Source: Burkholderia lata
Lineage (GTDB): Bacteria; Pseudomonadota; Gammaproteobacteria; Burkholderiales; Burkholderiaceae
Length of the DNA stretch: 64,000 bases
Assembly: GCF_000012945.1 (NCBI RefSeq)
Contig: NC_007511.1
Span: 1,736,001-1,800,000 of the forward strand
Direction of reading: 5' to 3'
The notes beneath the pieces were generated by a model that was not told where the DNA came from, made no database searches, and saw only the letters and a program-made list of their open reading frames with translations. Shown here piece by piece: positions 1 through 64,000 of this stretch (position 1 is the stretch's first letter; every line of letters begins with the position of its first letter). The translations under genes were made by a program, and so were the position numbers.

Positions 1-625
1 CGAACAGCGTAACGAGCATCGACGGGCGCAGCGCGGCCGTCACACGGTGGTTGCCGGAGGGGGGAGTGGCGAGAACGGAGTGCAGGAGAGATGTCCTGAC
101 TGCCATGGTTTTTAACCTCGACACGATGTCGCGTAATGTCGCGATGGCTGGCGGCGCCCGCACGGCACATGGCGGAAGCCCGGCCAGGCCGGATGCGCAC
201 GACATTACCATGAAACACGGGCGGCGCGGGTTGCCCGGGCAAGCCGGCGGCACCGGGCGCCGTATCGGCCAATAGTCGTAAACCACGCCCGCGAAAGTCT
301 TGCGCATTCGCCGGCGCGGGGGCAGCATCGTTGCGAACGGAATGCGTCGCGGCGACCGGCAGGAGACCGGCGTCATGCACTGCGCGCATGCCCGTCGGGC
401 GCGGTCAAACCGATCGAAACCGCTGCAAACGAGGGCGCGATGCAGACGAATCGCGTCCCGCGACCGGCTGTCGCAGCCCGGCTGAATGCCGTTATAAGAA
501 ATTCAATAAGTATTTCATGTGAGAAATACTATAGGCGATATATCTAAAACAATGCCAGAATGCGCGCCGCTCCGAACGTCGCGACACCCGATCGCCGTCC
601 GAGCCGCATCAGGAGGTTCCCCCCA
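1..625. other. Upstream intergenic region of the molybdenum hydroxylase operon
   Basis: No convincing gene is visible here. The short plus-strand reading frames around 51-485 are arginine-rich, lack ribosome sites and resemble no family I know. The last 150 bases turn AT-rich, as expected of a promoter, and hold a palindrome at 509-530. A strong ribosome site (AGGAGG, 611-616) sits just before the first gene at 626. On the minus strand bases 1-50 could hold the first codons of a leftward gene, but too little is present to call it. Confidence 0.5.
509..530. promoter_or_regulatory. Perfect 8-bp-arm palindrome, candidate operator
   Basis: AGTATTTC (509-516) and GAAATACT (523-530) are exact reverse complements separated by six bases. 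The site lies in an AT-rich stretch about 95 bp upstream of the first codon of the molybdenum hydroxylase operon. Its shape fits the binding site of a dimeric regulator or overlap with the operon promoter. The regulator is unknown and none is encoded nearby. The palindrome is seen directly; the function is inferred. Confidence 0.45.
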
Positions 626-3502
626 ATGAAAAACCACGGCCTGTCACGGCGGGGTTTTCTGAAAGCCAGCGTGCTGGCGGGCGTCGCAGTGTATGTCGCG
701 CCCCTGGGCAGCCGCGCATTCGCGGCGCTCTTCGAAGAAAAACTCCTCACCCCCGTCAAATGGGATAGCGTCACCGGCATCCCCCAATTCCGCATCGACG
801 GCATCGCGAAGGTCACGGGCTCGAAAGTGTTCGCCCGTGACGTGCGCGCAGCCGACATGCCTCACTGGCCGCAGCAGCAGTCGCATGCGCTGATCCTGCG
901 CGTCACGCAGGCCGACCGCACGTACGAAGGCTTCGACCTGTCGCTGCTCGGCGACGACCTGAAGCCGGACCGCGTGGTCACGGCCGACGATCTCGCGCGC
1001 GACGGCGTCGCGTTCCCGACGTTCTACGGCGACGACATGTTGCTGCCGGCCGGCAAGACGCCCGCGTATCTCGGCCATGCGGTCGCGATCCTCATCTACC
1101 ACGACTTCGCGCGCTTCCGCTTCGCGAAGAACGCGCTCAAGTTCCGCGACGATGTGATCCGCTACGGCGCGGTCACGGGCCCGCTCGAGCGCGATCCGTG
1201 GGGCACCTTCCGCTACGTGCGGGTGGGCGGCAAGACCGCCTATGACGACGACGTCTATTCGAGCCTGAAGGACGCGCCGATCTTCCCGAGCATGATGCGC
1301 AAGCACCTGCCGGTGTGGCCGGACGGCAAGGAGCACGGCAAGCTCGACGAGCAGGGCATGTTCCTGGCCGGGCAGATCGCCGGCGAGCTCGACCATCCGT
1401 CGGCCGACTGGCTCGTGTTCGACCGCGAGTACAACACGCAGTCGGTCGACACGTCCGCGCTCGAGCCCGACAACGCGAACTGCTGGTACGACAGCGCGAC
1501 GCAGTCGCTGCACCTCGTCGTGCCGACCCAGTCGCCGCTTGAAGTGGCGGAGAACGCGGCCGCGATGGTCGCGAAGTGCCGCTTCCCGGTGAAGAAGCTG
1601 TTCGTGCATCCGTGCTACACGGTCGGCTACGGCTCCAAGGATCACTTCAACGTGCCGTTCTACGGCCTCGTCTGCGCGCTGTACGCGGACGGCCGCCCGG
1701 TGCGTTTCGCGAACGACCGCTACGAGCAGTTCCAGACGTCGCTGAAGCGTCACGCGTTCAAGATGCATTACCGGATCGCGGTCGACCGCAACACGGGCCT
1801 GCTGCAGTCGTTCAAGGGCGACTTCGAAGCGAACGGTGGCGGGCGCTCGAACTTCTCGCCGTCGGTGGCGATGGTGGGTGCGACGGCCGCGCAATCGATC
1901 TATTACTTCCCGAAGAGCGACCTGGCTGCCGTCGCGATCGCGTCGCGCGCGATCGATGCCGGCTCCGCGCGTGGCTACGGCACGCTGCAGAGCATGGCGG
2001 CGACCGAGATGGCGGTCGACGAGATCGCCGCGCAGCTGAACATCGACCCGATCGATTTCCGCCTGCGCAACGCGCTGCGTTCGGGGATGAAGAACACGCA
2101 GGGTGCGATTCCCGCCGGCGCGCTGCGCGTCGACGAGGTGCTCGAGCGCTCGAAGCAGCATCCGCTGTGGACGCGCCGTGCCGCACGCAAGGCCGAATAC
2201 GAGGCCGCGAACCCGGGCAAGCGCTACGGCGTCGGCTTCGCGTGCGTGCAGAAGGACTTCGGCACGGGCGCGGAAGCGTCGTTCGCGAAGGTCGAATTCG
2301 ACGAGAACGGCAAGGTGTCGCTGCAACATACGGCAGCCGAGATCGGCACCGGGATGTCGACGTCGCAGGCCGTCGCGGTCGCGAAATGGCTGGGTCGTCC
2401 GGCAACGGAAGTGCGCGTGGCCGTGACCGAATGGCCGGACCTGCCGGTCGAGACCAGCGGCGATCCGTACATCATGTCGCAGGCCGACCAGGATCGCCTG
2501 AGCGCGAACCCGCGCTGGTCGCCGAGCTATGCGTCGCCGTCGAGCGCGACGAACTCCGCGTACTACTTCACGCACAGCACGCGCGAAGCCGCGCGCGCGG
2601 TGTTCCGCTACGGCCTGTGGCCGGCTGCGATGTCGATCTGGACGCGCGGCCTCGGCGGCGGCCAGGCGGCGCCGTACACGATCCGCATCGAGGACGCGCG
2701 CTGGGTCGACGGCAAGCTGACCGCCGACGGCCTCGAGCCGCTGTCGTTCGAGCAGCTCGCGAAGCAGGCCTATGCGCTCGGCCTGCCGACCGGCGCCGTC
2801 GTGCACGTGTTCAACCGCTGGCAGTGGACCGACGCCGAGTTCGAAGTGGGCGGCTCGGTCGAGCGTCTGCCGATCGACGGGCTGTCGCTGCGCGTCGGCG
2901 CGCCGAAGACGGGTGACAACGGCCCGGTGCCCGGCACCGCCGCACCGGCCGGCGCGACCGCGATGCGCGGCACGCTGGCGCCGACCGCGAACGGCTACCG
3001 CGTGCTGGACCGCAAGCGCGTGTTCATCCCGCCGACGAGCCGCAACAACGCGGCCGTCACGTACTACACGGCAGTCGGCACGCTGGTCGAGCTGGCCGTG
3101 CACGAAGCGACCGGCAAGGTCGAGCTGCTCACGCACCACTCGATCATGGAATGCGGCAACCAGATTTCGCCGCAGCTCGTGTCGGGCCAGTTGCAGGGCG
3201 GTCTCGCGATGGGCATCGGCCACGCGCTGCACGAGTACCTGCCGCTCTATGAAGACGGCCCCGGCAACGGCACGTGGAACTTCAACCGTTACCAGTTGCC
3301 GCGCGCGTCCGACGTTGCCGTCTGGACGCAGACGGGCGACGTGCTGCCGCCGCTGTCCGAGACCGATCCGCCGAAGGGCGTCGCCGAAGTGGTGATGATT
3401 CCCGTCGTCGGCGCGATCGTGAACGGCATCGCGCACGCGATCGGCCATCGTTTCACCGACCTGCCGGTGACCCCGCAAAAGATTCAGGAGGTGCTCGCAT
3501 GA
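626..3502 (+). CDS. Molybdopterin-binding large subunit, xanthine oxidase / isoquinoline 1-oxidoreductase family
   Basis: Catalytic Mo-pterin subunit of a three-part periplasm-facing dehydrogenase, about 958 aa. The start at 626 is preferred over an in-frame codon at 560 because AGGAGG precedes it and the protein then begins with a twin-arginine signal (SRRGFLKA at about residues 7-14, then a hydrophobic run ending near AFA). The length and layout fit the single-chain IorB-type large subunits, which pair with a small [2Fe-2S] subunit rather than with the three-subunit xanthine dehydrogenases. A late GNQISPQLVSGQ-type segment is the usual cofactor-binding region. The stop overlaps the next start (ATGA). 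The substrate cannot be told from sequence; aldehydes or N-heterocycles are typical of the family. Confidence 0.9.
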   Translation: MKNHGLSRRGFLKASVLAGVAVYVAPLGSRAFAALFEEKLLTPVKWDSVTGIPQFRIDGIAKVTGSKVFARDVRAADMPHWPQQQSHALILRVTQADRTYEGFDLSLLGDDLKPDRVVTADDLARDGVAFPTFYGDDMLLPAGKTPAYLGHAVAILIYHDFARFRFAKNALKFRDDVIRYGAVTGPLERDPWGTFRYVRVGGKTAYDDDVYSSLKDAPIFPSMMRKHLPVWPDGKEHGKLDEQGMFLAGQIAGELDHPSADWLVFDREYNTQSVDTSALEPDNANCWYDSATQSLHLVVPTQSPLEVAENAAAMVAKCRFPVKKLFVHPCYTVGYGSKDHFNVPFYGLVCALYADGRPVRFANDRYEQFQTSLKRHAFKMHYRIAVDRNTGLLQSFKGDFEANGGGRSNFSPSVAMVGATAAQSIYYFPKSDLAAVAIASRAIDAGSARGYGTLQSMAATEMAVDEIAAQLNIDPIDFRLRNALRSGMKNTQGAIPAGALRVDEVLERSKQHPLWTRRAARKAEYEAANPGKRYGVGFACVQKDFGTGAEASFAKVEFDENGKVSLQHTAAEIGTGMSTSQAVAVAKWLGRPATEVRVAVTEWPDLPVETSGDPYIMSQADQDRLSANPRWSPSYASPSSATNSAYYFTHSTREAARAVFRYGLWPAAMSIWTRGLGGGQAAPYTIRIEDARWVDGKLTADGLEPLSFEQLAKQAYALGLPTGAVVHVFNRWQWTDAEFEVGGSVERLPIDGLSLRVGAPKTGDNGPVPGTAAPAGATAMRGTLAPTANGYRVLDRKRVFIPPTSRNNAAVTYYTAVGTLVELAVHEATGKVELLTHHSIMECGNQISPQLVSGQLQGGLAMGIGHALHEYLPLYEDGPGNGTWNFNRYQLPRASDVAVWTQTGDVLPPLSETDPPKGVAEVVMIPVVGAIVNGIAHAIGHRFTDLPVTPQKIQEVLA

Positions 3503-4200
3503 CGACCGCCCAAACCGCGGCTTCGGCCGCGAGCGCCAGCGCCGCTGCGACCGGCGCTTCCGCGCCGAGCGCGGCTTCGGCCGCACCGGCATCGGCCCCG
3601 GCCCCGGCTGTACCGGCTTCGACACCGGCCGCCGTCGAGCGTCCGCTCGTTCGGTTCCAGTCGAAACCGCTGTCGATCAATATCAACGGCAAGTCCGTCG
3701 GCCCGATGCAGGTGCCGGAAGGGCTGATGATGATCGAGTTCCTGCACGAGTACGTGGGCCTCACCGGTTCGCGGCTCGGCTGCGGGCAGGGCATCTGCCA
3801 CGCGTGCGTCGTGATCGTCGACAAGCCGGACGGCACGAGCGAGGAAATGCGCACCTGCATCACCGGCGCGCACTTCTTCCACGGCCGCTCGATCCGCACG
3901 ATCGAAGGTCACGCGAAGCGCAACGAAGCGGGCGAAGTGGTCGAGCTGTCGCCGATCCAGCAGAAGTTCCTCGAGCACTTCAGCTTCCAGTGCGGCTACT
4001 GCACGCCGGGCTTCGTCAATGCGGCGACCGTGCTGATCGAACGCCTGAAGCGCGAGCCGGTTGCGAAGGCCGACGTCGAGCGCACGATCACCGAGGCGCT
4101 CGACGCGCACCTCTGCCGCTGCACGGGCTATGTCCGCTACTACGAAGCCGTCAAGGACGTGGTGCTGACGACGCCGGGACTCGTGAAGGACGCCGCATGA
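3499..4200 (+). CDS. (2Fe-2S)-binding small subunit of the molybdenum hydroxylase
   Basis: Electron-transfer subunit, 233 aa, carrying two [2Fe-2S] clusters. The plant-type ferredoxin motif is seen at GCGQGICHAC with a following CI, and the C-terminal cluster uses CGYCTPGF and CRCTGY. The start at 3499 overlaps the previous stop (ATGA) and has a GGAG-like site just before it, so translation is probably coupled. Unusually, the first 45 or so residues are almost only Ala, Ser, Pro and Thr before the ferredoxin fold begins near residue 55. There is no signal peptide, consistent with piggy-back Tat export with the large subunit. The last four bases overlap the cytochrome gene. Confidence 0.92.
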   Translation: MTTAQTAASAASASAAATGASAPSAASAAPASAPAPAVPASTPAAVERPLVRFQSKPLSININGKSVGPMQVPEGLMMIEFLHEYVGLTGSRLGCGQGICHACVVIVDKPDGTSEEMRTCITGAHFFHGRSIRTIEGHAKRNEAGEVVELSPIQQKFLEHFSFQCGYCTPGFVNAATVLIERLKREPVAKADVERTITEALDAHLCRCTGYVRYYEAVKDVVLTTPGLVKDAA

Positions 4201-5456
4201 AACGCACATTCGCTCATCGTGTCGCGCGGGCTGCGGGCTTCCCCGCGCTCGCCGCGGCCTGCGCGCTGCTGCTCGCTGCGTGCGGCGGCCATGACGCACC
4301 GGCCTCGAACGCGGCTTCCGGCGCGCCCGGTGCCGACCAGATCGCGCGCGGCCGCTATCTCGTCAAGGCCGCCGACTGCGCGGCGTGCCACACCGCGAAG
4401 GACGGCGCACCGTTCGCCGGCGGCGCGCCTCTCGAATCGCCGTTCGGCACGTTCTACGGCTCGAACATCACGCCCGACAAGGATCACGGGATCGGCAGCT
4501 GGAGCGCGGACGATTTCTACGCCGCGCTGCACGACGGCAAGGCGCCGGGCAAGCGCCTGTATCCGTCGATGCCGTACACGTCGTACCGTCAGCTCACGCG
4601 CGCCGATTCCGACGCGATGTATGCGTACCTGAAGACCGTCAAGCCGGTCGCCCAGGAAAACCGCGAGCACGAGCTGAAGTTCCCGTACAACCTGCGCTTC
4701 GGGATGGTCTTCTGGGACATGGTGTTCCTGAAGGACAGCCTGCCCGATGCGTCGGCCGGCCAGTCCGCCGATTGGCAGCGCGGCCGCTATCTGGCGGGTG
4801 CACTCGGCCACTGCGCGGAATGCCATACGCCGCGTGCGTTCACGGGCCAGCTCGACAGCGCGAAGCCGTTCGCCGGCGCCGCGCTCGGCCGCGTGGCCGC
4901 GCCCGACATCACGCCGGCCGGCCTGGCCGCGCGCGGCTGGACGGGTGCCGACCTGCAGACGTTCTTCGGCGTCGGCATCGCGCCGCAAGGCTCGGCGTTC
5001 GGCGAAATGTACCCGGTCGTGCACCTGAGCACGCAGTACATGACGAAGGACGACCTGCGCGCGCTGTCCGTGTACCTGCTGGGCGACACGCCGCCCGCGC
5101 CGCAACCGGTGAAGCCGGTGTCGGCCGACGCCGCGCAGCTCGCGGCCGGCCGCTCGGTGTATCTCGCGGTCTGCGCGGGCTGTCACGGCTTCAACGGCGA
5201 AGGCAAGCCGCACGTGGCGGTGCCGATGAACGGCAATTCGACGGTGCGTCAGGGCGACCCGCGCAACCTGCTGGTCGCGATGCTCGACGGCATCGGCGAG
5301 CAGAAGTTTGCCGGGTTCGAGAACCTGCAGCCGATGCCGGGTTTCGCGCACACGCTGAGCGACGATGAACTCGCGCAGCTCGCGAACTACCTGCGTGCGA
5401 CGTGGGGCGGCCAGCCCGCGAGCGTCACGCCGGCCGACGTGAAGGCCATGCGCTAA
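4197..5456 (+). CDS. Triheme cytochrome c subunit of the molybdenum hydroxylase, lipoprotein
   Basis: A 419-aa c-type cytochrome with three CxxCH haem motifs: CAACH (residues 61-65), CAECH (about 205) and CAGCH (about 325). This three-domain layout is that of the cytochrome subunits of membrane-bound alcohol and aldehyde dehydrogenases. The N-terminus has a hydrophobic signal ending in a lipobox (LAAC, Cys29), so it is probably an anchored periplasmic lipoprotein passing electrons from the iron-sulphur subunit to quinone or an oxidase. The start at 4197 is an ATGA overlap with the upstream stop, making the three genes one operon. Confidence 0.92.
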   Translation: MKRTFAHRVARAAGFPALAAACALLLAACGGHDAPASNAASGAPGADQIARGRYLVKAADCAACHTAKDGAPFAGGAPLESPFGTFYGSNITPDKDHGIGSWSADDFYAALHDGKAPGKRLYPSMPYTSYRQLTRADSDAMYAYLKTVKPVAQENREHELKFPYNLRFGMVFWDMVFLKDSLPDASAGQSADWQRGRYLAGALGHCAECHTPRAFTGQLDSAKPFAGAALGRVAAPDITPAGLAARGWTGADLQTFFGVGIAPQGSAFGEMYPVVHLSTQYMTKDDLRALSVYLLGDTPPAPQPVKPVSADAAQLAAGRSVYLAVCAGCHGFNGEGKPHVAVPMNGNSTVRQGDPRNLLVAMLDGIGEQKFAGFENLQPMPGFAHTLSDDELAQLANYLRATWGGQPASVTPADVKAMR

Positions 5457-5545
5457 GTCGTGCCGCAGGGCGGGGCGTCGCGCGCGAGTCAACCGGTTTC
5501 CGGTGCTCGCGTGCGCCGCGTCGTCCGATTTTTCGCGGCGGCTCT

Positions 5546-5716
5546 TCAGTAGCCGCTGCCGCCTCCGCCTCCGCCTCCGCTGCTTCCCGAGCTGCCACCG
5601 CCATACCGGCTCATGCCCGGTCCCTGCGCAGGGCCACTACCCGACGACATACATCCCGCCGACAGCACGAGCACCAGCGCGGCGATCAGCGCCGCAGCCA
5701 ACCTTGACGATTTCAT
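5546..5716 (-). CDS. Small glycine-rich lipoprotein
   Basis: A 56-aa protein. The start at 5716 is chosen because an AGGAGG-like site lies just upstream and the protein then opens with a short signal and lipobox (LSAGC, Cys about 22). The mature part is only about 35 residues and is mostly Gly and Ser, ending in a run of glycines and a final Tyr. It is convergent with the molybdenum hydroxylase operon. The function is unknown; it is likely a tiny outer-membrane or periplasmic lipoprotein. Confidence 0.65.
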   Translation of the reverse strand: MKSSRLAAALIAALVLVLSAGCMSSGSGPAQGPGMSRYGGGSSGSSGGGGGGGSGY

Positions 5717-5925
5717 GTCCGCCTCCTTGCCACGCGCAGGCCGCGGGAAAGGCCGGTTCGCGTGAACCACGCGTCTGCGTGCTGACGGAACATGAAACGT
5801 TTCGGGAGGGCGGTTTATTCCATGCTTTTTGCGGATCGTGGCCCGTGACGGGGGGCAGACCGGATGCATCTTGCCGTGCCTTGGTACACTCCGGCAGCCG
5901 CCATTCCGATTCCGACTACAAAAAC

Positions 5926-6390
5926 ATGAGCGCTACCGCAGAACGTCCGCCGTCGCGTCTGTCCCATCCCGTCGTGTTCGGCTGCGTGTCGTTTGCCGTC
6001 GGCGGCCCGCTGGTCGCATCGCTCGTCTGGCCGGCCGTGATGCTGATCGCGTGGTCGTTGATCGACGGTCCGTCGTGGGAGGTACTGAAGGTCAGCGCCG
6101 GCATGGTGCCGCTGATCTTCTTCGCGTCGTTCCTGTTCGGCTATTTCGTGCCGGCGGCCGTGGCGGGCGGCATCATGGGCGCAATCGGCACGCGGATCCG
6201 GCGGCGCTGGTTCGTGCTGATGGGGATGGTCGTCGGGGCAGGCGCGATGATCGGCTTCGTCGAACTCGTGGCCTACCTGCTGAAAATCGACAAGGTCGGC
6301 GACATCGACGCGATCGCCACGCTCGATGCGATCGTGACGTCGGCCGTGCTGTCGCACTGGCTTCATCGGCGGCTCGCACGCCGGCGTTGA
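5926..6390 (+). CDS. Hypothetical inner-membrane protein
   Basis: A 154-aa protein with about four hydrophobic segments (residues roughly 18-45, 55-75, 85-105 and 110-130), consistent with a small polytopic membrane protein. The start at 5926 is taken because the hydrophobic region begins soon after it and the upstream extension has no protein-like composition. It has no motif I recognise. It is a single gene between the small lipoprotein (divergent) and the Pal-like gene (convergent). Confidence 0.7.
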   Translation: MSATAERPPSRLSHPVVFGCVSFAVGGPLVASLVWPAVMLIAWSLIDGPSWEVLKVSAGMVPLIFFASFLFGYFVPAAVAGGIMGAIGTRIRRRWFVLMGMVVGAGAMIGFVELVAYLLKIDKVGDIDAIATLDAIVTSAVLSHWLHRRLARRR

Positions 6391-6526
6391 ACGCGGCGCG
6401 GTGCGTCATCGGGCGCTGTGTCGTTGCTCGCGAGCATGCCGCGGGCGGAACCGCGCGGCCGCTTGCGCGGCCTGCGGGTTGCGATGCTGTTCCTGAAGCG
6501 GAAGCCGCCGTCGCGGCGGCCCGCGA

Positions 6527-7018
6527 TCAACGATAGACGAGATCGGCGCGGCGGTTCTGTGCCCACGAATCCTCGTCGTGGCCGAGCGCAACCGGCTTTT
6601 CCTTGCCGAGGCTGACCGCCTCGAGTTGCGTGGCCGGCACACCGAGCGTTTCGAGCCCGCTCATCACGGCCTGCGAGCGGCGTTGGCCGAGCGCAAGGTT
6701 GTATTCGGACGTACCGCGTTCGTCGGTGTTGCCCTGGATCAGCACGTGCCGCGACGGATGGCTGCGCAGGTAGTCGGCGTGCGCCTGCAGCAGCGACTGG
6801 TATTCGGGCTTGACGGAATACTGGTCGAAATCGAAGTAGATGCTGCGCTTCGCGAGCGGGCTGTTCGGATTATTGAGCTCGTCGGCCGTTACCGTTGCGA
6901 CGGCTTCGCTCGACGGCGTCGGCGCCATGCCGGCATTCTCGGGCGTCTTGGCCGCGTGGTGGCAACCGGCCAGCAGTACCACGGTTGCCAGGACCGCAAA
7001 TCGGTTCGTTTTGCTCAT
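6527..7018 (-). CDS. Pal/OmpA-family peptidoglycan-associated lipoprotein, orphan copy
   Basis: A 163-aa outer-membrane lipoprotein. It has a signal with lipobox (LLAGC, Cys19) and a C-terminal OmpA-like domain carrying the peptidoglycan-binding core (FDFDQYSVKPEY, then GNTDERGTSEYNLALGQRR, and a final NRRADLVYR). The length and domains match Pal, but the tol genes that surround canonical pal are absent, so this looks like a second, stand-alone Pal paralogue. It lies downstream of the porin gene and its hairpins and probably has its own promoter in 7019-7300. Confidence 0.88.
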   Translation of the reverse strand: MSKTNRFAVLATVVLLAGCHHAAKTPENAGMAPTPSSEAVATVTADELNNPNSPLAKRSIYFDFDQYSVKPEYQSLLQAHADYLRSHPSRHVLIQGNTDERGTSEYNLALGQRRSQAVMSGLETLGVPATQLEAVSLGKEKPVALGHDEDSWAQNRRADLVYR

Positions 7019-7303
7019 CGTTCGTCTCCAGCGGTTGACTGCGTTGAACGCGTGGGGCGTGCGATCGGCACGTCCGTATCCGGCCGCAACGGCGCGAAAG
7101 GTCCGGCACCCTTGATGTGAATCGTGTTCGTAAGCCGGTGGTGCGCCATATGAAAGAGTGTCGCGACCGGAACGCCAAATCTCGGCGTCGCTGCAAACAG
7201 ATTAGGAAAAATGTCACAGCGTGACCAGTTTCTCCGCATTTTTTTGCGCCGACGCGACAGACCGGGCGGCATTCTTGCCTCCGTGCGGGCGCAACCACAG
7301 CGA

Positions 7304-7331
7304 AAAAGGCCGCGCACGGGCGCGGCCTTTT
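7304..7331 (-). terminator. Strong hairpin downstream of the porin gene
   Basis: A perfect 12-bp stem (7304-7315 with 7320-7331) around a 4-base loop. The stem begins with four A and ends with four T, so it can work as a Rho-independent terminator in either direction. It lies about 80 bp past the porin stop and about 285 bp before the Pal-like start on the same strand, so it separates the two transcripts. Confidence 0.75.
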
Positions 7332-7366
7332 CGGCACGGAGCATGACGACGGGGCGGTTTGCCTGA

Positions 7367-7404
7367 CACGATCGGCGCGGTAGCATTGCGCTGCGCCGAT
7401 CGTG
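7367..7404 (-). repeat. Second perfect inverted repeat directly behind the porin stop
   Basis: CACGATCGGCGC (7367-7378) and GCGCCGATCGTG (7393-7404) are exact reverse complements with a 14-base loop. The repeat starts nine bases beyond the porin stop codon. It lacks a T-run, so on its own it is a weak terminator candidate. It may instead protect the porin mRNA 3' end, or act with the stronger hairpin at 7304-7331. Confidence 0.5.
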
Positions 7405-7412
7405 TTGCGTCG

Positions 7413-8609
7413 TCAGAACTTGTGCCGCAGCCCGAGTGCGACGACGACCTGGTTGCTGTTCGCCGACGGCGTCAGCGTCCAGACGGTCGCGTTGAACGCG
7501 GGATTGCCATTGCCGCCGCTCACGCTCTGGTAGACGCCTTCGAGATATGCATCGGTGCGCTTCGACAGCGCATAGTCGGCTTGCGCCACGACCTGGTTCC
7601 ATTTCGGGCGCGTCTGGCCGGTGCGCGTGTCGAAGCGGCCCATCGTGTACGTGTAGGCGGCCGAAAGGCTCAACGCTCGCGTGACGACGTAGCGCCCGTC
7701 GATCGTGAAGTTGTCGAACACCAGCGATTCGCCCTTCAGCGGCGCGATGCTGCCGCCCTGGAGCACGCCCGTCACGCCGTCGGTGGTCGAGTGCGACCAC
7801 GCGGCGCCGACCGAATGCGGCCCGAATGCATAGCGGCCGGCCGCGGCCCAGATCTGCTGGTTGCCGCCGGTGATCGTCGCCGAGCCGTCGACCGTGCTGA
7901 GCGCGCCATTTGGGTTCGGCGCATTGCGGTCGCGGCTGATCTTCAGGTAACCGGCGCCGAGCTTCAGCGGCCCGCTCGCATACGACACGCCCGCGCTCCA
8001 CGCCGCGTTGTTGGCGAACTGGCCGGCCGTGTTCGAGAACCCGTACATGGCGCCGAACGTCAGCCCGTGGTAAGTCGGGCTCGTGTACTTCACCGCGTGG
8101 TTGATGCGGAGGTTGCGGTTCGAATCGTCGTTGTCGTACGGGTGAACCGCAAGGTTGCCGCCCCAGCCCGGGCCGGACGCGCCGAGCGGCGTCACGAAAT
8201 CGAGGATCAGGTCGTACTGGCGGCCGAACGTGAGCGTGCCGGCCGTCTTCGAGCTCAGGCCGATCCATGCCTGGCGGCCGAACATGTCGACGCCTTTCTG
8301 CGACAGCGCGCCGGTGGTGCCCGAAAAGCCGTTTTCGAGCGTGAAGACCGCGGCCGTCCCGCCGCCCAGATCCTCGCGGCCGCGCAGCCCCCAGCGCGAC
8401 GCGTTCAGTGCGCCGCTCGTCATCGCGACGGTGCCGCTGCCCGGCGAGCCGGCGCCGTGCGTCCGCTGATTGGTCGCGTAGGTGATCGACGTGTCGATCA
8501 GGCCGTACAGCGTCACGCTGCTCTGTGCGTGTACCCCGCCTGACGCGAGGGCGGTCAGGCAGGTGGCAATGGCGGTCCCCGCGAGTCGCGTGCTGGCGTG
8601 CTTGTTCAT
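7413..8609 (-). CDS. Gram-negative trimeric porin, Burkholderia OmpC type
   Basis: A 398-aa outer-membrane porin. It has a signal peptide ending HAQ, followed at once by SSVTLYGLIDTSI, the standard first beta-strand of betaproteobacterial porins, and ends in a strand with terminal Phe (GLRHKF), the usual outer-membrane assembly signal. An alternative start five codons upstream (8624) cannot be excluded because neither has a clear ribosome site. It forms a monocistronic unit with hairpins behind it. Confidence 0.93.
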   Translation of the reverse strand: MNKHASTRLAGTAIATCLTALASGGVHAQSSVTLYGLIDTSITYATNQRTHGAGSPGSGTVAMTSGALNASRWGLRGREDLGGGTAAVFTLENGFSGTTGALSQKGVDMFGRQAWIGLSSKTAGTLTFGRQYDLILDFVTPLGASGPGWGGNLAVHPYDNDDSNRNLRINHAVKYTSPTYHGLTFGAMYGFSNTAGQFANNAAWSAGVSYASGPLKLGAGYLKISRDRNAPNPNGALSTVDGSATITGGNQQIWAAAGRYAFGPHSVGAAWSHSTTDGVTGVLQGGSIAPLKGESLVFDNFTIDGRYVVTRALSLSAAYTYTMGRFDTRTGQTRPKWNQVVAQADYALSKRTDAYLEGVYQSVSGGNGNPAFNATVWTLTPSANSNQVVVALGLRHKF

Positions 8610-8869
8610 CTTGTAGGAATGCATAGGAGTTTTTATCGTTTTCCCGGCCCGGTGGCCGGCGGATCGAGCGGCCATTATTGGAGATCGTGTGGCGGTCGAT
8701 TAAGGCGTTGCACAGGAAAGGTCCTCTGCGAAATCGCGTGGAATCGCGGCGAGGCGGGGGCTGTGCGCGGGGAAGAACGTTGCTTTGCTTGCGATACGTG
8801 CGCGGGCGACGTCGGGTGATTCAAGCCGCCGTCACATGATCGTCTGTCGAGCGATCGACGGCGAGCAGG

Positions 8870-9448
8870 TTAGCGCCGGGCAACCGGCAGCGCGGTTTCA
8901 ACGCCACCGCTTCGATATGCGGCACGGACGGCGATCGTCCAGGCTTCGAGCGCTTCCGGCGAGAGCCCGCGTCGTAACCGGACAGAGACGCGCGGCAACG
9001 CGGCAAGCTGATCGCGCAAGTGCACGATCGACCGACAGCCACGGAAGGTCGACGAGCGCGCATCGGGGCCTGTCGCCGCATCCGCCAGCCCGGCCGTCCA
9101 TTCGACGCCGCGGTGGCGCCTGACCGCGTCGAGGTGCGGCAGATGGCGAGCGTCGCCCGATAACGCGATCAACAGCGCGGCCCATTGCGCGCCGCGCCAG
9201 CCGTGATCCATGTCGTGCGTGAGGTCGGCCAGCAGTGCGTCATCCATCACGGACAGGCTTTGCTGGCACAGGTAGTGGAAGTCGAGCGGCTGGTAACGGA
9301 CCTGCGGGTAGTCGCGCAGCACGTGCCCGAGTTCGGCGCCGGTCTCGACGGCGGCGGCCAGGAATTGTTCGGCCGGCGCGGGACGGTTCAGCAGCAGCGT
9401 CGGCACGCCCCGGTAAAGCCGGTAGATGTCGTCGGGGTGATAGTGCAT
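8870..9448 (-). CDS. Hypothetical protein, 192 aa
   Basis: An open frame with protein-like composition (HYHPDDIYRLYRGVPTLLL near the start, then a helical region rich in Ala, Leu and Asp). There is no signal peptide, membrane segment or motif that I recognise. It is separated from the VOC gene upstream by 42 bases and on the same strand, so the two may be co-transcribed. The function is unknown. Confidence 0.6.
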   Translation of the reverse strand: MHYHPDDIYRLYRGVPTLLLNRPAPAEQFLAAAVETGAELGHVLRDYPQVRYQPLDFHYLCQQSLSVMDDALLADLTHDMDHGWRGAQWAALLIALSGDARHLPHLDAVRRHRGVEWTAGLADAATGPDARSSTFRGCRSIVHLRDQLAALPRVSVRLRRGLSPEALEAWTIAVRAAYRSGGVETALPVARR

Positions 9449-9490
9449 CGCGAATGTCGGGGTGGTCGACCGGCGCGCGCGGTGCGCCGT

Positions 9491-9946
9491 TCAGGTTTTC
9501 TGCGGGTCGCCGGACAGCAGCGCCGTATAACGCCGCTGCATTTCATCGGGTTCGATTGCTTCGATCGTATGCCCGATCAGCCAATCGTAACCGAACGGGT
9601 CGCGAATCTTGCCCGAACGCTCGCCGTAGAACTGGTCCTGGATCGCGCGTGTCAGCTGCGCGCCGGCCGCGATCGCGGCGGCGATCGTCGCGTCGGCGTT
9701 GTCAACATGCAGGTGAAGCGACATCGGTGCGTTGCCATCCGGGGCGAGGGCGAAGATATCGTATTCGGGGAACTCGTCCGAGATCATCAGCGTGCACGGC
9801 CCGAGCTGCAATTCCGCGTGGCCGATGCGTCCCGACGGCTCGACGAGACGGAATTTCTCCTGCGCGCCGAATGCCTTCGCGTAGAACGCGATGGCGTCGT
9901 CCGCGCGCTTGGCGCGCAAATAGGGAAAGACTTCGTGAATCGCCAT
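9491..9946 (-). CDS. VOC-family (glyoxalase / PhnB-like) protein
   Basis: A 151-aa cytosolic protein of the vicinal-oxygen-chelate fold. It opens with PYLRAKRADDAIAFYAKAFGA, a hallmark of the PhnB-like subgroup, has a central SLHLHVDNADATIAAAIAAGA repeat of the fold, and ends near GKIRDPFGYDWLIG. The start at 9946 is supported by GGAGGG just upstream. The actual reaction cannot be told, since the family includes dioxygenases, lyases and resistance proteins. It is divergent from the LuxR-type regulator. Confidence 0.85.
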   Translation of the reverse strand: MAIHEVFPYLRAKRADDAIAFYAKAFGAQEKFRLVEPSGRIGHAELQLGPCTLMISDEFPEYDIFALAPDGNAPMSLHLHVDNADATIAAAIAAGAQLTRAIQDQFYGERSGKIRDPFGYDWLIGHTIEAIEPDEMQRRYTALLSGDPQKT

Positions 9947-10456
9947 GATGCCCTCCGGTGGGTGGTGTGGGTGTCGCTCGATCCTGTCGGGCCTCGCGGG
10001 CCCGGTCCTGAACACAGTTGACTGCCTCGCCTGGCATCGGGCCAGCGCGGCGCGTGAAAGCTGTTTGCGTTCGCGCGTTGCCGGTACTGTTCGGGCGACC
10101 GTCCCGTGAACGCGCGACATTCGCGAGGTGCATCGCGCCGGCCGGCAGCACGCGCTTGCGGCACGGTTCATTCCGGCTCGGAAACGGCGGGTGCGACGCA
10201 CCGACCGAGTCGATGAAGCGCCGCAAGACTGCGTCGGGGCGGCGGCTGAGGATCATGTCTTTTACCGTGCCGTAAACGATAAACACGTCGATTCTACAAA
10301 CGAATAGCGCGGCGGTGGCAGGGATGGGGATGGAAGGGCGCGCGCCCGACCAGTGGCTCGTCGTCCGCAAAAATGACAGAATCGCCCGACGAACGGCGGC
10401 TGACGGCAACCGACGACAACGACCCGCGTGCCGCAGCACGCGACAGGAGACGACGA
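9947..10456. other. Intergenic region between divergent VOC and LuxR-type genes
   Basis: No gene is supported. The region should hold promoters in both directions. A short TTTAC...GTAAA dyad lies around 10260-10275, but with five-base arms it is weak. The regulator could alternatively start at 10373, which would shorten this gap. Confidence 0.4.
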
Positions 10457-11476
10457 GTGATTCGCGACGCGATCCGCCCCCACTCAGCCCCGCAACGGGG
10501 TACCGCGCTTGCGCAGCGTGTCGGCCGTCTGCTGCTGCCGCTCTACCGGTTGCCGCATGCGGCGCGCGTCGACGAATTCGACCGGCGGCTCCTGCTGCTG
10601 ATGAACGAGCACATCGACTTCGACGGCGCCTGGTTCGGTCATTCGAGCATCCTGCCCGACGGCCCGCTGCCGCACAGCGCGTGCCTGCACAACCTGAACC
10701 CCGGCTTCATGCACGACTGGGAACAGGTCAAGCTGCGCGATCCGCTGGCGCGTCTGGCCGAAACGTCGCCGGAGAAGATCGTCGTCGCATCGACGTCGAC
10801 TGTCCCGATGGACGCCGCGATGCAGCATTTCTGCAAGGCCCAGGGCATCGCACAGGTGCTGTTCGCCGTCTGCACGGACCCCGAGCGTCACCGGGCCACG
10901 CACCTGTCGCTGTATCGCCGCACACGCCGCCGCTTCGAGGCTGCGGACGCCCATCTGCTCGAACTCGCGATCGAACATATGGCGGCGGCGCTCGAATACA
11001 ACCGCCTGTACTGGATGCACGCGACCGACGGTGCGGTCGGCCGCGCCGCGTCGGCGCTGTTCGATTCGCACGGCGTGCTGCAGTATGCGGACGATACGTT
11101 TTTCGAACTCGCCGCGCTCGAATGGCCGTCGTGGGATCGCGCGGGTTTGCCGAAGGCGGCGCGGGCCCGCATGTTCGACGACGCGTCGTCGAACCCGGTG
11201 TTCAGCGGGACACACATCCGGCTGCAAAGCGAACGGCTCGGCGATTACGTGCTGGTGCGTGCGCGGTCGGTCGGCGTCGGCGGCGTGCTGAGCCCGCGCG
11301 AACTGGCGGTCGCGCGCATCTTCTGCGACGGCTGCACGTACAAGGGCGTCGCGAAACGGCTCGGCATCGCGCCCGCGACCGCACGGCATCATCTGCGCCG
11401 CGTGTACGTCAAGCTGCGCGTGACCACCAAAAGCGAACTGATCCGCGTGCTGGACGACGACGGCGCGCTTGCGTAG
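10457..11476 (+). CDS. LuxR-type helix-turn-helix transcriptional regulator
   Basis: A regulator of about 339 aa. The C-terminal LuxR/GerE HTH is clear (LSPRELAVARIFCDGCTYK, then AKRLGIAPATARHHLRRVY and LRVTTKSELIRVL). The N-terminal 250 residues form a sensor region with no motif I can name. The GTG at 10457 is preferred because AGGAGA lies 6 bases before it; an ATG at 10373 in the same frame would add 28 residues of low complexity but has no ribosome site. Phased GCTTCA repeats lie between this gene and the amidase, which the regulator may control. Confidence 0.85.
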   Translation: MIRDAIRPHSAPQRGTALAQRVGRLLLPLYRLPHAARVDEFDRRLLLLMNEHIDFDGAWFGHSSILPDGPLPHSACLHNLNPGFMHDWEQVKLRDPLARLAETSPEKIVVASTSTVPMDAAMQHFCKAQGIAQVLFAVCTDPERHRATHLSLYRRTRRRFEAADAHLLELAIEHMAAALEYNRLYWMHATDGAVGRAASALFDSHGVLQYADDTFFELAALEWPSWDRAGLPKAARARMFDDASSNPVFSGTHIRLQSERLGDYVLVRARSVGVGGVLSPRELAVARIFCDGCTYKGVAKRLGIAPATARHHLRRVYVKLRVTTKSELIRVLDDDGALA

Positions 11477-11564
11477 GCACACGCACGGTCGTCATCGGTT
11501 TCACCGCATGCTTCCTGCCGGTTCCCATCGTTCATCTGAACGATTTCGGGCGGATTTTTCGTGG

Positions 11565-11606
11565 GCTTCAATGAAGTCGCTTCATCCCCGCTTCATTCCA
11601 GCTTCA
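11565..11606. repeat. Four phased GCTTCA repeats upstream of the amidase gene
   Basis: GCTTCA occurs at 11565, 11579, 11590 and 11601, so the last three copies are spaced exactly 11 bp, one helical turn. The array sits between the stop of the LuxR-type regulator and the amidase start (11689), where an activator site is expected. The repeats are seen directly; a regulatory role is inferred. Confidence 0.4.
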
Positions 11607-11688
11607 GTCAGCCCCGACCACCACGACATCCGTCACGGCGGGCGGCAGACGGCCGCCCGGCGCCACCGAGGAACGCAGGAGAACGCCC

Positions 11689-13119
11689 ATGAACATCGAT
11701 GAATACGTGCGCTACGACGCCACCGGCCTGGCCGACGAGATTCGCGCCGGACGCGTCAGCGCCGACGACGTGATGCTTGCCGCGAAAGCGGCCGCCGCAC
11801 GCGTCAATCCGGAACTGAACGCGATCATCGAAACCTTCGACGCACCGCTCGAGTACGCGGCGGACGGCCCGTTTGCCGGCGTGCCGTTCCTTGTCAAGGA
11901 TCTCGTGCTGCATGCCGATGGCATCGCGAACGACAGCGGCTCGCGGCTGCTGGCCGGGCACGACGTGTCGCCCGCCGACAGCGAGCTGATGGCGCGTTTC
12001 AGGCGCGCGGGCTTCGCGACGTTCGGCCGGACGACGACGCCCGAATTCGGCTTCAACGCGACGACGGAGTCGGTCCTGCACGGACCGACCCGCAACCCGT
12101 GGAATCCCGCGTACAGCGCGGGCGGATCGAGCGGTGGTTCGGCGGCGGCGGTGGCGGCAGGCATCGTGCCGGCTGCCCATGCGAACGACGGCGGCGGTTC
12201 GATCCGGATTCCGGCGGCCGCCTGCGGGCTCGTCGGACTGAAACCGTCGCGCGGCCGCACGCCGGTCGGTCCGGACTACAACCTGCCGCTGTTCGGCCTC
12301 GGCATCGAGTTTGCCGTCACGCGCACGGTGCGCGACAGCGCGGCGATCCTCGATGCGGTCGAGGGGCCGGAGCCCGGCGCGATGTTCGACATCGGGCGTC
12401 CGCCCGTACGCTATGCCGATGCGATCCGCACGCCTGCACGGCGGCTGCGCGTGGCGGTCGCGACACGCTTTCCCGGAACCGGCGTCACGCATCCGGACTG
12501 CGTCGCCGCGGCAGAGCAGGTCGCCCGCACGCTCGAGCACCTTGGCCACGACGTCGACGCCGCGACGCCTGCGTACGACGCGGAAGCGCTCGCGGCCGCG
12601 AGCTGCACCGCGTGGACCGCATTCCTGGCCTCGGTCGCGTTGGGAGCGGCCGAGGCGCTCGGGCGCCCGTACGATCCGCGCGACGTGGAAGCGTGCACGC
12701 ATGCATGCATCGAACACGGTCGCGGGCTGTCGGGGCTGGACCTGCAGCGGATGTTCATGCAGTTCAATGGCGTGTCGCGTGCGGTCGGTGCCTTTTTCGT
12801 CGGCTACGACCTGCTGGTTACACCGGTCATGCGGATGCCGACGGTCGAACTCGGCTACCTCGACCAGAACGACGCGACGCTCGATGCGCGCGGCTGGTGT
12901 GACAAGGTGTTCGACTATTGTCCGTTCACGGGGCTCTTCAACGTGACGGGCACGCCGGCGATCTCGCTGCCGGCCGGCTGGTCGGGCGATCGGCCGGTCG
13001 GCGTGCAGCTCGCCGGGCCGATGGGCAGCGAAGCGGTCTTGCTGCAGGTCGCGGCTGCGCTGGAGCAGACGGTCGGGTGGCATACGCGCCGGCCGCGTGT
13101 GCACGCGGCGGCGGGCTGA
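11689..13119 (+). CDS. Amidase (amidase-signature family)
   Basis: A 476-aa cytosolic hydrolase of carboxylic amides. The amidase-signature core is present: the catalytic Lys in FLVKDLVL (about residue 67), the glycine/serine-rich [17 protein letters not shown] segment holding the cis-Ser, and the nucleophile region [12 protein letters not shown]. The length is usual for the GatA-like family, but no gatB or gatC is nearby, so this is a catabolic or detoxifying amidase rather than the tRNA amidotransferase. The start at 11689 has AGGAG upstream. Confidence 0.92.
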
Positions 13120-13408
13120 CTTCACGATGCGTTCATCGCCGGCGCTCACCGACGGGCGTCGGCTGATGAATCAGCGAGCCAGAATGCGTTGATCCGGTAG
13201 ATCGCGAGCACTTCGGATCAATCGAATTTCGTTTAAGAAATAGACATTTTTTCTATCGTTGTGTGTATGAAGTTGGAAAGTCGCTGGTCGCGCTTGGTCA
13301 TTTGAAATGGGAAATCATCAATTGATCCAGTCAAGTTGAGTAAATTGAAATCCATGCTTTCTCTTCATTCGATTTGAAGATTATTGGCACGCGAACTCGA
13401 CGCAAAAA

Positions 13409-14446
13409 TCACAGCGCACCAGCATCGTCGGTATCGACGCTGACGATGGCCTTGCCAAGATTGCCGCCGGCAAGCATCGCGAGAAACGCGTCGACGATCG
13501 TGTCGAAGCCCTTCGTGATCGTCTCCGGCGCGACGATGTCGCCGCGCTGGAGGTGGGGAATGGCGAAGGCCTCGAGCTCCTGCTGCAGGTTTGCGTAGTC
13601 CTTCACGAGGAAACCCTGCAGCGTCAGGCTCTTGCCCACCACGTCGAACAGATTGCGCGGCGCGGCAGGCGGCTGCAATGCGCTGTATTGCGCGACCGCG
13701 CCGATCAGCGCCGCGCGCCCGTGGTCTTTCAGGACGGCAATGGCTGCCTCGAGCTGCTCGCCGCCCACGTTGTCCAGGTAGACGTCGAACCCTTCGGGAA
13801 TCCGTTCGCGCAATTGCGCGCCGACTTGCCCCGGCTGATAAACGAACGCGTCGGTGTAACCGAGGCCGCTGGTCAATTGTCGCGCCTTGCGCTCGTGGCT
13901 GGTGCTCCCGACGATCCGGTTCGCGCCCAGCAATTTGGCGAACTGGCCGGCCGCGGTACCGACGCCGCCAGCGGCGGCCGATACATATAGGGATTCGCCG
14001 GGCTGCAGGCGGACGATGCGGGTCAGCGCGACCCACGCGGTCAATCCGGTGCCGCCCAGGATGCTCAACCAGGCGGTGAGCGGTACCCCCTCGACGGGCC
14101 GGATGACCCGCAGCGCTTGCGCCGGCACCTGGGCGTAGGTGCGCCACCCCTGGCGATGGAATACCCAGTCGCCGGGGCGAAGCATCGGGTCGGTGGTGCG
14201 CAGCACCTGGCCGATGGTCCGTCCTTCCAGCGGCGCGTGCAGCGCCCAGTCGCCGTCCATGCATTCGCGCATATACGGGTCGACCGAGAAATGCACGTTT
14301 CTCACCAGCACTTCGCCGGGTGCCAACGGCGCCAGCGGCTGCCGGACGAAACGGAAATGCTCGCGACGCGGTTCGCCATGCGGCCGTTCGACCTGATGGA
14401 CCAGCGTATTGTGGGACGGTTGATATCCGAAATCTTTCTCGCTCAT
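13409..14446 (-). CDS. NADP-dependent oxidoreductase, MDR superfamily (CurA / prostaglandin reductase-like)
   Basis: A 345-aa zinc-independent medium-chain reductase. The nucleotide-binding glycine motif is AAAGGVGTAAGQFAKLLGA (about residues 155-175), preceded by GGTGLTAWVAL and followed by a YLDNVGGEQLEAAI segment typical of this subfamily, which reduces alpha,beta-unsaturated carbonyls with NADPH. It is transcribed divergently from the SgrR-type regulator with a 237-bp gap, so it may be a target of that regulator. A relative (47268-48311) lies in the phenazine operon. Confidence 0.9.
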   Translation of the reverse strand: MSEKDFGYQPSHNTLVHQVERPHGEPRREHFRFVRQPLAPLAPGEVLVRNVHFSVDPYMRECMDGDWALHAPLEGRTIGQVLRTTDPMLRPGDWVFHRQGWRTYAQVPAQALRVIRPVEGVPLTAWLSILGGTGLTAWVALTRIVRLQPGESLYVSAAAGGVGTAAGQFAKLLGANRIVGSTSHERKARQLTSGLGYTDAFVYQPGQVGAQLRERIPEGFDVYLDNVGGEQLEAAIAVLKDHGRAALIGAVAQYSALQPPAAPRNLFDVVGKSLTLQGFLVKDYANLQQELEAFAIPHLQRGDIVAPETITKGFDTIVDAFLAMLAGGNLGKAIVSVDTDDAGAL

Positions 14447-14683
14447 TCACTATCCGGAAAGGTTGATGATGGCCAGGGCGACGCCGCGTTAAAACGGCGA
14501 TATTGATGCGATGGCGATCGAATCGAAAGCCTGGATAGATAAACTCGCTATCGATTCGATCATTGCTTGTTGGCCTGTATCGGGTCGGGTGGTTTGAATC
14601 GGCTTGTTTTGTGTGCGTGGACATTCTGCATAACGGCAAGCAGAATAAAAACGGCAAATTCAGAAATCTTTGTTTCCTCTTTT

Positions 14684-16375
14684 ATGCGACTGATCGACCA
14701 GTTTCATCGGCTTGGCGAGTTTCTCGACGAGCAGGGCGGCCAGCCCGGGTTGCCGGCGCTTGCGCGGGCATTGAACTGCACCGAGCGCAACGTGCGGAGC
14801 CTGCTGCGCAAGATGGAGGCGCAAGGGTGGTTGCGGTGGGAGGCGGCGCGTGGCCGCGGCCACTTCTCGAAGCTGACGATGCTGGTTGCCCCGCAGCATG
14901 CGGTGCTCGATCGCCTGTCCTGCCTGCTGGCGGACGGTGAACTGGAGCAGGCGTTCGCGAGCCTCGGCGATGAGCAGCGCCAGCAATTGTTGAAGCGGCT
15001 TCCGGATTTCCTCGGAATCCATCCGGCCGGCTCTCACGGCCATCGCTTGCGCATTCCCCTCTATCGGGCGGTGGACGAACTCGATCCCTATCGGGTGATC
15101 AGCCGGCTGGAGGCCCATCTGGTGCGGCAGATATTTTCACGACTGACCGAATTCGACAGGCACACGCAGCGCGTCAGGCCGGCGCTGGCGCATCACTGGG
15201 AGCCGGAAGAGGCAGGGCGGGTCTGGCACTTCTGGCTCAGGCCGAACGTCCGTTTCCACGATGGCAGGCTTCTGGAGCCGGAAGATGTGCGGTACACCCT
15301 GCTGCGCATGCGCGACGAGCCGAGCCATTTCCAGCGCCTGTACCGGCATCTGCTCGACGTGGAAATCGGCGAAGGGCGGCGGATCGTATGTCGTCTCGGC
15401 GACGTCGATCATCTCTGGCCGCAGCGCGTCGCGGCGGCCAACGCGTCGATCGTGCCACGCCGCCGGAACGCCGACTTTGCGCGCATGCCGGTCGGCACGG
15501 GGCCGTTCAGGCTGACGCGCCACAGCGACTACCGGATCACGTTGTCGGCATTCGGCGATCACTATCGCGAGCGTGCGTTGCTCGACGAGCTGGATCTCTG
15601 GTTCCTGCCATCGGCCGAGCAGCCGGACGGATTCGATCTCCGATTCGGGTACTCCGCTTCTCATGCGCCGGAGGAGAAGGGCATCGTGCGCGTGCAGGCG
15701 GGCTGTACGTACCTGGTCTGCAACGCCACGCGCGAAGCGTTCCGCGAGCGTGCCGACCGGCTGGCGCTGGCGGATTGGCTCGCGCCAGCCCGCTTGTTCG
15801 GTCACGACGATCCCGCGAGGCGGCCGGCGGCCGGGCTGCTGCCGGCGTGGCGGCATCGCGTCGCGACACCAGCCGCCGAACCCTTCGTGCCGCAATACAC
15901 CGAGCTCACGCTGGTCACGGGGCAGACCGACGATGAACGGGGCCTGGCCCGTGCAATCGAGGCCAGATTGCGCGACGCGAATATCCGGCTGAGCGTGTTG
16001 GCGCTGCCTTATGCCGAGCTGATCCGGCGCGACTGGCGGGATTCGGCCGACCTGATGCTGGGCAGCGAGATCCTGCACGACGACGAGGATTTCGGCTGCT
16101 TCGAATGGTTCGGGGCCGACAGCATGTTCCGGCAATGGATGTCGGAACATGCCGCGCTCGAACTGGACCGCCGGCTGCATGCGGTCCAGGCGCAAGCCGA
16201 TCCGCGCGCGCGGATGGCGGACTATGAGGTCATCGGCAAGGAACTGGTCGATGCGGCGTGGTTGATCCCGATCTCGCACGAGCACCAGCATGTCGAGCTG
16301 GCATCGCATGTTGCCGGTGTCGACGAGGCCGCGCCGCTGGGGTTCGTGTCGTTCGCCGAGCTGTGGGTGCGTTGA
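14684..16375 (+). CDS. SgrR-family transcriptional regulator
   Basis: A 563-aa protein, close to the 551 aa of E. coli SgrR. The start at 14684 gives the standard N-terminus: an SgrR-type winged helix (MRLIDQFHRL, then ALNCTERNVRSLLRKMEAQGWLRW at about residues 25-50), followed by a solute-binding-protein (SBP_bac_5) domain with its PNVRFHDGR motif near residue 185. In E. coli SgrR senses sugar-phosphate stress; here no sgrS RNA or sugar transporter adjoins it. The divergent NADP-dependent oxidoreductase is the likeliest target, suggesting a different inducer. Confidence 0.88.
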   Translation: MRLIDQFHRLGEFLDEQGGQPGLPALARALNCTERNVRSLLRKMEAQGWLRWEAARGRGHFSKLTMLVAPQHAVLDRLSCLLADGELEQAFASLGDEQRQQLLKRLPDFLGIHPAGSHGHRLRIPLYRAVDELDPYRVISRLEAHLVRQIFSRLTEFDRHTQRVRPALAHHWEPEEAGRVWHFWLRPNVRFHDGRLLEPEDVRYTLLRMRDEPSHFQRLYRHLLDVEIGEGRRIVCRLGDVDHLWPQRVAAANASIVPRRRNADFARMPVGTGPFRLTRHSDYRITLSAFGDHYRERALLDELDLWFLPSAEQPDGFDLRFGYSASHAPEEKGIVRVQAGCTYLVCNATREAFRERADRLALADWLAPARLFGHDDPARRPAAGLLPAWRHRVATPAAEPFVPQYTELTLVTGQTDDERGLARAIEARLRDANIRLSVLALPYAELIRRDWRDSADLMLGSEILHDDEDFGCFEWFGADSMFRQWMSEHAALELDRRLHAVQAQADPRARMADYEVIGKELVDAAWLIPISHEHQHVELASHVAGVDEAAPLGFVSFAELWVR

Positions 16376-16502
16376 TTCGGGCTCCAGGGGGCGGCAGCGC
16401 GTGCCGTCACGTCGCCGGGCTACGCGTTTCAGCTCCCATGCAGCCGCGTCCCGGCGCTGATGGCGTAGCGCCGCGCGAACGGGGTTGTACTTCCACCGGT
16501 CA

Positions 16503-17498
16503 TCATTGCGATTCCGCGGCAGGCCGAAACCGATCACGATACGCACCCGGGCTCAGCCCGACCTTCTCCTTGAACAGCCGGCAGAACGAGCTCGTATCGC
16601 TATACCCCACCCGGGCCGTGATCCGCTCGAGGCTGAGATCGCCGGCCTCCAGCAAACCGCGCGCGGCTTCGATGCGCAGGCTCTGCAAATATCGCAATGG
16701 CGGCTGATTCAGCGTGGCCTGGAATCGGCGGATGATCGTGCGCTCGCTCACGCCGAGGTCATGCGCCATCTCCGACATCTTCACGTCCTTCGTCATGTGC
16801 TGTTGCAGCCAATGCTGCGCGCGGTGAACCAGCGAATCGGTGTGCGTCTTGTCCGTCAGCAGCGGGAGATACGGCAATTGCTTCGTCTGGCTGACGTCGA
16901 TCAGCATCGTTTTGGCGCACTGCGCAGCGATGACCGCCCCGGCGAAACGCTCGATGACATGAATCGTCTGCAACAGGTAGGACGCTGACGCGCCCGCACA
17001 GATCAGGCGATCCGCTTCGGTGACGACGGGTTCCAGCTGAAGGTCGACCCGGGGAAACCGGCTGCGAAACTGGTCCGCCAGCCACCACGTGGTCGTCGCG
17101 GGCCGCCCGTCCAGGAGGCCGGTGTTGGCCAGTACGAAAGTGCCGGTGCAATTTGCCGCCAGGTAGGCCCCGGCGTTCCATTGCGAAACCAGCCAGTCGC
17201 ATGCGGCCGACTGTCGTGCCAGCAACTGGTCGAAGGCCTTGCCGCTCGCATAGTGCGCACTGGGAATGAACACCAGGTCGAACTGCTCGCGCGGCCGGAT
17301 CGGCTCCGTGTTCAGCTGTAGCCCGTTGCTCGCCATGACGGGCGCCCCGGTCGGGGAGACGAACCGCCATTCGAATTGCGCTTGTCCATCGCCTCTCTGG
17401 CGCCGCACATGCGCGTTTGCAATCTGAAGGATGTCGGCGAACCCGCCCAGGCTGGAGGCGTAGCAATCGTCATACGCAAGGATGGCGGCGCGGGGCAT
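16503..17498 (-). CDS. GlxA-family AraC-type transcriptional regulator
   Basis: A 331-aa protein with two domains: an N-terminal DJ-1/PfpI-like (class I amidotransferase fold) sensor domain at about 1-190 and a C-terminal AraC double HTH at about 225-325 (MAHDLGVSERTIIRRFQ, then ITARVGYSDTSSFCRLFKEK). In the usual nucleophile-elbow position it reads LAANCTGTFVLANTG, so a Cys is kept. It is divergent from the nitronate monooxygenase gene (336-bp gap), which it may control. Confidence 0.9.
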   Translation of the reverse strand: MPRAAILAYDDCYASSLGGFADILQIANAHVRRQRGDGQAQFEWRFVSPTGAPVMASNGLQLNTEPIRPREQFDLVFIPSAHYASGKAFDQLLARQSAACDWLVSQWNAGAYLAANCTGTFVLANTGLLDGRPATTTWWLADQFRSRFPRVDLQLEPVVTEADRLICAGASASYLLQTIHVIERFAGAVIAAQCAKTMLIDVSQTKQLPYLPLLTDKTHTDSLVHRAQHWLQQHMTKDVKMSEMAHDLGVSERTIIRRFQATLNQPPLRYLQSLRIEAARGLLEAGDLSLERITARVGYSDTSSFCRLFKEKVGLSPGAYRDRFRPAAESQ

Positions 17499-17833
17499 GG
17501 CGTGGCGGATATCGCATTCAATGTGTCAGTTTAGCCAATGTACGGCAATTCGAACTGCGAGGAAACTGTCGGTATCCACCTGGCACCGGCGCGCCGGGCG
17601 GCGACTCGATCGTCAAGGCGGACGAGCAGCGCCGGGCGGCATCGCGTGCCGTCCGGGCTGCGCGAAGGCAAAGGCGGCCGGCGCGCGGGTATCTCCGGCG
17701 CTTCCGTTGCCGGGTTGCGTGGATTTCCATCGGCTTCGCGCCGGTGATTCAGCCGTGCCGTGGCGCGCGTCGTGGTCGCAACGCGTTCCCGGCATGCAAA
17801 GGCGCTTTCGTCTCAACCTGAACCGAAAACATC
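17499..17833. other. Divergent promoter region, glxA-type regulator / nitronate monooxygenase
   Basis: The 335 bases between two divergent starts hold no supported gene. The two promoters should lie here. I saw no strong inverted repeat. Confidence 0.4.
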
Positions 17834-18808
17834 ATGAAAACCAGGATCACCGAACTCTTCGGCATCGAATATCCGATCATCCAGGGCGGCATGCACCACG
17901 TCGGGTACGCGGAGCTCGCGGCGGCTGTCTCCAACGCAGGCGGCCTCGGCATCATTACCGGCCTGACCCAGCGATCGCCGGCAGATCTGGCTGCCGAAAT
18001 CCGGCGTTGCCGCGAGATGACCGACAAGCCGTTCGGCGTGAACCTCACGTTCCTGCCGACTGTCACGTCCCCCGACTATCCCGGCTATATCCGGGCCATC
18101 GTCGAAGGTGGCGTCAAGATTGTCGAAACGGCCGGCAACAACCCGCAGCCCTACCTGGCCGCGCTCAAGGACGCGCATGTCAAGGTGATCCACAAGTGCA
18201 CGTCGATTCGCCACGCGCTCAAGGCGGAGGCCATCGGCTGCGATGCGGTCAGCGTCGATGGATTCGAATGCGGTGGCCATCCGGGCGAGGACGACATTCC
18301 GAACTTCATCCTGCTGCCACGCGCTGCCGACGAGCTCAAGATTCCGTTCGTGGCCTCCGGCGGCATGGCTGACGGGCGGTCGCTGGTTGCGGCACTGTCG
18401 CTTGGCGCGGATGGCATCAACATGGGGACGCGCTTCATCGCCACCCGCGAAGCGCCGGTGCATGAGAACGTGAAGCAGGCGCTGGTCGCCGCGTCCGAAC
18501 TGGACACGCGTCTGGTCATGCGCCCGTTGCGCAATACCGAACGCGTGCTGCGCAATGCCGCGGTCGATCGCATTCTCGAAAAGGAACACAGGCTCGGTGC
18601 GAGTATCCGGTTCGACGATATCGTCGAAGAGGTCGCCGGCGTGTATCCGCGCATCATGAAGGAGGGCGCGCTCGACGCGGGCGCCTGGTCGTGCGGCCTG
18701 GTCGTCGGCTTGATCCGCGACGTCCCGACCGTGAAGGAACTCGTCGATCGCATCGTCAGCGAAGCGACGGAGATCATCCGCAGCCGGTTGGCGCGTATCG
18801 CGGTTTGA
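17834..18808 (+). CDS. Nitronate monooxygenase (2-nitropropane dioxygenase family)
   Basis: A 324-aa FMN-dependent TIM-barrel enzyme that oxidises alkyl nitronates such as propionate 3-nitronate. Family features are PIIQGGMHHVGYAELAAAVS at the N-terminus, GFECGGHPGEDD (about 140-150, with the active-site His) and the phosphate-binding SGGMADGRSLVAALSLGADG stretch. The closely related enoyl-ACP reductase FabK shares the fold, but the GGHPG motif favours the nitronate enzyme. Monocistronic, next to the GlxA-type regulator. Confidence 0.88.
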   Translation: MKTRITELFGIEYPIIQGGMHHVGYAELAAAVSNAGGLGIITGLTQRSPADLAAEIRRCREMTDKPFGVNLTFLPTVTSPDYPGYIRAIVEGGVKIVETAGNNPQPYLAALKDAHVKVIHKCTSIRHALKAEAIGCDAVSVDGFECGGHPGEDDIPNFILLPRAADELKIPFVASGGMADGRSLVAALSLGADGINMGTRFIATREAPVHENVKQALVAASELDTRLVMRPLRNTERVLRNAAVDRILEKEHRLGASIRFDDIVEEVAGVYPRIMKEGALDAGAWSCGLVVGLIRDVPTVKELVDRIVSEATEIIRSRLARIAV

Positions 18809-19408
18809 TCCGATTGGCGGCACGAGATGCCGTGATGCCGCCGGCCTACGCTGGCGAATCTTCGCGAGCGTGATGTGATGCCGGCGGTCAGCGCATGCTG
18901 ACGGCAGTCGGCAAGTACGAACCGGGCGGCCGCGGCGATGGCCGCAAGCACCCGGTCGATGTTCGCAGTGCCTAGTCTGTTGCGTCGCCAGTTTCAGTTG
19001 CCAGGTTGCGCGATCAGGCTGGAGACCCATTCCACCACCGTCCGGATCGCCTCCGGACGGTCGCGTGCTCACGTGTTCAGCGAATTCCCCTCGTCGGATC
19101 GGGCACGTCGGGTTGCCCGATTCCGCTTTCTACTTTCCATATAGCCACGTTCGTCTGCCCCTCGTCCGGCGTGGCCGGGCATCATCCTCGAGCCCGGCCG
19201 ACGCGGCAGTGGCATCACACGCGCACCGTGCGGCCCACTGCGGTTTCCATTAGGCCCGACCCATCGCGAACCAGCGCCTGCTCCCGCGACCCACCCGCGA
19301 GATGACAAAAACCGGCATCGCCGAATCGTGACTTCGCGCTCGACGATATAATTCGCGCTCCGAGGGCATTCGAGCCCGACCGCGATGACAAGACAAGAAG
19401 AAGCAGAC
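18809..19408. other. 600-base intergenic region with hairpin and a possible LysR gene remnant
   Basis: No intact gene is seen. An 8-bp perfect stem lies at 19038-19045/19053-19060, without a T-run. On the minus strand, just before about 18998, a short frame reads like the last 20 or so residues of a LysR-type regulator (RPEAIRTVVEWVSSLIAQ), with nothing LysR-like upstream of it, so it may be the stub of a deleted gene. The promoter of the MoxR-led block should lie in 19200-19400. Confidence 0.35.
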
Positions 19409-20515
19409 ATGGCTCAGTCTCAACCGCATGCATTGCAGCGTCCGCCCGCTGAAGTCCTGTATGCCGATCAGCTCGCCGAGCTGAAGGCACAGGATGGCGC
19501 CCAACCCCGTCCGCCGGGCTGGCAATTGAGCCTGACGGCCGCCCGCGCATTCATTGCCGGCGATCGTGCGCTCGGCATCGCGCCGAAGATCGTCGCGCCG
19601 ATCGCGAGCATCGAGCGCATGCTCGTCACGCTTGCCACCGGCCGCGGGCTGATGCTGGTCGGCGAGCCGGGTACCGCGAAATCGATGTTGTCCGAGCTGC
19701 TGGCGGCCGCGATCAGCGGCACGTCGACGCTGACGATCCAGGGCGGCGCGTCGATCACCGAAGACCAGATCAAGTACGGCTGGAACTACGCGTTGCTGAT
19801 CAACGAAGGGCCGAGCCCGCGTGCGCTCGTGCCCGCGCCGCTGTACCAGGGCATGCACGACGGCCGGATCGTGCGCTTCGAGGAAATCACGCGTGCGCCG
19901 CTGGAAGTGCAGGACTGCCTGCTCGGCATGCTGTCGGACCGCGTGATGGCGGTGCCGGAACTGCACGGCGAACACGGGATGCTGTACGCGCGCGAAGGCT
20001 TCAACATCATCGCGACCGCGAACACGCGCGACCGTGGCGTGAACGAGATGAGCGCGGCGCTGAAGCGGCGCTTCGATTTCGAAACCGTGTTTCCGATTCT
20101 CGACTTCGACAGCGAACTCGCGCTCGTGCGCGAAGCCAGCGCGCGTCTCCTGGCCGGCAGCGGCATTCCGGCGGCCGTGCCGCAGCCGGTGCTGGAACTG
20201 CTGGTCACCACGTTCCGCGATCTGCGCGGCGGGGCCGGCGACGCGTCGGGCAGCGACGGCGCGATGGACCGTCTGACGGCGGTGATGTCGACGGCCGAAG
20301 CGGTGAACGTCGCGCATGCGGTCGGGGTGCGCGCATGGTTTCTCGAGCAGCGCGAAGGGTCGCCGCAGGATCTCGTCGACTGCATCGCCGGCACCGTCGT
20401 CAAGGACAACGCCGACGATCGCGCGAAGCTGCGCCGCTACTTCGAACAGAAGGCCGCACGGCGCGAAGGGGCGCACTGGCGCGCGTACTATGCGGCGCGC
20501 CACCGTTTGCCGTGA
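19409..20515 (+). CDS. MoxR-family AAA+ ATPase (YehL type)
   Basis: A 368-aa AAA+ ATPase, first gene of a colinear five-to-six-gene block. Walker A is GEPGTAKS (85-92), Walker B lies in RFEEITRAPLEVQDCLLG (about 155), and sensor 1 is in NIIATANTRDRGVNEMS, followed by the arginine-finger region LKRRFDFETVF. MoxR ATPases act as chaperone-like remodellers together with VWA-domain partners, and such a partner is encoded three genes on. The ATG at 19409 is preferred over 19385 because AGAAG precedes it. Corresponds in family and setting to E. coli yehL. Confidence 0.88.
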   Translation: MAQSQPHALQRPPAEVLYADQLAELKAQDGAQPRPPGWQLSLTAARAFIAGDRALGIAPKIVAPIASIERMLVTLATGRGLMLVGEPGTAKSMLSELLAAAISGTSTLTIQGGASITEDQIKYGWNYALLINEGPSPRALVPAPLYQGMHDGRIVRFEEITRAPLEVQDCLLGMLSDRVMAVPELHGEHGMLYAREGFNIIATANTRDRGVNEMSAALKRRFDFETVFPILDFDSELALVREASARLLAGSGIPAAVPQPVLELLVTTFRDLRGGAGDASGSDGAMDRLTAVMSTAEAVNVAHAVGVRAWFLEQREGSPQDLVDCIAGTVVKDNADDRAKLRRYFEQKAARREGAHWRAYYAARHRLP

Positions 20516-20659
20516 CGCACAGCATGAATGCGACTGTTCACGGCGATATGCCGCGGCCGGGACGGGTTGCGCCTGACGCGCACTGCGCGCACGGCGACAC
20601 GGGCCGGCCGGGCGCAATCGGCGCCGCCGCATGCATCGACGTCGACTGACGGGCGCCGC

Positions 20660-23152
20660 ATGCAGACCGACACGTCCAACACTCCTCACATCGTCGGCAT
20701 CCGGCATCACAGCCCCGCCTGCGCGCGGCTGGTGGCCGAGCGCATCCGCGCGCGGCGGCCGCGCTACGTGTTGATCGAAGGGCCGGCCGATTTCAACGAC
20801 CGGCTCGACGAACTGTATCGTCCGCACCGCCTGCCGATCGCGATCTACAGCTATCTGTCCGGCGATGCCGCGCATTACGGCTCGTGGACCCCGTTCGCCG
20901 AGCATTCGCCGGAATGGCAGGCTCTGCAGGCGGGGCGCGAAGTCGGCGCGATGGTTCGCTTCATCGACTTGCCCGCATGGCACGCGGCATTCTCGCGGCT
21001 GGAGAACCGCTATGCCGATGTCGCGGACGCCGAACACGAGGCACGCGCCGACGCCTACGAGCGCGCGCTGGCGGACACGCTTGCCGTGCAGGGCCGCGAT
21101 GCGCTGTGGGATCACCTGTTCGAGGACGTCGGCGATACGCCCGACGCACTGGACGAACTCGCGGAACGCCTGTCGACCTATTTCTCGCATCTGCGCGACG
21201 ACGATCCGGGCTCGCTCGGCAACCAGGCGCGCGAACGGATGATGGCGCGCTGGATCGCGTGGGCGGTCGCCGAAGCGGGCGGGCAGGCGGACGACGTGCT
21301 GGTCGTCTGCGGCGGCTATCACGCGCCCGCGCTGGCGCGACTCTGGCGCACGCTGCCGGCCGCGTTGCCCGATACGCCCGAACCCGGCTCGATCGACGGC
21401 GGTGCCGGTGCCGGCGCCGCGCTCGACGAACAGGCGAACGACCCCGGCGTTCCCGAGACGGATGCGAATGCCGCCGACGAGGCCGCGCACAGCATCCGCT
21501 ACGGTTCCTATCTCGTGCCTTACACGTTCAAGCGCCTCGACGCGTTCGCGGGCTACGCGTCGGGCATGCCTTCGCCGGCCTATTACCAGTGGGTCTGGGA
21601 ACACGGTGCCGAAGGGGCCGCGCGTCGCGTGCTCGAGCACGTGATGCAGCGGCTGCGCGCACGCAAGCTTCCCGTCTCGACAGCAGACCTGATCGCCGTG
21701 CACGTGCGGGCCGAAGGGCTGGCCCGCCTGCGTGGCCACGTGCGGCCGCTGCGTTGCGACTGGCTCGACGCGCTGGCCGGCGCGCTGGTGAAGGACGCGC
21801 TCGACGCGCCGCTGCCGTGGACCTATCGCGGGCCGCTGCGGGCCGGCACCGACCCGGTGCTGGTCGAGGCGATGGATGCGCTGGCCGGCGACGTTGCCGG
21901 TGAACTCGCGCCCGGCACGCCGCAACCGCCGCTCGTCGCCGCGGTGCGCGACGAACTGGCCGCGTTGGGCATCGTGCTGCGCGGCACGCTGACGCTCGAC
22001 CTGCTGACCGACGAAGGGCGTGCGCGCAGCCGCGTGCTGCACCGGCTGGCGCTGCTGCGCGTGCCCGGCATCGTGCGCCGCCAGGGCGCGCAACTGGCGA
22101 TGTCGGGTGAGCGCGACGAGGTCTGGCAGCTCGGCGAGCCGCTCGAGCAGCAGGCGGCGCTGATCGAAGCCGGTGCGTGGGGCGCGACGCTGGCCGACGC
22201 GGCACGCGCGCGGCTCGAGGATGAATTGCGCCAGGCCGGCGGTCGCATCGCGCCGCTCGCGGATGGTCTGAACCGTGCCGCGTGGGCCGGACTGGCGGCA
22301 CTGAGCGATCAGTTGCTGGATACGCTGCGTGATGCGGTCGCGCGCGAACAGCGTTTCGAGTCGCTCGCACCGGCGCTCGGCAACCTGTATACGCTGCTGC
22401 GTCATGGCCATCTGCTCGGCATGAACGATGCGCCGGTGTTGCGGATCGTCGTCGAGGCCGGTTTCGATCGCGCGCTATGGTTGCTGGAGCCGGCCGCCGC
22501 GCTGGCGCCGGCCGATCTCGATGCGCATGTGCAGGGGCACGTCGCGCTGCGCCGGATCGTGGCCGATGTGCTGGCCGGCGCCGATGGTGATGGTCAAGCG
22601 CCGCTCACGATCGAACCGTTGCGCGCGCTGGCCGTCTGGCGGCGCAAGGCGGCCGATACGGCGGCGGCGCCCGCGAGTCGCGGCGCGGCGCTTGGCGCGC
22701 TGCTCGGCCTCGCCGCACACGCCAGCACCGACGACGGTCAACCCGTCGCGGGTATCGACGACGCGATGGCGCTGCTGCAGGCGATGCCGGCCGCCGCGCT
22801 CGGCGATGCGCTCGGCGGCTTGCTTGCGCTGGCGCGCGAGACACTGGCGAGTGCCCCCGCGTTTGTTGCCGGCATGGATGCGACCGTGCGCGCGCTCGAC
22901 GATGCCGATTTCGTGCTCGCGCTACCGGGGCTGCGCGGCGCGTTCGCATGGTTGCCGCCTCAGGAGCGCGGGCGGCTCGCCGACCAGGTGCTCGCGCTGC
23001 ACCAGGCCACGCACCTGTCGCGACGTGTGCTGACGGAACGGCACGCGGAAGACGCATCGCCCGAGGCGGTCGCGCACGCCACACGCATCGAGGCGCAGGT
23101 GCTGGGCCGCCTGCGGCGCTGGGGGCTCACGCCCGATCCGGAGGCGTCGTGA
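20660..23152 (+). CDS. DUF5682 family protein (YehM type)
   Basis: An 830-aa cytosolic protein of unknown activity. It begins with the family hallmark IVGIRHHSPACARLV, followed by YVLIEGPADFNDRLDEL, and has a central VVCGGYHAPALARLW segment; these conserved His and Asp residues suggest an enzyme, but no reaction is known to me. The start at 20660 is the first that gives family-like sequence; 144 bases separate it from the MoxR gene. In E. coli the corresponding gene (yehM) also lies beside the MoxR ATPase and the VWA protein. Confidence 0.82.
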   Translation: MQTDTSNTPHIVGIRHHSPACARLVAERIRARRPRYVLIEGPADFNDRLDELYRPHRLPIAIYSYLSGDAAHYGSWTPFAEHSPEWQALQAGREVGAMVRFIDLPAWHAAFSRLENRYADVADAEHEARADAYERALADTLAVQGRDALWDHLFEDVGDTPDALDELAERLSTYFSHLRDDDPGSLGNQARERMMARWIAWAVAEAGGQADDVLVVCGGYHAPALARLWRTLPAALPDTPEPGSIDGGAGAGAALDEQANDPGVPETDANAADEAAHSIRYGSYLVPYTFKRLDAFAGYASGMPSPAYYQWVWEHGAEGAARRVLEHVMQRLRARKLPVSTADLIAVHVRAEGLARLRGHVRPLRCDWLDALAGALVKDALDAPLPWTYRGPLRAGTDPVLVEAMDALAGDVAGELAPGTPQPPLVAAVRDELAALGIVLRGTLTLDLLTDEGRARSRVLHRLALLRVPGIVRRQGAQLAMSGERDEVWQLGEPLEQQAALIEAGAWGATLADAARARLEDELRQAGGRIAPLADGLNRAAWAGLAALSDQLLDTLRDAVAREQRFESLAPALGNLYTLLRHGHLLGMNDAPVLRIVVEAGFDRALWLLEPAAALAPADLDAHVQGHVALRRIVADVLAGADGDGQAPLTIEPLRALAVWRRKAADTAAAPASRGAALGALLGLAAHASTDDGQPVAGIDDAMALLQAMPAAALGDALGGLLALARETLASAPAFVAGMDATVRALDDADFVLALPGLRGAFAWLPPQERGRLADQVLALHQATHLSRRVLTERHAEDASPEAVAHATRIEAQVLGRLRRWGLTPDPEAS

Positions 23153-23252
23153 TCCATCAATCGACGGGCCGCCATGCGCCCGGCTTCTTCTTACTTCACC
23201 ACGATGTCGCGCCGTCACGGCACGGAGCGGCGTGGTTTCCGCGAGACCTGCG

Positions 23253-24377
23253 ATGCCGCTGAACATTCCCGGTCCGCTCGAACGCTGGCGCCTGCTGCTC
23301 GGCGAACCGGCCGAAGCCGCGTGCGGCACGCCGGGCGCCGACGCGCAGGCTGCCGACGCGGCGCTCGAATGGCTGTACGGTCGCGACGACGATCGCGCGA
23401 AGCGTGGCGAGCGCGGTGCCGGCCTGGGGCCGTCCGCGCTGAGCACGCCGGACTGGATCAACACGATCCACACGCTGTTTCCGAAAGAAGTGATCGACCG
23501 GCTCGAACGCGATGCGGTCGAGCGCTTCGGCATCGACGAAGTCGTCACGAACCTCGAGGTGCTGGAGCGGATCGAGCCATCCGAATCACTGCTGCGCGCC
23601 GTCCTGCACACGAAGCACCTGATGAATCCCGAGGTGCTCGCGGCCGCGCGGCGGCTGGTTGCCGAGGTGGTCCGGCGCATCATGGAGCGGCTGGCGACCG
23701 AGGTGCGACAGGCCTTCAGCGGCACGCGCGACCGGCGGCGGCGCTCGCGGATGAAGATCGCGCGCAACTTCGACTACACACGCACGCTGGCCGCGAACCT
23801 GCGCCACTGGCATCCCGAGCGGCGCAAGCTGTATCTCGACACGCCGGTCTTCAACAGTCGCACGCGTCGCCAGGCCGAGCCGTGGGACATCGTGCTGCTC
23901 GTCGACCAGAGCGGATCGATGGTCAACTCGGTGATCCACAGCGCGGTGATGGCCGCGTGCCTGTGGCAATTGCCGGGCATGCGCACGCGGCTCGTGGCCT
24001 TCGATACGTCGGTGGTCGACCTGACCGCCGACGTATCCGACCCGGTCGAGCTGCTGATGAAGGTTCAGCTCGGCGGCGGCACGGACATTGCGAAAGCCGT
24101 CGCGTATGCGCAATCCTGCGTTGCGAATCCCGCGCGCACGGTCGTCGTGCTCGTCAGCGATTTCTATGAAGGCGGCAGCGGCTACGAACTCGTGCGTCGC
24201 GTGAAGGCACTGGCCGAGAGCGGCGCGCGCGTGCTCGGTTTGGCTGCGCTCGATTCGGCGGCCGAGCCCGCGTACGACCGCGAGATGGCGGCGCGGCTCG
24301 TGAACGCCGGCGCGCAAATCGGCGCGATGACGCCCGGGCAACTGGCCGCGTGGCTCGCCGAGAAGGTGCAGGGATGA
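23253..24377 (+). CDS. VWA domain-containing protein (YehP type)
   Basis: A 374-aa protein with a C-terminal von Willebrand A domain. The metal-ion-dependent adhesion site is seen as DQSGSM (about 217-222), with a later Thr in GGGTDIAKAV and Asp in VLVSDFYEGG. The N-terminal 200 residues are helical and contain FPKEVIDRLERDAVERF. VWA proteins of this kind are the partners of MoxR ATPases and are thought to present substrates. The stop overlaps the next start (ATGA). Confidence 0.88.
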   Translation: MPLNIPGPLERWRLLLGEPAEAACGTPGADAQAADAALEWLYGRDDDRAKRGERGAGLGPSALSTPDWINTIHTLFPKEVIDRLERDAVERFGIDEVVTNLEVLERIEPSESLLRAVLHTKHLMNPEVLAAARRLVAEVVRRIMERLATEVRQAFSGTRDRRRRSRMKIARNFDYTRTLAANLRHWHPERRKLYLDTPVFNSRTRRQAEPWDIVLLVDQSGSMVNSVIHSAVMAACLWQLPGMRTRLVAFDTSVVDLTADVSDPVELLMKVQLGGGTDIAKAVAYAQSCVANPARTVVVLVSDFYEGGSGYELVRRVKALAESGARVLGLAALDSAAEPAYDREMAARLVNAGAQIGAMTPGQLAAWLAEKVQG

Positions 24378-26608
24378 GCGCGCCGATGCGTGACGATCTG
24401 CTCGAACTGACGCCGGAGGCGCTGACCGCGCTCGCCAATGCCGGGTTCGTCAAGCGGGCACAGAAGGATGTCGCGGCCGGCGCGTTGCCGGCACTGGCTG
24501 TCGACGGCGACGGTACGGTGCATGCGTCGTTCGACGACGGCGTGCGGACCAGCCTGCCGCCGGGCCGAACGTTGCGCGATGCCGCATGCAGTTGCACGGC
24601 AAGCGGCATGTGCCGGCATCGCGTGATGCTGGTGCTGGCCTATCAGGCGAACATGCAGGCGAACGAAGCGGTCGATGCGACCGATTCGGCCGATGTGCGT
24701 GCGGGCGGAGACGGCAAGACGGAGCCGGTCGATACGCGCGACGAAGCGGCACGCAATCCGAATGACGTGGCGCGCGACGGCCCGGACTTTGCACCGCCGG
24801 ATGACGACACGAGCGGCACGTCGTCCGCGGATCGTGCATGGAGCCCCGCCGATTTCGACGATGCCGCGCTGGCGGCGAGTTTCGCGCCGTCGGTGCTCGA
24901 ACAGGCCGTGCGCATGGCGGCGGCGCGGCCCGTCGTGGCCGTGCAGCCGTGGGCCGGCGCGCAAGGGTCCCCGGTTGCACGACTGCCGATGTGTACGGTG
25001 CGGTTCTTCTCGCGACGCTCGCTTGCGCATGCGCGCTGCGATTGCCGGCAGGGCAGCGGCTGCGCGCACGTGGTGGTCGCCGTCTGGGCGTTTCGCCAGG
25101 CCGGCGCACCGGCCGACGGCGTATCGGAGGCGATCGTCGAGGTGCGTCCGCCGGCCGGCGACGAAGGCGAGAGCGACGACGACCGCTCGCCGTTGCGCGA
25201 CGATGCGGCGCACGCGTTGATCGCCGACCTCGACACGCTGGTGCACGCGCTGTGGCTGGACGGCTCGAGCCAGCCGCCGATCGCGCTCGCCGCACGCGTG
25301 GAGTCGCTGCGCGGCCGCCTGCGCGAGCGCGGCTGGCAGTGGGTCGACGACGCGCTCGACGAAGCCTGGCAGCTGGTGCACGCGCAGCATGCGCGCAGCA
25401 GCCGTTTCGAGCCGCTGCGGCTCGTGCGCGTGCTGGCCGAACTGTGGGCGCGCCTGCGCGCGGCGAGGTCCGCCGCGACGCAGCGCGACGGTGCCGCGGT
25501 GCCGGCCCGCCAGATGCTCGGCATCGGCGTGAAGGGCGAGGTCGAACTCGATCATCTGCGGCTGGTGTCGCTCGGCGTCGAGCTGTGGGCCGACGACGCG
25601 GAAGAGGGGGCGAGCGTGCTGTTCGCCGATCCCGACACGCAGACCGTGATGGTGCTGACGCGAAACTGGCCGCGTGCCGCCGACGTCGCGGCCGGCGGCC
25701 GGGCACCAGATCTGGCCGGCCGCCGCGTCGCGGGTTTTCCGTTGCGGCAGATCGCGGCCGGGCAGGTCGTCACGAAAACCGCGAAGCGTCGCGCGAACGG
25801 TGCGGTCGACATCGCGGCCGGCGTACGGCAGACGGGCGTGCTGCCGCTGTCACCGAAATCCTGGGACGATCTCGCTGCGCCGATCCGCCAGCCGGGCATC
25901 GCGGCGCTCGTCGCGCACCTGCGTGACGCGCTGCCCGATTTCGTGCGGCCGAGACAGGCGGCGAATGGCGCGGCGGCCGGCGCAGCCGGGTCGCTGCACG
26001 TCGTCGCGTTCGAGCCGATGGTCGTGCGCTCGGTCCATTGGGATGCGGCCGCGCAGGTGCTGCACGCGCGGCTCGCGCAGGGCGAAGCCGGTGCGGCCGA
26101 CGCGGGCGGCGAAGATGTGCTGCATCTCGCGCTGCCGCATCGCGCCGTGGCGCCTGGCGCAGTCGATGCGCTGGCGCGCGCGTTGTCCGGCGAATGGGGC
26201 GCGTTGCGCGCACTGGCGGGCACCGTGCGCCTGCACGCGGGCACGGCCGTGATGCGGCCGCTGGCCGTGCTGACCGCGCAGCGCGCCGTCGTACTGCAGA
26301 CCGAGGCGGCGGCGCCGCAACCGCTGCCGCTGGCCGGCGGGCGCGAGCCGTCGCCCGCGCTGGTCGCGCTCGCGGAGGACACGCTGGCGCTGCTGGCCGA
26401 GTGGCTGAGGCAGGGCATGCGCCACCAGGGCGGCGGTGCGGTCGAGCGCGCGCTGGCACAGGCTGCGCGGCTGGAGCGGGCCGGCCTCGCGCATGCGGGC
26501 CGGCTGCTGCGCGCGCTGGCTGACGGCCTGCGTGCCGCGCAACCGGCGTCGCTTCTGGCGCAACTGGGTTCGCTGACGTTGCTGCTGCTGGGCATCGTCG
26601 AGCAATGA
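24374..26608 (+). CDS. Double SWIM zinc-finger protein (YehQ type)
   Basis: A 744-aa protein with two SWIM-type (CxCx(n)CxH) motifs: CSCTASGMCRH near residue 72 and CDCRQGSGCAH near residue 222. SWIM fingers bind DNA or protein. Between and after them the protein is Ala/Arg-rich and helical with no further domain I can name. The start at 24374 overlaps the VWA stop (ATGA), so the pair is translationally coupled. The family and position correspond to E. coli yehQ. The fingers suggest the MoxR/VWA machine acts on a nucleic-acid-bound target; that is inference. Confidence 0.84.
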   Translation: MSAPMRDDLLELTPEALTALANAGFVKRAQKDVAAGALPALAVDGDGTVHASFDDGVRTSLPPGRTLRDAACSCTASGMCRHRVMLVLAYQANMQANEAVDATDSADVRAGGDGKTEPVDTRDEAARNPNDVARDGPDFAPPDDDTSGTSSADRAWSPADFDDAALAASFAPSVLEQAVRMAAARPVVAVQPWAGAQGSPVARLPMCTVRFFSRRSLAHARCDCRQGSGCAHVVVAVWAFRQAGAPADGVSEAIVEVRPPAGDEGESDDDRSPLRDDAAHALIADLDTLVHALWLDGSSQPPIALAARVESLRGRLRERGWQWVDDALDEAWQLVHAQHARSSRFEPLRLVRVLAELWARLRAARSAATQRDGAAVPARQMLGIGVKGEVELDHLRLVSLGVELWADDAEEGASVLFADPDTQTVMVLTRNWPRAADVAAGGRAPDLAGRRVAGFPLRQIAAGQVVTKTAKRRANGAVDIAAGVRQTGVLPLSPKSWDDLAAPIRQPGIAALVAHLRDALPDFVRPRQAANGAAAGAAGSLHVVAFEPMVVRSVHWDAAAQVLHARLAQGEAGAADAGGEDVLHLALPHRAVAPGAVDALARALSGEWGALRALAGTVRLHAGTAVMRPLAVLTAQRAVVLQTEAAAPQPLPLAGGREPSPALVALAEDTLALLAEWLRQGMRHQGGGAVERALAQAARLERAGLAHAGRLLRALADGLRAAQPASLLAQLGSLTLLLLGIVEQ

Positions 26609-26776
26609 CGGCATGACCGTCGACCGGGCGAGCAGGCAGCGCCCGACATCGCGAGTCGTCGTGCAAATTGCACGGATCGCGGGATGAATGAACGAGAGGG
26701 CGTCGTGGCTGCGTGGCGGCCACGACATGCAGGCGCGGCATCGTGCTGCGTCGTCGATCCGAGTGAGAGGGAACGG

Positions 26777-29700
26777 ATGCGTCGTTTTGAACTGATCGAA
26801 GGCAATTCCAGCAAGTTCTGGGAAGTGGAGCAGGACGGCTCCGGGCTCAATATCCGCTGGGGCCGCATCGGCACCGCGGGCCAGAGCCAGACGAAGGCGT
26901 TCGCGGACGACGCGAAGGCGCGCGCCGCGCTCGACAAGCTCGTCAAGGAAAAGACCGGCAAGGGCTATGCGGAAGTCGCGGTGGCGGCCGGCACCAGCAT
27001 CGGCGCGACCGCCGCGAAGCCGCCGGCCGCCGTGCCGTCGGCCACTTCGACCGCCGTGCCGGAGGGGGCCGCAAAGGCAGAGGCAGAAACGGCCGCGAGC
27101 GCGCAACCCGCAGCGGCGAATGTCGCGCATGGTGCGCCGCCCGCGCCTCCGGGCCAGCCGGCCGCGTTGGCGCCGCTTTCGACGGCCGCATCAACCACGG
27201 CCCCCGCACCCGTGCCGCCCGTCGCCACCGAAAGTATCGACGCCCAGTGCGAGCGCGTCTTCGAAATCATGCGCGCGCAGATCGCGAACGGCGAGATGAA
27301 GCCTGGCGAGAAACTGACGGTCGCTGCGATCAAGCGCCGCTATAACGTCGGCGACCAGGGCGCCGCGATGGCGTTCGACCTGCTGAAGTCGCGCCGTCTG
27401 CTGTACGGCTGGGGAACGTCGGCCGCCGTGCACGACCACGCGCAGGCGGCAGCCGTGGCGCTGGGCGAGTCGGTGGCGACCGAGGCCGCCGCACTGGCGC
27501 CCGCCGCACCCGCGGTCGCCGACACGGGCGCACCGCCGTGGCTGGCGCACGGCGACCCCGTGCGCCTGTCGCCGCAGATGCAGCGCGAAGCCTATGCGTC
27601 GCGCCGCTTTCCCGTCGAGGTGACGGTGCTCGACGTGCGCGCCGCGTGGCTGAAGATCGAAGGCAAGGACGGTTACTCGATCGACATCGGCGCGACCGAT
27701 GCGGCGCTGCGCCCGGCCGTCCAGCGGATGCTCGACCGGCTGGCCGCGCGCACGCCGATTGCCGGTCCGGTGGCGGATGCGGAAGCCGATGCCGCGCTGT
27801 TCGCGCTGGCGATGACCGTCGGCGACTATCACGGCGAAACCACGATCAGCCGCCCGGTCGTCGATTACCTGGTTGCGCAATACGGCTTGACGGGCACGAT
27901 CGACGTGCTGCTCGATGCGTTGAAAATCCAGGTGCATGCCGACTACGACCGTCAGGCGCAGCGCCGCGTCCACCGCTTCACGACGAATGTCGAAGGCCCG
28001 GTGCGCGGTAGCTGGCGCGGGCCGATCGTCGGCAGCGAGGCGGCGCTGCGCGAGCATCTCGCCGCCGCGAGCGAGGCGGACTGGCAGGCCTGCGTCGACA
28101 GGAGCGAGGCCGCGTTGCCGATGCTGCACCCGACCCGCCAGCCGATTCCCGCACTGTTGTTGCCCGATGCGCCGCACGTGTCGAATGCCCTGGTGCGCCG
28201 GCTGGGTGCCGAGCGCGACGTGCCCGAGACGCTGCACTGGATGTTGCTGACCGCGACCGATCCCGATGCGATCGCGATCGCCGCGAAAATCCGGCCGGAC
28301 AGCTATGGCCATTCGTTCTGGGGGCTGTCGCGGATGGTCGCGACTGCGCTGCGCGAGCGCGGCGCGGCGGCGTTCGACGTGCTCGAACGCGGCGCCGCCG
28401 ACGATGCGGCGGGCGACGCGCTCGCCGCGATCGGCACGCCCGACGCGGTGGCGGCACTGGCGAAGGTCGCGAGCGGTTCGAAGGGCGCACTCGCGCGCCT
28501 GTCGCTGTCGCTCGATCGCTGGCCGGTGGCGGGCATGGTCGCGCTGTCGCGGCTCGTGGCCGCGGGCGGCAAGGATGCCGGCCTGCTGACGCCGAGCCTG
28601 ACACGCCTGCTGCGCGCGCATACGGCGCACGTCGACGGGCTGCGGCCGTGGCTCGACGCACCGGCACAGGCGGTGATCGACAAACTGCTCGCGCTGCTGG
28701 CCGGCCCGGCCGACGTCGCATCGACGGACGAATTGCCGGGCGTGCTCGCCGCGCCGCCGTGGCTTGCCGCGCGGCAGAAGAAGGCCGCTGCACTGACGCT
28801 GGAGCCGCTCGAGCTGGCGGCGATCGAATGCTGGGACGAAGCGAAGCGCAACCACGCGAAAACGCCGGACCAGTGGGAGGCGAAGCGACTTGCCGAGGCG
28901 GCGAAGAACACGCTGACGCTGGCCGCGGGCCTGGGTTTCGACGCGAGCAAGAAGTACTACGGGCCGCTCGGCGAGGCTGCGGCAAAGGCGATCCGGCAAG
29001 GCGACGCGCCGGCGTTCGTCACCGCGTGGCGCGCGATGATCGACGAGCGCAAGCGCGAGCGGTACTTCTGGTACTCGCTGCGCGCCGAGTACCTGACGCT
29101 GCTGCCGGCCGCGGTGGCCGTCGACATCTGGAACGCGATCGCAGGCGACTACAGCACGGCCGGCGTCAACATGCTGATGGCGACTTTCGGCTTGCCCGCG
29201 TTGCCCGGCCTCATGGCAACCGTGCGCAGCAAGCCGACGGAGAATTTCAGTTACGCGCTGAACTACGGCGCCATCGAATGCGCGCCGATCGCGGCCCGCG
29301 CGTTCGCGAAGCTGAAGACGTTGCGCGACGACGGCCGTGCGTGGCTGCTGAAGTTTCCCGAGCATGCGGCCAGCGGCCTGATCGCGCCGTCGCTCGGCAA
29401 GCCGGGCGAAGCGCGCGACTGCGCCGGCACCGCGCTGCGTTTGCTGCAGGCGAACGGCCACGAGGCGCTGCTGATGGACGTCGCCTCGCGCTATGCCGAC
29501 GCCGCGGTGCCGCAGGCGGTGCGCGCGGTGCTCGACGAGAGCCCGCTCGACCGGTTCCCGACCAAGCGCAGCAAGCTGCCCGAATTCTGGCAGCCGCGCG
29601 GCTGGCGCCGGCCGGTGCTGAAGAACGGCAAGGCGCTGCCGGACGATGCGCTCGACCCTCTCGGCCAGATGCTGACGTTCCCGACCAGTGAAGGGATCTA

Positions 29701-31045
29701 CGGCGGCATCGACATCGTGAAGGACGCATGCACGGCGGAGTCGCTGGCCGACTTCTCGTGGGATTGCTTCAACGCATGGCTCGATGCCGGCGCGCCGGGC
29801 AAGGAAGGCTGGGCACTGAACGCGCTGGGCCTGTTCGGCAACGACGACACCGCACGCAAGCTGACGCCGCTGATTCGCACGTGGCCCGGCGAATCGGCGC
29901 ACGCACGCGCGGCGACCGGCCTCGACGTGCTGGCCTCGATCGGCAGCGACGTCGCGCTGATGCTGCTCAACGGCATCGCGCAGAAGGTCAAGTTCCGTGC
30001 GCTGCAGGACCGCGCGCGCGAGAAGATCGACGCGATCGCGGAAGCACGCGGGCTGTCGTCGGAGGAGCTGGAAGATCGTCTCGCGCCGGATCTCGGGCTC
30101 GACGCGCAGGGCACGATGCTGCTCGACTTCGGTCCGCGTGCGTTCCGGGTCGGCTTCGACGAGACGCTCAAGCCGTATGTGCGCGAGACCGGTGCCGACG
30201 GCGTGGCCGGCGCGCGGCTCGCGGATTTGCCGAAGCCGAAGAAGACCGACGATGCGGAGAAGGGCAAGGAAGCGGTCGAGCGCTTCAAGCTGCTGAAGAA
30301 GGATGCGCGCACCATCGCGAGCCAGCAGCTCGCGAGGCTCGAGGTGGCGATGTGCGGCCGCCGCCGCTGGACGCCGGAGGTGTTTCGCGCGTTTCTCGCC
30401 GAGCATCCGCTGGTGCGTCACCTGGTTCAGCGTCTCATCTGGGGCGTGTACGAAGTCGATGACGGCGGCAACTTCGGCGGCACGCTGAAGGCTTGCTTCC
30501 GCGTGGCGGAAGACGGCACCGCGGCCACGGCCGACGACGACGCGTTCACGTTGCCGGAAGGCGCGACGATCCGCATCGGCGTGCCGCATGCGCTGGAGAT
30601 CGCGCCGGCCGACGCCGCCGCGTTCGGGCAGGTGTTCGCCGACTACGAGCTGCTGCAGCCGTTCGCCCAGCTCGGGCGCGACGTGTACCGGCTGACCGAC
30701 GATGAGCGCAACGGGCGGCTGCTCGAACGCTGGAAGGGTGTCAAGGTACCGACCGGCCGCGTGCTCGGGCTCGTCAACAAGGGCTGGCGCCGTGGCCAGG
30801 TGGAGGATGCCGGCTGCATCTGGTATTTCACGAAGCCGCTCGGCGCGGGCAAGGTGATCGAACTGTCGCTCGATCCGGGGATCATCGTCGGGGCGGTCGA
30901 CATGTATCCGGATCAGGAGCTCGGTGCGTTGCAGGCCGGCTCGCCGTCGAACTGGGGCAGTATTCGCGAGGCGGATTCGCTGTCGACGCTCGACGAGATC
31001 TCGGCGAGCGAGTTGATCCGCGATCTGGAGGGGATGCGCGAGTAA
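26777..31045 (+). CDS. WGR and DUF4132 domain protein (YehI type) with embedded GntR-like winged helix
   Basis: A very large (1422 aa) protein. An N-terminal WGR domain is clear (FWEVEQDGSGLNIRWGRIGTAGQ at about residues 14-36; the WGR triplet is present). An Ala/Pro linker (about 75-150) follows, then about 70 residues that read like a GntR-type winged helix (GEMKPGEKLTVAAIKRRYNV). The long helical middle leads to a C-terminal DUF4132 domain (ARLEVAMCGRRRWTPEVF, then HPLVRHLVQRLIWGVYE near residue 1200). WGR domains sense DNA ends in PARPs. E. coli YehI has the same C-terminal family and was once called molR; a molybdate role is not supported here. A gap of 168 bases precedes it. Confidence 0.85.
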   Translation: MRRFELIEGNSSKFWEVEQDGSGLNIRWGRIGTAGQSQTKAFADDAKARAALDKLVKEKTGKGYAEVAVAAGTSIGATAAKPPAAVPSATSTAVPEGAAKAEAETAASAQPAAANVAHGAPPAPPGQPAALAPLSTAASTTAPAPVPPVATESIDAQCERVFEIMRAQIANGEMKPGEKLTVAAIKRRYNVGDQGAAMAFDLLKSRRLLYGWGTSAAVHDHAQAAAVALGESVATEAAALAPAAPAVADTGAPPWLAHGDPVRLSPQMQREAYASRRFPVEVTVLDVRAAWLKIEGKDGYSIDIGATDAALRPAVQRMLDRLAARTPIAGPVADAEADAALFALAMTVGDYHGETTISRPVVDYLVAQYGLTGTIDVLLDALKIQVHADYDRQAQRRVHRFTTNVEGPVRGSWRGPIVGSEAALREHLAAASEADWQACVDRSEAALPMLHPTRQPIPALLLPDAPHVSNALVRRLGAERDVPETLHWMLLTATDPDAIAIAAKIRPDSYGHSFWGLSRMVATALRERGAAAFDVLERGAADDAAGDALAAIGTPDAVAALAKVASGSKGALARLSLSLDRWPVAGMVALSRLVAAGGKDAGLLTPSLTRLLRAHTAHVDGLRPWLDAPAQAVIDKLLALLAGPADVASTDELPGVLAAPPWLAARQKKAAALTLEPLELAAIECWDEAKRNHAKTPDQWEAKRLAEAAKNTLTLAAGLGFDASKKYYGPLGEAAAKAIRQGDAPAFVTAWRAMIDERKRERYFWYSLRAEYLTLLPAAVAVDIWNAIAGDYSTAGVNMLMATFGLPALPGLMATVRSKPTENFSYALNYGAIECAPIAARAFAKLKTLRDDGRAWLLKFPEHAASGLIAPSLGKPGEARDCAGTALRLLQANGHEALLMDVASRYADAAVPQAVRAVLDESPLDRFPTKRSKLPEFWQPRGWRRPVLKNGKALPDDALDPLGQMLTFPTSEGIYGGIDIVKDACTAESLADFSWDCFNAWLDAGAPGKEGWALNALGLFGNDDTARKLTPLIRTWPGESAHARAATGLDVLASIGSDVALMLLNGIAQKVKFRALQDRAREKIDAIAEARGLSSEELEDRLAPDLGLDAQGTMLLDFGPRAFRVGFDETLKPYVRETGADGVAGARLADLPKPKKTDDAEKGKEAVERFKLLKKDARTIASQQLARLEVAMCGRRRWTPEVFRAFLAEHPLVRHLVQRLIWGVYEVDDGGNFGGTLKACFRVAEDGTAATADDDAFTLPEGATIRIGVPHALEIAPADAAAFGQVFADYELLQPFAQLGRDVYRLTDDERNGRLLERWKGVKVPTGRVLGLVNKGWRRGQVEDAGCIWYFTKPLGAGKVIELSLDPGIIVGAVDMYPDQELGALQAGSPSNWGSIREADSLSTLDEISASELIRDLEGMRE

Positions 31046-31134
31046 CACGCGCTTGCCGCCGAGGCGGGCGAGTGCTGCCCCGTCCGCTTCGACTACGCCG
31101 ATATCGCACGTTCTTCCTTGCACCGACACCCGCC

Positions 31135-32184
31135 ATGACGCCGCTGACACCCGAACTCCTTGCCGTCCTGCACCGGCCCGTCCTCGACGAAGCCGATCTC
31201 TTCACGATGGACGATTTCTTCGAACTGACCGAAATCGACGAATTGCGCGAGCAGGCGCAGGACCCTGCCTGCGCTGACGCCATCCTGCACGCGTGTGCGG
31301 CCGAGCTGCCGGCGCTGCACCCGAATCGCGCGGCGTTGCTGGCGCTGCTCGGTGGCGCGATCGTCGAGCGCGGGGCCGATCCGCGCATCCTGTTTCCGGC
31401 CGCGCAGGCGAGGCTTGGGGCGTGGTTGCCCGAACTCGCGCCGTTTTGCGCACGGGCGGTCGAGGAGGGCGACGATGAGGCCACCGACGACGAACGGCGC
31501 GACTGGCAAGCAGCTCAGCAGCAGCTCGATGCACTGGGCGCGCAGCAGCGTTGGGAGGTCGATGCGTTGCGGGACGCGGTCGATACGCTGGTGCTGCCGC
31601 TGATGGCGATGCTGATGCGCAGTCAGGACAATCACCGCGATCTCGTCGCCGATGCTGCCTTGCAGTCGTTGCTTGACCGGATGGCCGATAACGACAGTTT
31701 GCCGTTCGACCAGTTGTACTTTCTGTGCCTCGCGTCGGCGATGAGCAACGAACCGGAGTGCGTCGTCGTGCTGCCGGCTTCCGGCACCGGCTTCGTGGCC
31801 AGCGTGCATGCGGTCAACAATACGTTCCACGCGTTCACGCTGTTGCAGCGCCTGATCGGCGAGCACGCGCAGACGCTGCGCGTCGGCAAGCCGATTGCGC
31901 CGAGGAGCGGTGACGAAGATCAGGACACGTCGGAGTTTCACTGGCTGCAGGCGCATGCGTATGAGAACGGCGTGCTGGTCCACAACCTGGCGCTCGCTTG
32001 GGGGGAAGCGCCGCTGCGCAGCCACCGCAAGCACGGCCAATGCGTGCTGATCGCGCTGGACACGGAAGAGGGTATCAAGCGGAGCTGGAACGGCTTCAAT
32101 GGTGTCTGTCATCCGGCGCAGAACCCGTCCGTGACGCTGGTGCGATTCCTGACGCCGGATGAAGTGGCTGCCTATCTGGCCTGA
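31135..32184 (+). CDS. Hypothetical protein following the MoxR/VWA/SWIM/WGR block
   Basis: A 349-aa acidic cytosolic protein with no signal or membrane segment and no family that I recognise. The start at 31135 gives protein-like sequence at once (MTPLTPELLAVLHRPVLD). The C-terminal third is richest in aromatic and conserved-looking residues (GQCVLIALDTEEG, then RSWNGFNGVCHPAQNP). It lies 89 bases after the WGR/DUF4132 gene on the same strand and may be a further member of the system, absent from the E. coli version as I remember it. Confidence 0.7.
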   Translation: MTPLTPELLAVLHRPVLDEADLFTMDDFFELTEIDELREQAQDPACADAILHACAAELPALHPNRAALLALLGGAIVERGADPRILFPAAQARLGAWLPELAPFCARAVEEGDDEATDDERRDWQAAQQQLDALGAQQRWEVDALRDAVDTLVLPLMAMLMRSQDNHRDLVADAALQSLLDRMADNDSLPFDQLYFLCLASAMSNEPECVVVLPASGTGFVASVHAVNNTFHAFTLLQRLIGEHAQTLRVGKPIAPRSGDEDQDTSEFHWLQAHAYENGVLVHNLALAWGEAPLRSHRKHGQCVLIALDTEEGIKRSWNGFNGVCHPAQNPSVTLVRFLTPDEVAAYLA

Positions 32185-32693
32185 CGCAGGGTGTTCATCT
32201 GAATTCGCACGATCGAGAGGCCGGGCACCGCGGCGCGTCCGGCCTCGCCCGGCCCCATTGGGCCAGGCGAGGCTGGAGAAGGACGAACCGCTGCCCGTCA
32301 TCGTCGCGCGCAACACCACCGAAGCCCGTCCAATCCTGCCGACCTCCGTCGGTGGCGACGGCATTGCTGCTCAACGAGCGCCTCGTGCCTGATTTATTGT
32401 CAATGCTCGTCGGAATGCCGCCGCCAGCCCGGCCATATCGTTGTTTTCGGCGTCGATGCGCCGTCGTCGTGCGGGGCGTAGGCAAGGGTGGCGCCGCTGG
32501 TCAAGGGTTTCGGGCATTCACTGGCGGCGAACCGCGCCCGGGCCTCCTTGATTGGCGTGCATCTTAAATGAGCGTGCGCCGCGAAAACTGACAAGTTCTG
32601 ACATCCGGGGTGCGGGCGGCGTCGGGGTGCCGGCGGGCGTCGCGTGTTCGGTTATAGTGTCGCCCGATCGCAGACACCCGTACGAATCGCGTG
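32185..32693. other. 509-base intergenic region upstream of the sensor kinase
   Basis: No gene supported. A tandem CTGACA repeat at 32588-32603 is the only regulatory-looking signal. The kinase promoter should lie in the last 120 bases. Confidence 0.4.
32588..32603 (+). promoter_or_regulatory. Tandem CTGACA repeat, candidate response-regulator box
   Basis: CTGACA occurs twice as a direct repeat with a 10-bp period (32588-32593 and 32598-32603), about 90 bp before the sensor-kinase start. OmpR/PhoB-family regulators bind such direct repeats, one subunit per helical turn, and a regulator of that family is encoded opposite the kinase (34703-35362). Autoregulation is a reasonable inference. Confidence 0.4.
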
Positions 32694-34736
32694 ATGTTCC
32701 GGCTCATCTTCCTCATCTTGATTACCTGGGCCTCGGGGGCCTTCGCGGCCACGCCGATTACGCTGCCGGACGGCGGGCAGGTCAGCATCCGCAACGGCTG
32801 GGATCTGTTGCGCGATCCGGGCGACACGCTCACGGTCGAGCGCGTGTCGCAGCCCGGGATCGCGCGCGGGTTCGTCGGCCAGACGTCGGAGCCCGCGCTC
32901 GGCTACGTCAACGGCGCGGCGTGGCTGCGCCTGACCGTGACCCGCCCGGCGAGCGCACCGCCGATGTGGCTCCTGGAATTGCGGTCGTCATTGCTGAACG
33001 ACGTCACGCTGTACGTGCCGCAGCCGGGCGGCGGGTACCAGCGCCACGTCGCAGGTGATCGCAAGCCGGTGGAACAACGCGACATCGCGTACCGGAACCC
33101 CGTGTTTCGCCTGGACCTTCCGGCGGGCCAACCGGTCACGCTCTATCTCCGAATCCGCAGCACCAGCACCATGAGTTTCTCGATGGCGCTGTGGTCGCCC
33201 GACGCGTTCATCTCCGCCACGAGCAAGGAATCCTTGCTGTTCGGCCTGCTGGACGCCGCGCATCTCGTGCTGCTCGTCTCGAGCCTGTGGCTGTTCCGGG
33301 TGACGCGCGATGCGTCGTTCGGGCTCTACGGGCTGAGCGTCGTCGTGAACCTGCTCACCGCGCTCGGCGCCGAAGGCTACATCTATCAGTACCTGCTGCC
33401 GGATTTTCCGGCCGCGAGCAATGCGGTCTACCTGCTCAGCTGGCTGCTCGGCACGCCCGCCGGCACGCTGTTCACCGCGCACTACCTCGGCCTGTTCAAC
33501 GGGCGCTGGCGCCGGCCGACGATCGCTTTTTCCGCACTGACGATCGTCGTGGCGCTGGCTGTCGCGCCGCTGATGCTGGTCGTCAATGTCTGGTGGGTGC
33601 GGCCGTTCTACCTGTTCTGGCAGATCGCGGTCATCCTCGTCACGATGGGCGTGTCGCTCTGGCTCACCGCCCGCGGCTACCGGCACGCGCGCGTGGTCGT
33701 GCTCGTGCTGCTGCTGTTGCTCGGCGGCAGTGCGTTACGCGTCGCGCGCAACGTGGGCTGGATTCCGCCGGGCCTGCTCGCCGACAACGCCGGATACCTG
33801 GGGATGCTCGCATTCATGCTGATCATGAATTCGGCGATCAGCTCGCGCTACAACGCGATGCGCAATGCGATGGAAACGGCACAGGCCGACGCGTTGCGCG
33901 TCGCCCGCCAGGCCGAGCGCGATCTGGAAGCAAAGGTCGCGCTGCGCACCCAGGCGCTGCGGGAGGCGATGGAGCAAGTGGAAGCATCGCTCGCGATGGA
34001 AAAGCGCGCACAGGACGAGCAGCGCCAGCTTCTGGCGACCGTCTCGCATGAGCTGCGGACGCCGCTGGCGGTCATCGATGCCACCGCCCAGAATCTTGAC
34101 CTCGACGACTCCGGCAGCGATCCGCTGACCTCGTCGCGCTACCAGAAGATCCTGCGCGCGACGCAGCGCTTGACGGTACTGATCAATGACTCGCTGCACG
34201 AGGACGGGTTCGAGCTGCTGCGACGCGGAACCCGCATCGGCGACACCCGGCTGGCGGCGCTGCTCGACGATGCGGCCACCGCCGCCGGGGCGCTGTCCGA
34301 TGGCCACCGCCTCGAAATCGACGCGAAAGACCTGCCGGACGCCTTCGCGTGTGACAGCAGCCTCACGCGCCTCGTGCTGCGTACCCTTGCCGACAATGCC
34401 GTCAAATACACCCCCGGCGGCACCCGGATCGTGCTGCGCGGCCGGCGTGTGCCGGGCGGTGTGGAGCTGGAAGTCGAGGACGACGGCCCCGGCATTGCGC
34501 CGGCGGACCTGCCATACGTGTTCGAGCGCTTCTTCCGCGGCCGCAACGTGGGCCGCAAGCCGGGAACGGGCCTCGGTCTCCCGCTGGCACGCCGCATGGT
34601 CGAGATGCAGGGCGGCACGTTGAACCTGGTCAGTGAAGCGGGGCACGGCTGCCGGGCGACGGTCTTTTTGCCTGCGAACGCGGAGAGGGCGGCCGTTGCC
34701 GGTCAGGCGAGCATCAGCGGCGCGGCGAACGTGTAG
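32694..34736 (+). CDS. 7TM (7TMR-DISM) sensor histidine kinase
   Basis: A 680-aa inner-membrane kinase. It has a signal peptide (ending AFA), a periplasmic 7TMR-DISMED2-like beta domain (about 25-165), seven hydrophobic segments (about 180-390), a short coiled coil, a HisKA domain with phospho-acceptor His in VSHELRTPLAVID (about 450), and a HATPase domain with N-box DNAVKYTPGG, G1 DDGPGI and G2 GTGLGLPLARRM. An ATG at 32694 is favoured over the GTG just before it. Periplasmic ligands of DISM receptors are often carbohydrates or organic acids, but this ligand is unknown. Its 3' end overlaps the regulator gene on the other strand by 34 bases. Confidence 0.93.
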   Translation: MFRLIFLILITWASGAFAATPITLPDGGQVSIRNGWDLLRDPGDTLTVERVSQPGIARGFVGQTSEPALGYVNGAAWLRLTVTRPASAPPMWLLELRSSLLNDVTLYVPQPGGGYQRHVAGDRKPVEQRDIAYRNPVFRLDLPAGQPVTLYLRIRSTSTMSFSMALWSPDAFISATSKESLLFGLLDAAHLVLLVSSLWLFRVTRDASFGLYGLSVVVNLLTALGAEGYIYQYLLPDFPAASNAVYLLSWLLGTPAGTLFTAHYLGLFNGRWRRPTIAFSALTIVVALAVAPLMLVVNVWWVRPFYLFWQIAVILVTMGVSLWLTARGYRHARVVVLVLLLLLGGSALRVARNVGWIPPGLLADNAGYLGMLAFMLIMNSAISSRYNAMRNAMETAQADALRVARQAERDLEAKVALRTQALREAMEQVEASLAMEKRAQDEQRQLLATVSHELRTPLAVIDATAQNLDLDDSGSDPLTSSRYQKILRATQRLTVLINDSLHEDGFELLRRGTRIGDTRLAALLDDAATAAGALSDGHRLEIDAKDLPDAFACDSSLTRLVLRTLADNAVKYTPGGTRIVLRGRRVPGGVELEVEDDGPGIAPADLPYVFERFFRGRNVGRKPGTGLGLPLARRMVEMQGGTLNLVSEAGHGCRATVFLPANAERAAVAGQASISGAANV

Positions 34737-35362
34737 CCGGTGCGATGGACGGTCTTCAGCGGTAGTTCCGAGCCCGCCTCGCTGCGCCAGCGCTGCCGCA
34801 GACGGCTGACCATCGTTTCCAGCCGGCGCTCGTCGTAGTCGACCCAGTCGAACCCGAAATCCTCGGCGATCTGCCGCCGGCTCACCGCCTTGGACGGATG
34901 CCGCGCCAGCAGGGCGAGCAAGGCGATCTCGCTTGCCGACAGTTCGAGCCGGCCGCCGACCGGCGCGGACAGCACGCGCGCCTGACAGTCGAGCCGCCAG
35001 TCGTTTGCCACCCGGCGGCCGAGCGCCTGGAGAATGGCGTCGAGTTCGAGCAGTTTCACCGGCTTGACGAGATAGTGATCGGCGCCGCCGATCAGGCCGT
35101 CGATCTTGTCCTGTGTGTCACCGCGGGCGGTCAGCATGACGATGCCGCAGTCGCGATGCCGGGCCCTGAGCCACACGGCCGCATCGAAGCCGCTCCCGTC
35201 CGGCAGCATCACGTCGATGATCGCAAATGCGAGATCCGACGCGCGTTCCTGGAACTCCGCGACCGTGCCGGCCTGATCGACCGTCCAGCCGCGTTTTTCC
35301 AGGAACGCGGCGATTTCCTCGCGCAACTCGACCTCGTCGTCGAGCAACAGCACTTTGGCCAT
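34703..35362 (-). CDS. OmpR/PhoB-family response regulator
   Basis: A 219-aa two-domain regulator. The receiver domain has the acidic pair DDE (8-10), phospho-acceptor Asp in AIIDVMLPDGSG (about 51), Thr in MLTARG and Lys in YLVKPVK. The C-terminal winged helix includes LSASEIALLALLARHPSKAVSR and VSRLRQR, ending in the beta-hairpin VHRTGYTFAAP. It is very likely the partner of the convergent sensor kinase. The gene order (tail to tail, overlapping) is unusual for a two-component pair, which is normally co-directional. Confidence 0.93.
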   Translation of the reverse strand: MAKVLLLDDEVELREEIAAFLEKRGWTVDQAGTVAEFQERASDLAFAIIDVMLPDGSGFDAAVWLRARHRDCGIVMLTARGDTQDKIDGLIGGADHYLVKPVKLLELDAILQALGRRVANDWRLDCQARVLSAPVGGRLELSASEIALLALLARHPSKAVSRRQIAEDFGFDWVDYDERRLETMVSRLRQRWRSEAGSELPLKTVHRTGYTFAAPLMLA

Positions 35363-35618
35363 ACCGCTACCTTGGATCCGCGTTGTGTGGTTGCGGAGTC
35401 TTTGCTTATGTCTGTTCCGATTGGTGGTGCCGCCGCGTTGGATAACGCGATGCAGCCGTCATCGGCCCCGCGTTTTCCGCGCGCTTTGCAGGCGCGGGGA
35501 TTTTAGCCGAACGAGGCGGCTGCGGTCGTGTTTCGCGGCAAAAAATCGAGGTGCGGGATGAATGTGAGGCTGGCCCCGGTAAGCAGCGCCATCCTGTGAG
35601 CCCGACTTTGCAATGAGA

Positions 35619-35640
35619 GGCGCGGCGAGCTTGCCGCGCC
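35619..35640 (-). terminator. Hairpin downstream of the S53 peptidase gene
   Basis: A perfect 8-bp GC-only stem (35619-35626 with 35633-35640) and 6-base loop, starting 19 bases past the peptidase stop. It lacks a T-run on the minus strand, so termination would be weak or Rho-assisted. Confidence 0.5.
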
Positions 35641-35658
35641 CCATCGGGTCGTGCCGCG

Positions 35659-37593
35659 TTACTTGACGGAGCTCGCGCTGACCTTCGCGAAATCCAGGCT
35701 GCCGAAGCCGGTGTCGTCGTCCCAGCCGGCCTTCGCGGTGTAGCCGTGGCTACTGTAGCCGTTGTTGCCCGACGTCACGTCGTGGAGCAGCGACGTATTG
35801 GTCGGCAGGCCCTGGTAGAACGCCGAAGTCGGCAGGCCGAGGCTGTTGTTGTTGGCCGATTCGACGCGTGCCCAGCCGCCGACGAAAATCGGCGACGCGA
35901 GGCTCGTACCGCCGACGAGCTGGTTCGTCTGCCCGTTGATGACGATGTACGCGCCCGTCGCCTGCGCGGCGTCGAACGCCACGTCGGGCAGCACGCGCTT
36001 CGTCACCGTGCTGCCGAGCGCGGCGGTCTGCCAGCTCGGCGCGGTTTCGAACGCGCTCACGCCGCCGCCCGTTGCCCAGATCCGCACGGCGTTGTCGACC
36101 GGGTTGCCGTTGCTGTCGAGGTCCGCATAGGCGACGCCTTCGTTCCACACGGTTTCGCCGGCCCACGTCGTGGTGCCGGTGGTCGAGAGCGTCGTGCCGC
36201 CGACGGCGACGACGTACGGCGAGCTCGCGGGCGACGACACGCTGTACTTGGACAGGTTGATCGTCGTCTTGACCGACGTACCGTTGTACGTGCCGATATA
36301 ACCGGGTGCGCCCTGCGGTGACGTCGACCACTGATAGACGCCTGCATCGCCGGCCGAGACCGAGAAGACTTGCCCTTGTGCGACAGCCTGCTTGAATACC
36401 GCGTCGTCGGCCGCGAGCGAGCCGTCCGAGTTGGCGGCCGTTTCGTCGAGGCCGAGCGACACGTTGATGACGGTCGCCTTGTTGTCGGTTACCGCCTTGT
36501 TGTAGGCGGCAGTCAGCGTCGCGTCGGTGAGGCCGCTGTCGTTGCTGTCGCCGTTGATGGCCGAGTAGAAGATCAGCTGTTTGACGCCGCCCGAGGTGCC
36601 GATGATGTCCTGGCTGTCGAGATCCCACTCGCCCGGATCGCCGTCGTCGGCCAGCGTACCGGAGCCGCCCGCGACCACCGCCGTGTTGACGGTTGCCAGG
36701 CCGGCGTTCTGCGTGAAGGTGTTCAGGTCGGCGATGGTCTGGGTCATGTCGCCCCAGGTGATGATGCCCACCGTGGTATTGGTCGCGGCGGGCAGGCCGC
36801 TCGCGTCATAGATCTTTGCGAAATCGGTCGGCTGGTGGCCGACTTGCGAGCCGGCGGTCGCATTCTTCGAGACCACATTCGGCTCGACGGCGGCGGACGG
36901 CGCGAAACGGTGGAGCAGGCGGTGCGGCACGGCAGCGTTCTGCAGGCCGAGCACCGAATCGACGACCGGGCCGAGCGACGCCGGGATCAGCGCTGCCGAA
37001 TCGTTCGCGTAGACCGGCTTGCCTCGATAGTTGAAACGCTTGATGCTCGCCTGGAAGCCGCGCTGCACGTTACCGGCATTACCGTCGGCGGCGATCAGTG
37101 TGTTGTTGTCAGAGACCGTGATGTTGCTGAAGCCGTTCGCCTTCAGGTGAGCGACTACGGCCGCGACCTGCGCGTCGGTCGGCGAGAAGCGAGCCTTGAA
37201 CTGGGCCGGCGTGAGGTACTTGTGATAGCTCGCGCTACCCGGCTGGTTGACGTCGCGAAGGAAGGTGTCGAGCTGGTCCGCGTTGCGGTTCTTCAGGACC
37301 ACGGTCACGTGCAGCGGCTGGCTCAATTCCAGCGGCGTCACGTGCGTATCGGTGAGCGCCGGCGTGCCGACGCTGTTCAGCGAGTAGCTGGGTGCCGCGG
37401 CGGACGCGGCCAGTGCCTGCGAGGCGGCGGTGGCCGGTGCATTCGACAGGAGGAACGCGCTGGTGCGCGTCTGGACCCAGTTGGTTGCCGCCTGGGCGGA
37501 CAGCGGGACCATCGTGGCTGCTACTCCAACTGCAATTGCCGTCAGCGCAAAGCGTTGCAGGCGTTTGCGATTGACGTATTGAGTTCTCTGCAT
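35659..37593 (-). CDS. S53 family peptidase (sedolisin / kumamolisin-like), secreted
   Basis: A 644-aa secreted acid serine-carboxyl peptidase precursor. The start at 37593 (GGAG upstream) gives a signal peptide ending AQA. A pro-domain (about 75-230) follows with the family motif LDTFLRDVNQPGSASYHKYL. The catalytic Glu and Asp lie in DPGEWDLDSQDI, the catalytic Ser in GGTSLASPIFVGG, and the calcium-binding end region reads WDDDTGFGSLDF. All expected active-site residues are visible, so the enzyme should be active at acid pH after self-processing. Monocistronic. Confidence 0.93.
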   Translation of the reverse strand: MQRTQYVNRKRLQRFALTAIAVGVAATMVPLSAQAATNWVQTRTSAFLLSNAPATAASQALAASAAAPSYSLNSVGTPALTDTHVTPLELSQPLHVTVVLKNRNADQLDTFLRDVNQPGSASYHKYLTPAQFKARFSPTDAQVAAVVAHLKANGFSNITVSDNNTLIAADGNAGNVQRGFQASIKRFNYRGKPVYANDSAALIPASLGPVVDSVLGLQNAAVPHRLLHRFAPSAAVEPNVVSKNATAGSQVGHQPTDFAKIYDASGLPAATNTTVGIITWGDMTQTIADLNTFTQNAGLATVNTAVVAGGSGTLADDGDPGEWDLDSQDIIGTSGGVKQLIFYSAINGDSNDSGLTDATLTAAYNKAVTDNKATVINVSLGLDETAANSDGSLAADDAVFKQAVAQGQVFSVSAGDAGVYQWSTSPQGAPGYIGTYNGTSVKTTINLSKYSVSSPASSPYVVAVGGTTLSTTGTTTWAGETVWNEGVAYADLDSNGNPVDNAVRIWATGGGVSAFETAPSWQTAALGSTVTKRVLPDVAFDAAQATGAYIVINGQTNQLVGGTSLASPIFVGGWARVESANNNSLGLPTSAFYQGLPTNTSLLHDVTSGNNGYSSHGYTAKAGWDDDTGFGSLDFAKVSASSVK

Positions 37594-38660
37594 TGTGAGC
37601 TCCGAGATTTCGACGAAGAACGGGTACAGCGCGCGGCCCGAATCGCGGGTAGCGAAGGGCGGCCGATGCAACCTGACGCAAGCCAGAACGATCAGCAGAA
37701 TTCAAGGCGACATAGGTATTCCTCCCCACCCACCATCAGAATCGGAGGCCAGTCGGGTATCGGGCTCGCGTATCGCGGGCACCGATTCTGCGCTCGGCCC
37801 TCTTGTTTGTCGGGCCGTGCCGCGATCCTGCGCGCGGCGGTCCGACAATTGCGTTGGGTACAGTCCACGGTTTGCGGATAGAACCGCTTCGATTCGTTAT
37901 CTATTGATTAGGAATGCAATTTATTAGAGTCGGAAAAGACGATATTGCGATGCCGTTTGACGACCTGGGCTGCTACGGTTGTTCCAGGCGATTGCAATGC
38001 TGCATGCGGCTGACGAGGCAACTTCGCGTGGCGCGAACGGTGCGGCTCGGCAAGCCAGGCGCGGCGGATGAAACCTGCCATGCCTTCAAGCAAAACGCGA
38101 TGCTGGCGACTTCCTTGCGACGCATCCTAACGAAACGGTCCAGCCTGAAGCGAAGCTGGATGACGGTGAATCGAGAACCTTTCCCTGGCGGAAGCAATTG
38201 CAGCTTTGCGAATCGGATATCGCTCTCGCAATGTCGTAATTAAAATGGAAGTTATTTGTCGGGTTTTTGGTTTATTTGCGCCATTCAAACTCCCATCGGT
38301 ATTTCTTGCGGGGAAAGATAGCAAGGAAGAAAACGGAGCGTCAAATATTTTTTGATGAAATCTAAAATGTTTAGATCGCGGTTTGGCGGGGTTGCCGAGA
38401 AAGGTTTCAAAGCTTGCAGTAGTCGTAAGTAGAACGTAGGGGCGTCACGCAGAATGCGCGTGGCGACGTGAACCGGTTCCTTGGGTGAACGTCGCTTGGG
38501 TGGGGAATCAAGAGGCTCGCCGACGTTGTTCGTTCGAGCGAGGGAGCGCTGTATACACTGGATAGCGCGACAACGAGTGATCTATTGACATTGACAGCGG
38601 CAATGCGCGTGGGACGAGGTCGTGCAACACTGCCAGCGATTTCGATACCCGACGTGTTTC
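37594..38660. other. Upstream region of the S53 peptidase, no gene
   Basis: About 1.07 kb without a supported gene. The first 250 bases should hold the peptidase promoter. From about 37890 the base composition falls towards AT, marking the left side of an accessory region that continues to 40062. A short frame at 37914-38243 has no ribosome site or family resemblance and was not called. Confidence 0.45.
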
Positions 38661-38663
38661 ACG

Positions 38664-39342
38664 TCAGGTCAACACCATGTTCAGATTCTCGTCATCCCGC
38701 AGCGGCCGATGCGCATTGAAATCGCTCTTCGACGGCTTCGCAAAGTGCGTGTTGTAAGCAGCGATGAAGGAGGGCGCATAAACGTTGGCGTCGTTGACCG
38801 TGCTGATTCCGCGCAATCTCAACTCCTTGACCAGTCGATCCTGCCGCGTCTGGTGCGCACGCTCGACGCGCTCCCTGGCCGAGCTACTGTTCGCGCAGAG
38901 CGTGTCGATGTTCAGCTCGTACATCGCCCGACCAAAATGCGTCACGCCTTTACCTGGCGTCGCCAGTATGGCCTTTACAGTAGAACATGCCGGCCTTGTC
39001 GCTATAGAACGCGATCGGCTTGCCGTGCGAACCGACGGGGCCTCGAAATAGCTGAACGTCGATTCGGTGGTCTCGTGCCACCACTAGCATGGCTGGTTCG
39101 TCCGTGATGTCGAGCCACTTCAGGGCGGTCGCGGTAAATGACGTGTCGTAACGCGATGCGCAGTAGCTGAGCAAGTCGATTTTGATCGGTTCCTGACCGT
39201 CTCCTTGGCCAGCCGAATGCCATCGGCCGGTGCCGAAGTCGGTCAGCGACAGCACCACGCGAAGCGCCGGACGGAACACGGTAGCGGGCTCGGCACATTT
39301 CGTCGTCTTCGCATTCGCTTTGAGCGTCGAGCCGACATTCAC
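38664..39342 (-). pseudogene. Degenerate ISNCY-family transposase, left copy
   Basis: A broken transposase spread over at least two frames. One piece (38664-38945) reads MTHFGRAMYELNIDTLCANS and continues through the RVERAH Glu motif to the normal C-terminal region (YNTHFAKPSKSDFNAHRPLR). The adjoining piece (to 39342) keeps only scraps such as HGKPIAFYSDK and traces of the LAKETVR region, with internal deletions. It is the same family and orientation as the fragment at 49826-50638, and it keeps the C-terminal part that copy has lost. Non-functional. Confidence 0.8.
38821..38947. repeat. Left member of a direct repeat flanking the phenazine operon
   Basis: By eye this 127-base transposase segment matches 49833-49959 at roughly four bases in five, in the same orientation. 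The two copies lie about 11 kb apart with the whole phenazine operon between them. It is part of the transposase remnant at 38664-39342. Confidence 0.75.
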
Positions 39343-40062
39343 GAAGCGTTCCTCAAACCGGGTTGCGCGATTGTCTGATGGGTCAGATTCGGGTATGTCG
39401 ATTATATTTTTAAAATAATCTTCAAATGTATTTCGCTCGTGATCTCATTTTGTTTGGTGTGGTATAACCCGTCAAGTTTGACAGGTGATTATTTCTTGAG
39501 TTTATCCTACGCTTAGCCGTCCTTTATGGGAGCCATGGGAATGCCAAGCATAATGGGGCGGTATTTACATTTGTGTCATTAAATGGGGCGGGAAACCTGA
39601 TGGCCCCGGTTTACGCCGAAGGCTTGCCTCGATTTGTTAGATACAGCTCGGCGCCCGCTAAATAGGATCGAGAGTTGGAAGTACAGGCGAAGCTGAAAAA
39701 CGTTTGCGGTGCCCTGTTGTGTAAAGAGGCGCCGAGACGCCCCACCAGTCAGGCTTTGAACCGGAACTCGACGAGGCAGTATTGCTTACGAAGGGCTGAC
39801 ATGTTCGGTCGAGTTAAATAAAAACGTAACAACAATTTAATAGCACCGAAATAAAAATGCCTTTTATGATTGGTAAGGCAAAGCCAGATACCGATCTCAT
39901 GGCTGTTGTTGCGCGATATTTTCAGAATTCCGAGTGTTCGCACTAAAAATGGTGGTTCTTGTTTGTTTCGATTTCCTGGTTAATTGATAGTTAAATTTAT
40001 CGCAGCCATTATTGTTTTAAATTTTTTAACAATAGGAATTGTAAGTTTATTCTGGAGATGCC
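39343..40062. other. AT-rich region between transposase remnant and phenazine operon
   Basis: About 720 bases, clearly poorer in GC than both sides, without a supported gene. It holds a direct repeat AATGGGGCGG (39552 and 39582, 30 bp apart), a small dyad GTCAAGTTTGAC (39471-39482) and an inverted repeat TGCCTT...AAGGCA (39858-39880). The phenazine promoter must lie in its right part. The composition suggests foreign DNA or decayed mobile-element ends. Confidence 0.45.
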
Positions 40063-41346
40063 GTGAGCACGATACAGACCTCGCAGTGCATGACTCGTGA
40101 AATGACAAATGAACGCACCTCGCAGGATGGGAATTCGGCCGGACATGACGCCATTGCGCTCGATGAATCGGTGGTCGAGCATGAGCAATTGATCGCGAAG
40201 GCGGCAGAAGTCGCCAGCGTGCTCGCGGAAGAATCGCGCGCTGCCGATACCGGGCGCCGCCTGACCGAGCGTGCCGTCGCTGCTCTGACCGAGGCGGGTC
40301 TGATGCGGCTCTTCACGCCGCGCCGGCTCGGCGGCTACGAAGCGGGTCCCGCCACGCTGTTTGACGTCTGCTACGAGCTGGGGCGCGGCTGCTGCTCGGC
40401 GTCGTGGGTCACGAGCGTGCTCAACATGGGCAACTACATGATCGGTCACTTCCCCGAGAGTACGCAGGACGACGTGTGGGGCGGTAACCGCGACACGCGT
40501 ACCGCGCTCATCATTGCGCCTTCGCGCGCCCAGGTCGAACGCGTCGACGGCGGTGTCGTGGTGACGGGAGAGTGGGCTTATGCATCGGGCAGCCTGCACG
40601 CCGAATGGATCGGCGCGCTGATCCCGAAAGGCGTCGATGCCGACGACGAGACGATAAACCTGGTCCTCATGCCGATGAGCGAGCTCGAAGTCCGCGACTC
40701 CTGGCATATCACGGGCATGCGCGGCACCGGCAGCAACACGGTAGTGGCGAACCGGCTGTTCATTCCGCGCCATCGCGTGACACCCTACGCGCCGATCGTG
40801 CAGGGCCGGTCGCGCCTGCCGTCGGAACGGCACCGTTTATATAGCGGCGCGTTCTCAGGCTTGCTGTCGATCGGTCTGCTCGGACCGCAACTCGGGGCGA
40901 TCGTCACCGCGCTGGAACTCGTGCGCGATCAGGCCCACGAGCGCCGCGTCGCCTCATCCACGTTCAAGAGCCAGGCTGTTTCGCCGGCGTTCCAGACCGA
41001 TCTCGCCGAAGCTTCGATGATGATCGACGGCGCGCAGCTGCACGCCCGCCGCATCGTCGAAACGGTCGAACACCACGCAACGGCCGGCGTCCTGCCCGAC
41101 GAAGTGACGCGTTCGCGCTTTCGGATGGAATCGACGCGCGTCACGCGCCTGTGCCGAGAGGCCATCGATCGCCTCATGACGGCCTACGGCAGCGCCGCCT
41201 TCATGGAATCCAATCCGCTGCAGTTGATCTGGCGCGATCTGAACGTGGCGAGCCGCCACGCGGGCTTTGGGATGGGCATTCCGCAACTTGTCTACGGCCG
41301 CGCGCTCGTCGGCCTCGATCCGCGCGAAATCAGCTACCTCGTGTAA
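40063..41346 (+). CDS. Flavin-dependent monooxygenase, acyl-CoA dehydrogenase fold (class D)
   Basis: A 427-aa protein of the acyl-CoA dehydrogenase/HpaB-HsaA superfamily: helical N-terminus ([26 protein letters not shown]), beta middle domain ([14 protein letters not shown] and [20 protein letters not shown]) and helical C-terminus. No acyl-CoA catalytic Glu is evident and the phenazine setting points to an FMNH2- or FADH2-dependent hydroxylase acting on the phenazine core. No flavin reductase is encoded nearby, so a housekeeping one would be shared. It starts with GTG after a GGAG site and is the first gene of the operon, 57 bases before phzA/B. Confidence 0.82.
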
Positions 41347-41403
41347 TCCCACGCAGCCTCCCGGTTCCCGGCGGGGCGGCGCTCTTTGACTTCAGGAGCT
41401 TGC

Positions 41404-41901
41404 ATGTCAGACGTCGAATCCCTCGAAAACACGTCGGAAAATCGCGCGCAAGTCGCGGCCCGACAGCACAACCGCAAGATCGTCGAGCAGTACATGCACA
41501 CGCGTGGCGAAGCGAGGCTCAAGCGCCACCTACTGTTCACGGAAGATGGCGTCGGCGGTCTGTGGACGACCGACAGCGGCCAGCCAATCGCGATTCGCGG
41601 CCGCGAGAAGCTCGGCGAGCACGCCGTGTGGTCGCTGCAATGCTTCCCCGACTGGGTCTGGACCGACATCCAGATCTTCGAGACGCAAGACCCGAACTGG
41701 TTCTGGGTCGAGTGCCGCGGCGAAGGCGCGATTGTTTTCCCCGGCTACCCCCGAGGCCAGTACCGCAATCACTTCCTTCACTCGTTCCGCTTCGAAAACG
41801 GACTGATCAAGGAGCAGCGCGAATTCATGAACCCTTGCGAGCAATTCCGTTCGCTGGGTATCGAGGTTCCCGAAGTGCGCCGGGATGGTCTACCGAGCTA
41901 A
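41404..41901 (+). CDS. phzA/B: PhzA/PhzB family phenazine ring-assembly protein
   Basis: A 165-aa protein of the SnoaL/ketosteroid-isomerase fold that binds two aminoketone precursors and promotes their condensation into the tricyclic phenazine skeleton. His73 (in GEHAVW) and Glu140 (in KEQREFMNP) fall exactly at the positions described as catalytic for the Burkholderia PhzA enzyme. Only one copy is present, whereas pseudomonads carry phzA and phzB. The start at 41404 has AGGAG upstream. 23 bases separate it from phzD. Confidence 0.95.
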
Positions 41902-41924
41902 CGCATACCCAATGGAGGAGACGA

Positions 41925-42548
41925 ATGGCTGGTATCCCGTCGATTCAACCGTACGCGCTGCCCGATTCGAGCAGCCTGCCCGAGAATGTCGTGTCATGGC
42001 GTGTCGACCCGTCGCGCGCGTTGCTGCTCATTCATGACATGCAGAACTATTTCCTCTCGCCGTTGCCGCCGACGCTGCGCGAGACGTTGACGACCAATGT
42101 CGCGTCGCTGCGCAAACGGTGCAAGCAGGCCGGTATTCCCGTCGCGTACACGGCTCATCCCGGGCGCATGACCGAGACGGAACGCGGTTTGCTGCGCGAT
42201 TTTTGGGGGCCGGGCATGGAGACGACGCCGGCCGATCGGGACGTCGCCGAGGCCGTCGGCCCGTCCCCGGATGACTGGATGCTCACGAAGTGGCGCTACA
42301 GCGCATTTTTCCGCACCGACCTGCGCGAGCGTATGCGGGAGAGCGGTCGCGATCAGCTGATGCTGTGTGGCGTCTACGCGCACATCGGCGTAATGATGTC
42401 GGCTGTCGATGCGTTCACGAACGACATTCAACCGTTCTTCGTTGCCGATGGCGTGGCGGATTTTTCCGAAGACCATCATCACCAGGCGCTGGAATACGTG
42501 GCCCAGCGTTGCGGCAAGGTGGTGAGCACCGAGGAGGCGCTGGCATGA
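41925..42548 (+). CDS. phzD: PhzD, 2-amino-2-deoxyisochorismate hydrolase (isochorismatase)
   Basis: A 207-aa isochorismatase-fold enzyme that splits 2-amino-2-deoxyisochorismate (ADIC) to trans-2,3-dihydro-3-hydroxyanthranilate and pyruvate. The catalytic Asp38 ([10 protein letters not shown]) and Lys122 ([10 protein letters not shown]) sit at the numbers known for Pseudomonas PhzD, and the [10 protein letters not shown] segment of the family follows. The start at 41925 has GGAGG upstream. The stop overlaps the phzE start (ATGA). Confidence 0.96.
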
Positions 42549-44476
42549 ATGCCGCTCCGAACCGCAACCTTTTCGATCGCGTCCTCCACGGACAAGCGCC
42601 GTGCTTCGCGTTGATCGCGCGTTCGACGGGTAGCGCCGGAGAGCGCGCGATGATCGACGTCTTCGCCGGCGCGGTTTCCTATCCGTCTTCCCTGGCCGAG
42701 CTTCCGTTGGCCGCGCCGACGGCGACGGGCGCGGACCGTCAGGAGCTGCTTGTGATGGTGCCATACCGGCAGCTGCACGAGCGCGGCTTCAAGACACACG
42801 ACGACGGCGCTCCGCTCGTCGCCATCACCTGCGACGAGCACGAAACGGTGTCCGCGCAGCTTGCGCTCGCCGCCATTCCTGATGCCGATACCGCGCTCGG
42901 CGAGCGTCACTTCGATATCGACGACGAGGCCTACGCCGAGATCGTCGAGCGCGTCATCACCGACGAGATCGGCACCGGCGCGGGCTCGAACTTCGTCATC
43001 AAGCGCACGCTCGAGGGCGATCTCGACGACTATTCGCCAGCCAAGGCGCTGGCGGTCTTCAAGCGTCTGATGCGCCGGGAGGTCGGCGCGTACTGGATCT
43101 TCGTGATTCATACCGGGGAACGCACGTTCGTCGGCGCCACGCCGGAGCGCCACCTGACGCTGCATGAAGGTTGCGCGACGATGAACCCGATCAGCGGGAC
43201 TTATCGGTATCCGCAAAGCGGGCCGACGATCGATGGGATCAACGCTTTTCTCGGCGATCGCAAGGAATCCGACGAGCTGTACATGGTGCTCGACGAAGAG
43301 CTCAAGATGATGGCGCGCATCTGCCCGGCCGGCGGGCAGGTCACGGGGCCGCACTTGCGCGAGATGGCGCGGCTCGCCCACACCGAATATTTCATCGTCG
43401 GGCACACCGAAGCCGATGTTCGCGACTTGCTGCGCGAAACGATGTTTGCGCCGACGGTCACCGGCAGTCCGATCGAAAGCGCGACGCGCGTGATCGCGCG
43501 GCACGAGCGGGCCGGGCGCGGCTACTACAGCGGCATTGCAGCGCTGATCGGCCGCGATGCGCGCGGCGGGCGCACGCTCGACTCCGCCATCCTGATCCGC
43601 ACCGCGGAGATCGACCGCGCCGGCCACGTTCGCATCGGCGTCGGCTCGACGCTCGTCCGGCATTCGGACGCGGTATCGGAAGTCATGGAGACGCATGCCA
43701 AGGTGGCCGCGCTATCGAACGCATTCGATCCGCCGGAAGCCGGCCCGGCGCTCGGCCAGCATCCATCGGTGCAGGCGGCGCTGCGCGAGCGCAACGAAGG
43801 CATTGCGGACTTCTGGTTTCGGCCGTATGGCGGGCGACAAGGCGAGATGGCCGATGAGTTGGCTGAGTTGAGCGGCTGCCGCGCGCTCATCGTCGACGCC
43901 GAAGATCACTTCACGGCGATGATCGCCCAGCAACTGTCGTCGCTCGGCCTCGCCACCGAAGTGTGCGGCGTTCACGACGCGGTGGACCTTGCGCGTTACG
44001 ACGTCGTCGTCATGGGGCCGGGCCCGGGAGACCCGAGCGACGCCGGCGATCCGCGCATCGCCCGCCTCTACGCGTGGCTGCGGCATCTCATCGACGAGGG
44101 CAAGCCGTTCATGGCCGTCTGCCTGAGCCATCAGATCCTGAACGCCATCCTCGGCATTCCGCTCGTTAGGCGCGAGGTGCCCAATCAGGGCATCCAGGTC
44201 GAGATCGATCTGTTCGGCCAGCGTGAGCGCGTGGGCTTTTACAACACGTATGTGGCGCAGACCGTCCGGGACGAAATGGACGTCGACGGCGTCGGCACGG
44301 TGGCCATCAGTCGCGATCCGCGCACGGGTGAAGTGCATGCCTTGCGCGGTCCAACGTTCAGCTCGATGCAATTCCACGCCGAGTCGGTTTTGACCGTCGA
44401 CGGGCCGCGCATTCTCGGCGAAGCCATCACACACGCGATACGCCGCGAAAAACGCATGACGGCGTTGACCGCCTGA
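42545..44476 (+). CDS. phzE: PhzE, ADIC synthase (anthranilate-synthase-like, fused amidotransferase)
   Basis: A 643-aa enzyme turning chorismate and glutamine-derived ammonia into 2-amino-2-deoxyisochorismate. The N-terminal chorismate-binding domain (about 1-420) shows [10 protein letters not shown] and [15 protein letters not shown]; the C-terminal class I amidotransferase (about 440-640) has [10 protein letters not shown], the nucleophile Cys in AVCLSHQIL (about 526) and the His of FHAES. This one-chain layout is that of phenazine PhzE, not of split TrpE/TrpG. It starts four bases inside phzD. Confidence 0.96.
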
Positions 44477-44520
44477 CGACTCTTCACGCTTTTTATAGAA
44501 CCCTACAGGACACGCGTTTC

Positions 44521-45729
44521 ATGATTGTCGACATCGTTTGGTGGAACCTCGATGGTTCCGAGCAGAGCATCGAATCGCTGAAGGCGCGTGTGGACGACAG
44601 CACCCTCGCGCGCTGGTCGAACGTGCCGGGCTTGCGCGAGAAGCACTGGATCGCCGACGAAGACAAGAATCGCTGGGGCGCGATCATGCTCTGGGACGGC
44701 GAGCGTCCGCCCGCGCATCTACTGCCGCCGAACGACGCGCAGACGCTGATCGGCTTGCCGGTCGCCGAGCGGCTGCGCTTCTCGGTGGAGGCCAGCACCG
44801 CGAGCGGTGAGATCGCGGCGCGCATGCGCGCGCTCGAACCGGCAGCATCGCACGCGAATACACACGCGGCGGCGCCGATCCATGCGTCGCATCCCATCGA
44901 CTACATCGTCGTCGACGCCTTCACGCGCACGCCGCTCGAAGGCAACCCGGTTGCGGTCTTCCTGGTCGACGTTCCGCTGCCGGCGGAGCGCATGCAGCGG
45001 ATCGCCCGCGAAATGAATCTGTCGGAAGTGGTGTTCGTGATGCCGCCGAAGCAGGGCGGCGACGTGCACGTGCGCATCTTTACGCCGGTCAACGAGTTGC
45101 CGTTCGCGGGACATCCGCTGCTCGGCACGGCCGTGGCACTCAGGCACGTCAAGGCGCAGGATCGCTTCGTGTTCGAGACGGGCATGGGGCTCGTGCCGTT
45201 CGATGTGCGATCCGATGCGCCCGGCGAGGCTTACGTCACCATGCAGCAGCCGATCCCGACGTGGACGCGCTTTGATCGGGCCGAGCGTCTGCTCGAAGCG
45301 CTCGGCGTCGAAGCGTCCGTGTTGCCCGTGGAGGCCTATCGAAACGGCCCGCGCCATGTGTTCGTCACGTTGCCTGACGCCTCCGCGCTTTCCGACGTGC
45401 ATCCGGACCATCGCGCGTTGGCTGAGTTCGAGGATATGTCGGCCATGTGCGTGGCCCCAGCGGGCGACCACTGGCGCTGCCGGATGTTCTCGCCGGCCTA
45501 CGGCGTCGTGGAGGATGCGGCGACGGGTTCCGCCGCCGGTCCCATCGCCATTCACCTTGCCCGCCACGGACTGATTTCGTGGGGCGAGCCGCTGCATCTT
45601 CTCCAAGGCGTCGAGATCAGGCGCCCCTCGCACATGCATGCGCTGGTGCACGGCTCGGAGCACGGCATCGAGGCGGTCGAGGTCAGCGGTCACGGTGTCG
45701 TCGTCGCGCGCGGCCGTCTGGGCGTCTAG
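44521..45729 (+). CDS. phzF: PhzF isomerase with a 124-residue N-terminal extra domain
   Basis: A 402-aa protein. Residues from about 125 on are a complete PhzF (trans-2,3-dihydro-3-hydroxyanthranilate isomerase): VVDAFTRTPLEGNPVAVF at the start and catalytic Glu169 in MNLSEVVF, equivalent to Glu45 of the usual 278-aa enzyme, and GVVEDAATGSAAGP in the second half. The first 92 residues form an extra unit (IVWWNLDGSEQSIESLK, then RWSNVPGLREKHWIADE) that looks like a small dimeric alpha-beta-barrel of the YdhR/monooxygenase-like kind, joined by an Ala/His-rich linker. The extra domain's role is unknown. Both parts are in one open frame with no internal stop. Confidence 0.93.
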   Translation: MIVDIVWWNLDGSEQSIESLKARVDDSTLARWSNVPGLREKHWIADEDKNRWGAIMLWDGERPPAHLLPPNDAQTLIGLPVAERLRFSVEASTASGEIAARMRALEPAASHANTHAAAPIHASHPIDYIVVDAFTRTPLEGNPVAVFLVDVPLPAERMQRIAREMNLSEVVFVMPPKQGGDVHVRIFTPVNELPFAGHPLLGTAVALRHVKAQDRFVFETGMGLVPFDVRSDAPGEAYVTMQQPIPTWTRFDRAERLLEALGVEASVLPVEAYRNGPRHVFVTLPDASALSDVHPDHRALAEFEDMSAMCVAPAGDHWRCRMFSPAYGVVEDAATGSAAGPIAIHLARHGLISWGEPLHLLQGVEIRRPSHMHALVHGSEHGIEAVEVSGHGVVVARGRLGV

Positions 45730-45766
45730 CGGCGCCCCCGTCTTTTGCCATCATGAAAACATTGCC

Positions 45767-46405
45767 ATGAACACCAGTCGATTCGAAAGCCTCACGGGAA
45801 GCGTCGATGTCCTGTTCCCCGAATATGACGATCCGCCGTCCGAGCCGATCACGCTGCTCAAGCGCTGGCTCGCGACGGCCGATGTCGCGCGCGTCCGCGA
45901 GCCCAAGGCGCTCGCGCTCGCGACCGCCACGTCCGACGGACGCATCTCTTCTCGCGTCATCGCGTTCTCCTCGATCGACGACCGCGGCGTGATCTTCTGC
46001 ACGCATTCGACGAGCCGCAAAGGACGCGAACTCACGGAGACGGGCTGGGCCTCGGGCTTGCTGTATTGGCGCGAAACCGGGCAGCAGATCATGATTTCCG
46101 GCCAGGCGGTTCCGCTCGAGGAAAGCGAGAACGACAAGCTCTGGTTCGGACGCTCGGTGCCGATGCATGCGATGTCGAGCGCCTCGCACCAGAGCGACGA
46201 ACTCGTCGACCGCGAAGCGCTGCGCGCGCACGCTGCCGAGCTGCTCGCGCTCGGCGTCGCGTTGCCGCGGCCGCCGCGCTTCGTCGGCTATCGGCTCGAG
46301 CCTCACGAGATGGAATTCTGGGCCGCCAGCTCCGACCGGCTTCACCGGCGCCTCAGGTACGAACGCGATGGCAACGATTGGAAAACCACGCAACTCCAAC
46401 CTTGA
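45767..46405 (+). CDS. phzG: PhzG, FMN-dependent oxidase (PNPOx family)
   Basis: A 212-aa flavin oxidase of the pyridoxamine-5'-phosphate oxidase family that oxidises the reduced tricyclic precursors to aromatic phenazines. Family features are KALALATATSDGRISSRVIAF near residue 50, FCTHSTSRKGREL, and the C-terminal RPPRFVGYRLEPHEMEFW and RLHRRLRYER motifs. The start at 45767 is chosen over an upstream in-frame codon because it follows the phzF stop and gives the family N-terminus. Confidence 0.95.
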   Translation: MNTSRFESLTGSVDVLFPEYDDPPSEPITLLKRWLATADVARVREPKALALATATSDGRISSRVIAFSSIDDRGVIFCTHSTSRKGRELTETGWASGLLYWRETGQQIMISGQAVPLEESENDKLWFGRSVPMHAMSSASHQSDELVDREALRAHAAELLALGVALPRPPRFVGYRLEPHEMEFWAASSDRLHRRLRYERDGNDWKTTQLQP

Positions 46406-46431
46406 TTCTCTTGCGGATAAGGAACCTGTCT

Positions 46432-47271
46432 GTGTCTACTTTCGATATTCCGGTTGGCGTCGGCCAAACCGCACTGTTCATTGCCTGGCAACGTCATGCC
46501 GAAGGCCAGCGCCCGGACGCCTTGTTTCACGATCCGTTCGCCGCGGCGCTGATCGAGCACTTGGCCGGCACGCCGACGCATGAGCATGTCAGCGAAGTCG
46601 CGCGGCGCGCGAACTTTCCGCAATATTTCGTCGTTCGCACACGCTACTTCGACGATGCCATTCTCGCGAACCTGAGCCGCGGAATCCGGCAGGTCGTCAC
46701 GCTGGCCGCCGGCGTGGACGGCCGCGTGGCACGCCTGGCGTGTCCGTTCGGCACGCGCTGGTTCGAGCTCGATCTCGACGACATCATCGCCTTCAAACGC
46801 GAGCTCATGAAGCAGTCCGGGTTGCCGCTGCAGTGCGATTGGCGGCCGCTCGTCGCCGATCTGACCTCGAATTGGGCGAGCCCGTTGCGCGCGGCCGGCT
46901 TCGATCCCGCCAAGCCCACGATTTGGCTCATCGAAGGGCTGCTTATGTATCTGCGCGACACGGACTGCGATGCGCTGATCCGTCAAGTGGCCGACCTGTC
47001 GGCGCCGGGCAGCGCGCTCATGCTCGAGCATCTCGCCACGCGCATGATGAGCGAGGAGGGCAAGGAAGCCCGAGCGCGCGTCGAATCGCAGGGCGCTCGT
47101 TGGCTCTCGTCCCGCGACGATGTGCGCGACTGGCTCGGCCGATACGGCTGGACAGCGACCGTGCATGCCTCGGACGACCCGACGATAGCCTACGGCCGCA
47201 GCGTCGCGCGCATACCAGCGGGATGGTTCGCCTCATCGACGCGCACGGCGCACGGCGGGAGCGGATCATGA
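46432..47271 (+). CDS. SAM-dependent carboxyl methyltransferase (LCMT/PPM family)
   Basis: A 279-aa methyltransferase starting at a GTG with AAGGAA 7 bases before it. It belongs to the leucine-carboxyl-methyltransferase group: QTALFIAWQRHAEG at the N-terminus, the SAM site in VVTLAAGVDGRVARL, and the ELDLDDIIAFKREL motif after strand 2. Members usually methylate carboxylates, so in this operon it most likely esterifies one or both carboxyls of phenazine-1,6-dicarboxylic acid. This differs from PhzM, an N-methyltransferase of another family. The stop overlaps the next start (ATGA). Confidence 0.87.
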   Translation: MSTFDIPVGVGQTALFIAWQRHAEGQRPDALFHDPFAAALIEHLAGTPTHEHVSEVARRANFPQYFVVRTRYFDDAILANLSRGIRQVVTLAAGVDGRVARLACPFGTRWFELDLDDIIAFKRELMKQSGLPLQCDWRPLVADLTSNWASPLRAAGFDPAKPTIWLIEGLLMYLRDTDCDALIRQVADLSAPGSALMLEHLATRMMSEEGKEARARVESQGARWLSSRDDVRDWLGRYGWTATVHASDDPTIAYGRSVARIPAGWFASSTRTAHGGSGS

Positions 47272-48311
47272 ATCTGTCGATTCCCATGCGGCGCGACGTG
47301 CGCTTGAAGGCGAAGCTAAAAGGCCTGCCGACACCGGACGATTTCGAAATCGTCACCGCCGCCGCGCCGGCGGCCGGCTCGGGCGACGTGCTGGTGCGTA
47401 ATCGCTATTTCCTGGTCTCGGCTTCCTTGCGCGCGATGATCAGCGAAGGCGCGGAAGACGTGCCCGGTGTGCCGTTTCCGTGCTTGTCGGCGGGTGACGC
47501 GCTGATGGGCGAAGCGCTCGGCGAGGTGGTGAGCGCGCCCGCCGGCAGCGGTTTGTCGTCCGGCGACATCGTCACGCACTTCCACGGGTGGCGAGACTAC
47601 GCGGTGGTGCCCGCATGGGGCTGTCAGCGCGTCGGCGAGGCGCTGCCGGAGCCCGCCGGCTACCTCGGCTACCTGGGGCACGGCTGGACCGCATACGCGG
47701 CGCTGACGCGCGGCGTGCCGATCCGTCCGGGTGACACGGTGTTCGTCACGAGCGCGGCCGGCGCGATCGGCGCGATGGCCGGACAGATCGCGCGGCGGCT
47801 GGGAGCGGGGCGCGTGATCGGCAGCACGAGTTCGCACGACAAGGCACGACGCCTGGTTTCCGAGCTTGGCTATGACGCTGCCGTCATACGTGGCGGCAGC
47901 ACGCCGTTCGCAGAGCAGTTGCTTGAAGCGGCGCAGGGCGGCATCGACGTCCTGATCGATTCGGTCGGCGGCGAGCAATTACAGGCGGCCGTCACGGCCG
48001 CCCGCGAAGGGGCGCGCTTCCTGATCCTCGGCGCGCTGTCGGGCCAGCTGGCCGCGACGGGAACGGGGCGGACCGCACCCGCCGAAATCGATACCGTTCA
48101 ATTTCTCCTCAAGCGGATCACGATGCGGGGCTACAGCGCCGACGACAATCCGGAGGCGAAGGGCGAATGGTTCGAGCGTTTCGCGCAGTGGCTGCGCGCC
48201 GGCGAGATCGTGTTCCCGCATACGGTGATCGACGGCCTCGATAACGCGCCGAGCGCGTTGTGCGACACGTCCAGCGGACGTTATCTGGGCACGGTGCTCG
48301 TCAAGCTGTAG
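47268..48311 (+). CDS. NADP-dependent oxidoreductase (MDR, CurA-like) in the phenazine operon
   Basis: A 347-aa zinc-independent medium-chain reductase. The glycine motif is SAAGAIGAMAGQIARRLGAG with GGIDVLIDSVGGEQLQAAV further on. It is the same family as the gene at 13409-14446 but clearly diverged. No phenazine step is known to need such an enzyme; it could reduce or protect a quinone-like intermediate or the finished redox-active pigment, or feed reducing power to the hydroxylase. The start at 47268 overlaps the methyltransferase stop. Confidence 0.88.
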   Translation: MNLSIPMRRDVRLKAKLKGLPTPDDFEIVTAAAPAAGSGDVLVRNRYFLVSASLRAMISEGAEDVPGVPFPCLSAGDALMGEALGEVVSAPAGSGLSSGDIVTHFHGWRDYAVVPAWGCQRVGEALPEPAGYLGYLGHGWTAYAALTRGVPIRPGDTVFVTSAAGAIGAMAGQIARRLGAGRVIGSTSSHDKARRLVSELGYDAAVIRGGSTPFAEQLLEAAQGGIDVLIDSVGGEQLQAAVTAAREGARFLILGALSGQLAATGTGRTAPAEIDTVQFLLKRITMRGYSADDNPEAKGEWFERFAQWLRAGEIVFPHTVIDGLDNAPSALCDTSSGRYLGTVLVKL

Positions 48312-48392
48312 CGGTAAGGAGCGTGGGCGTCGCTTGCATGCCAGGCGACGACACCCGCTCGATCGGCAGCATTTCATTATGGGAGTGGAACT

Positions 48393-49802
48393 GTGGAATG
48401 CAATCTCTCTTCGGCGCGTGCGGCCGAGAATTGGACACCGGCTTCCTGGAAGACGAAGCCGGCGCTGCAACAGCCGGCTTATCGCGATGTGGCGGCGCTC
48501 GATCGCGCCCTGGCACAGCTACAAGCACTGCCGCCGCTCGTCGCCGCATGGGAAGTGCTGACGCTCAAACGCAAGCTCGCAGACGCCGCGGCGGGACGAT
48601 GTTTCTTGCTGCAGGGCGGCGACTGCGCGGAAAGCTTTGCCGATTGCACGGCGCCGATCATCGCCAATCGGCTCAAAGTGCTGATGCAGATGAGCCTGGT
48701 GCTCGTGCATGGCTTGATGCTGCCGGTGGTTCGCGTCGGCCGCTTTGCCGGCCAGTACGCCAAGCCGCGCTCGGCGGATACCGAAACGCGCGACGGCGTG
48801 ACGCTGCCTTGCTACCGCGGCGACATCGTCAACGGCAGCGCTTTTACGAAAGACGCGCGCGAGCCCGACCCGCAGCGCCTGCTCGAGGCTCATTCCAGAT
48901 CGGCGCTGACGATGAATTTCGTGCGCGCGCTGAGCGATGCCGGTTTTGCTGATCTGCACCACCCCGAACATTGGGATCTGGCTTGGGCCTCGCATTCGCC
49001 GCTTTATGGCGAGTATCGCAAGATGACGCACTCGATCGGCGAATCGCTGCGCTTCATGGAGGCGCTCGCGGGCGAGCCCTCCGGCAGCGATGCGAGAGTC
49101 GATTTCTACACGTCGCATGAGGTCCTGCTGTTGAATTACGAAGAGGCGATGGCACGGCAAGTGCCGCGGCATTGGGGCTGGTTCAACCTGTCGACGCATT
49201 TTCCGTGGATCGGCATGCGCACCGCGCAGCTGGACGGCGCGCATATCGAATACTGCTCAGGTATCCGCAATCCGATCGGCCTGAAAGTCGGGCCCGGGGT
49301 GAGCACCGACCAGTTGCTGCGCACGATCGACGCGCTGAACGCCACGAACGAGGCCGGCCGTTTGACGCTCATCACGCGCATGGGTGCGGCGAAGATCGAA
49401 GCGGAGTTGCCGAAGCATCTGCATGCGGTCAAGGCCGAGGGCCGGCGTGTCTTGTGGTGCTGCGATCCGATGCACGGCAACGGCGAAACGACCCCGGGCG
49501 GGGTGAAGACACGGCGCTTCGGGAACATCCACGCCGAGCTCGAGGCGGCCTTCGACATTCATGCCGCCTGCGGCACGCATCTGGGCGGCGTGCATCTGGA
49601 GCTGACCGGGGAAGACGTGACCGAATGCCTGGGCGGCGCGCGCAATCTGACTGAGGCCGATTTGGCCCGTGCTTACAAGTCGACGGTCGATCCGAGGTTG
49701 AACTATGAGCAGTCGCTGGAGATCGCGATGCTGATTGTGCGCAAGTTGGGTATGACGCGGGTTGCCGAAATCGGCGCCCAGCGGCAATTGGCGTATGCGT
49801 AG
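48393..49802 (+). CDS. phzC: PhzC, class II DAHP synthase
   Basis: A 469-aa type II (plant/actinobacterial-like) 3-deoxy-D-arabino-heptulosonate-7-phosphate synthase that feeds the shikimate pathway for phenazine production. Motifs include LLQGGDCAESFAD, FAGQYAKPRS, CSGIRNPIGLKVGPG and WCCDPMHGNGET. It lacks the long N-terminal regulatory part of the mycobacterial enzyme, as expected for feedback-insensitive PhzC. It starts at a GTG with GGGAG upstream. It is the last gene of the operon, not third as in pseudomonads. An IS remnant begins about 24 bases after its stop. Confidence 0.95.
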   Translation: MECNLSSARAAENWTPASWKTKPALQQPAYRDVAALDRALAQLQALPPLVAAWEVLTLKRKLADAAAGRCFLLQGGDCAESFADCTAPIIANRLKVLMQMSLVLVHGLMLPVVRVGRFAGQYAKPRSADTETRDGVTLPCYRGDIVNGSAFTKDAREPDPQRLLEAHSRSALTMNFVRALSDAGFADLHHPEHWDLAWASHSPLYGEYRKMTHSIGESLRFMEALAGEPSGSDARVDFYTSHEVLLLNYEEAMARQVPRHWGWFNLSTHFPWIGMRTAQLDGAHIEYCSGIRNPIGLKVGPGVSTDQLLRTIDALNATNEAGRLTLITRMGAAKIEAELPKHLHAVKAEGRRVLWCCDPMHGNGETTPGGVKTRRFGNIHAELEAAFDIHAACGTHLGGVHLELTGEDVTECLGGARNLTEADLARAYKSTVDPRLNYEQSLEIAMLIVRKLGMTRVAEIGAQRQLAYA

Positions 49803-49825
49803 CGGGCGGGGCGGCATGCAACAAC

Positions 49826-50638
49826 TAATCGCATCTCCTTGACCAATCGGTCCTGCAACGTCAGGTGTGCTCGCTCCACACGCCCCTTGGCCGAGCTGCT
49901 GTTCGCGCAGAACGTGTCGATGTTCAGTTCGTACATCGCCCGGCCGAAGTGCGTCACGCTCTGGCCTGTCTTGCCGGCACTCGTGTTGCGGAACACGCTG
50001 TACTTGTCGCTGTAGAACGCCACCGGCTTGCCGTAGCGCTCCAGATACGTTCGCGTGGCCTCAAAGTAGCTGAAGGTCGACTCGGTCTGCGTGAAGTGCA
50101 GCATCATCAGCCGGCTCGTCGCGTCGTCGACGTACACCAGCAGCGTGCAGGCCGGCGCCCGTTCCTCGAACCATCGATGATCGCAGCCGTCGATCTGGAT
50201 CAGTTCACCGAGGCAAGCCCGCCGTGCTCGCGGCTGGTAGACCTTGGGCGGTCGTTGCCGGCGCGGAATCCAGAGCCCAGCCTCGGTCATCAGCCTTCTG
50301 ACCGTCTCCTTAGCCAGCCGAATGCCGTGACACTCCCAGAGCTTCTCGCAGGCCAGCGTCGGTCCAAAATCGGCGTAGCGCTCACGAATAACGGTCAGGG
50401 CGCGTAACGCCAGCCCATCGTCGAGCTTGCGGTTGCCCGGTCGGCCACGACGGCCTGAAGCGACGCCGCCGGGCCCGCGCTCGCGATACCGGATGACCAG
50501 CCGTTCCACCTGGCGCACGCTCAGGCCCAGCCGTTCGGCTGCACGTCCAGGCTTCAAGCCCGTGTCCACCACAGCCTGGATCACCTTGAGTCGATCAAGC
50601 TCTCGCATCGTCAGTGTCACCAATCCGGCTGGCTGCAT
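49826..50638 (-). pseudogene. Truncated ISNCY-family transposase, right copy
   Basis: The first 271 residues are a well-kept transposase: N-terminal HTH (ERLGLSVRQVERLVIRYRE), then the catalytic triad regions QIDGCDHRWF, VYVDDATSRL and the Glu of KGRVERAHLTLQDRLVK. After residue 271 homology ends abruptly and the frame runs about 40 codons into antisense phzC DNA (to 49703), so the C-terminal quarter is missing. Probably inactive. Same orientation as the relic at 38664-39342. Confidence 0.85.
49833..49959. repeat. Right member of the direct repeat flanking the phenazine operon
   Basis: Matches 38821-38947 in the same orientation (see that entry). The end nearest the phenazine genes lies about 30 bases beyond the phzC stop. 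Confidence 0.75.
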
Positions 50639-50689
50639 GGTCGGCTCCCGTGCTTGCTCAACGAGCCATCCAGCATGCCAGCAGTCAAA

Positions 50690-50723
50690 AACACGACATC
50701 TGTAAATAGCCAGAACACGACAT
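50690..50723. repeat. IS end with duplicated AACACGACAT
   Basis: AACACGACAT occurs at 50690-50699 and 50714-50723, about 55-85 bases upstream of the transposase start. Repeated short blocks of this sort mark the transposase-binding end of an insertion sequence, so this is taken as the intact left end of the truncated ISNCY element. Confidence 0.5.
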
Positions 50724-50809
50724 TAGGATATGGCTGCTACAACACAAATTGTCGATAATTCACGTTATGTAAAATTATAAATACCCAAGTGAACCGACCT
50801 TCATGGGAG

Positions 50810-51580
50810 TCAGTTCCTCTTGGCTGCAACCGCACCATCGATAGCCAGAATTTTCAGCCACGCTGGCACCATTTCGCAAGCAATCGCCTTTCGAACCCCG
50901 GCCAGTTCCACATCGCAGCGCACCTTGGTGAATTGGAACCGGGCGCACGCCCCTTCGAAATTTTCCACGTGAACGACGCCTCCGAATTGTGTGGCGTCTC
51001 CAATCACGCGCTCCAATTCGTCTAGGCTGAATATAAGCATCTCGTGCTCATTCGCACTGCGAAAGCCGTTTGCTAACGAGAATCGCGCCCGCAATGCGGG
51101 AGCCGGCGATCGGCTCCACTCCGACCGGCGTATGATTCTCTGCAATCTCAACCCGGCGTCCTCCGAAGGATTGCGAACGGGAAATTCGCATCGATATGCA
51201 GGAAAGACTGTGTAGATAACATCGCCCATCGCGATCGTCTCTTCGGTAAAGGCGCCATTGATAAGTGATGGGTGTACCACGACTTCGAGATCAAATGTGG
51301 TTTCACGCAAGGCAGGACTCGGGAATAATCCGATAGGGGTCGCGTCGCTCACCAAATCCAGTTGCGTTGAAGTGACATTATTCAAAAATGGCAAGATCGG
51401 CTCCGTACTCTGTCCTGGCGCTAATCTGATTGTCAGGGAGCAGGCACGATCTCCGATAAATCGGATATAACTTTCGAACGTATCAGCGTCGAATGCCTTC
51501 CATCTAAGAACGTCATTGCTCAATTCCCTTGGTCGAGGTCTCAAGGCACTCGTGAAATTGTATTGAAAATCGCTCGTCAT
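50810..51580 (-). CDS. Presumed immunity protein of the RHS toxin
   Basis: A 256-aa cytosolic protein with no signal, no membrane segment and no family I recognise. The start at 51580 overlaps the stop of the RHS toxin gene (ATGA), the classic position of a cognate immunity gene. Its GC content and codon use are visibly lower than those of the T6SS genes and resemble the toxin tip, so toxin and antidote were probably acquired together. The immunity role is inferred from position only. Confidence 0.72.
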   Translation of the reverse strand: MTSDFQYNFTSALRPRPRELSNDVLRWKAFDADTFESYIRFIGDRACSLTIRLAPGQSTEPILPFLNNVTSTQLDLVSDATPIGLFPSPALRETTFDLEVVVHPSLINGAFTEETIAMGDVIYTVFPAYRCEFPVRNPSEDAGLRLQRIIRRSEWSRSPAPALRARFSLANGFRSANEHEMLIFSLDELERVIGDATQFGGVVHVENFEGACARFQFTKVRCDVELAGVRKAIACEMVPAWLKILAIDGAVAAKRN

Positions 51581-54500
51581 GAGTAGTGATCTCCAGTGGG
51601 TATGTCGTAACTGAACCGCTCATTGCCATTTGTCTCGCTCGAACTACTTCCTTTCGAAGCATTTTCCGACTGGGACATCACAGCGAGATTATCAGTGTCG
51701 TTATGAAATTTCTTGCGATTCTCTGGATTGGAATCACAGCCGGGTGGATAGTGCTTGCCTCCGATGGTCGCGCCCCTGTTGTACATTTCGGCCTCCGATA
51801 CCTGATGGTCGTATGTTACATTCACAACCTGTTCGCCTTTGTCATTGGTTGTGTAGTAAGGGATCGGATGGTTATCCGCATCAACCCACGTCAATTTGCT
51901 ACGCATTGCGACCAGCCCTGCAGGGTTCTTGTCAGGATCGATCGGAAGTTTGCCTTCCCTGCCTTCACGAGTATATCGCTTGATCATCTCGATATGCGTG
52001 CTCTGCAAGTATCCTTTTGGAAATTCCGTCGTTTTATCACGAACCAACGGGTAATTTTTAATTTTATCATTGAGCTCCAATACCCTTTCCCTAATTGCGT
52101 CAAGTCTTTTTGTTTCGGGTGTTTCGGGATAGCTGTACCAGTTCTTTTCATCTAATGATAATTTCTTTTTTTCCTGTTCGAGATTCTCAATCTCTCTTTT
52201 CATTCTCTCGATAGCTGCATCTCTTTCCGCTGTCCGTCTTTCGATTTTTGCGAGGTGATTCAGTTCCGCCTTGGTCAGCTCCTGCGTTCGGCCGGCGACT
52301 GCAGGGCCTTCGGGCGAAGGCTCGGATGCATCCTCCCCATGAACGTGCGCATTCAGGCCGAGTACGTCTACTTCCACGACCGGATTGGCAGAATATGTAT
52401 AGAGATTCCCTCCCCCTGCATGCCCAACCGGATCCGATTGGAGATATCGTCCGAGCATCGGGTTGTATGATCGGAATCGATTGACGTGCAAGCCTGTTTC
52501 ACGCTGAAACAAATGTCCGGGCCAACGCACATCGTATTCAAGTGAATTTCCCTCAGCAACTTCGATAACCCCGTACGAATGGATTTTCCGTGCGAGCCAC
52601 ACTGCTCTGCCGCTGACGTCTTCGATGCGTTCAGGCATGCCAACCTGATTGAATAGCACGAAATATTCGCTTCCCGAGGTTGCAGGCGAATCAATGCTTG
52701 GATAGTCGATGAACATGAACGGCACGAGCGACTTCTCGTCGACGTAAACGAAGACACGTACCTTGCCACCGGGATCAACCTGTGCGGCCAAGCGATCTTC
52801 GTCCCAGTAATACACCGTGGAGTCATTGTCTGTCCCTGCGATTACTTGACGGCATAAACCATCGTATTCCGCTGTCCAGGCATCGTGCCGGTCAGACCAC
52901 TCGACACGGACAAGCAAGTCCATGCTGTCGTAGCGATACGTGGTACGCCGGCCATCGTGTGCGATCTCTTCGGACAGATGGTTGCGTTCGTCGTACGTGT
53001 ATTGACCGCGCGACGTGGTTGATAGCCGGTTGCCGCCTGTATATTGCATCATCGGGCAGGTCGGCAAAGCCAACAGATTACCGGCGGGATCGTACTCGTA
53101 GCGGCAAGCTTGCCAGCCGCTGCTCATCTCGCCAATCAGACGATGTGCGCGGTCGTATTGGTATTGCGTATCCCCCTTTTGGTTGTCGCTGATACGGCGA
53201 AGCTCTCCGGCGCCGCTGTATTCATACGTGACACGATGAAAGGCCGCGGGAGAATCGGTCCGCCAGGTGATGCGTCCAGTGCAACGCCCGACGTCGTCGA
53301 ACATGTAGCATGCCTGCGTACCGTTGGCCAACCGCAGCAACACTCGGCCGTCCTTGCCCTGTTGCACGCAGTGTGTGCGGCCGCCTGGCGTTCGGATGGA
53401 TTGGCCGCTTGCAGTATATGTGTAGACCACCTCAAACCGCTCGAGGTAGGTCGTTCGCCCCAACCGGTGGCCATCGTATTCGTGCTGGACGCCCAAGCCG
53501 TCGCATTTGTCCGATGTGCGCCTTCCTAGATTGTCAAACGTTCGCGTGATCTCGTGCGCGTCCGTAGAGGCCTTCGTGAGATGGCCGAAGCGATCATATT
53601 CGTAGACATGCTTACTACCTGACGCCAGGGTTCGCTCGCGCGGCAGGCCGTTCTCGCCGATTTCGAACCTTAATAGCCACTTGCCCGCGCCGTCACGCTT
53701 CTCGATCAAGCGGTCGCCGCCGTCGTAGACATAGCTCTCCCGCAACCGGCCATGTCGTGTCACGCTCGTCATTCGCTTCTTGAAGTCGTAGCTGTAAGCG
53801 GATTCGTTGCCATTCGCGTCGATGACAGACGCAACGTCCCGACGGGAGGTATAGCGATAGCGGATCGTCTCGCCAAGAGCATTCTCTTCGCTGGCCAGCA
53901 GATTCCATGAGCATCTGGTATACCGGGTCGCGGCGCCATCCTGATCGAATCGCAGCAGCAGGTTATCGTCAGCATCGTATTCGAAGCGCTCGGTATGCCC
54001 GCTGATATTGGTGCGTGCAATCACCCTGCCGGCAACATCGCGTTGCTGTCGCCGTTCATCGGGCCATCGCGCAACTGCATCCGTGGCAGAGCCCCAAGCC
54101 CAGTGATCAATTTCTTGCGGCAACAACACCGTGTCAGTGAGATTGTCGACGTTGAATTCTCCCCAGATCAGGCCGCGCATGGCGTTCGGCACATGGTGCG
54201 CCAGCGGGTTGGGCAAGTTCGGCAGTTCGTCCTTGTTCGGCCAGAGGTTGCCGAATCGATCGAGGCGGCCGATGGTCCCTGCTCTAGCGTCGTAAAGCCA
54301 TCGCAACGTCCGCCCACCCGAGTCAATTTCCTCCACGATTCGCCCGGATGGATCGAGCACATACTCGGCGATGCCACCGTAAGGATCGACGACATGGGTG
54401 ATGGTTCCCATCTCGTTGTACAGGATAGTCCATCGTCCACCATCTCCCTCGGTGACAATCGTCCGCCCGGGTCGGTACTGGAATCTGACGTGCCACATCC

Positions 54501-56247
54501 GGTCCTGCCCAGCGCTTTCCACGCAACGTCCTTCGCTGTCGTAGCAGTAAAGGAACGAATACCCGTTGGCACCAGCGAGTCGGGCCATACGCCGCTGTGC
54601 ATCGTATTCATAGGTCGAAATCGCATCGAGCGCATTGCGATACGAAGTCAGGCAATTCTCGGTGTCGTATGCATACCGTGCGATCCGAGTGTCCCGACCA
54701 TCGACGTCTGTCAGCACGACTTCAACAATCCGCCCGGACTGGTCGTACCGTAACGAGACGGTTCTGCGAACGTTGCCGTCGTGGTCGGTCTGCACGATCT
54801 TCCCGATATGTCCGTCTGGACGCCAGCGAAGAAGGCTTTGTGTGCGATCACGCTGATGGCTGATGCAGCGGACTGAAAGTGCAGTTTCGGCGTCCCGCTC
54901 GAACTCTGCGTCGCCAGCGGCCTCGTGCCGGATGAAGAACCTTCGACTGTCGATCTGCTCGAGCGAGTAGCCTTGGCAGCAACCGTCATATGTACCGTCT
55001 GCGTTTCTGCTGAACGTGTATTTCGTGCCCCGCGGATCGGTATAGATTGCGCGCGTGCGCAGCAACTGCAGTTCGCGCTGCCACGCATGTCGGAATCCGT
55101 ATCCCTGCGCTCCGTTACGCTCATTCCACCCACTGCAGTAGTGGCGTCCCCATATGAAAGGCAGCGTTTCGTCGGTTTCGTAGTCGGTGAAATCATTCTT
55201 CACCTCTCCAGTGACGGCACTGATCGGCTCGCCCTTGAATTCGCACGCCAACTCTTGCGCCCACTTCGGCAACTTCGGCCTGACCTTCTTCCCGATCCCG
55301 TGCTTTGCCCCGTGCCACATCATCTGCGAGTCCGGCAGCGGAAATCCGCCGATCAGCACCGTCGGATCCCCGGCGAGCAGCGTCCCCATACTCGGTTCGA
55401 TGCCGGGATCCTTGCCCATCAGGTTGCTGAGCGCCATGAACGCGAGATCGGCCGCTGTTTGCGCGGCCATCATCGCAGCGGCGGCGACTTCTCCTTGCGA
55501 TGCGTCATCGGCAGCAGTCGCCACCCCTGACGCTGGCCCGACCGCCGCATTACCAACCGACCACGCTTTCCCTGCCCGCCCCAGCAACTTCGCCCGGCCG
55601 GACACCTGAGCAGCCTCGCTCGCCACCTCCTCGCCTTTCTCGGCAGCGCTCGCTGCTTCGCCACCCGAGTGCCCGACATGCCCCATCGGATTGCAATGCC
55701 GCGTCATGTCGATACCCATGCGCGCAGCACGCATCCCGCCGATGAACGTATTGCTCGAGCCCGTCTGAATATCGAAGAACGGCGTTATCCCGCCGCACGT
55801 CGGCGCAATACCGATATCCAGTACACGTGCTGCAGGAATACCCCCAATCAGTACGCTCAAACACCCACTGCCTATGGTTGCCCCGACACTCGGCAACGGA
55901 AAACCGCTGCTCGGCGGATGACTATGCGCGTGCGGTGTACCGAGATGCGGAACACCGATGGTGGCGGCCGGCATCCCCGGCATCTTGTCGAGCAGCGGGA
56001 TCTGCGCGATGCCAGTGTTGAGCAACTGCGACGGCATGCCCTGCAGTGACGCCAGGGAATTCACGGCCTCGCTGACATGGTGAAGCGTGCCGCCTTCCGA
56101 CGAGAACGTCTCCTTGAACGGATCGAACGTCGACTTGACCGTATCGAGCAGCGAATCACATGCGGTGTCGGCCTTCGACTCCGACGGCGTTGAATGACTC
56201 TCGGCTGGCGCCGACGCGCGCGTCAACCGGCTTTCAAATTCACTCAT
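51577..56247 (-). CDS. PAAR-RHS polymorphic toxin, T6SS effector with HNH-like C-terminal domain
   Basis: A 1556-aa effector. An N-terminal region (about 85-190) is a PAAR-like spike tip (IGVPHLGTPHAHSH, then GGIPAARVLDIG). About 30 RHS/YD repeats form the cocoon (about 340-1265) and end at the hyperconserved core YLQSDPVGHAGGGNLYTYSA...DVLGL near 1298. The remaining 258 residues are the toxin: a charged coiled coil (about 1320-1400), then TYDHQVSEAEM (Asp1480-His1481), FHNDTDNLAVM and SENASKG, an HNH-nuclease-like pattern. The tip DNA (51577-52353) is much poorer in GC than the RHS part. The start at 56247 overlaps the TPR gene stop. Confidence 0.92.
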   Translation of the reverse strand: MSEFESRLTRASAPAESHSTPSESKADTACDSLLDTVKSTFDPFKETFSSEGGTLHHVSEAVNSLASLQGMPSQLLNTGIAQIPLLDKMPGMPAATIGVPHLGTPHAHSHPPSSGFPLPSVGATIGSGCLSVLIGGIPAARVLDIGIAPTCGGITPFFDIQTGSSNTFIGGMRAARMGIDMTRHCNPMGHVGHSGGEAASAAEKGEEVASEAAQVSGRAKLLGRAGKAWSVGNAAVGPASGVATAADDASQGEVAAAAMMAAQTAADLAFMALSNLMGKDPGIEPSMGTLLAGDPTVLIGGFPLPDSQMMWHGAKHGIGKKVRPKLPKWAQELACEFKGEPISAVTGEVKNDFTDYETDETLPFIWGRHYCSGWNERNGAQGYGFRHAWQRELQLLRTRAIYTDPRGTKYTFSRNADGTYDGCCQGYSLEQIDSRRFFIRHEAAGDAEFERDAETALSVRCISHQRDRTQSLLRWRPDGHIGKIVQTDHDGNVRRTVSLRYDQSGRIVEVVLTDVDGRDTRIARYAYDTENCLTSYRNALDAISTYEYDAQRRMARLAGANGYSFLYCYDSEGRCVESAGQDRMWHVRFQYRPGRTIVTEGDGGRWTILYNEMGTITHVVDPYGGIAEYVLDPSGRIVEEIDSGGRTLRWLYDARAGTIGRLDRFGNLWPNKDELPNLPNPLAHHVPNAMRGLIWGEFNVDNLTDTVLLPQEIDHWAWGSATDAVARWPDERRQQRDVAGRVIARTNISGHTERFEYDADDNLLLRFDQDGAATRYTRCSWNLLASEENALGETIRYRYTSRRDVASVIDANGNESAYSYDFKKRMTSVTRHGRLRESYVYDGGDRLIEKRDGAGKWLLRFEIGENGLPRERTLASGSKHVYEYDRFGHLTKASTDAHEITRTFDNLGRRTSDKCDGLGVQHEYDGHRLGRTTYLERFEVVYTYTASGQSIRTPGGRTHCVQQGKDGRVLLRLANGTQACYMFDDVGRCTGRITWRTDSPAAFHRVTYEYSGAGELRRISDNQKGDTQYQYDRAHRLIGEMSSGWQACRYEYDPAGNLLALPTCPMMQYTGGNRLSTTSRGQYTYDERNHLSEEIAHDGRRTTYRYDSMDLLVRVEWSDRHDAWTAEYDGLCRQVIAGTDNDSTVYYWDEDRLAAQVDPGGKVRVFVYVDEKSLVPFMFIDYPSIDSPATSGSEYFVLFNQVGMPERIEDVSGRAVWLARKIHSYGVIEVAEGNSLEYDVRWPGHLFQRETGLHVNRFRSYNPMLGRYLQSDPVGHAGGGNLYTYSANPVVEVDVLGLNAHVHGEDASEPSPEGPAVAGRTQELTKAELNHLAKIERRTAERDAAIERMKREIENLEQEKKKLSLDEKNWYSYPETPETKRLDAIRERVLELNDKIKNYPLVRDKTTEFPKGYLQSTHIEMIKRYTREGREGKLPIDPDKNPAGLVAMRSKLTWVDADNHPIPYYTTNDKGEQVVNVTYDHQVSEAEMYNRGATIGGKHYPPGCDSNPENRKKFHNDTDNLAVMSQSENASKGSSSSETNGNERFSYDIPTGDHYS

Positions 56248-57542
56248 CGGCGAGCCCGTTCGTATCCGGCCATCGCATCGTGGCCCGTCGGCGCAACGGC
56301 TCCACGGAGGCGAGTCATGTAAAGCGGATCCTTCTCCAGCTCATATGCCCTCGCCTCAATTTTCAGACCGGCGTTCCCGTAGAGCGACACGAGTCGATCG
56401 AGGAGGGAAATGCGCTGTCGTTCGCAGCCGAACTTTTCGCACAATCCCTTCGCGGCGATCCAGCTTTTCGCCGCTTCCGCCGCCTGGCCACACGCCAGTA
56501 GCGCGACACCGCCCTTCTCCATCGCCTCGATCTTCGTATGCACGAGCATCAGCCTGCCGGCGGCACCGCTCGCGAGATCGAAGTAAGTCGCGGCCTTGGC
56601 ATGCTCGCCGAGCGTGTTGCAACAGCTACCCGTCGCCATCAGCGCATTCAGCGCGACCAGCAGGTTCCGGCCATCGAGCGCAGCCGGCAGCGCCCGCACA
56701 TACCAGTCCTTCGCATCGCGCGGTGACCCGTGGCGCAACGCCACATCGCCGAGGCCATGCAACGCCACTGCGCAGCCGGTCGCATCCTTGCGCTCGGCGT
56801 GGAAGGAAAAGAGCGCGTAGTACTTGCGCTGCGCTTCGGGCAATCTGCCATGTGCAAGATCGATCCCGGCGATCTGCAGCAAGGCACCCATACGCTGTTC
56901 GAGCGAATGCGTCGCATCGTTCGCGATGTCGACCAGATGACGGGTCGCCTTTTCGGACGAGAAGTCGACTGGAAGAATCAGCACATGCTCGGCCTTCTTC
57001 TCGCGCGCCAGCGGAATCAGGCACGGATGCTTCCGGTCGTCGCGGATGCAGAATCGATGTCCTTCCATCCACGCCTCAAAGCCGTTCAGCGCCAGGCATT
57101 GCAGCACCAGCTTCGCAAAGCCGCCGAAATCGCCCATCGGTGACGGTAGCCATGCCCACACGACCTTGGTGCCTTCCGGCATCAGCGTGCGAACGTGCAT
57201 GACGGCATCGCGCAGCCGTGTCGACGGCGAGCGCCTTGGGTCGGTGCATGTCAGCGGCAACGGCGGCCAGGCTGCTTCACCGCGTTCGATGCGCGCACTG
57301 CTCGCTTCGTCGATCTGACGTGAAAGCGCTTCCATGCATGTCTGCAGATACGCGTCGGCGGAGTCGCAAGGAAACGGAAAATTCAGGAAAACCGCATCGC
57401 CGAGTCGTTCGTCGAGCGATTGCATCATCTTGAGAACCGGCACGAGGTCGTTGTCGGTTGCTTCGATCAACAGCGTCGGATCGTCGGGCTGATCAATGAA
57501 CGCTTCGAGCGACGATTCGATGGCGGAGAATTCACGATGCAT
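56244..57542 (-). CDS. TPR-containing protein, probable effector adaptor/chaperone
   Basis: A 432-aa cytosolic protein. The N-terminal half has a globular domain (VFLNFPFPCDSADAYLQTCMEA, then PEGTKVVWAWLPSPMGDFGG); the C-terminal half (about 215-400) carries tetratricopeptide-like repeats (RMGALLQIAGIDLAHGRLPEAQRKYY, ALHGLGDVALRHGSPRDAKDWY). It lies between the DUF6484 and RHS genes with overlapping or near-overlapping ends, where an adaptor that loads the RHS effector onto VgrG would be expected. It is not of the DUF1795/EagR or DUF4123 types that I know. The function is inferred from position. Confidence 0.78.
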   Translation of the reverse strand: MHREFSAIESSLEAFIDQPDDPTLLIEATDNDLVPVLKMMQSLDERLGDAVFLNFPFPCDSADAYLQTCMEALSRQIDEASSARIERGEAAWPPLPLTCTDPRRSPSTRLRDAVMHVRTLMPEGTKVVWAWLPSPMGDFGGFAKLVLQCLALNGFEAWMEGHRFCIRDDRKHPCLIPLAREKKAEHVLILPVDFSSEKATRHLVDIANDATHSLEQRMGALLQIAGIDLAHGRLPEAQRKYYALFSFHAERKDATGCAVALHGLGDVALRHGSPRDAKDWYVRALPAALDGRNLLVALNALMATGSCCNTLGEHAKAATYFDLASGAAGRLMLVHTKIEAMEKGGVALLACGQAAEAAKSWIAAKGLCEKFGCERQRISLLDRLVSLYGNAGLKIEARAYELEKDPLYMTRLRGAVAPTGHDAMAGYERARR

Positions 57543-57559
57543 GACGTCAGGCCGCCTTC

Positions 57560-58183
57560 TCAGTTCAGGCGAACGTACCGGCTGCGGACGACGGTGTCCG
57601 CTTCGGTCCGGATATCGACACCGCCTCGCCCGCCCTCCAGTTCGAGCGTTTGCGCACTTAACCGCAGCTTGCCGGCGACTTCGATGTTCACGTTCCGGTT
57701 CAGCAGCGTCACGACCGGCCCGTCAGGAGAGGCCCGCACCTGCAGCAGCGGGCAGCCCGATGCATCCGCGATCTGCACGCACTTGTCGGTTTCGAGGGAA
57801 AGCGCCATCGCAGGCTCGACCACGGGCTCGACGGGTTCACCATGCCCTTTGCGCGCCAGCAGCCCGGCGATCAGGTACTCGGGCCAGTTCGCAGGCGACT
57901 GCAGCAACACGCGATCGCCGATGCGCGGTTTCACGTCGGCCACACATTCGAGCCAGCGTTCGTGTGTGACGTCGTCCTGCACTGTCCACTTCACGCGAAT
58001 GAGCCCCATCGCGTCGGGATGATGCGTATCGGTCACTTCGCCGATCATCGTCGACGATTCGCGACGTTCGGCAGGCCGCGTGCGATCCGGCGTCGCATCG
58101 TTGGCGAACAACCGGCGCAACGCCTCCACCGTTTCAGCTTCGAGCGCGTCGTCGACCATCATCTGATCCGATTCGTTTTCCAT
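57560..58183 (-). CDS. DUF6484 family T6SS-associated protein
   Basis: A 207-aa cytosolic protein. The start at 58183 is set by GGGAG upstream. The N-terminal half holds IGEVTDTHHPDAMGLIRVKWTV and PRIGDRVLLQSPANWPEYLIAGLL, a small beta-barrel resembling the OB-like part of spike proteins; the C-terminus is a beta-rich stalk-like stretch. Genes of this family sit between vgrG and effector genes, and a spike-accessory role is likely but unproven. 55 bases separate it from vgrG and 17 from the TPR gene. Confidence 0.75.
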   Translation of the reverse strand: MENESDQMMVDDALEAETVEALRRLFANDATPDRTRPAERRESSTMIGEVTDTHHPDAMGLIRVKWTVQDDVTHERWLECVADVKPRIGDRVLLQSPANWPEYLIAGLLARKGHGEPVEPVVEPAMALSLETDKCVQIADASGCPLLQVRASPDGPVVTLLNRNVNIEVAGKLRLSAQTLELEGGRGGVDIRTEADTVVRSRYVRLN

Positions 58184-58238
58184 CGAATGTCTCCCATGCT
58201 TCGAATGCAATCGCGTGACCGGCAGGCGCCGGTCGAAG

Positions 58239-60512
58239 TCAATTGATGTGGGCAATCGTCCCCTGGATCGTCACGCCCGATCCGTCGAGCGTGATCGAGC
58301 CGCCACCGGTCGCCAGAACGATCCTCGTCGCGTTGACGTTGACGGTGCAGCTACTCTTGCCGTTGTCGATGTTGACCGTCGGTGCCTGAAGATTGGCCGT
58401 CGACTTGCCGGAAAGATTGAGATCGTTCTCGCCGTAAATCGTCACGCCAGGTGCGTAGCCCGCAATGTTGACGCCCTTGCCGTATCCGGCGATGGCCACA
58501 CCGCCACCCTGGCCGCTGATCCCGACACCGGTATCGCCTCCGGTTCCGCCGATGGAGACGCCGACGTTGTCCTTGTTGATCGACACGCCACTCTTTCCTG
58601 AACCCATGTCGATGTATTGGCCGGCCGCCAATGAAGCGACTTTGTTGACGTCCACGGAATGGTTTCCCGTATTGACCTTCGTCGCATACGATCCGGTACC
58701 GACGACATGCGTGCTGTTCCCCTCGACGAAGACGTCATGCGTGCCGGCGACCACCGCCAGGTTGTGATTCCCCTTGGTCACCGTATGCGAACTGTTGCCG
58801 TCGACCGATACGCTGCGGTTCCCCGTCACCCCATGCGTCTCATTCGCCCCAATCTGCGCCACCCTGTTCTGCCCGATATTCACCGTCTCGTTCTGCCCCA
58901 CACTCCGTTGCCGGTTGTTCTTCACCTGCATCGTTTCGTCGTTCCCGACCGTATGCGTATGGTTGTTCCCGACAGAAAGCGAATGATCGAGCTCCGTCTC
59001 CGCATCGAAATTCCTTTCCGCGTGCATCCAGAGTTGCTCGGCGCCCTTCTTGTCCTCGAACCGGAACGCGTTGGCGTGATCAGTCGTTCCGCCCGGTGAA
59101 GATCTGGACAGCAACCCGCTCTGCGTCGCACTCCCCGGCAGCCCCCACGGCGGCATCTTCTCGCCGTTGAAAACTCGCCCGGTGACGATCGGCTCATCCG
59201 GATCGCCATTCAGAAAATCGACAACCACCTCATCGCCTACCCGCGGAATCTGCACGCCCCCGAACCCGCCCCCGGCCCAGGGACTCGACACCCGCACCCA
59301 GCACGACGAATCCTGATTGCTTTGCCCATACCGATCCCAGCGGAACTGCAGCTTCACGCGCCCATACTGGTCGGTCCAGATTTCCTCCCCGGGCGGCCCG
59401 ACCACGGTTGCCGTCTGCGGCCCGTTGGTCCGCGGCCGCGGCGTGTCGCGCGGCGACCGGTAAGGCAGGCTCGACGGCTGCACGAGCATCATCGTCTGAT
59501 GCACGACGGCCTCCGCGCCCTGGTCGCTCGCATACGCGTTCTCCTGGAAGCGGTACTGGCATCGCACGATCAGGTACTCACGGTTCTGATCCGCGCGCGG
59601 GCAATGTTCGAGCGTGAACAGATAACCGGGCGCGACACCACGCACATCGGTATCGGCACTCGCCCGCTCGTGCTCGGCCTGCTGTTCCTCGAGCCGCACG
59701 CGGCTGTAGTGTGCGCCGGGCGCATCGTCGCGATAGCCGCCCGGCCATTCGAACGACGCGAAACTGTCGTGATCGTGACCACGCGGATCGACCTTCTGCG
59801 ACGAAAGATCGGCGCGCGGCTTCGTATAGTCGTAGTCGGTGGTCTGGTGCCGCCCGACACTCACTTCCTGCGCGGGCAGCCAGCCGTCGATATGCTCCTC
59901 GTCGGCGATCGCCGTCCGGTCGCGCGCGATGTACGGAATCGTCTCGTAGCCGGGCAGCACGGTGTGCGACGACATCGCGTCACCGAGCATCAGCGTATGC
60001 GTGTCCTCGGCATGCCGGAACCAGAAGTAGATCCCCTCGAACTCCATCAGCCGCGACACGAACGCGGCATCGGTCTCGTTGTACTGCACGCAATAGTCGC
60101 GCGGCACATACGACTCGGCGAGATGGTTCTCGATCGGAAAGCCGTACGTCGCCAGCACTTCCTGCATGATCTCGGGCACGGTCTTGTTCTGGAAGATCCG
60201 GCAATCGGAGCGTCGCGTCGCGAGCCACAGCCATGGGCGCACGATCAGCTCGTAGCCGTAATACCGCTCGGCGCGCCGGCCGGAAAGCGACGCACGCGCA
60301 ACGATACCGTTCAGGTAGCGGGTCGACAGGTCCTGCTGTTCGATCCGGACCGTCACCGGCTTGCCGAGCAAGTCCTTCAGCGACAGGCTGTGACTGTCGG
60401 CGAGCGCCTCGATCCGGAATTCGAACAGGCGGCCGAGTTCGTCGCTGCCGTCGAGCGTATGGAACTTGAGGTCGTCGCCGTGCAGGCTGTCGAGTGTGAA
60501 TACGCGATTCAA
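58239..60512 (-). CDS. tssI: VgrG, type VI secretion spike protein
   Basis: A 757-aa spike subunit. The start is a TTG at 60512, set by GGAGGA 6 bases upstream and by the family N-terminus (MNRVFTLDSLHGDDLKFHTL). The gp27-like domain spans about 1-370, the gp5-like OB fold about 400-490 (WVRVSSPWAGGGFGG), and DUF2345 follows (HAERNFDAETE). The last 250 residues are a beta-prism of short repeats (VGNNHT, VGNDET, VGQNET type) and then glycine-rich VSIGG/VNIAG repeats. The TTG overlaps the clpV stop (TTGA). An open frame runs far upstream through antisense-frame clpV but is not the gene. Confidence 0.93.
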   Translation of the reverse strand: MNRVFTLDSLHGDDLKFHTLDGSDELGRLFEFRIEALADSHSLSLKDLLGKPVTVRIEQQDLSTRYLNGIVARASLSGRRAERYYGYELIVRPWLWLATRRSDCRIFQNKTVPEIMQEVLATYGFPIENHLAESYVPRDYCVQYNETDAAFVSRLMEFEGIYFWFRHAEDTHTLMLGDAMSSHTVLPGYETIPYIARDRTAIADEEHIDGWLPAQEVSVGRHQTTDYDYTKPRADLSSQKVDPRGHDHDSFASFEWPGGYRDDAPGAHYSRVRLEEQQAEHERASADTDVRGVAPGYLFTLEHCPRADQNREYLIVRCQYRFQENAYASDQGAEAVVHQTMMLVQPSSLPYRSPRDTPRPRTNGPQTATVVGPPGEEIWTDQYGRVKLQFRWDRYGQSNQDSSCWVRVSSPWAGGGFGGVQIPRVGDEVVVDFLNGDPDEPIVTGRVFNGEKMPPWGLPGSATQSGLLSRSSPGGTTDHANAFRFEDKKGAEQLWMHAERNFDAETELDHSLSVGNNHTHTVGNDETMQVKNNRQRSVGQNETVNIGQNRVAQIGANETHGVTGNRSVSVDGNSSHTVTKGNHNLAVVAGTHDVFVEGNSTHVVGTGSYATKVNTGNHSVDVNKVASLAAGQYIDMGSGKSGVSINKDNVGVSIGGTGGDTGVGISGQGGGVAIAGYGKGVNIAGYAPGVTIYGENDLNLSGKSTANLQAPTVNIDNGKSSCTVNVNATRIVLATGGGSITLDGSGVTIQGTIAHIN

Positions 60513-63172
60513 GTCGTTTCCTCCTCGTCGAACCGGTACGCGAATTCGCCGTCGGCGGCGCTCAGCTCGATCGACGCCAGCGTGCGGCCTTCGAGCGTGG
60601 CCTGCAGGATCGCGCGGCCGATGCGCGGCATCACGGTATGCGTGAGGATCGCGTCGACCATCCGGCCGCCGGATTCGATCGTCCGGCAGCGCTCGACGAC
60701 CAGCGCGGTCGCCGCGTCGGTGCAGCGCAGCCGGATGCCGTGGTGCGCGTCGATCCGCTGCTCGATCCGCCGCAACTGCAATGCGACGATCCGCGCAAGC
60801 GTCGCGTCGGTGAGCGGGTAGTACGGCACGACGGTCAACCGGCCGAGCAACGCAGCGGGAAACACGTCGAGCAGCGGCGCGCGCAGCGCATCGGCGAGCG
60901 TCTGCGTGTCGGGCAGGTGCTCGGGATCGCGGCACAGCTGCATCACGCGATCGGCGCCAACGTTCGACGTCAGCAGGATCACCGTATGCCGGAAATCGAT
61001 GTCGCGCCCTTCGCCATCCTCCATCCAGCCCTTGTCGAACACCTGGAAGAAAATCTCGTGCACGTCGCGGTGCGCCTTCTCGATCTCGTCGAGCAGCACG
61101 ACGCTGTACGGACGGCGCCGCACGGCCTCGGTCAGCACCCCGCCCTGCCCGTAGCCGACATAACCGGGCGGCGCGCCCTTCAGCGTCGACACGGTATGCG
61201 CTTCCTGAAACTCGCTCATGTTGATCGTGATCGCGTTGTGTTCGCCGCCGTACAGCGTGTCGGCCAGCGCGAGCGCGGTCTCGGTCTTGCCGACGCCGGA
61301 CGGGCCGCACAGCAGGAACACGCCATGCGGCTTCTTCGGATCGTCGAGCTTGGCCCGCGCGGTCTGGATGCGCTCGGCGATCAGCTCGACCGCGTGCTTC
61401 TGGCCGACGACGCGCTCGCCGAGCGTATCGGCCAGCTTCAGCACGGCCTGCGTTTCGTCGCGCACCATGCGACCGAGCGGAATGCCGGTCCAGTCGGCCA
61501 CGACGGCTGCTACCGCGTGCGTGTCGACGGCGGGCAGCACGAGGGGCGCCTCGCCCTGCAGGTCGGCCAGCGCCTGCTGCGCGGCCGAGAGACGGGTTTG
61601 TGCCGCAGTGCGCGCATCGGCATCGAGCGCATGCGACGGATCGTCGTCGAGCAGCAACGCACGGGCATCGACGATCGCCGTCAATGCGTCGCGTTCGGTT
61701 TGCCAGCGCGTGTCCAGCCGGTCGAGTTCGGTTCGGGCGGTGGCAATGTCGTGCTCGATCGCATCGCGCCGTGCGGTATCGCCGGTGCCGAGCGCGCATT
61801 CGCGTCCGATCCGCTCCTGTTCGACGCGCAGGCTGTCGATCCGGCGGCGCGCATCTTCGATCGGCGCGGGCACCGCGTGCTGGCTGACAGCGACGCGCGC
61901 GCAGGCCGTATCGAGCAGGCTGATCGCCTTGTCCGGCAACTGGCGGGCCGGAATGTAACGGTGCGACAGCGTGACGGCAGCCTGCAGCGCGTCGTCGAGC
62001 ACGAGCACGCGGTGGTGGGCCTCGAGCTTCCCGGCGAGGCCGCGCAGCATCGTCAGCGCGGCCGCTTCTTCCGGTTCGTGTACGTGCACGAGCTGGAAAC
62101 GCCGCGTCAGCGCCGGGTCCTTCTCGATGTACTGCTTGTACTCGGACCACGTCGTCGCGCCGATCGTGCGCAGCAGGCCGCGGGCGAGCGCCGGTTTCAG
62201 CAGGTTCGCGGCGTCGCCGGTGCCGGCAGCCCCGCCCGCGCCGACCAGCGTGTGGACTTCGTCGATGAACAGGATCGCCGGCCGCTCGGACGACATTGCT
62301 TCGTCGATCACGCCGCGCAACCGGCTCTCGAACTCGCCCTTCACGCTCGCGCCGGCCTGCAGCAGCCCGATGTCGAGCAGGTACAGCGCAACGTCCTGCA
62401 GCGACGGCGGCACGTCGCCGGCAGCGATCCGCAGCGCGAAACCCTCCGCGACGGCCGTCTTGCCGACGCCGGCTTCGCCGACCAGCAGCGGGTTGTTCTG
62501 CCGGCGCCGCAGCAGGATGTCGACGATCTGGCGAATCTCCGGATCGCGTCCGATCACTGGGTCGATCTCGCCGGCCCGCGCGCGGGCAGTCAGGTCGACG
62601 GCGAAACGCGAGAGCGCCGAGCCGTCGGCGGCGGCTGTGGTTGCACCGCGCATTGCCGTGTCGCCGCCGGGAGCCGTCTGCCCGGCCGCCTGCGCCTCCG
62701 GCGAACCTTCGACGATCGACCCGAGCGCATCGGCGAGCACGTCCGGCACGATGCGTTCGAATTCGCGCGTGATCGCCAGCAGCACGTTGCGCAACTGCGG
62801 CGTCTTCAGGATTGCGAGCAGCAGCACCGCGCCGCGAATGCGCGTCGCGTCGTACTTCAGCGTCGCGTAGACCCATGCGCGCTCGACCGCGTCGTCGATA
62901 TGCACGGACAGATCCGACACCGAGCCCGCGCCGCGCGGCAGCTTGTCGAGCGCGGTAACGAGCCCGCGGTCGACCACGGCGTCATCGACCCCGAAGTGGC
63001 GCAGCACGCGCTGCAGGTCGCCGTCGGGCCGTTGCAGCATCTGCTTGAACCAGTGCGCAAGCTCGACGTACGGATTGCCGCGCAGCCGGCAGAAGCCGGT
63101 CGCCTGCTCGAGCGTCTCGTAGAGGAACGGATTCAGTTTTCCGAACAGATTGGCGCGGCCGATATCGGACAT
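60509..63172 (-). CDS. clpV: ClpV (TssH), AAA+ ATPase recycling the T6SS sheath
   Basis: An 887-aa double-AAA+ ClpB-like ATPase. The N-domain (about 1-160) is of the ClpV type; the first Walker A is GEAGVGKTAVAEG (about 225) and the second GPSGVGKTETALA (about 610); the ClpV middle domain lies between. TssH unfolds the contracted TssB/TssC sheath in the cytosol so the parts can be reused. The start at 63172 is 12 bases after the tssG stop. Its end overlaps vgrG. Confidence 0.96.
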   Translation of the reverse strand: MSDIGRANLFGKLNPFLYETLEQATGFCRLRGNPYVELAHWFKQMLQRPDGDLQRVLRHFGVDDAVVDRGLVTALDKLPRGAGSVSDLSVHIDDAVERAWVYATLKYDATRIRGAVLLLAILKTPQLRNVLLAITREFERIVPDVLADALGSIVEGSPEAQAAGQTAPGGDTAMRGATTAAADGSALSRFAVDLTARARAGEIDPVIGRDPEIRQIVDILLRRRQNNPLLVGEAGVGKTAVAEGFALRIAAGDVPPSLQDVALYLLDIGLLQAGASVKGEFESRLRGVIDEAMSSERPAILFIDEVHTLVGAGGAAGTGDAANLLKPALARGLLRTIGATTWSEYKQYIEKDPALTRRFQLVHVHEPEEAAALTMLRGLAGKLEAHHRVLVLDDALQAAVTLSHRYIPARQLPDKAISLLDTACARVAVSQHAVPAPIEDARRRIDSLRVEQERIGRECALGTGDTARRDAIEHDIATARTELDRLDTRWQTERDALTAIVDARALLLDDDPSHALDADARTAAQTRLSAAQQALADLQGEAPLVLPAVDTHAVAAVVADWTGIPLGRMVRDETQAVLKLADTLGERVVGQKHAVELIAERIQTARAKLDDPKKPHGVFLLCGPSGVGKTETALALADTLYGGEHNAITINMSEFQEAHTVSTLKGAPPGYVGYGQGGVLTEAVRRRPYSVVLLDEIEKAHRDVHEIFFQVFDKGWMEDGEGRDIDFRHTVILLTSNVGADRVMQLCRDPEHLPDTQTLADALRAPLLDVFPAALLGRLTVVPYYPLTDATLARIVALQLRRIEQRIDAHHGIRLRCTDAATALVVERCRTIESGGRMVDAILTHTVMPRIGRAILQATLEGRTLASIELSAADGEFAYRFDEEETT

Positions 63173-63184
63173 GACGGTTCCCGT

Positions 63185-64000
63185 TTAGGCAGTTTCGCGA
63201 TGAAGGGGGGCGCCGCCGCGCCGCACGTCGTAGCGGACGACGAGGTCACGCGCGGGGCCCGGATCGAGTCGCTGCCCGAGCCACGCGGTGCGGCCGATGC
63301 CCTGCGGCGCGCCGAGCGCGATCGCGGGCACCGCGTCGGCCGCCAGTTCGAGCTGGACATCCCAGTCGAACTCGATGCCGACGTATTCGCGCACCCATTG
63401 CGCGAGCTGCCGGGCATGCGGGCCGCCCGGCAGGAAACGGCGGTACGCGTCGAGCGACAGCGGGCCGAGCACGATCCGGAAGCGCGACTGGGCATCGCGC
63501 ACCGCGATGCCGAGCGCGACGGCGCCGACCCGCAACGTCGGCCGCGTCGCGCGGATCGTGCAGCGCTGCGAACGTTCGATCGCGACCCACTGCGGCACAT
63601 GCTCGACGATGCGAGCCTCGACGCCGAAATGCCGGCGCAGGATCTGCACGAGCCCTTCCGGGTTGCGCGTGTGCCGCACGAGATGGCCCGCATGGAAGTA
63701 GCGCGCATGCGGCGCGAGCGTGTCGGCGTTGGCATGGGTGTCGGCTTTCGCGACGGGCTTGTCGCCGTGTGCCGCCCGCCCGATCAGGCTCGCGACATAA
63801 CCGTCGAACCGTGCGCGCTCCGGGCGATCGAGGCTCACCGTTGGCTGCGCGTCGGCCCATGCGCGGTAGAACAGCAGGATCAGCCGGTGATGGAACAGGT
63901 CGGCGAACGCGGCAAACGTCGGGTCGTCGTGCTGCGCCGCGCGTTCGTGCGCGTATTCGGTCAGGTGCGTCGGCAGCGGCCCGTTCGGGCCGAACAGCCC
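63185..64000 (-). CDS. tssG: TssG, T6SS baseplate component (5' end cut by window edge)
   Basis: The frame stays open to the window edge, giving the last 271 residues of TssG. The edge part reads GLFGPNGPLPTHLTEYAHER and continues FADLFHHRLILLFYRAWADA, the N-terminal signature of the family; later HFGVEARIVEHVPQWVAIE is also typical. TssG forms the baseplate wedge with TssF and TssK in the cytosol. A GTG at 63838 is an internal codon, not the start. It is followed by clpV, the common T6SS order. Confidence 0.93.
   Translation of the reverse strand, partial: GLFGPNGPLPTHLTEYAHERAAQHDDPTFAAFADLFHHRLILLFYRAWADAQPTVSLDRPERARFDGYVASLIGRAAHGDKPVAKADTHANADTLAPHARYFHAGHLVRHTRNPEGLVQILRRHFGVEARIVEHVPQWVAIERSQRCTIRATRPTLRVGAVALGIAVRDAQSRFRIVLGPLSLDAYRRFLPGGPHARQLAQWVREYVGIEFDWDVQLELAADAVPAIALGAPQGIGRTAWLGQRLDPGPARDLVVRYDVRRGGAPLHRETA

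Follow-up and report, generated by a model that had tools for sequence, protein, structure and literature searches.

Within the window, a stretch of 64,000 nucleotides of Burkholderia lata DNA, an ORF check places six open reading frames at the locus, all on the plus strand (Table 1). The first five make up the yehL/M/P/Q/I set of Escherichia coli K-12, with identities of 76%, 46%, 70%, 35-53% and 33% for the MoxR, DUF5682, VWA, SWIM and DUF4132 proteins, respectively, as the original prediction had recognised. Its family assignments stand as well: profile searches place DUF5682, VWA, SWIM, WGR and DUF4132 in their Pfam families, MoxR follows from the match to YehL, and the second SWIM motif can be read directly from the sequence. 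The two loci hold identical families, and their DUF5682 proteins fall into one 8-row clade (SH-aLRT 100), but the arrangements differ. In E. coli, WGR (YehF) and DUF4132 (YehI) are encoded by separate genes upstream of yehL, whereas in the window they are fused and lie downstream of the SWIM gene. Gene 5 corresponds to YehI joined to the YehF WGR domain in a single protein (33% identity to YehI over 1065 aa, 51% to YehF over WGR). A DUF4132 gene at the 3' position occurs in 10 of the 53 loci that hold all five families, one of these having both positions.

Table 1. Features of the locus (positions in the window)
Feature	Positions	Strand	Evidence and remarks
Whole unit common to different genomic sites in the genus	19344..31044	+	Promoter and five genes, without the sixth gene
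TATAAT, probable -10 box of the operon	19347..19352	+	Conservation in same-genus upstream regions
Gene 1, MoxR-type AAA+ ATPase, YehL subfamily, 368 aa	19409..20515	+	Pfam AAA_5 3.4e-34; 76% to E. coli YehL
Gene 2, DUF5682 protein (YehM)	20657..23152	+	Pfam DUF5682 3.2e-101; 46% to YehM; alternative upstream in-frame start at 20528
Gene 3, VWA protein (YehP, CoxE-type)	23232..24377	+	Pfam VWA_CoxE 1.1e-65; 70% to YehP
Gene 4, SWIM zinc-finger protein (YehQ)	24350..26608	+	Pfam SWIM 1.5e-4, 21.6 bits (cut-off 19.6); start is the first GTG, 28-base overlap with the VWA gene end
Gene 5, WGR - winged-helix-like - long middle region - DUF4132 protein, 1453 aa	26684..31045	+	Pfam WGR 2e-18, DUF4132 1.8e-50
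Sixth gene, 351 aa, orphan family	31129..32184	+	GTG alternative start at 31072; neighbour of the system

The five-gene block is found as one unit at different genomic sites. In blastn comparisons with the same-genus genomes G565, G608 and G595, homology starts at 19344-19345 and ends at 31044, without syntenic flank; in G597, where the contig is cut, it begins at 19343. The TATAAT box, together with TCCGAGGGC at 19359-19367, forms the start of the unit common to several genomic sites. All 10 upstream regions aligned from the genus, including that of the remnant in G578, carry it unchanged, and upstream of it the sequence differs between different sites; a promoter scan of this region returned no consensus promoter. 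The module is patchy within the genus, being present in 15 of 65 genomes with copies at different sites.

The original prediction had counted the sixth gene as part of the system. It lies 83 bases 3' of the DUF4132 gene on the same strand, and five genomes have a copy beyond the 3' end of the module (G000, G560, G596, G603 and G032; about 0.8 kb away in G596, with a cut contig in G603 and partial in G032), as might be expected of an added effector or immunity component. Such a role is highly improbable, and the gene is rejected as a component by its genus-wide distribution and synteny. It is present in 7 of 65 genus genomes, is absent from four genomes that have the module (G141, G565, G608 and G595), and is separable from the module in two others: in G578 it is kept while of the five genes only 251 bases from the 5' end of the MoxR gene are left, and in G600 it lies elsewhere, without the window's flanks, in a genome with no DUF5682. 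Among 249 family genomes two carry the gene, both from the same genus, and none outside it; among 99 loci it occurs only at the window and at one same-genus locus. Its product has no match in Pfam, PADLOC, NCBIfam or PHROGs, and no relative was found among PDB sequences. The NCBIfam scan as a whole yielded nothing but matches far under the cut-offs.

The ATPase encoded by gene 1 has the Walker A motif GEPGTAKS. The canonical Walker B motif has D-E; the MoxR clade of this system has an unusual E-E (VRFEEITR), with E158 and E159 at least 95% conserved over 92 rows, which could alter ATP hydrolysis. Because its scores against Pfam AAA_3 and bpMoxR are below the cut-offs (16.4 bits against 27 for bpMoxR), the name MoxR rests on the identity to YehL, which is annotated as a MoxR family member. 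YehL is the MoxR subfamily used for comparison, and placement in it follows from this identity, from that of the VWA partner to YehP, and from the presence of the DUF5682, SWIM and DUF4132 partners in the window neighbourhood. E. coli K-12 has YehL as its second MoxR ATPase (PMC3893208); for YehL, in contrast to RavA, no description of a function was found among the literature matches listed. The VWA protein has an intact MIDAS site (D225xSxS, T284, D310; residues at least 95% conserved over 93 rows), and its gene lies in one operon with the MoxR gene, two genes apart. A MoxR-type AAA+ protein and a MIDAS-bearing VWA protein from one operon are likewise found in NorQ/NorD, CoxD/CoxE and RavA/ViaA. 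Unlike these pairs, the window adds DUF5682, SWIM and DUF4132/DUF5691 proteins and the E-E Walker B, and its operon contains no known client enzyme. The MoxR-vWA ternary conflict systems share the logic of MoxR, vWA and a third protein, but the third component in the window is DUF5682 rather than the VMAP, iSTAND, FtsH or beta-propeller of those systems (PMC7159879), none of which was detected by a Pfam scan of the six window proteins; the main text of that paper does not mention SWIM, WGR, DUF5682, DUF4132, YehL or YehM.

The neighbourhood is conserved far more than chance would allow, and the five families travel together. After 17 of 80 loci had been set aside for short flanks, 53 of the remaining 63 were found to contain all five families, spread over about ten phyla; the survey bears out the earlier view of one conserved multi-gene system of unknown function whose genes stay together. 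A second subtype exists, new in this analysis, with the order SWIM–DUF5691(HEAT)–MoxR–DUF5682–VWA, in which the HEAT-repeat protein DUF5691 stands in place of DUF4132. In 398 genomes of the phylum, DUF4132 was found in all 9 genomes with a subtype-A DUF5682 and in 2 of the 389 others, and DUF5691 in all 6 subtype-B genomes (Fisher 9e-17 and 2e-13, respectively, for genomes that are not independent). The SWIM proteins of the two subtypes are homologous past the zinc motif (hhalign Prob 95.5, P 1.6e-8). Homology between DUF4132 and DUF5691 was not borne out (P 0.018).

The SWIM protein has two CxCx5CxH motifs and aligns to YehQ with 35% identity over 499 aa and 53% over 105 aa. Residues C80, C82, C88 and H90 are at least 95% conserved (84 rows), and 33 of the 84 rows have two motifs. 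In gene 5, a GntR-type winged helix scores below the Pfam threshold (24.5 bits, cut-off 27), and the DUF4132 profile has a single match among PDB sequences (E 0.13). The WGR domain (2e-18) and the winged-helix-like stretch of this protein speak for the idea, put forward in the original prediction, of a machine acting on damaged or foreign nucleic acid: WGR would sense nicked or foreign DNA or RNA, SWIM would add binding, and MoxR-VWA would drive an anti-phage or DNA-repair response. WGR is detected on DUF4132 in at least 16 of 63 loci, a lower bound because the WGR profile missed a flank protein resembling the PADLOC WGR_XIII match; the other 47 have no WGR detected there, eight of them having no same-strand DUF4132, and separate WGR genes such as YehF are outside the count. 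Subtype B, moreover, has DUF5691 at the place of DUF4132. There is room for a nucleic-acid role, since the window protein carries WGR and SWIM occurs in both subtypes, but as a whole this account is distinctly improbable.

A defence role has little support. Among the PADLOC 2.0.0 defence-system models, the sole match was a weak partial one of WGR_XIII to gene 5 (19.3 bits), with none for the other four genes; type XIII (WGR_XIII / HEAT-ARM_XIII) is a retron type. The patchiness of the module in the genus and the different sites of its copies would suit a defence system, as would the DNA-ligase C-terminal family (2 ORFs) and the DNA-alkylation-repair family (1 ORF) seen in 107 flank ORFs (at most one per locus side, from an approximate ORF picker, spurious ORFs included). 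A defence island is nevertheless rejected on simple counts: no Pfam family was matched by more than 4 of these ORFs, and the nine PADLOC families in the flanks were each matched by one. In E. coli the genes are near-core and chromosomal (5162 of 5426 genomes), and matches came from 35 of 72,556 plasmid records and 1 of 50,697 phage records; in the phage-record search, one unannotated 14-kb record matches 46% of the protein. A phage-borne system was also rejected, one viral_contigs scan of IMG/VR giving 44 pattern hits and no relative confirmed by tblastn.

The N-terminal ~230 residues of the DUF5682 protein look like a TraB/Tiki-type hydrolase domain, a link new in this analysis that is predicted from a comparison of profiles, the order of the motifs and weak matches to Pfam models; the literature searched contains no mention of DUF5682. 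The predicted motifs are [G/P]14xxH17, E41, R192E193xxM196 and G219G220xH222. In an alignment of 58 rows, H17, E41, R192, M196, G219 and H222 are invariant, and the Gly of the GxxH motif is replaced by Pro in much of the family. This alignment comprises the window and 57 loci; the 77 usable loci had been reduced to 65 by 72% clustering, and eight of these were removed by hand. Alignment A3 uses 40 of 50 listed rows, the 50 being the window and 49 clustered rows. The motifs align to GTAH..IEL and RD..M..VVGAGH of the TraB row L132. Members of the Tiki superfamily (TraB/PrgY/TIKI/ChaN) have the same elements in identical order, namely [G/P]xxH, a Glu on the second strand, R(E/N/D)xxM and GGxH/VGAxH, but DUF5682 has in addition ~600 C-terminal residues and a conserved PFxxxSPE block.

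The TraB set consisted of 31 rows, among them the wrong-strand translations L122 and L123 and the empty row L169. With these three and two rows lacking the N-terminal motif (L177, L180) omitted, 26 rows remained, against which the DUF5682 N-terminal domain gave Prob 63.6 and P 6.7e-5 over 202 columns (hhalign), covering the whole TraB profile in register. Controls (six unrelated families and erythromycin esterases, Ere) gave P 0.04-0.16 against TraB, Ere itself being at 0.04, and all 200 column-shuffled profiles scored below the observed 39.3 (shuffle maximum 22.2). When DUF5682 residues 11-43 were compared ungapped, with L122 and L123 left out, the TraB-proper rows L132 and L176 gave a better fit than any of 1500 unrelated ORFs; no other TraB row beat every negative, the next best having p 0.018. 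When 24,736 Pfam models were compared with the 58 DUF5682 members, those matching more than one member, besides DUF5682, were ChaN (6), DUF5694 (4) and TraB (4). When the DUF5682 profile was run against the TraB rows by plain hmmsearch, again without L122 and L123, no match was significant (best E 0.23). No Tiki-fold chain was found among PDB sequences with the profile, whose seven matches were mostly ATP-synthase b subunits (best E 0.031), and the single gene 2 protein had no PDB sequence relative. The domain shares with TraB a profile and predicted, ordered His/Glu/Arg/His motifs, the profile likeness over the whole domain being moderate and not conclusive. The erythromycin-esterase branch was not supported as nearest relative (P 0.05). 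A further TraB comparison, made alongside, used 17 rows, L122 and L123 included. Unlike Ere-type enzymes, DUF5682 lacks the first Glu of their 2His/2Glu motif, the Glu of ExH, having Ile/Val at this position where TraB rows have mostly Thr/Ser.

The five genes probably form an ATP-driven machine around a predicted protein- or ester-cutting enzyme; no report of an activity, complex or client was found among the literature matches listed. In the reading preferred here, to which we give a probability of roughly 0.4, this is a five-component YehL-type remodelling machine built around a Tiki/TraB-type hydrolase, with exchangeable receptors and a setting in the cell's own physiology. The MoxR ring would dock the VWA protein, and ATP hydrolysis would cause a conformational change in the DUF5682 protein or its substrate; in NorQD, force is reported to be passed via the VWA protein (PMC13036017). 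The change would switch on or feed a peptidase- or esterase-like hydrolytic reaction. Exchangeable target receptors would be the SWIM protein and a large partner, which is DUF4132 for subtype A and the HEAT-repeat protein DUF5691 for subtype B; in WGR-carrying copies, such as that of the window, this partner may anchor the machine on DNA or RNA. The machine probably works in stress or quality control within the cell's own physiology and not as a classical anti-phage module. More tentatively, the module may represent a widespread MoxR-VWA class: the ATPase would gate a Tiki-type hydrolase, and targets would be set by exchangeable receptors, either SWIM and DUF4132, with or without WGR, or SWIM and DUF5691. 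If so, a regulated hydrolase would join the MoxR–VWA family, whose best-known roles lie in chaperone-like maturation, and a so far undescribed cytoplasmic, AAA+-controlled peptidase-like system would extend from E. coli to actinomycetes and clostridia. The predicted DUF5682 active site, the defined five-gene unit and the second subtype turn an anonymous E. coli locus into a machine that can be tested in a laboratory strain.

A maturation chaperone would use the same ATPase differently: MoxR and VWA would insert a metal into, or activate, a cofactor client, as in NorQD and CoxDE, with DUF5682 as client or scaffold. The MoxR-VWA pairs known so far work in metal or complex maturation (PMC3893208; PMC13036017), the window's VWA protein falls into the CoxE-type family of Pfam, and the haem-binding Tiki-superfamily protein ChaN, a Tiki-fold entry in the PDB (2G5G, cited in PMC6254334), is among the weak Pfam matches of DUF5682. 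This explanation is nonetheless unlikely, as the conserved set contains no cofactor enzyme, no Pfam family recurs in more than 4 of the 107 flank ORFs, and the motifs predicted in DUF5682 belong to the TraB branch.

The source genome of the window measures 8.68 Mb in three contigs. The block under study is filled by six plus-strand ORFs (see the table). A Pfam search of their products found, in gene order, AAA_5, DUF5682, VWA_CoxE, SWIM and WGR with DUF4132, as the original prediction had it, and no match for the sixth. The long ORFs on the minus strand opposite these genes are probably typical of GC-rich DNA. The gene set had also been likened to the Escherichia coli yehL/M/P/Q/I locus. This was correct, because the window proteins match YehL (76% identity), YehM (46%), YehP (70%) and YehQ (35% over 499 aa and 53% over 105 aa), while gene 5 matches YehI (33% over 1065 aa) and, through its WGR part, YehF (51% over 68 aa). 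The order in K-12 MG1655 is yehF (WGR), yehH (pseudogene), yehI (DUF4132), yehK, yehL, yehM, yehP and yehQ. A second, weaker DUF4132 copy (93 bits) lies elsewhere in the source genome (G000, C1:510206-510682).

Positions of features in the window
Feature	Position	Strand	Remark
TATAAT	19347-19352		probable -10 box
TCCGAGGGC	19359-19367		shared upstream element
Six-ORF block	19409-32184	+	
Five-gene module	19409-31045	+	
Genes 2-5	20657-31045	+	
Long ORF over module	27191-31150	-	1319 aa, one example
Sixth gene	31129-32184	+	351 aa
Lower-GC stretch	49703-57542		GC 0.55-0.63
Transposase-like ORF	49703-50638		by eye
ORF after RHS	50810-51580		256 aa; by eye
Large RHS-repeat protein	51577-56247	-	
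ORF before RHS	56244-57542		432 aa; by eye

Scanning 84,980 species genomes with a DUF5682 alignment (A1) gave at least 574 relatives, of which the best 80 loci, from about ten phyla, were kept; this set, selected for its likeness to the window protein, is biased towards close kin. Neighbours were scored with profiles seeded by the proteins of the window and of E. coli. The genes proved to be conserved together: among the 63 loci with enough flank, 53 contain all five families (MoxR in 61, VWA in 60, SWIM in 60, same-strand DUF4132 in 55), and in 16 a WGR domain was recognised on the DUF4132 protein. DUF4132 lies 5' in 43 of the 53 complete loci, 3' in nine and on both sides in one, so the 3' position seen in the window is the minority order. 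At least one family is missing from the other ten loci, including L070 and L085, whose DUF5682 copies have neither MoxR nor SWIM detected adjoining. A WGR-like protein missed by the WGR profile used here adjoins the module of Bradyrhizobium jicamae (L086:16283-17770); it is probably the flank ORF that matches PADLOC WGR_XIII at 4e-116, an assignment made by eye.

Within the genus, DUF5682 is present in 15 of 65 genomes. Nucleotide comparison with three of these (G565, G608 and G595) gave matches to window 19344-31044 at 78-91% identity without syntenic flanks, and the unit is therefore the five genes. G565 and G608 each have one further non-syntenic match, that of G608 being to the RHS gene of the window. 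All ten aligned upstream regions share the TATAAT and TCCGAGGGC elements, and little sequence upstream of TATAAT is common between sites.

The sixth gene, predicted to be an additional component, was not borne out as such. It occurs in 7/65 genomes of the genus and in 2/249 of the wider family, both from the same genus. A copy follows the 3' end of the module in G000 (the source genome), G560, G603, where the contig is cut, and G596, at a distance of about 0.8 kb; in G032 the copy is partial. Four genomes that have the module, G141, G565, G608 and G595, lack the gene. G578 has lost the module and kept the sixth gene with the flank downstream of it, the remnant (L159 9098-11067) consisting of the operon start and a 251-base 5' piece of MoxR, with ~1.7 kb of unassigned sequence between. 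G600 carries the gene at another site and has no DUF5682. The sixth gene is thus a neighbour of the module.

DUF5682 was found in 14 of 398 genomes of the phylum, its scores forming two groups: subtype A (328-371 bits, nine genomes) and subtype B (658-865 bits, six genomes), with G344 holding both. In the six subtype B loci fetched, and in one more from the genus of the window, a SWIM protein lies 5' of MoxR–DUF5682–VWA; Pfam SWIM exceeds its cut-off in 5/5 tested and the zinc motif is present in 7/7. Another protein stands between SWIM and MoxR; in both cases tested it is DUF5691 and matches HEAT weakly. A genome search placed DUF5691 next to MoxR in 6/6 subtype B loci and above cut-off in exactly the six subtype B genomes of the 398, with sub-cut-off matches in two others. 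DUF4132 occurs in 9/9 subtype A genomes and in 0/5 of those with B alone; the only other genomes that have it are G156 and G348. Fisher tests over the 398 genomes (A–DUF4132, 8.7e-17; B–DUF5691, 1.9e-13) overstate these associations, as the genomes are related. Homology between the SWIM proteins of subtypes A and B extends past the zinc motif (Prob 95.5, P 1.6e-8); homology between the DUF4132 and DUF5691 profiles is unsupported (P 0.018). In the DUF5682 tree, subtype B is a single clade (SH-aLRT 100), and the window protein groups with those of Variovorax, Stenotrophomonas, Lysobacter and Massilia and with E. coli YehM.

Three sequence tests point to a place for DUF5682 in the Tiki superfamily. 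When all Pfam models were run against 58 diverse members, only three besides DUF5682 matched more than one, each weak alone: ChaN, described as Tiki superfamily (6/58, best E 0.014), DUF5694, which we take to be a member of the Tiki clan (4/58, 6.5e-4), and TraB (4/58, 0.05). Comparison by hhalign of residues 1-330 with 26 cleaned TraB rows aligned 202 columns covering the whole TraB profile (P 6.7e-5, Prob 63.6); other TraB sets gave P 8.2e-4 (17 rows) and 2.9e-3 (31 rows, bad ones included). When six unrelated families and the erythromycin-esterase (Ere) branch were compared with the 26 cleaned rows, P lay at 0.04-0.16. The true score of 39.3 was equalled by 0/200 column-shuffled profiles, a lenient null whose maximum was 22.2. 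An ungapped profile of residues 11-43 scored 11.7 and 8.8 at the N-terminal GTAH...(I/V)EL strands of two TraB-proper proteins (L132, L176), the maximum among 1500 unrelated ORFs being -3.9; none of the remaining TraB rows rose above the negatives (next best p 0.018). Residues 189-225 fall on RDEYM...VVGAGH of L132 (p 0.0027). A plain hmmsearch of the DUF5682 profile against TraB was not significant (best E 0.23). Invariant in the 58 proteins are R16, H17, E41, SPE84-86, D104, R192, E193, M196, G219 and H222, and H18 is kept in at least 90%. Tiki enzymes have a 2His/2Glu site (in a passage of PMC6254334); its first Glu is absent from DUF5682, and that position is mostly Thr/Ser in TraB.

The canonical Walker B pair is D-E; the MoxR clade has E-E, and both residues, E158 and E159, are found in 95% or more of 92 rows. 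The clade also keeps Walker A and the presumed sensor and arginine residues. MIDAS residues of the VWA protein reach the same level of conservation (at least 95%, 93 rows). The YehL–YehP-type pair can be compared with NorQD, a ring and VWA protein in which the ring remodels a VWA linker (PMC13036017). By this analogy, such pairs would act on DUF5682 or its substrate, and the SWIM and DUF4132/DUF5691 proteins may be receptors; event order, substrate and any nucleic-acid contact of the module are what we infer.

The genomic setting argues against a typical defence module and is compatible with work on nucleic acid: yehLMPQ belongs to the near-core of E. coli (5162/5426 genomes have 80% or more of the block at a single place), DUF5682 is found on 35/72,556 plasmid records, several of them chromosome-sized, and on 1/50,697 phage records, and among 107 flank ORFs at most four match any one Pfam family and at most one any one PADLOC family. 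No DUF5682 relative was confirmed in IMG/VR, although genes 2-5 have strong PHROGs matches (e.g. phrog_30700, 5.7e-159); these phage families may include host sequence.

The gene set and YehL subfamily are known in outline (in a passage of PMC3893208). The open-access literature searched yielded no DUF5682 name and, among the titles listed, no description of the five-gene system; the Tiki assignment, DUF5691 subtype, unit boundaries and E-E signature are offered as new.

The lower-GC stretch looks like a polymorphic toxin locus, its ORFs being named by eye from translations. Just upstream of the module in G608, 4.25 kb (L162 15211-19409) are 69% identical to the RHS gene (window 52376-56585), so that an RHS locus lies near the module in both genomes.
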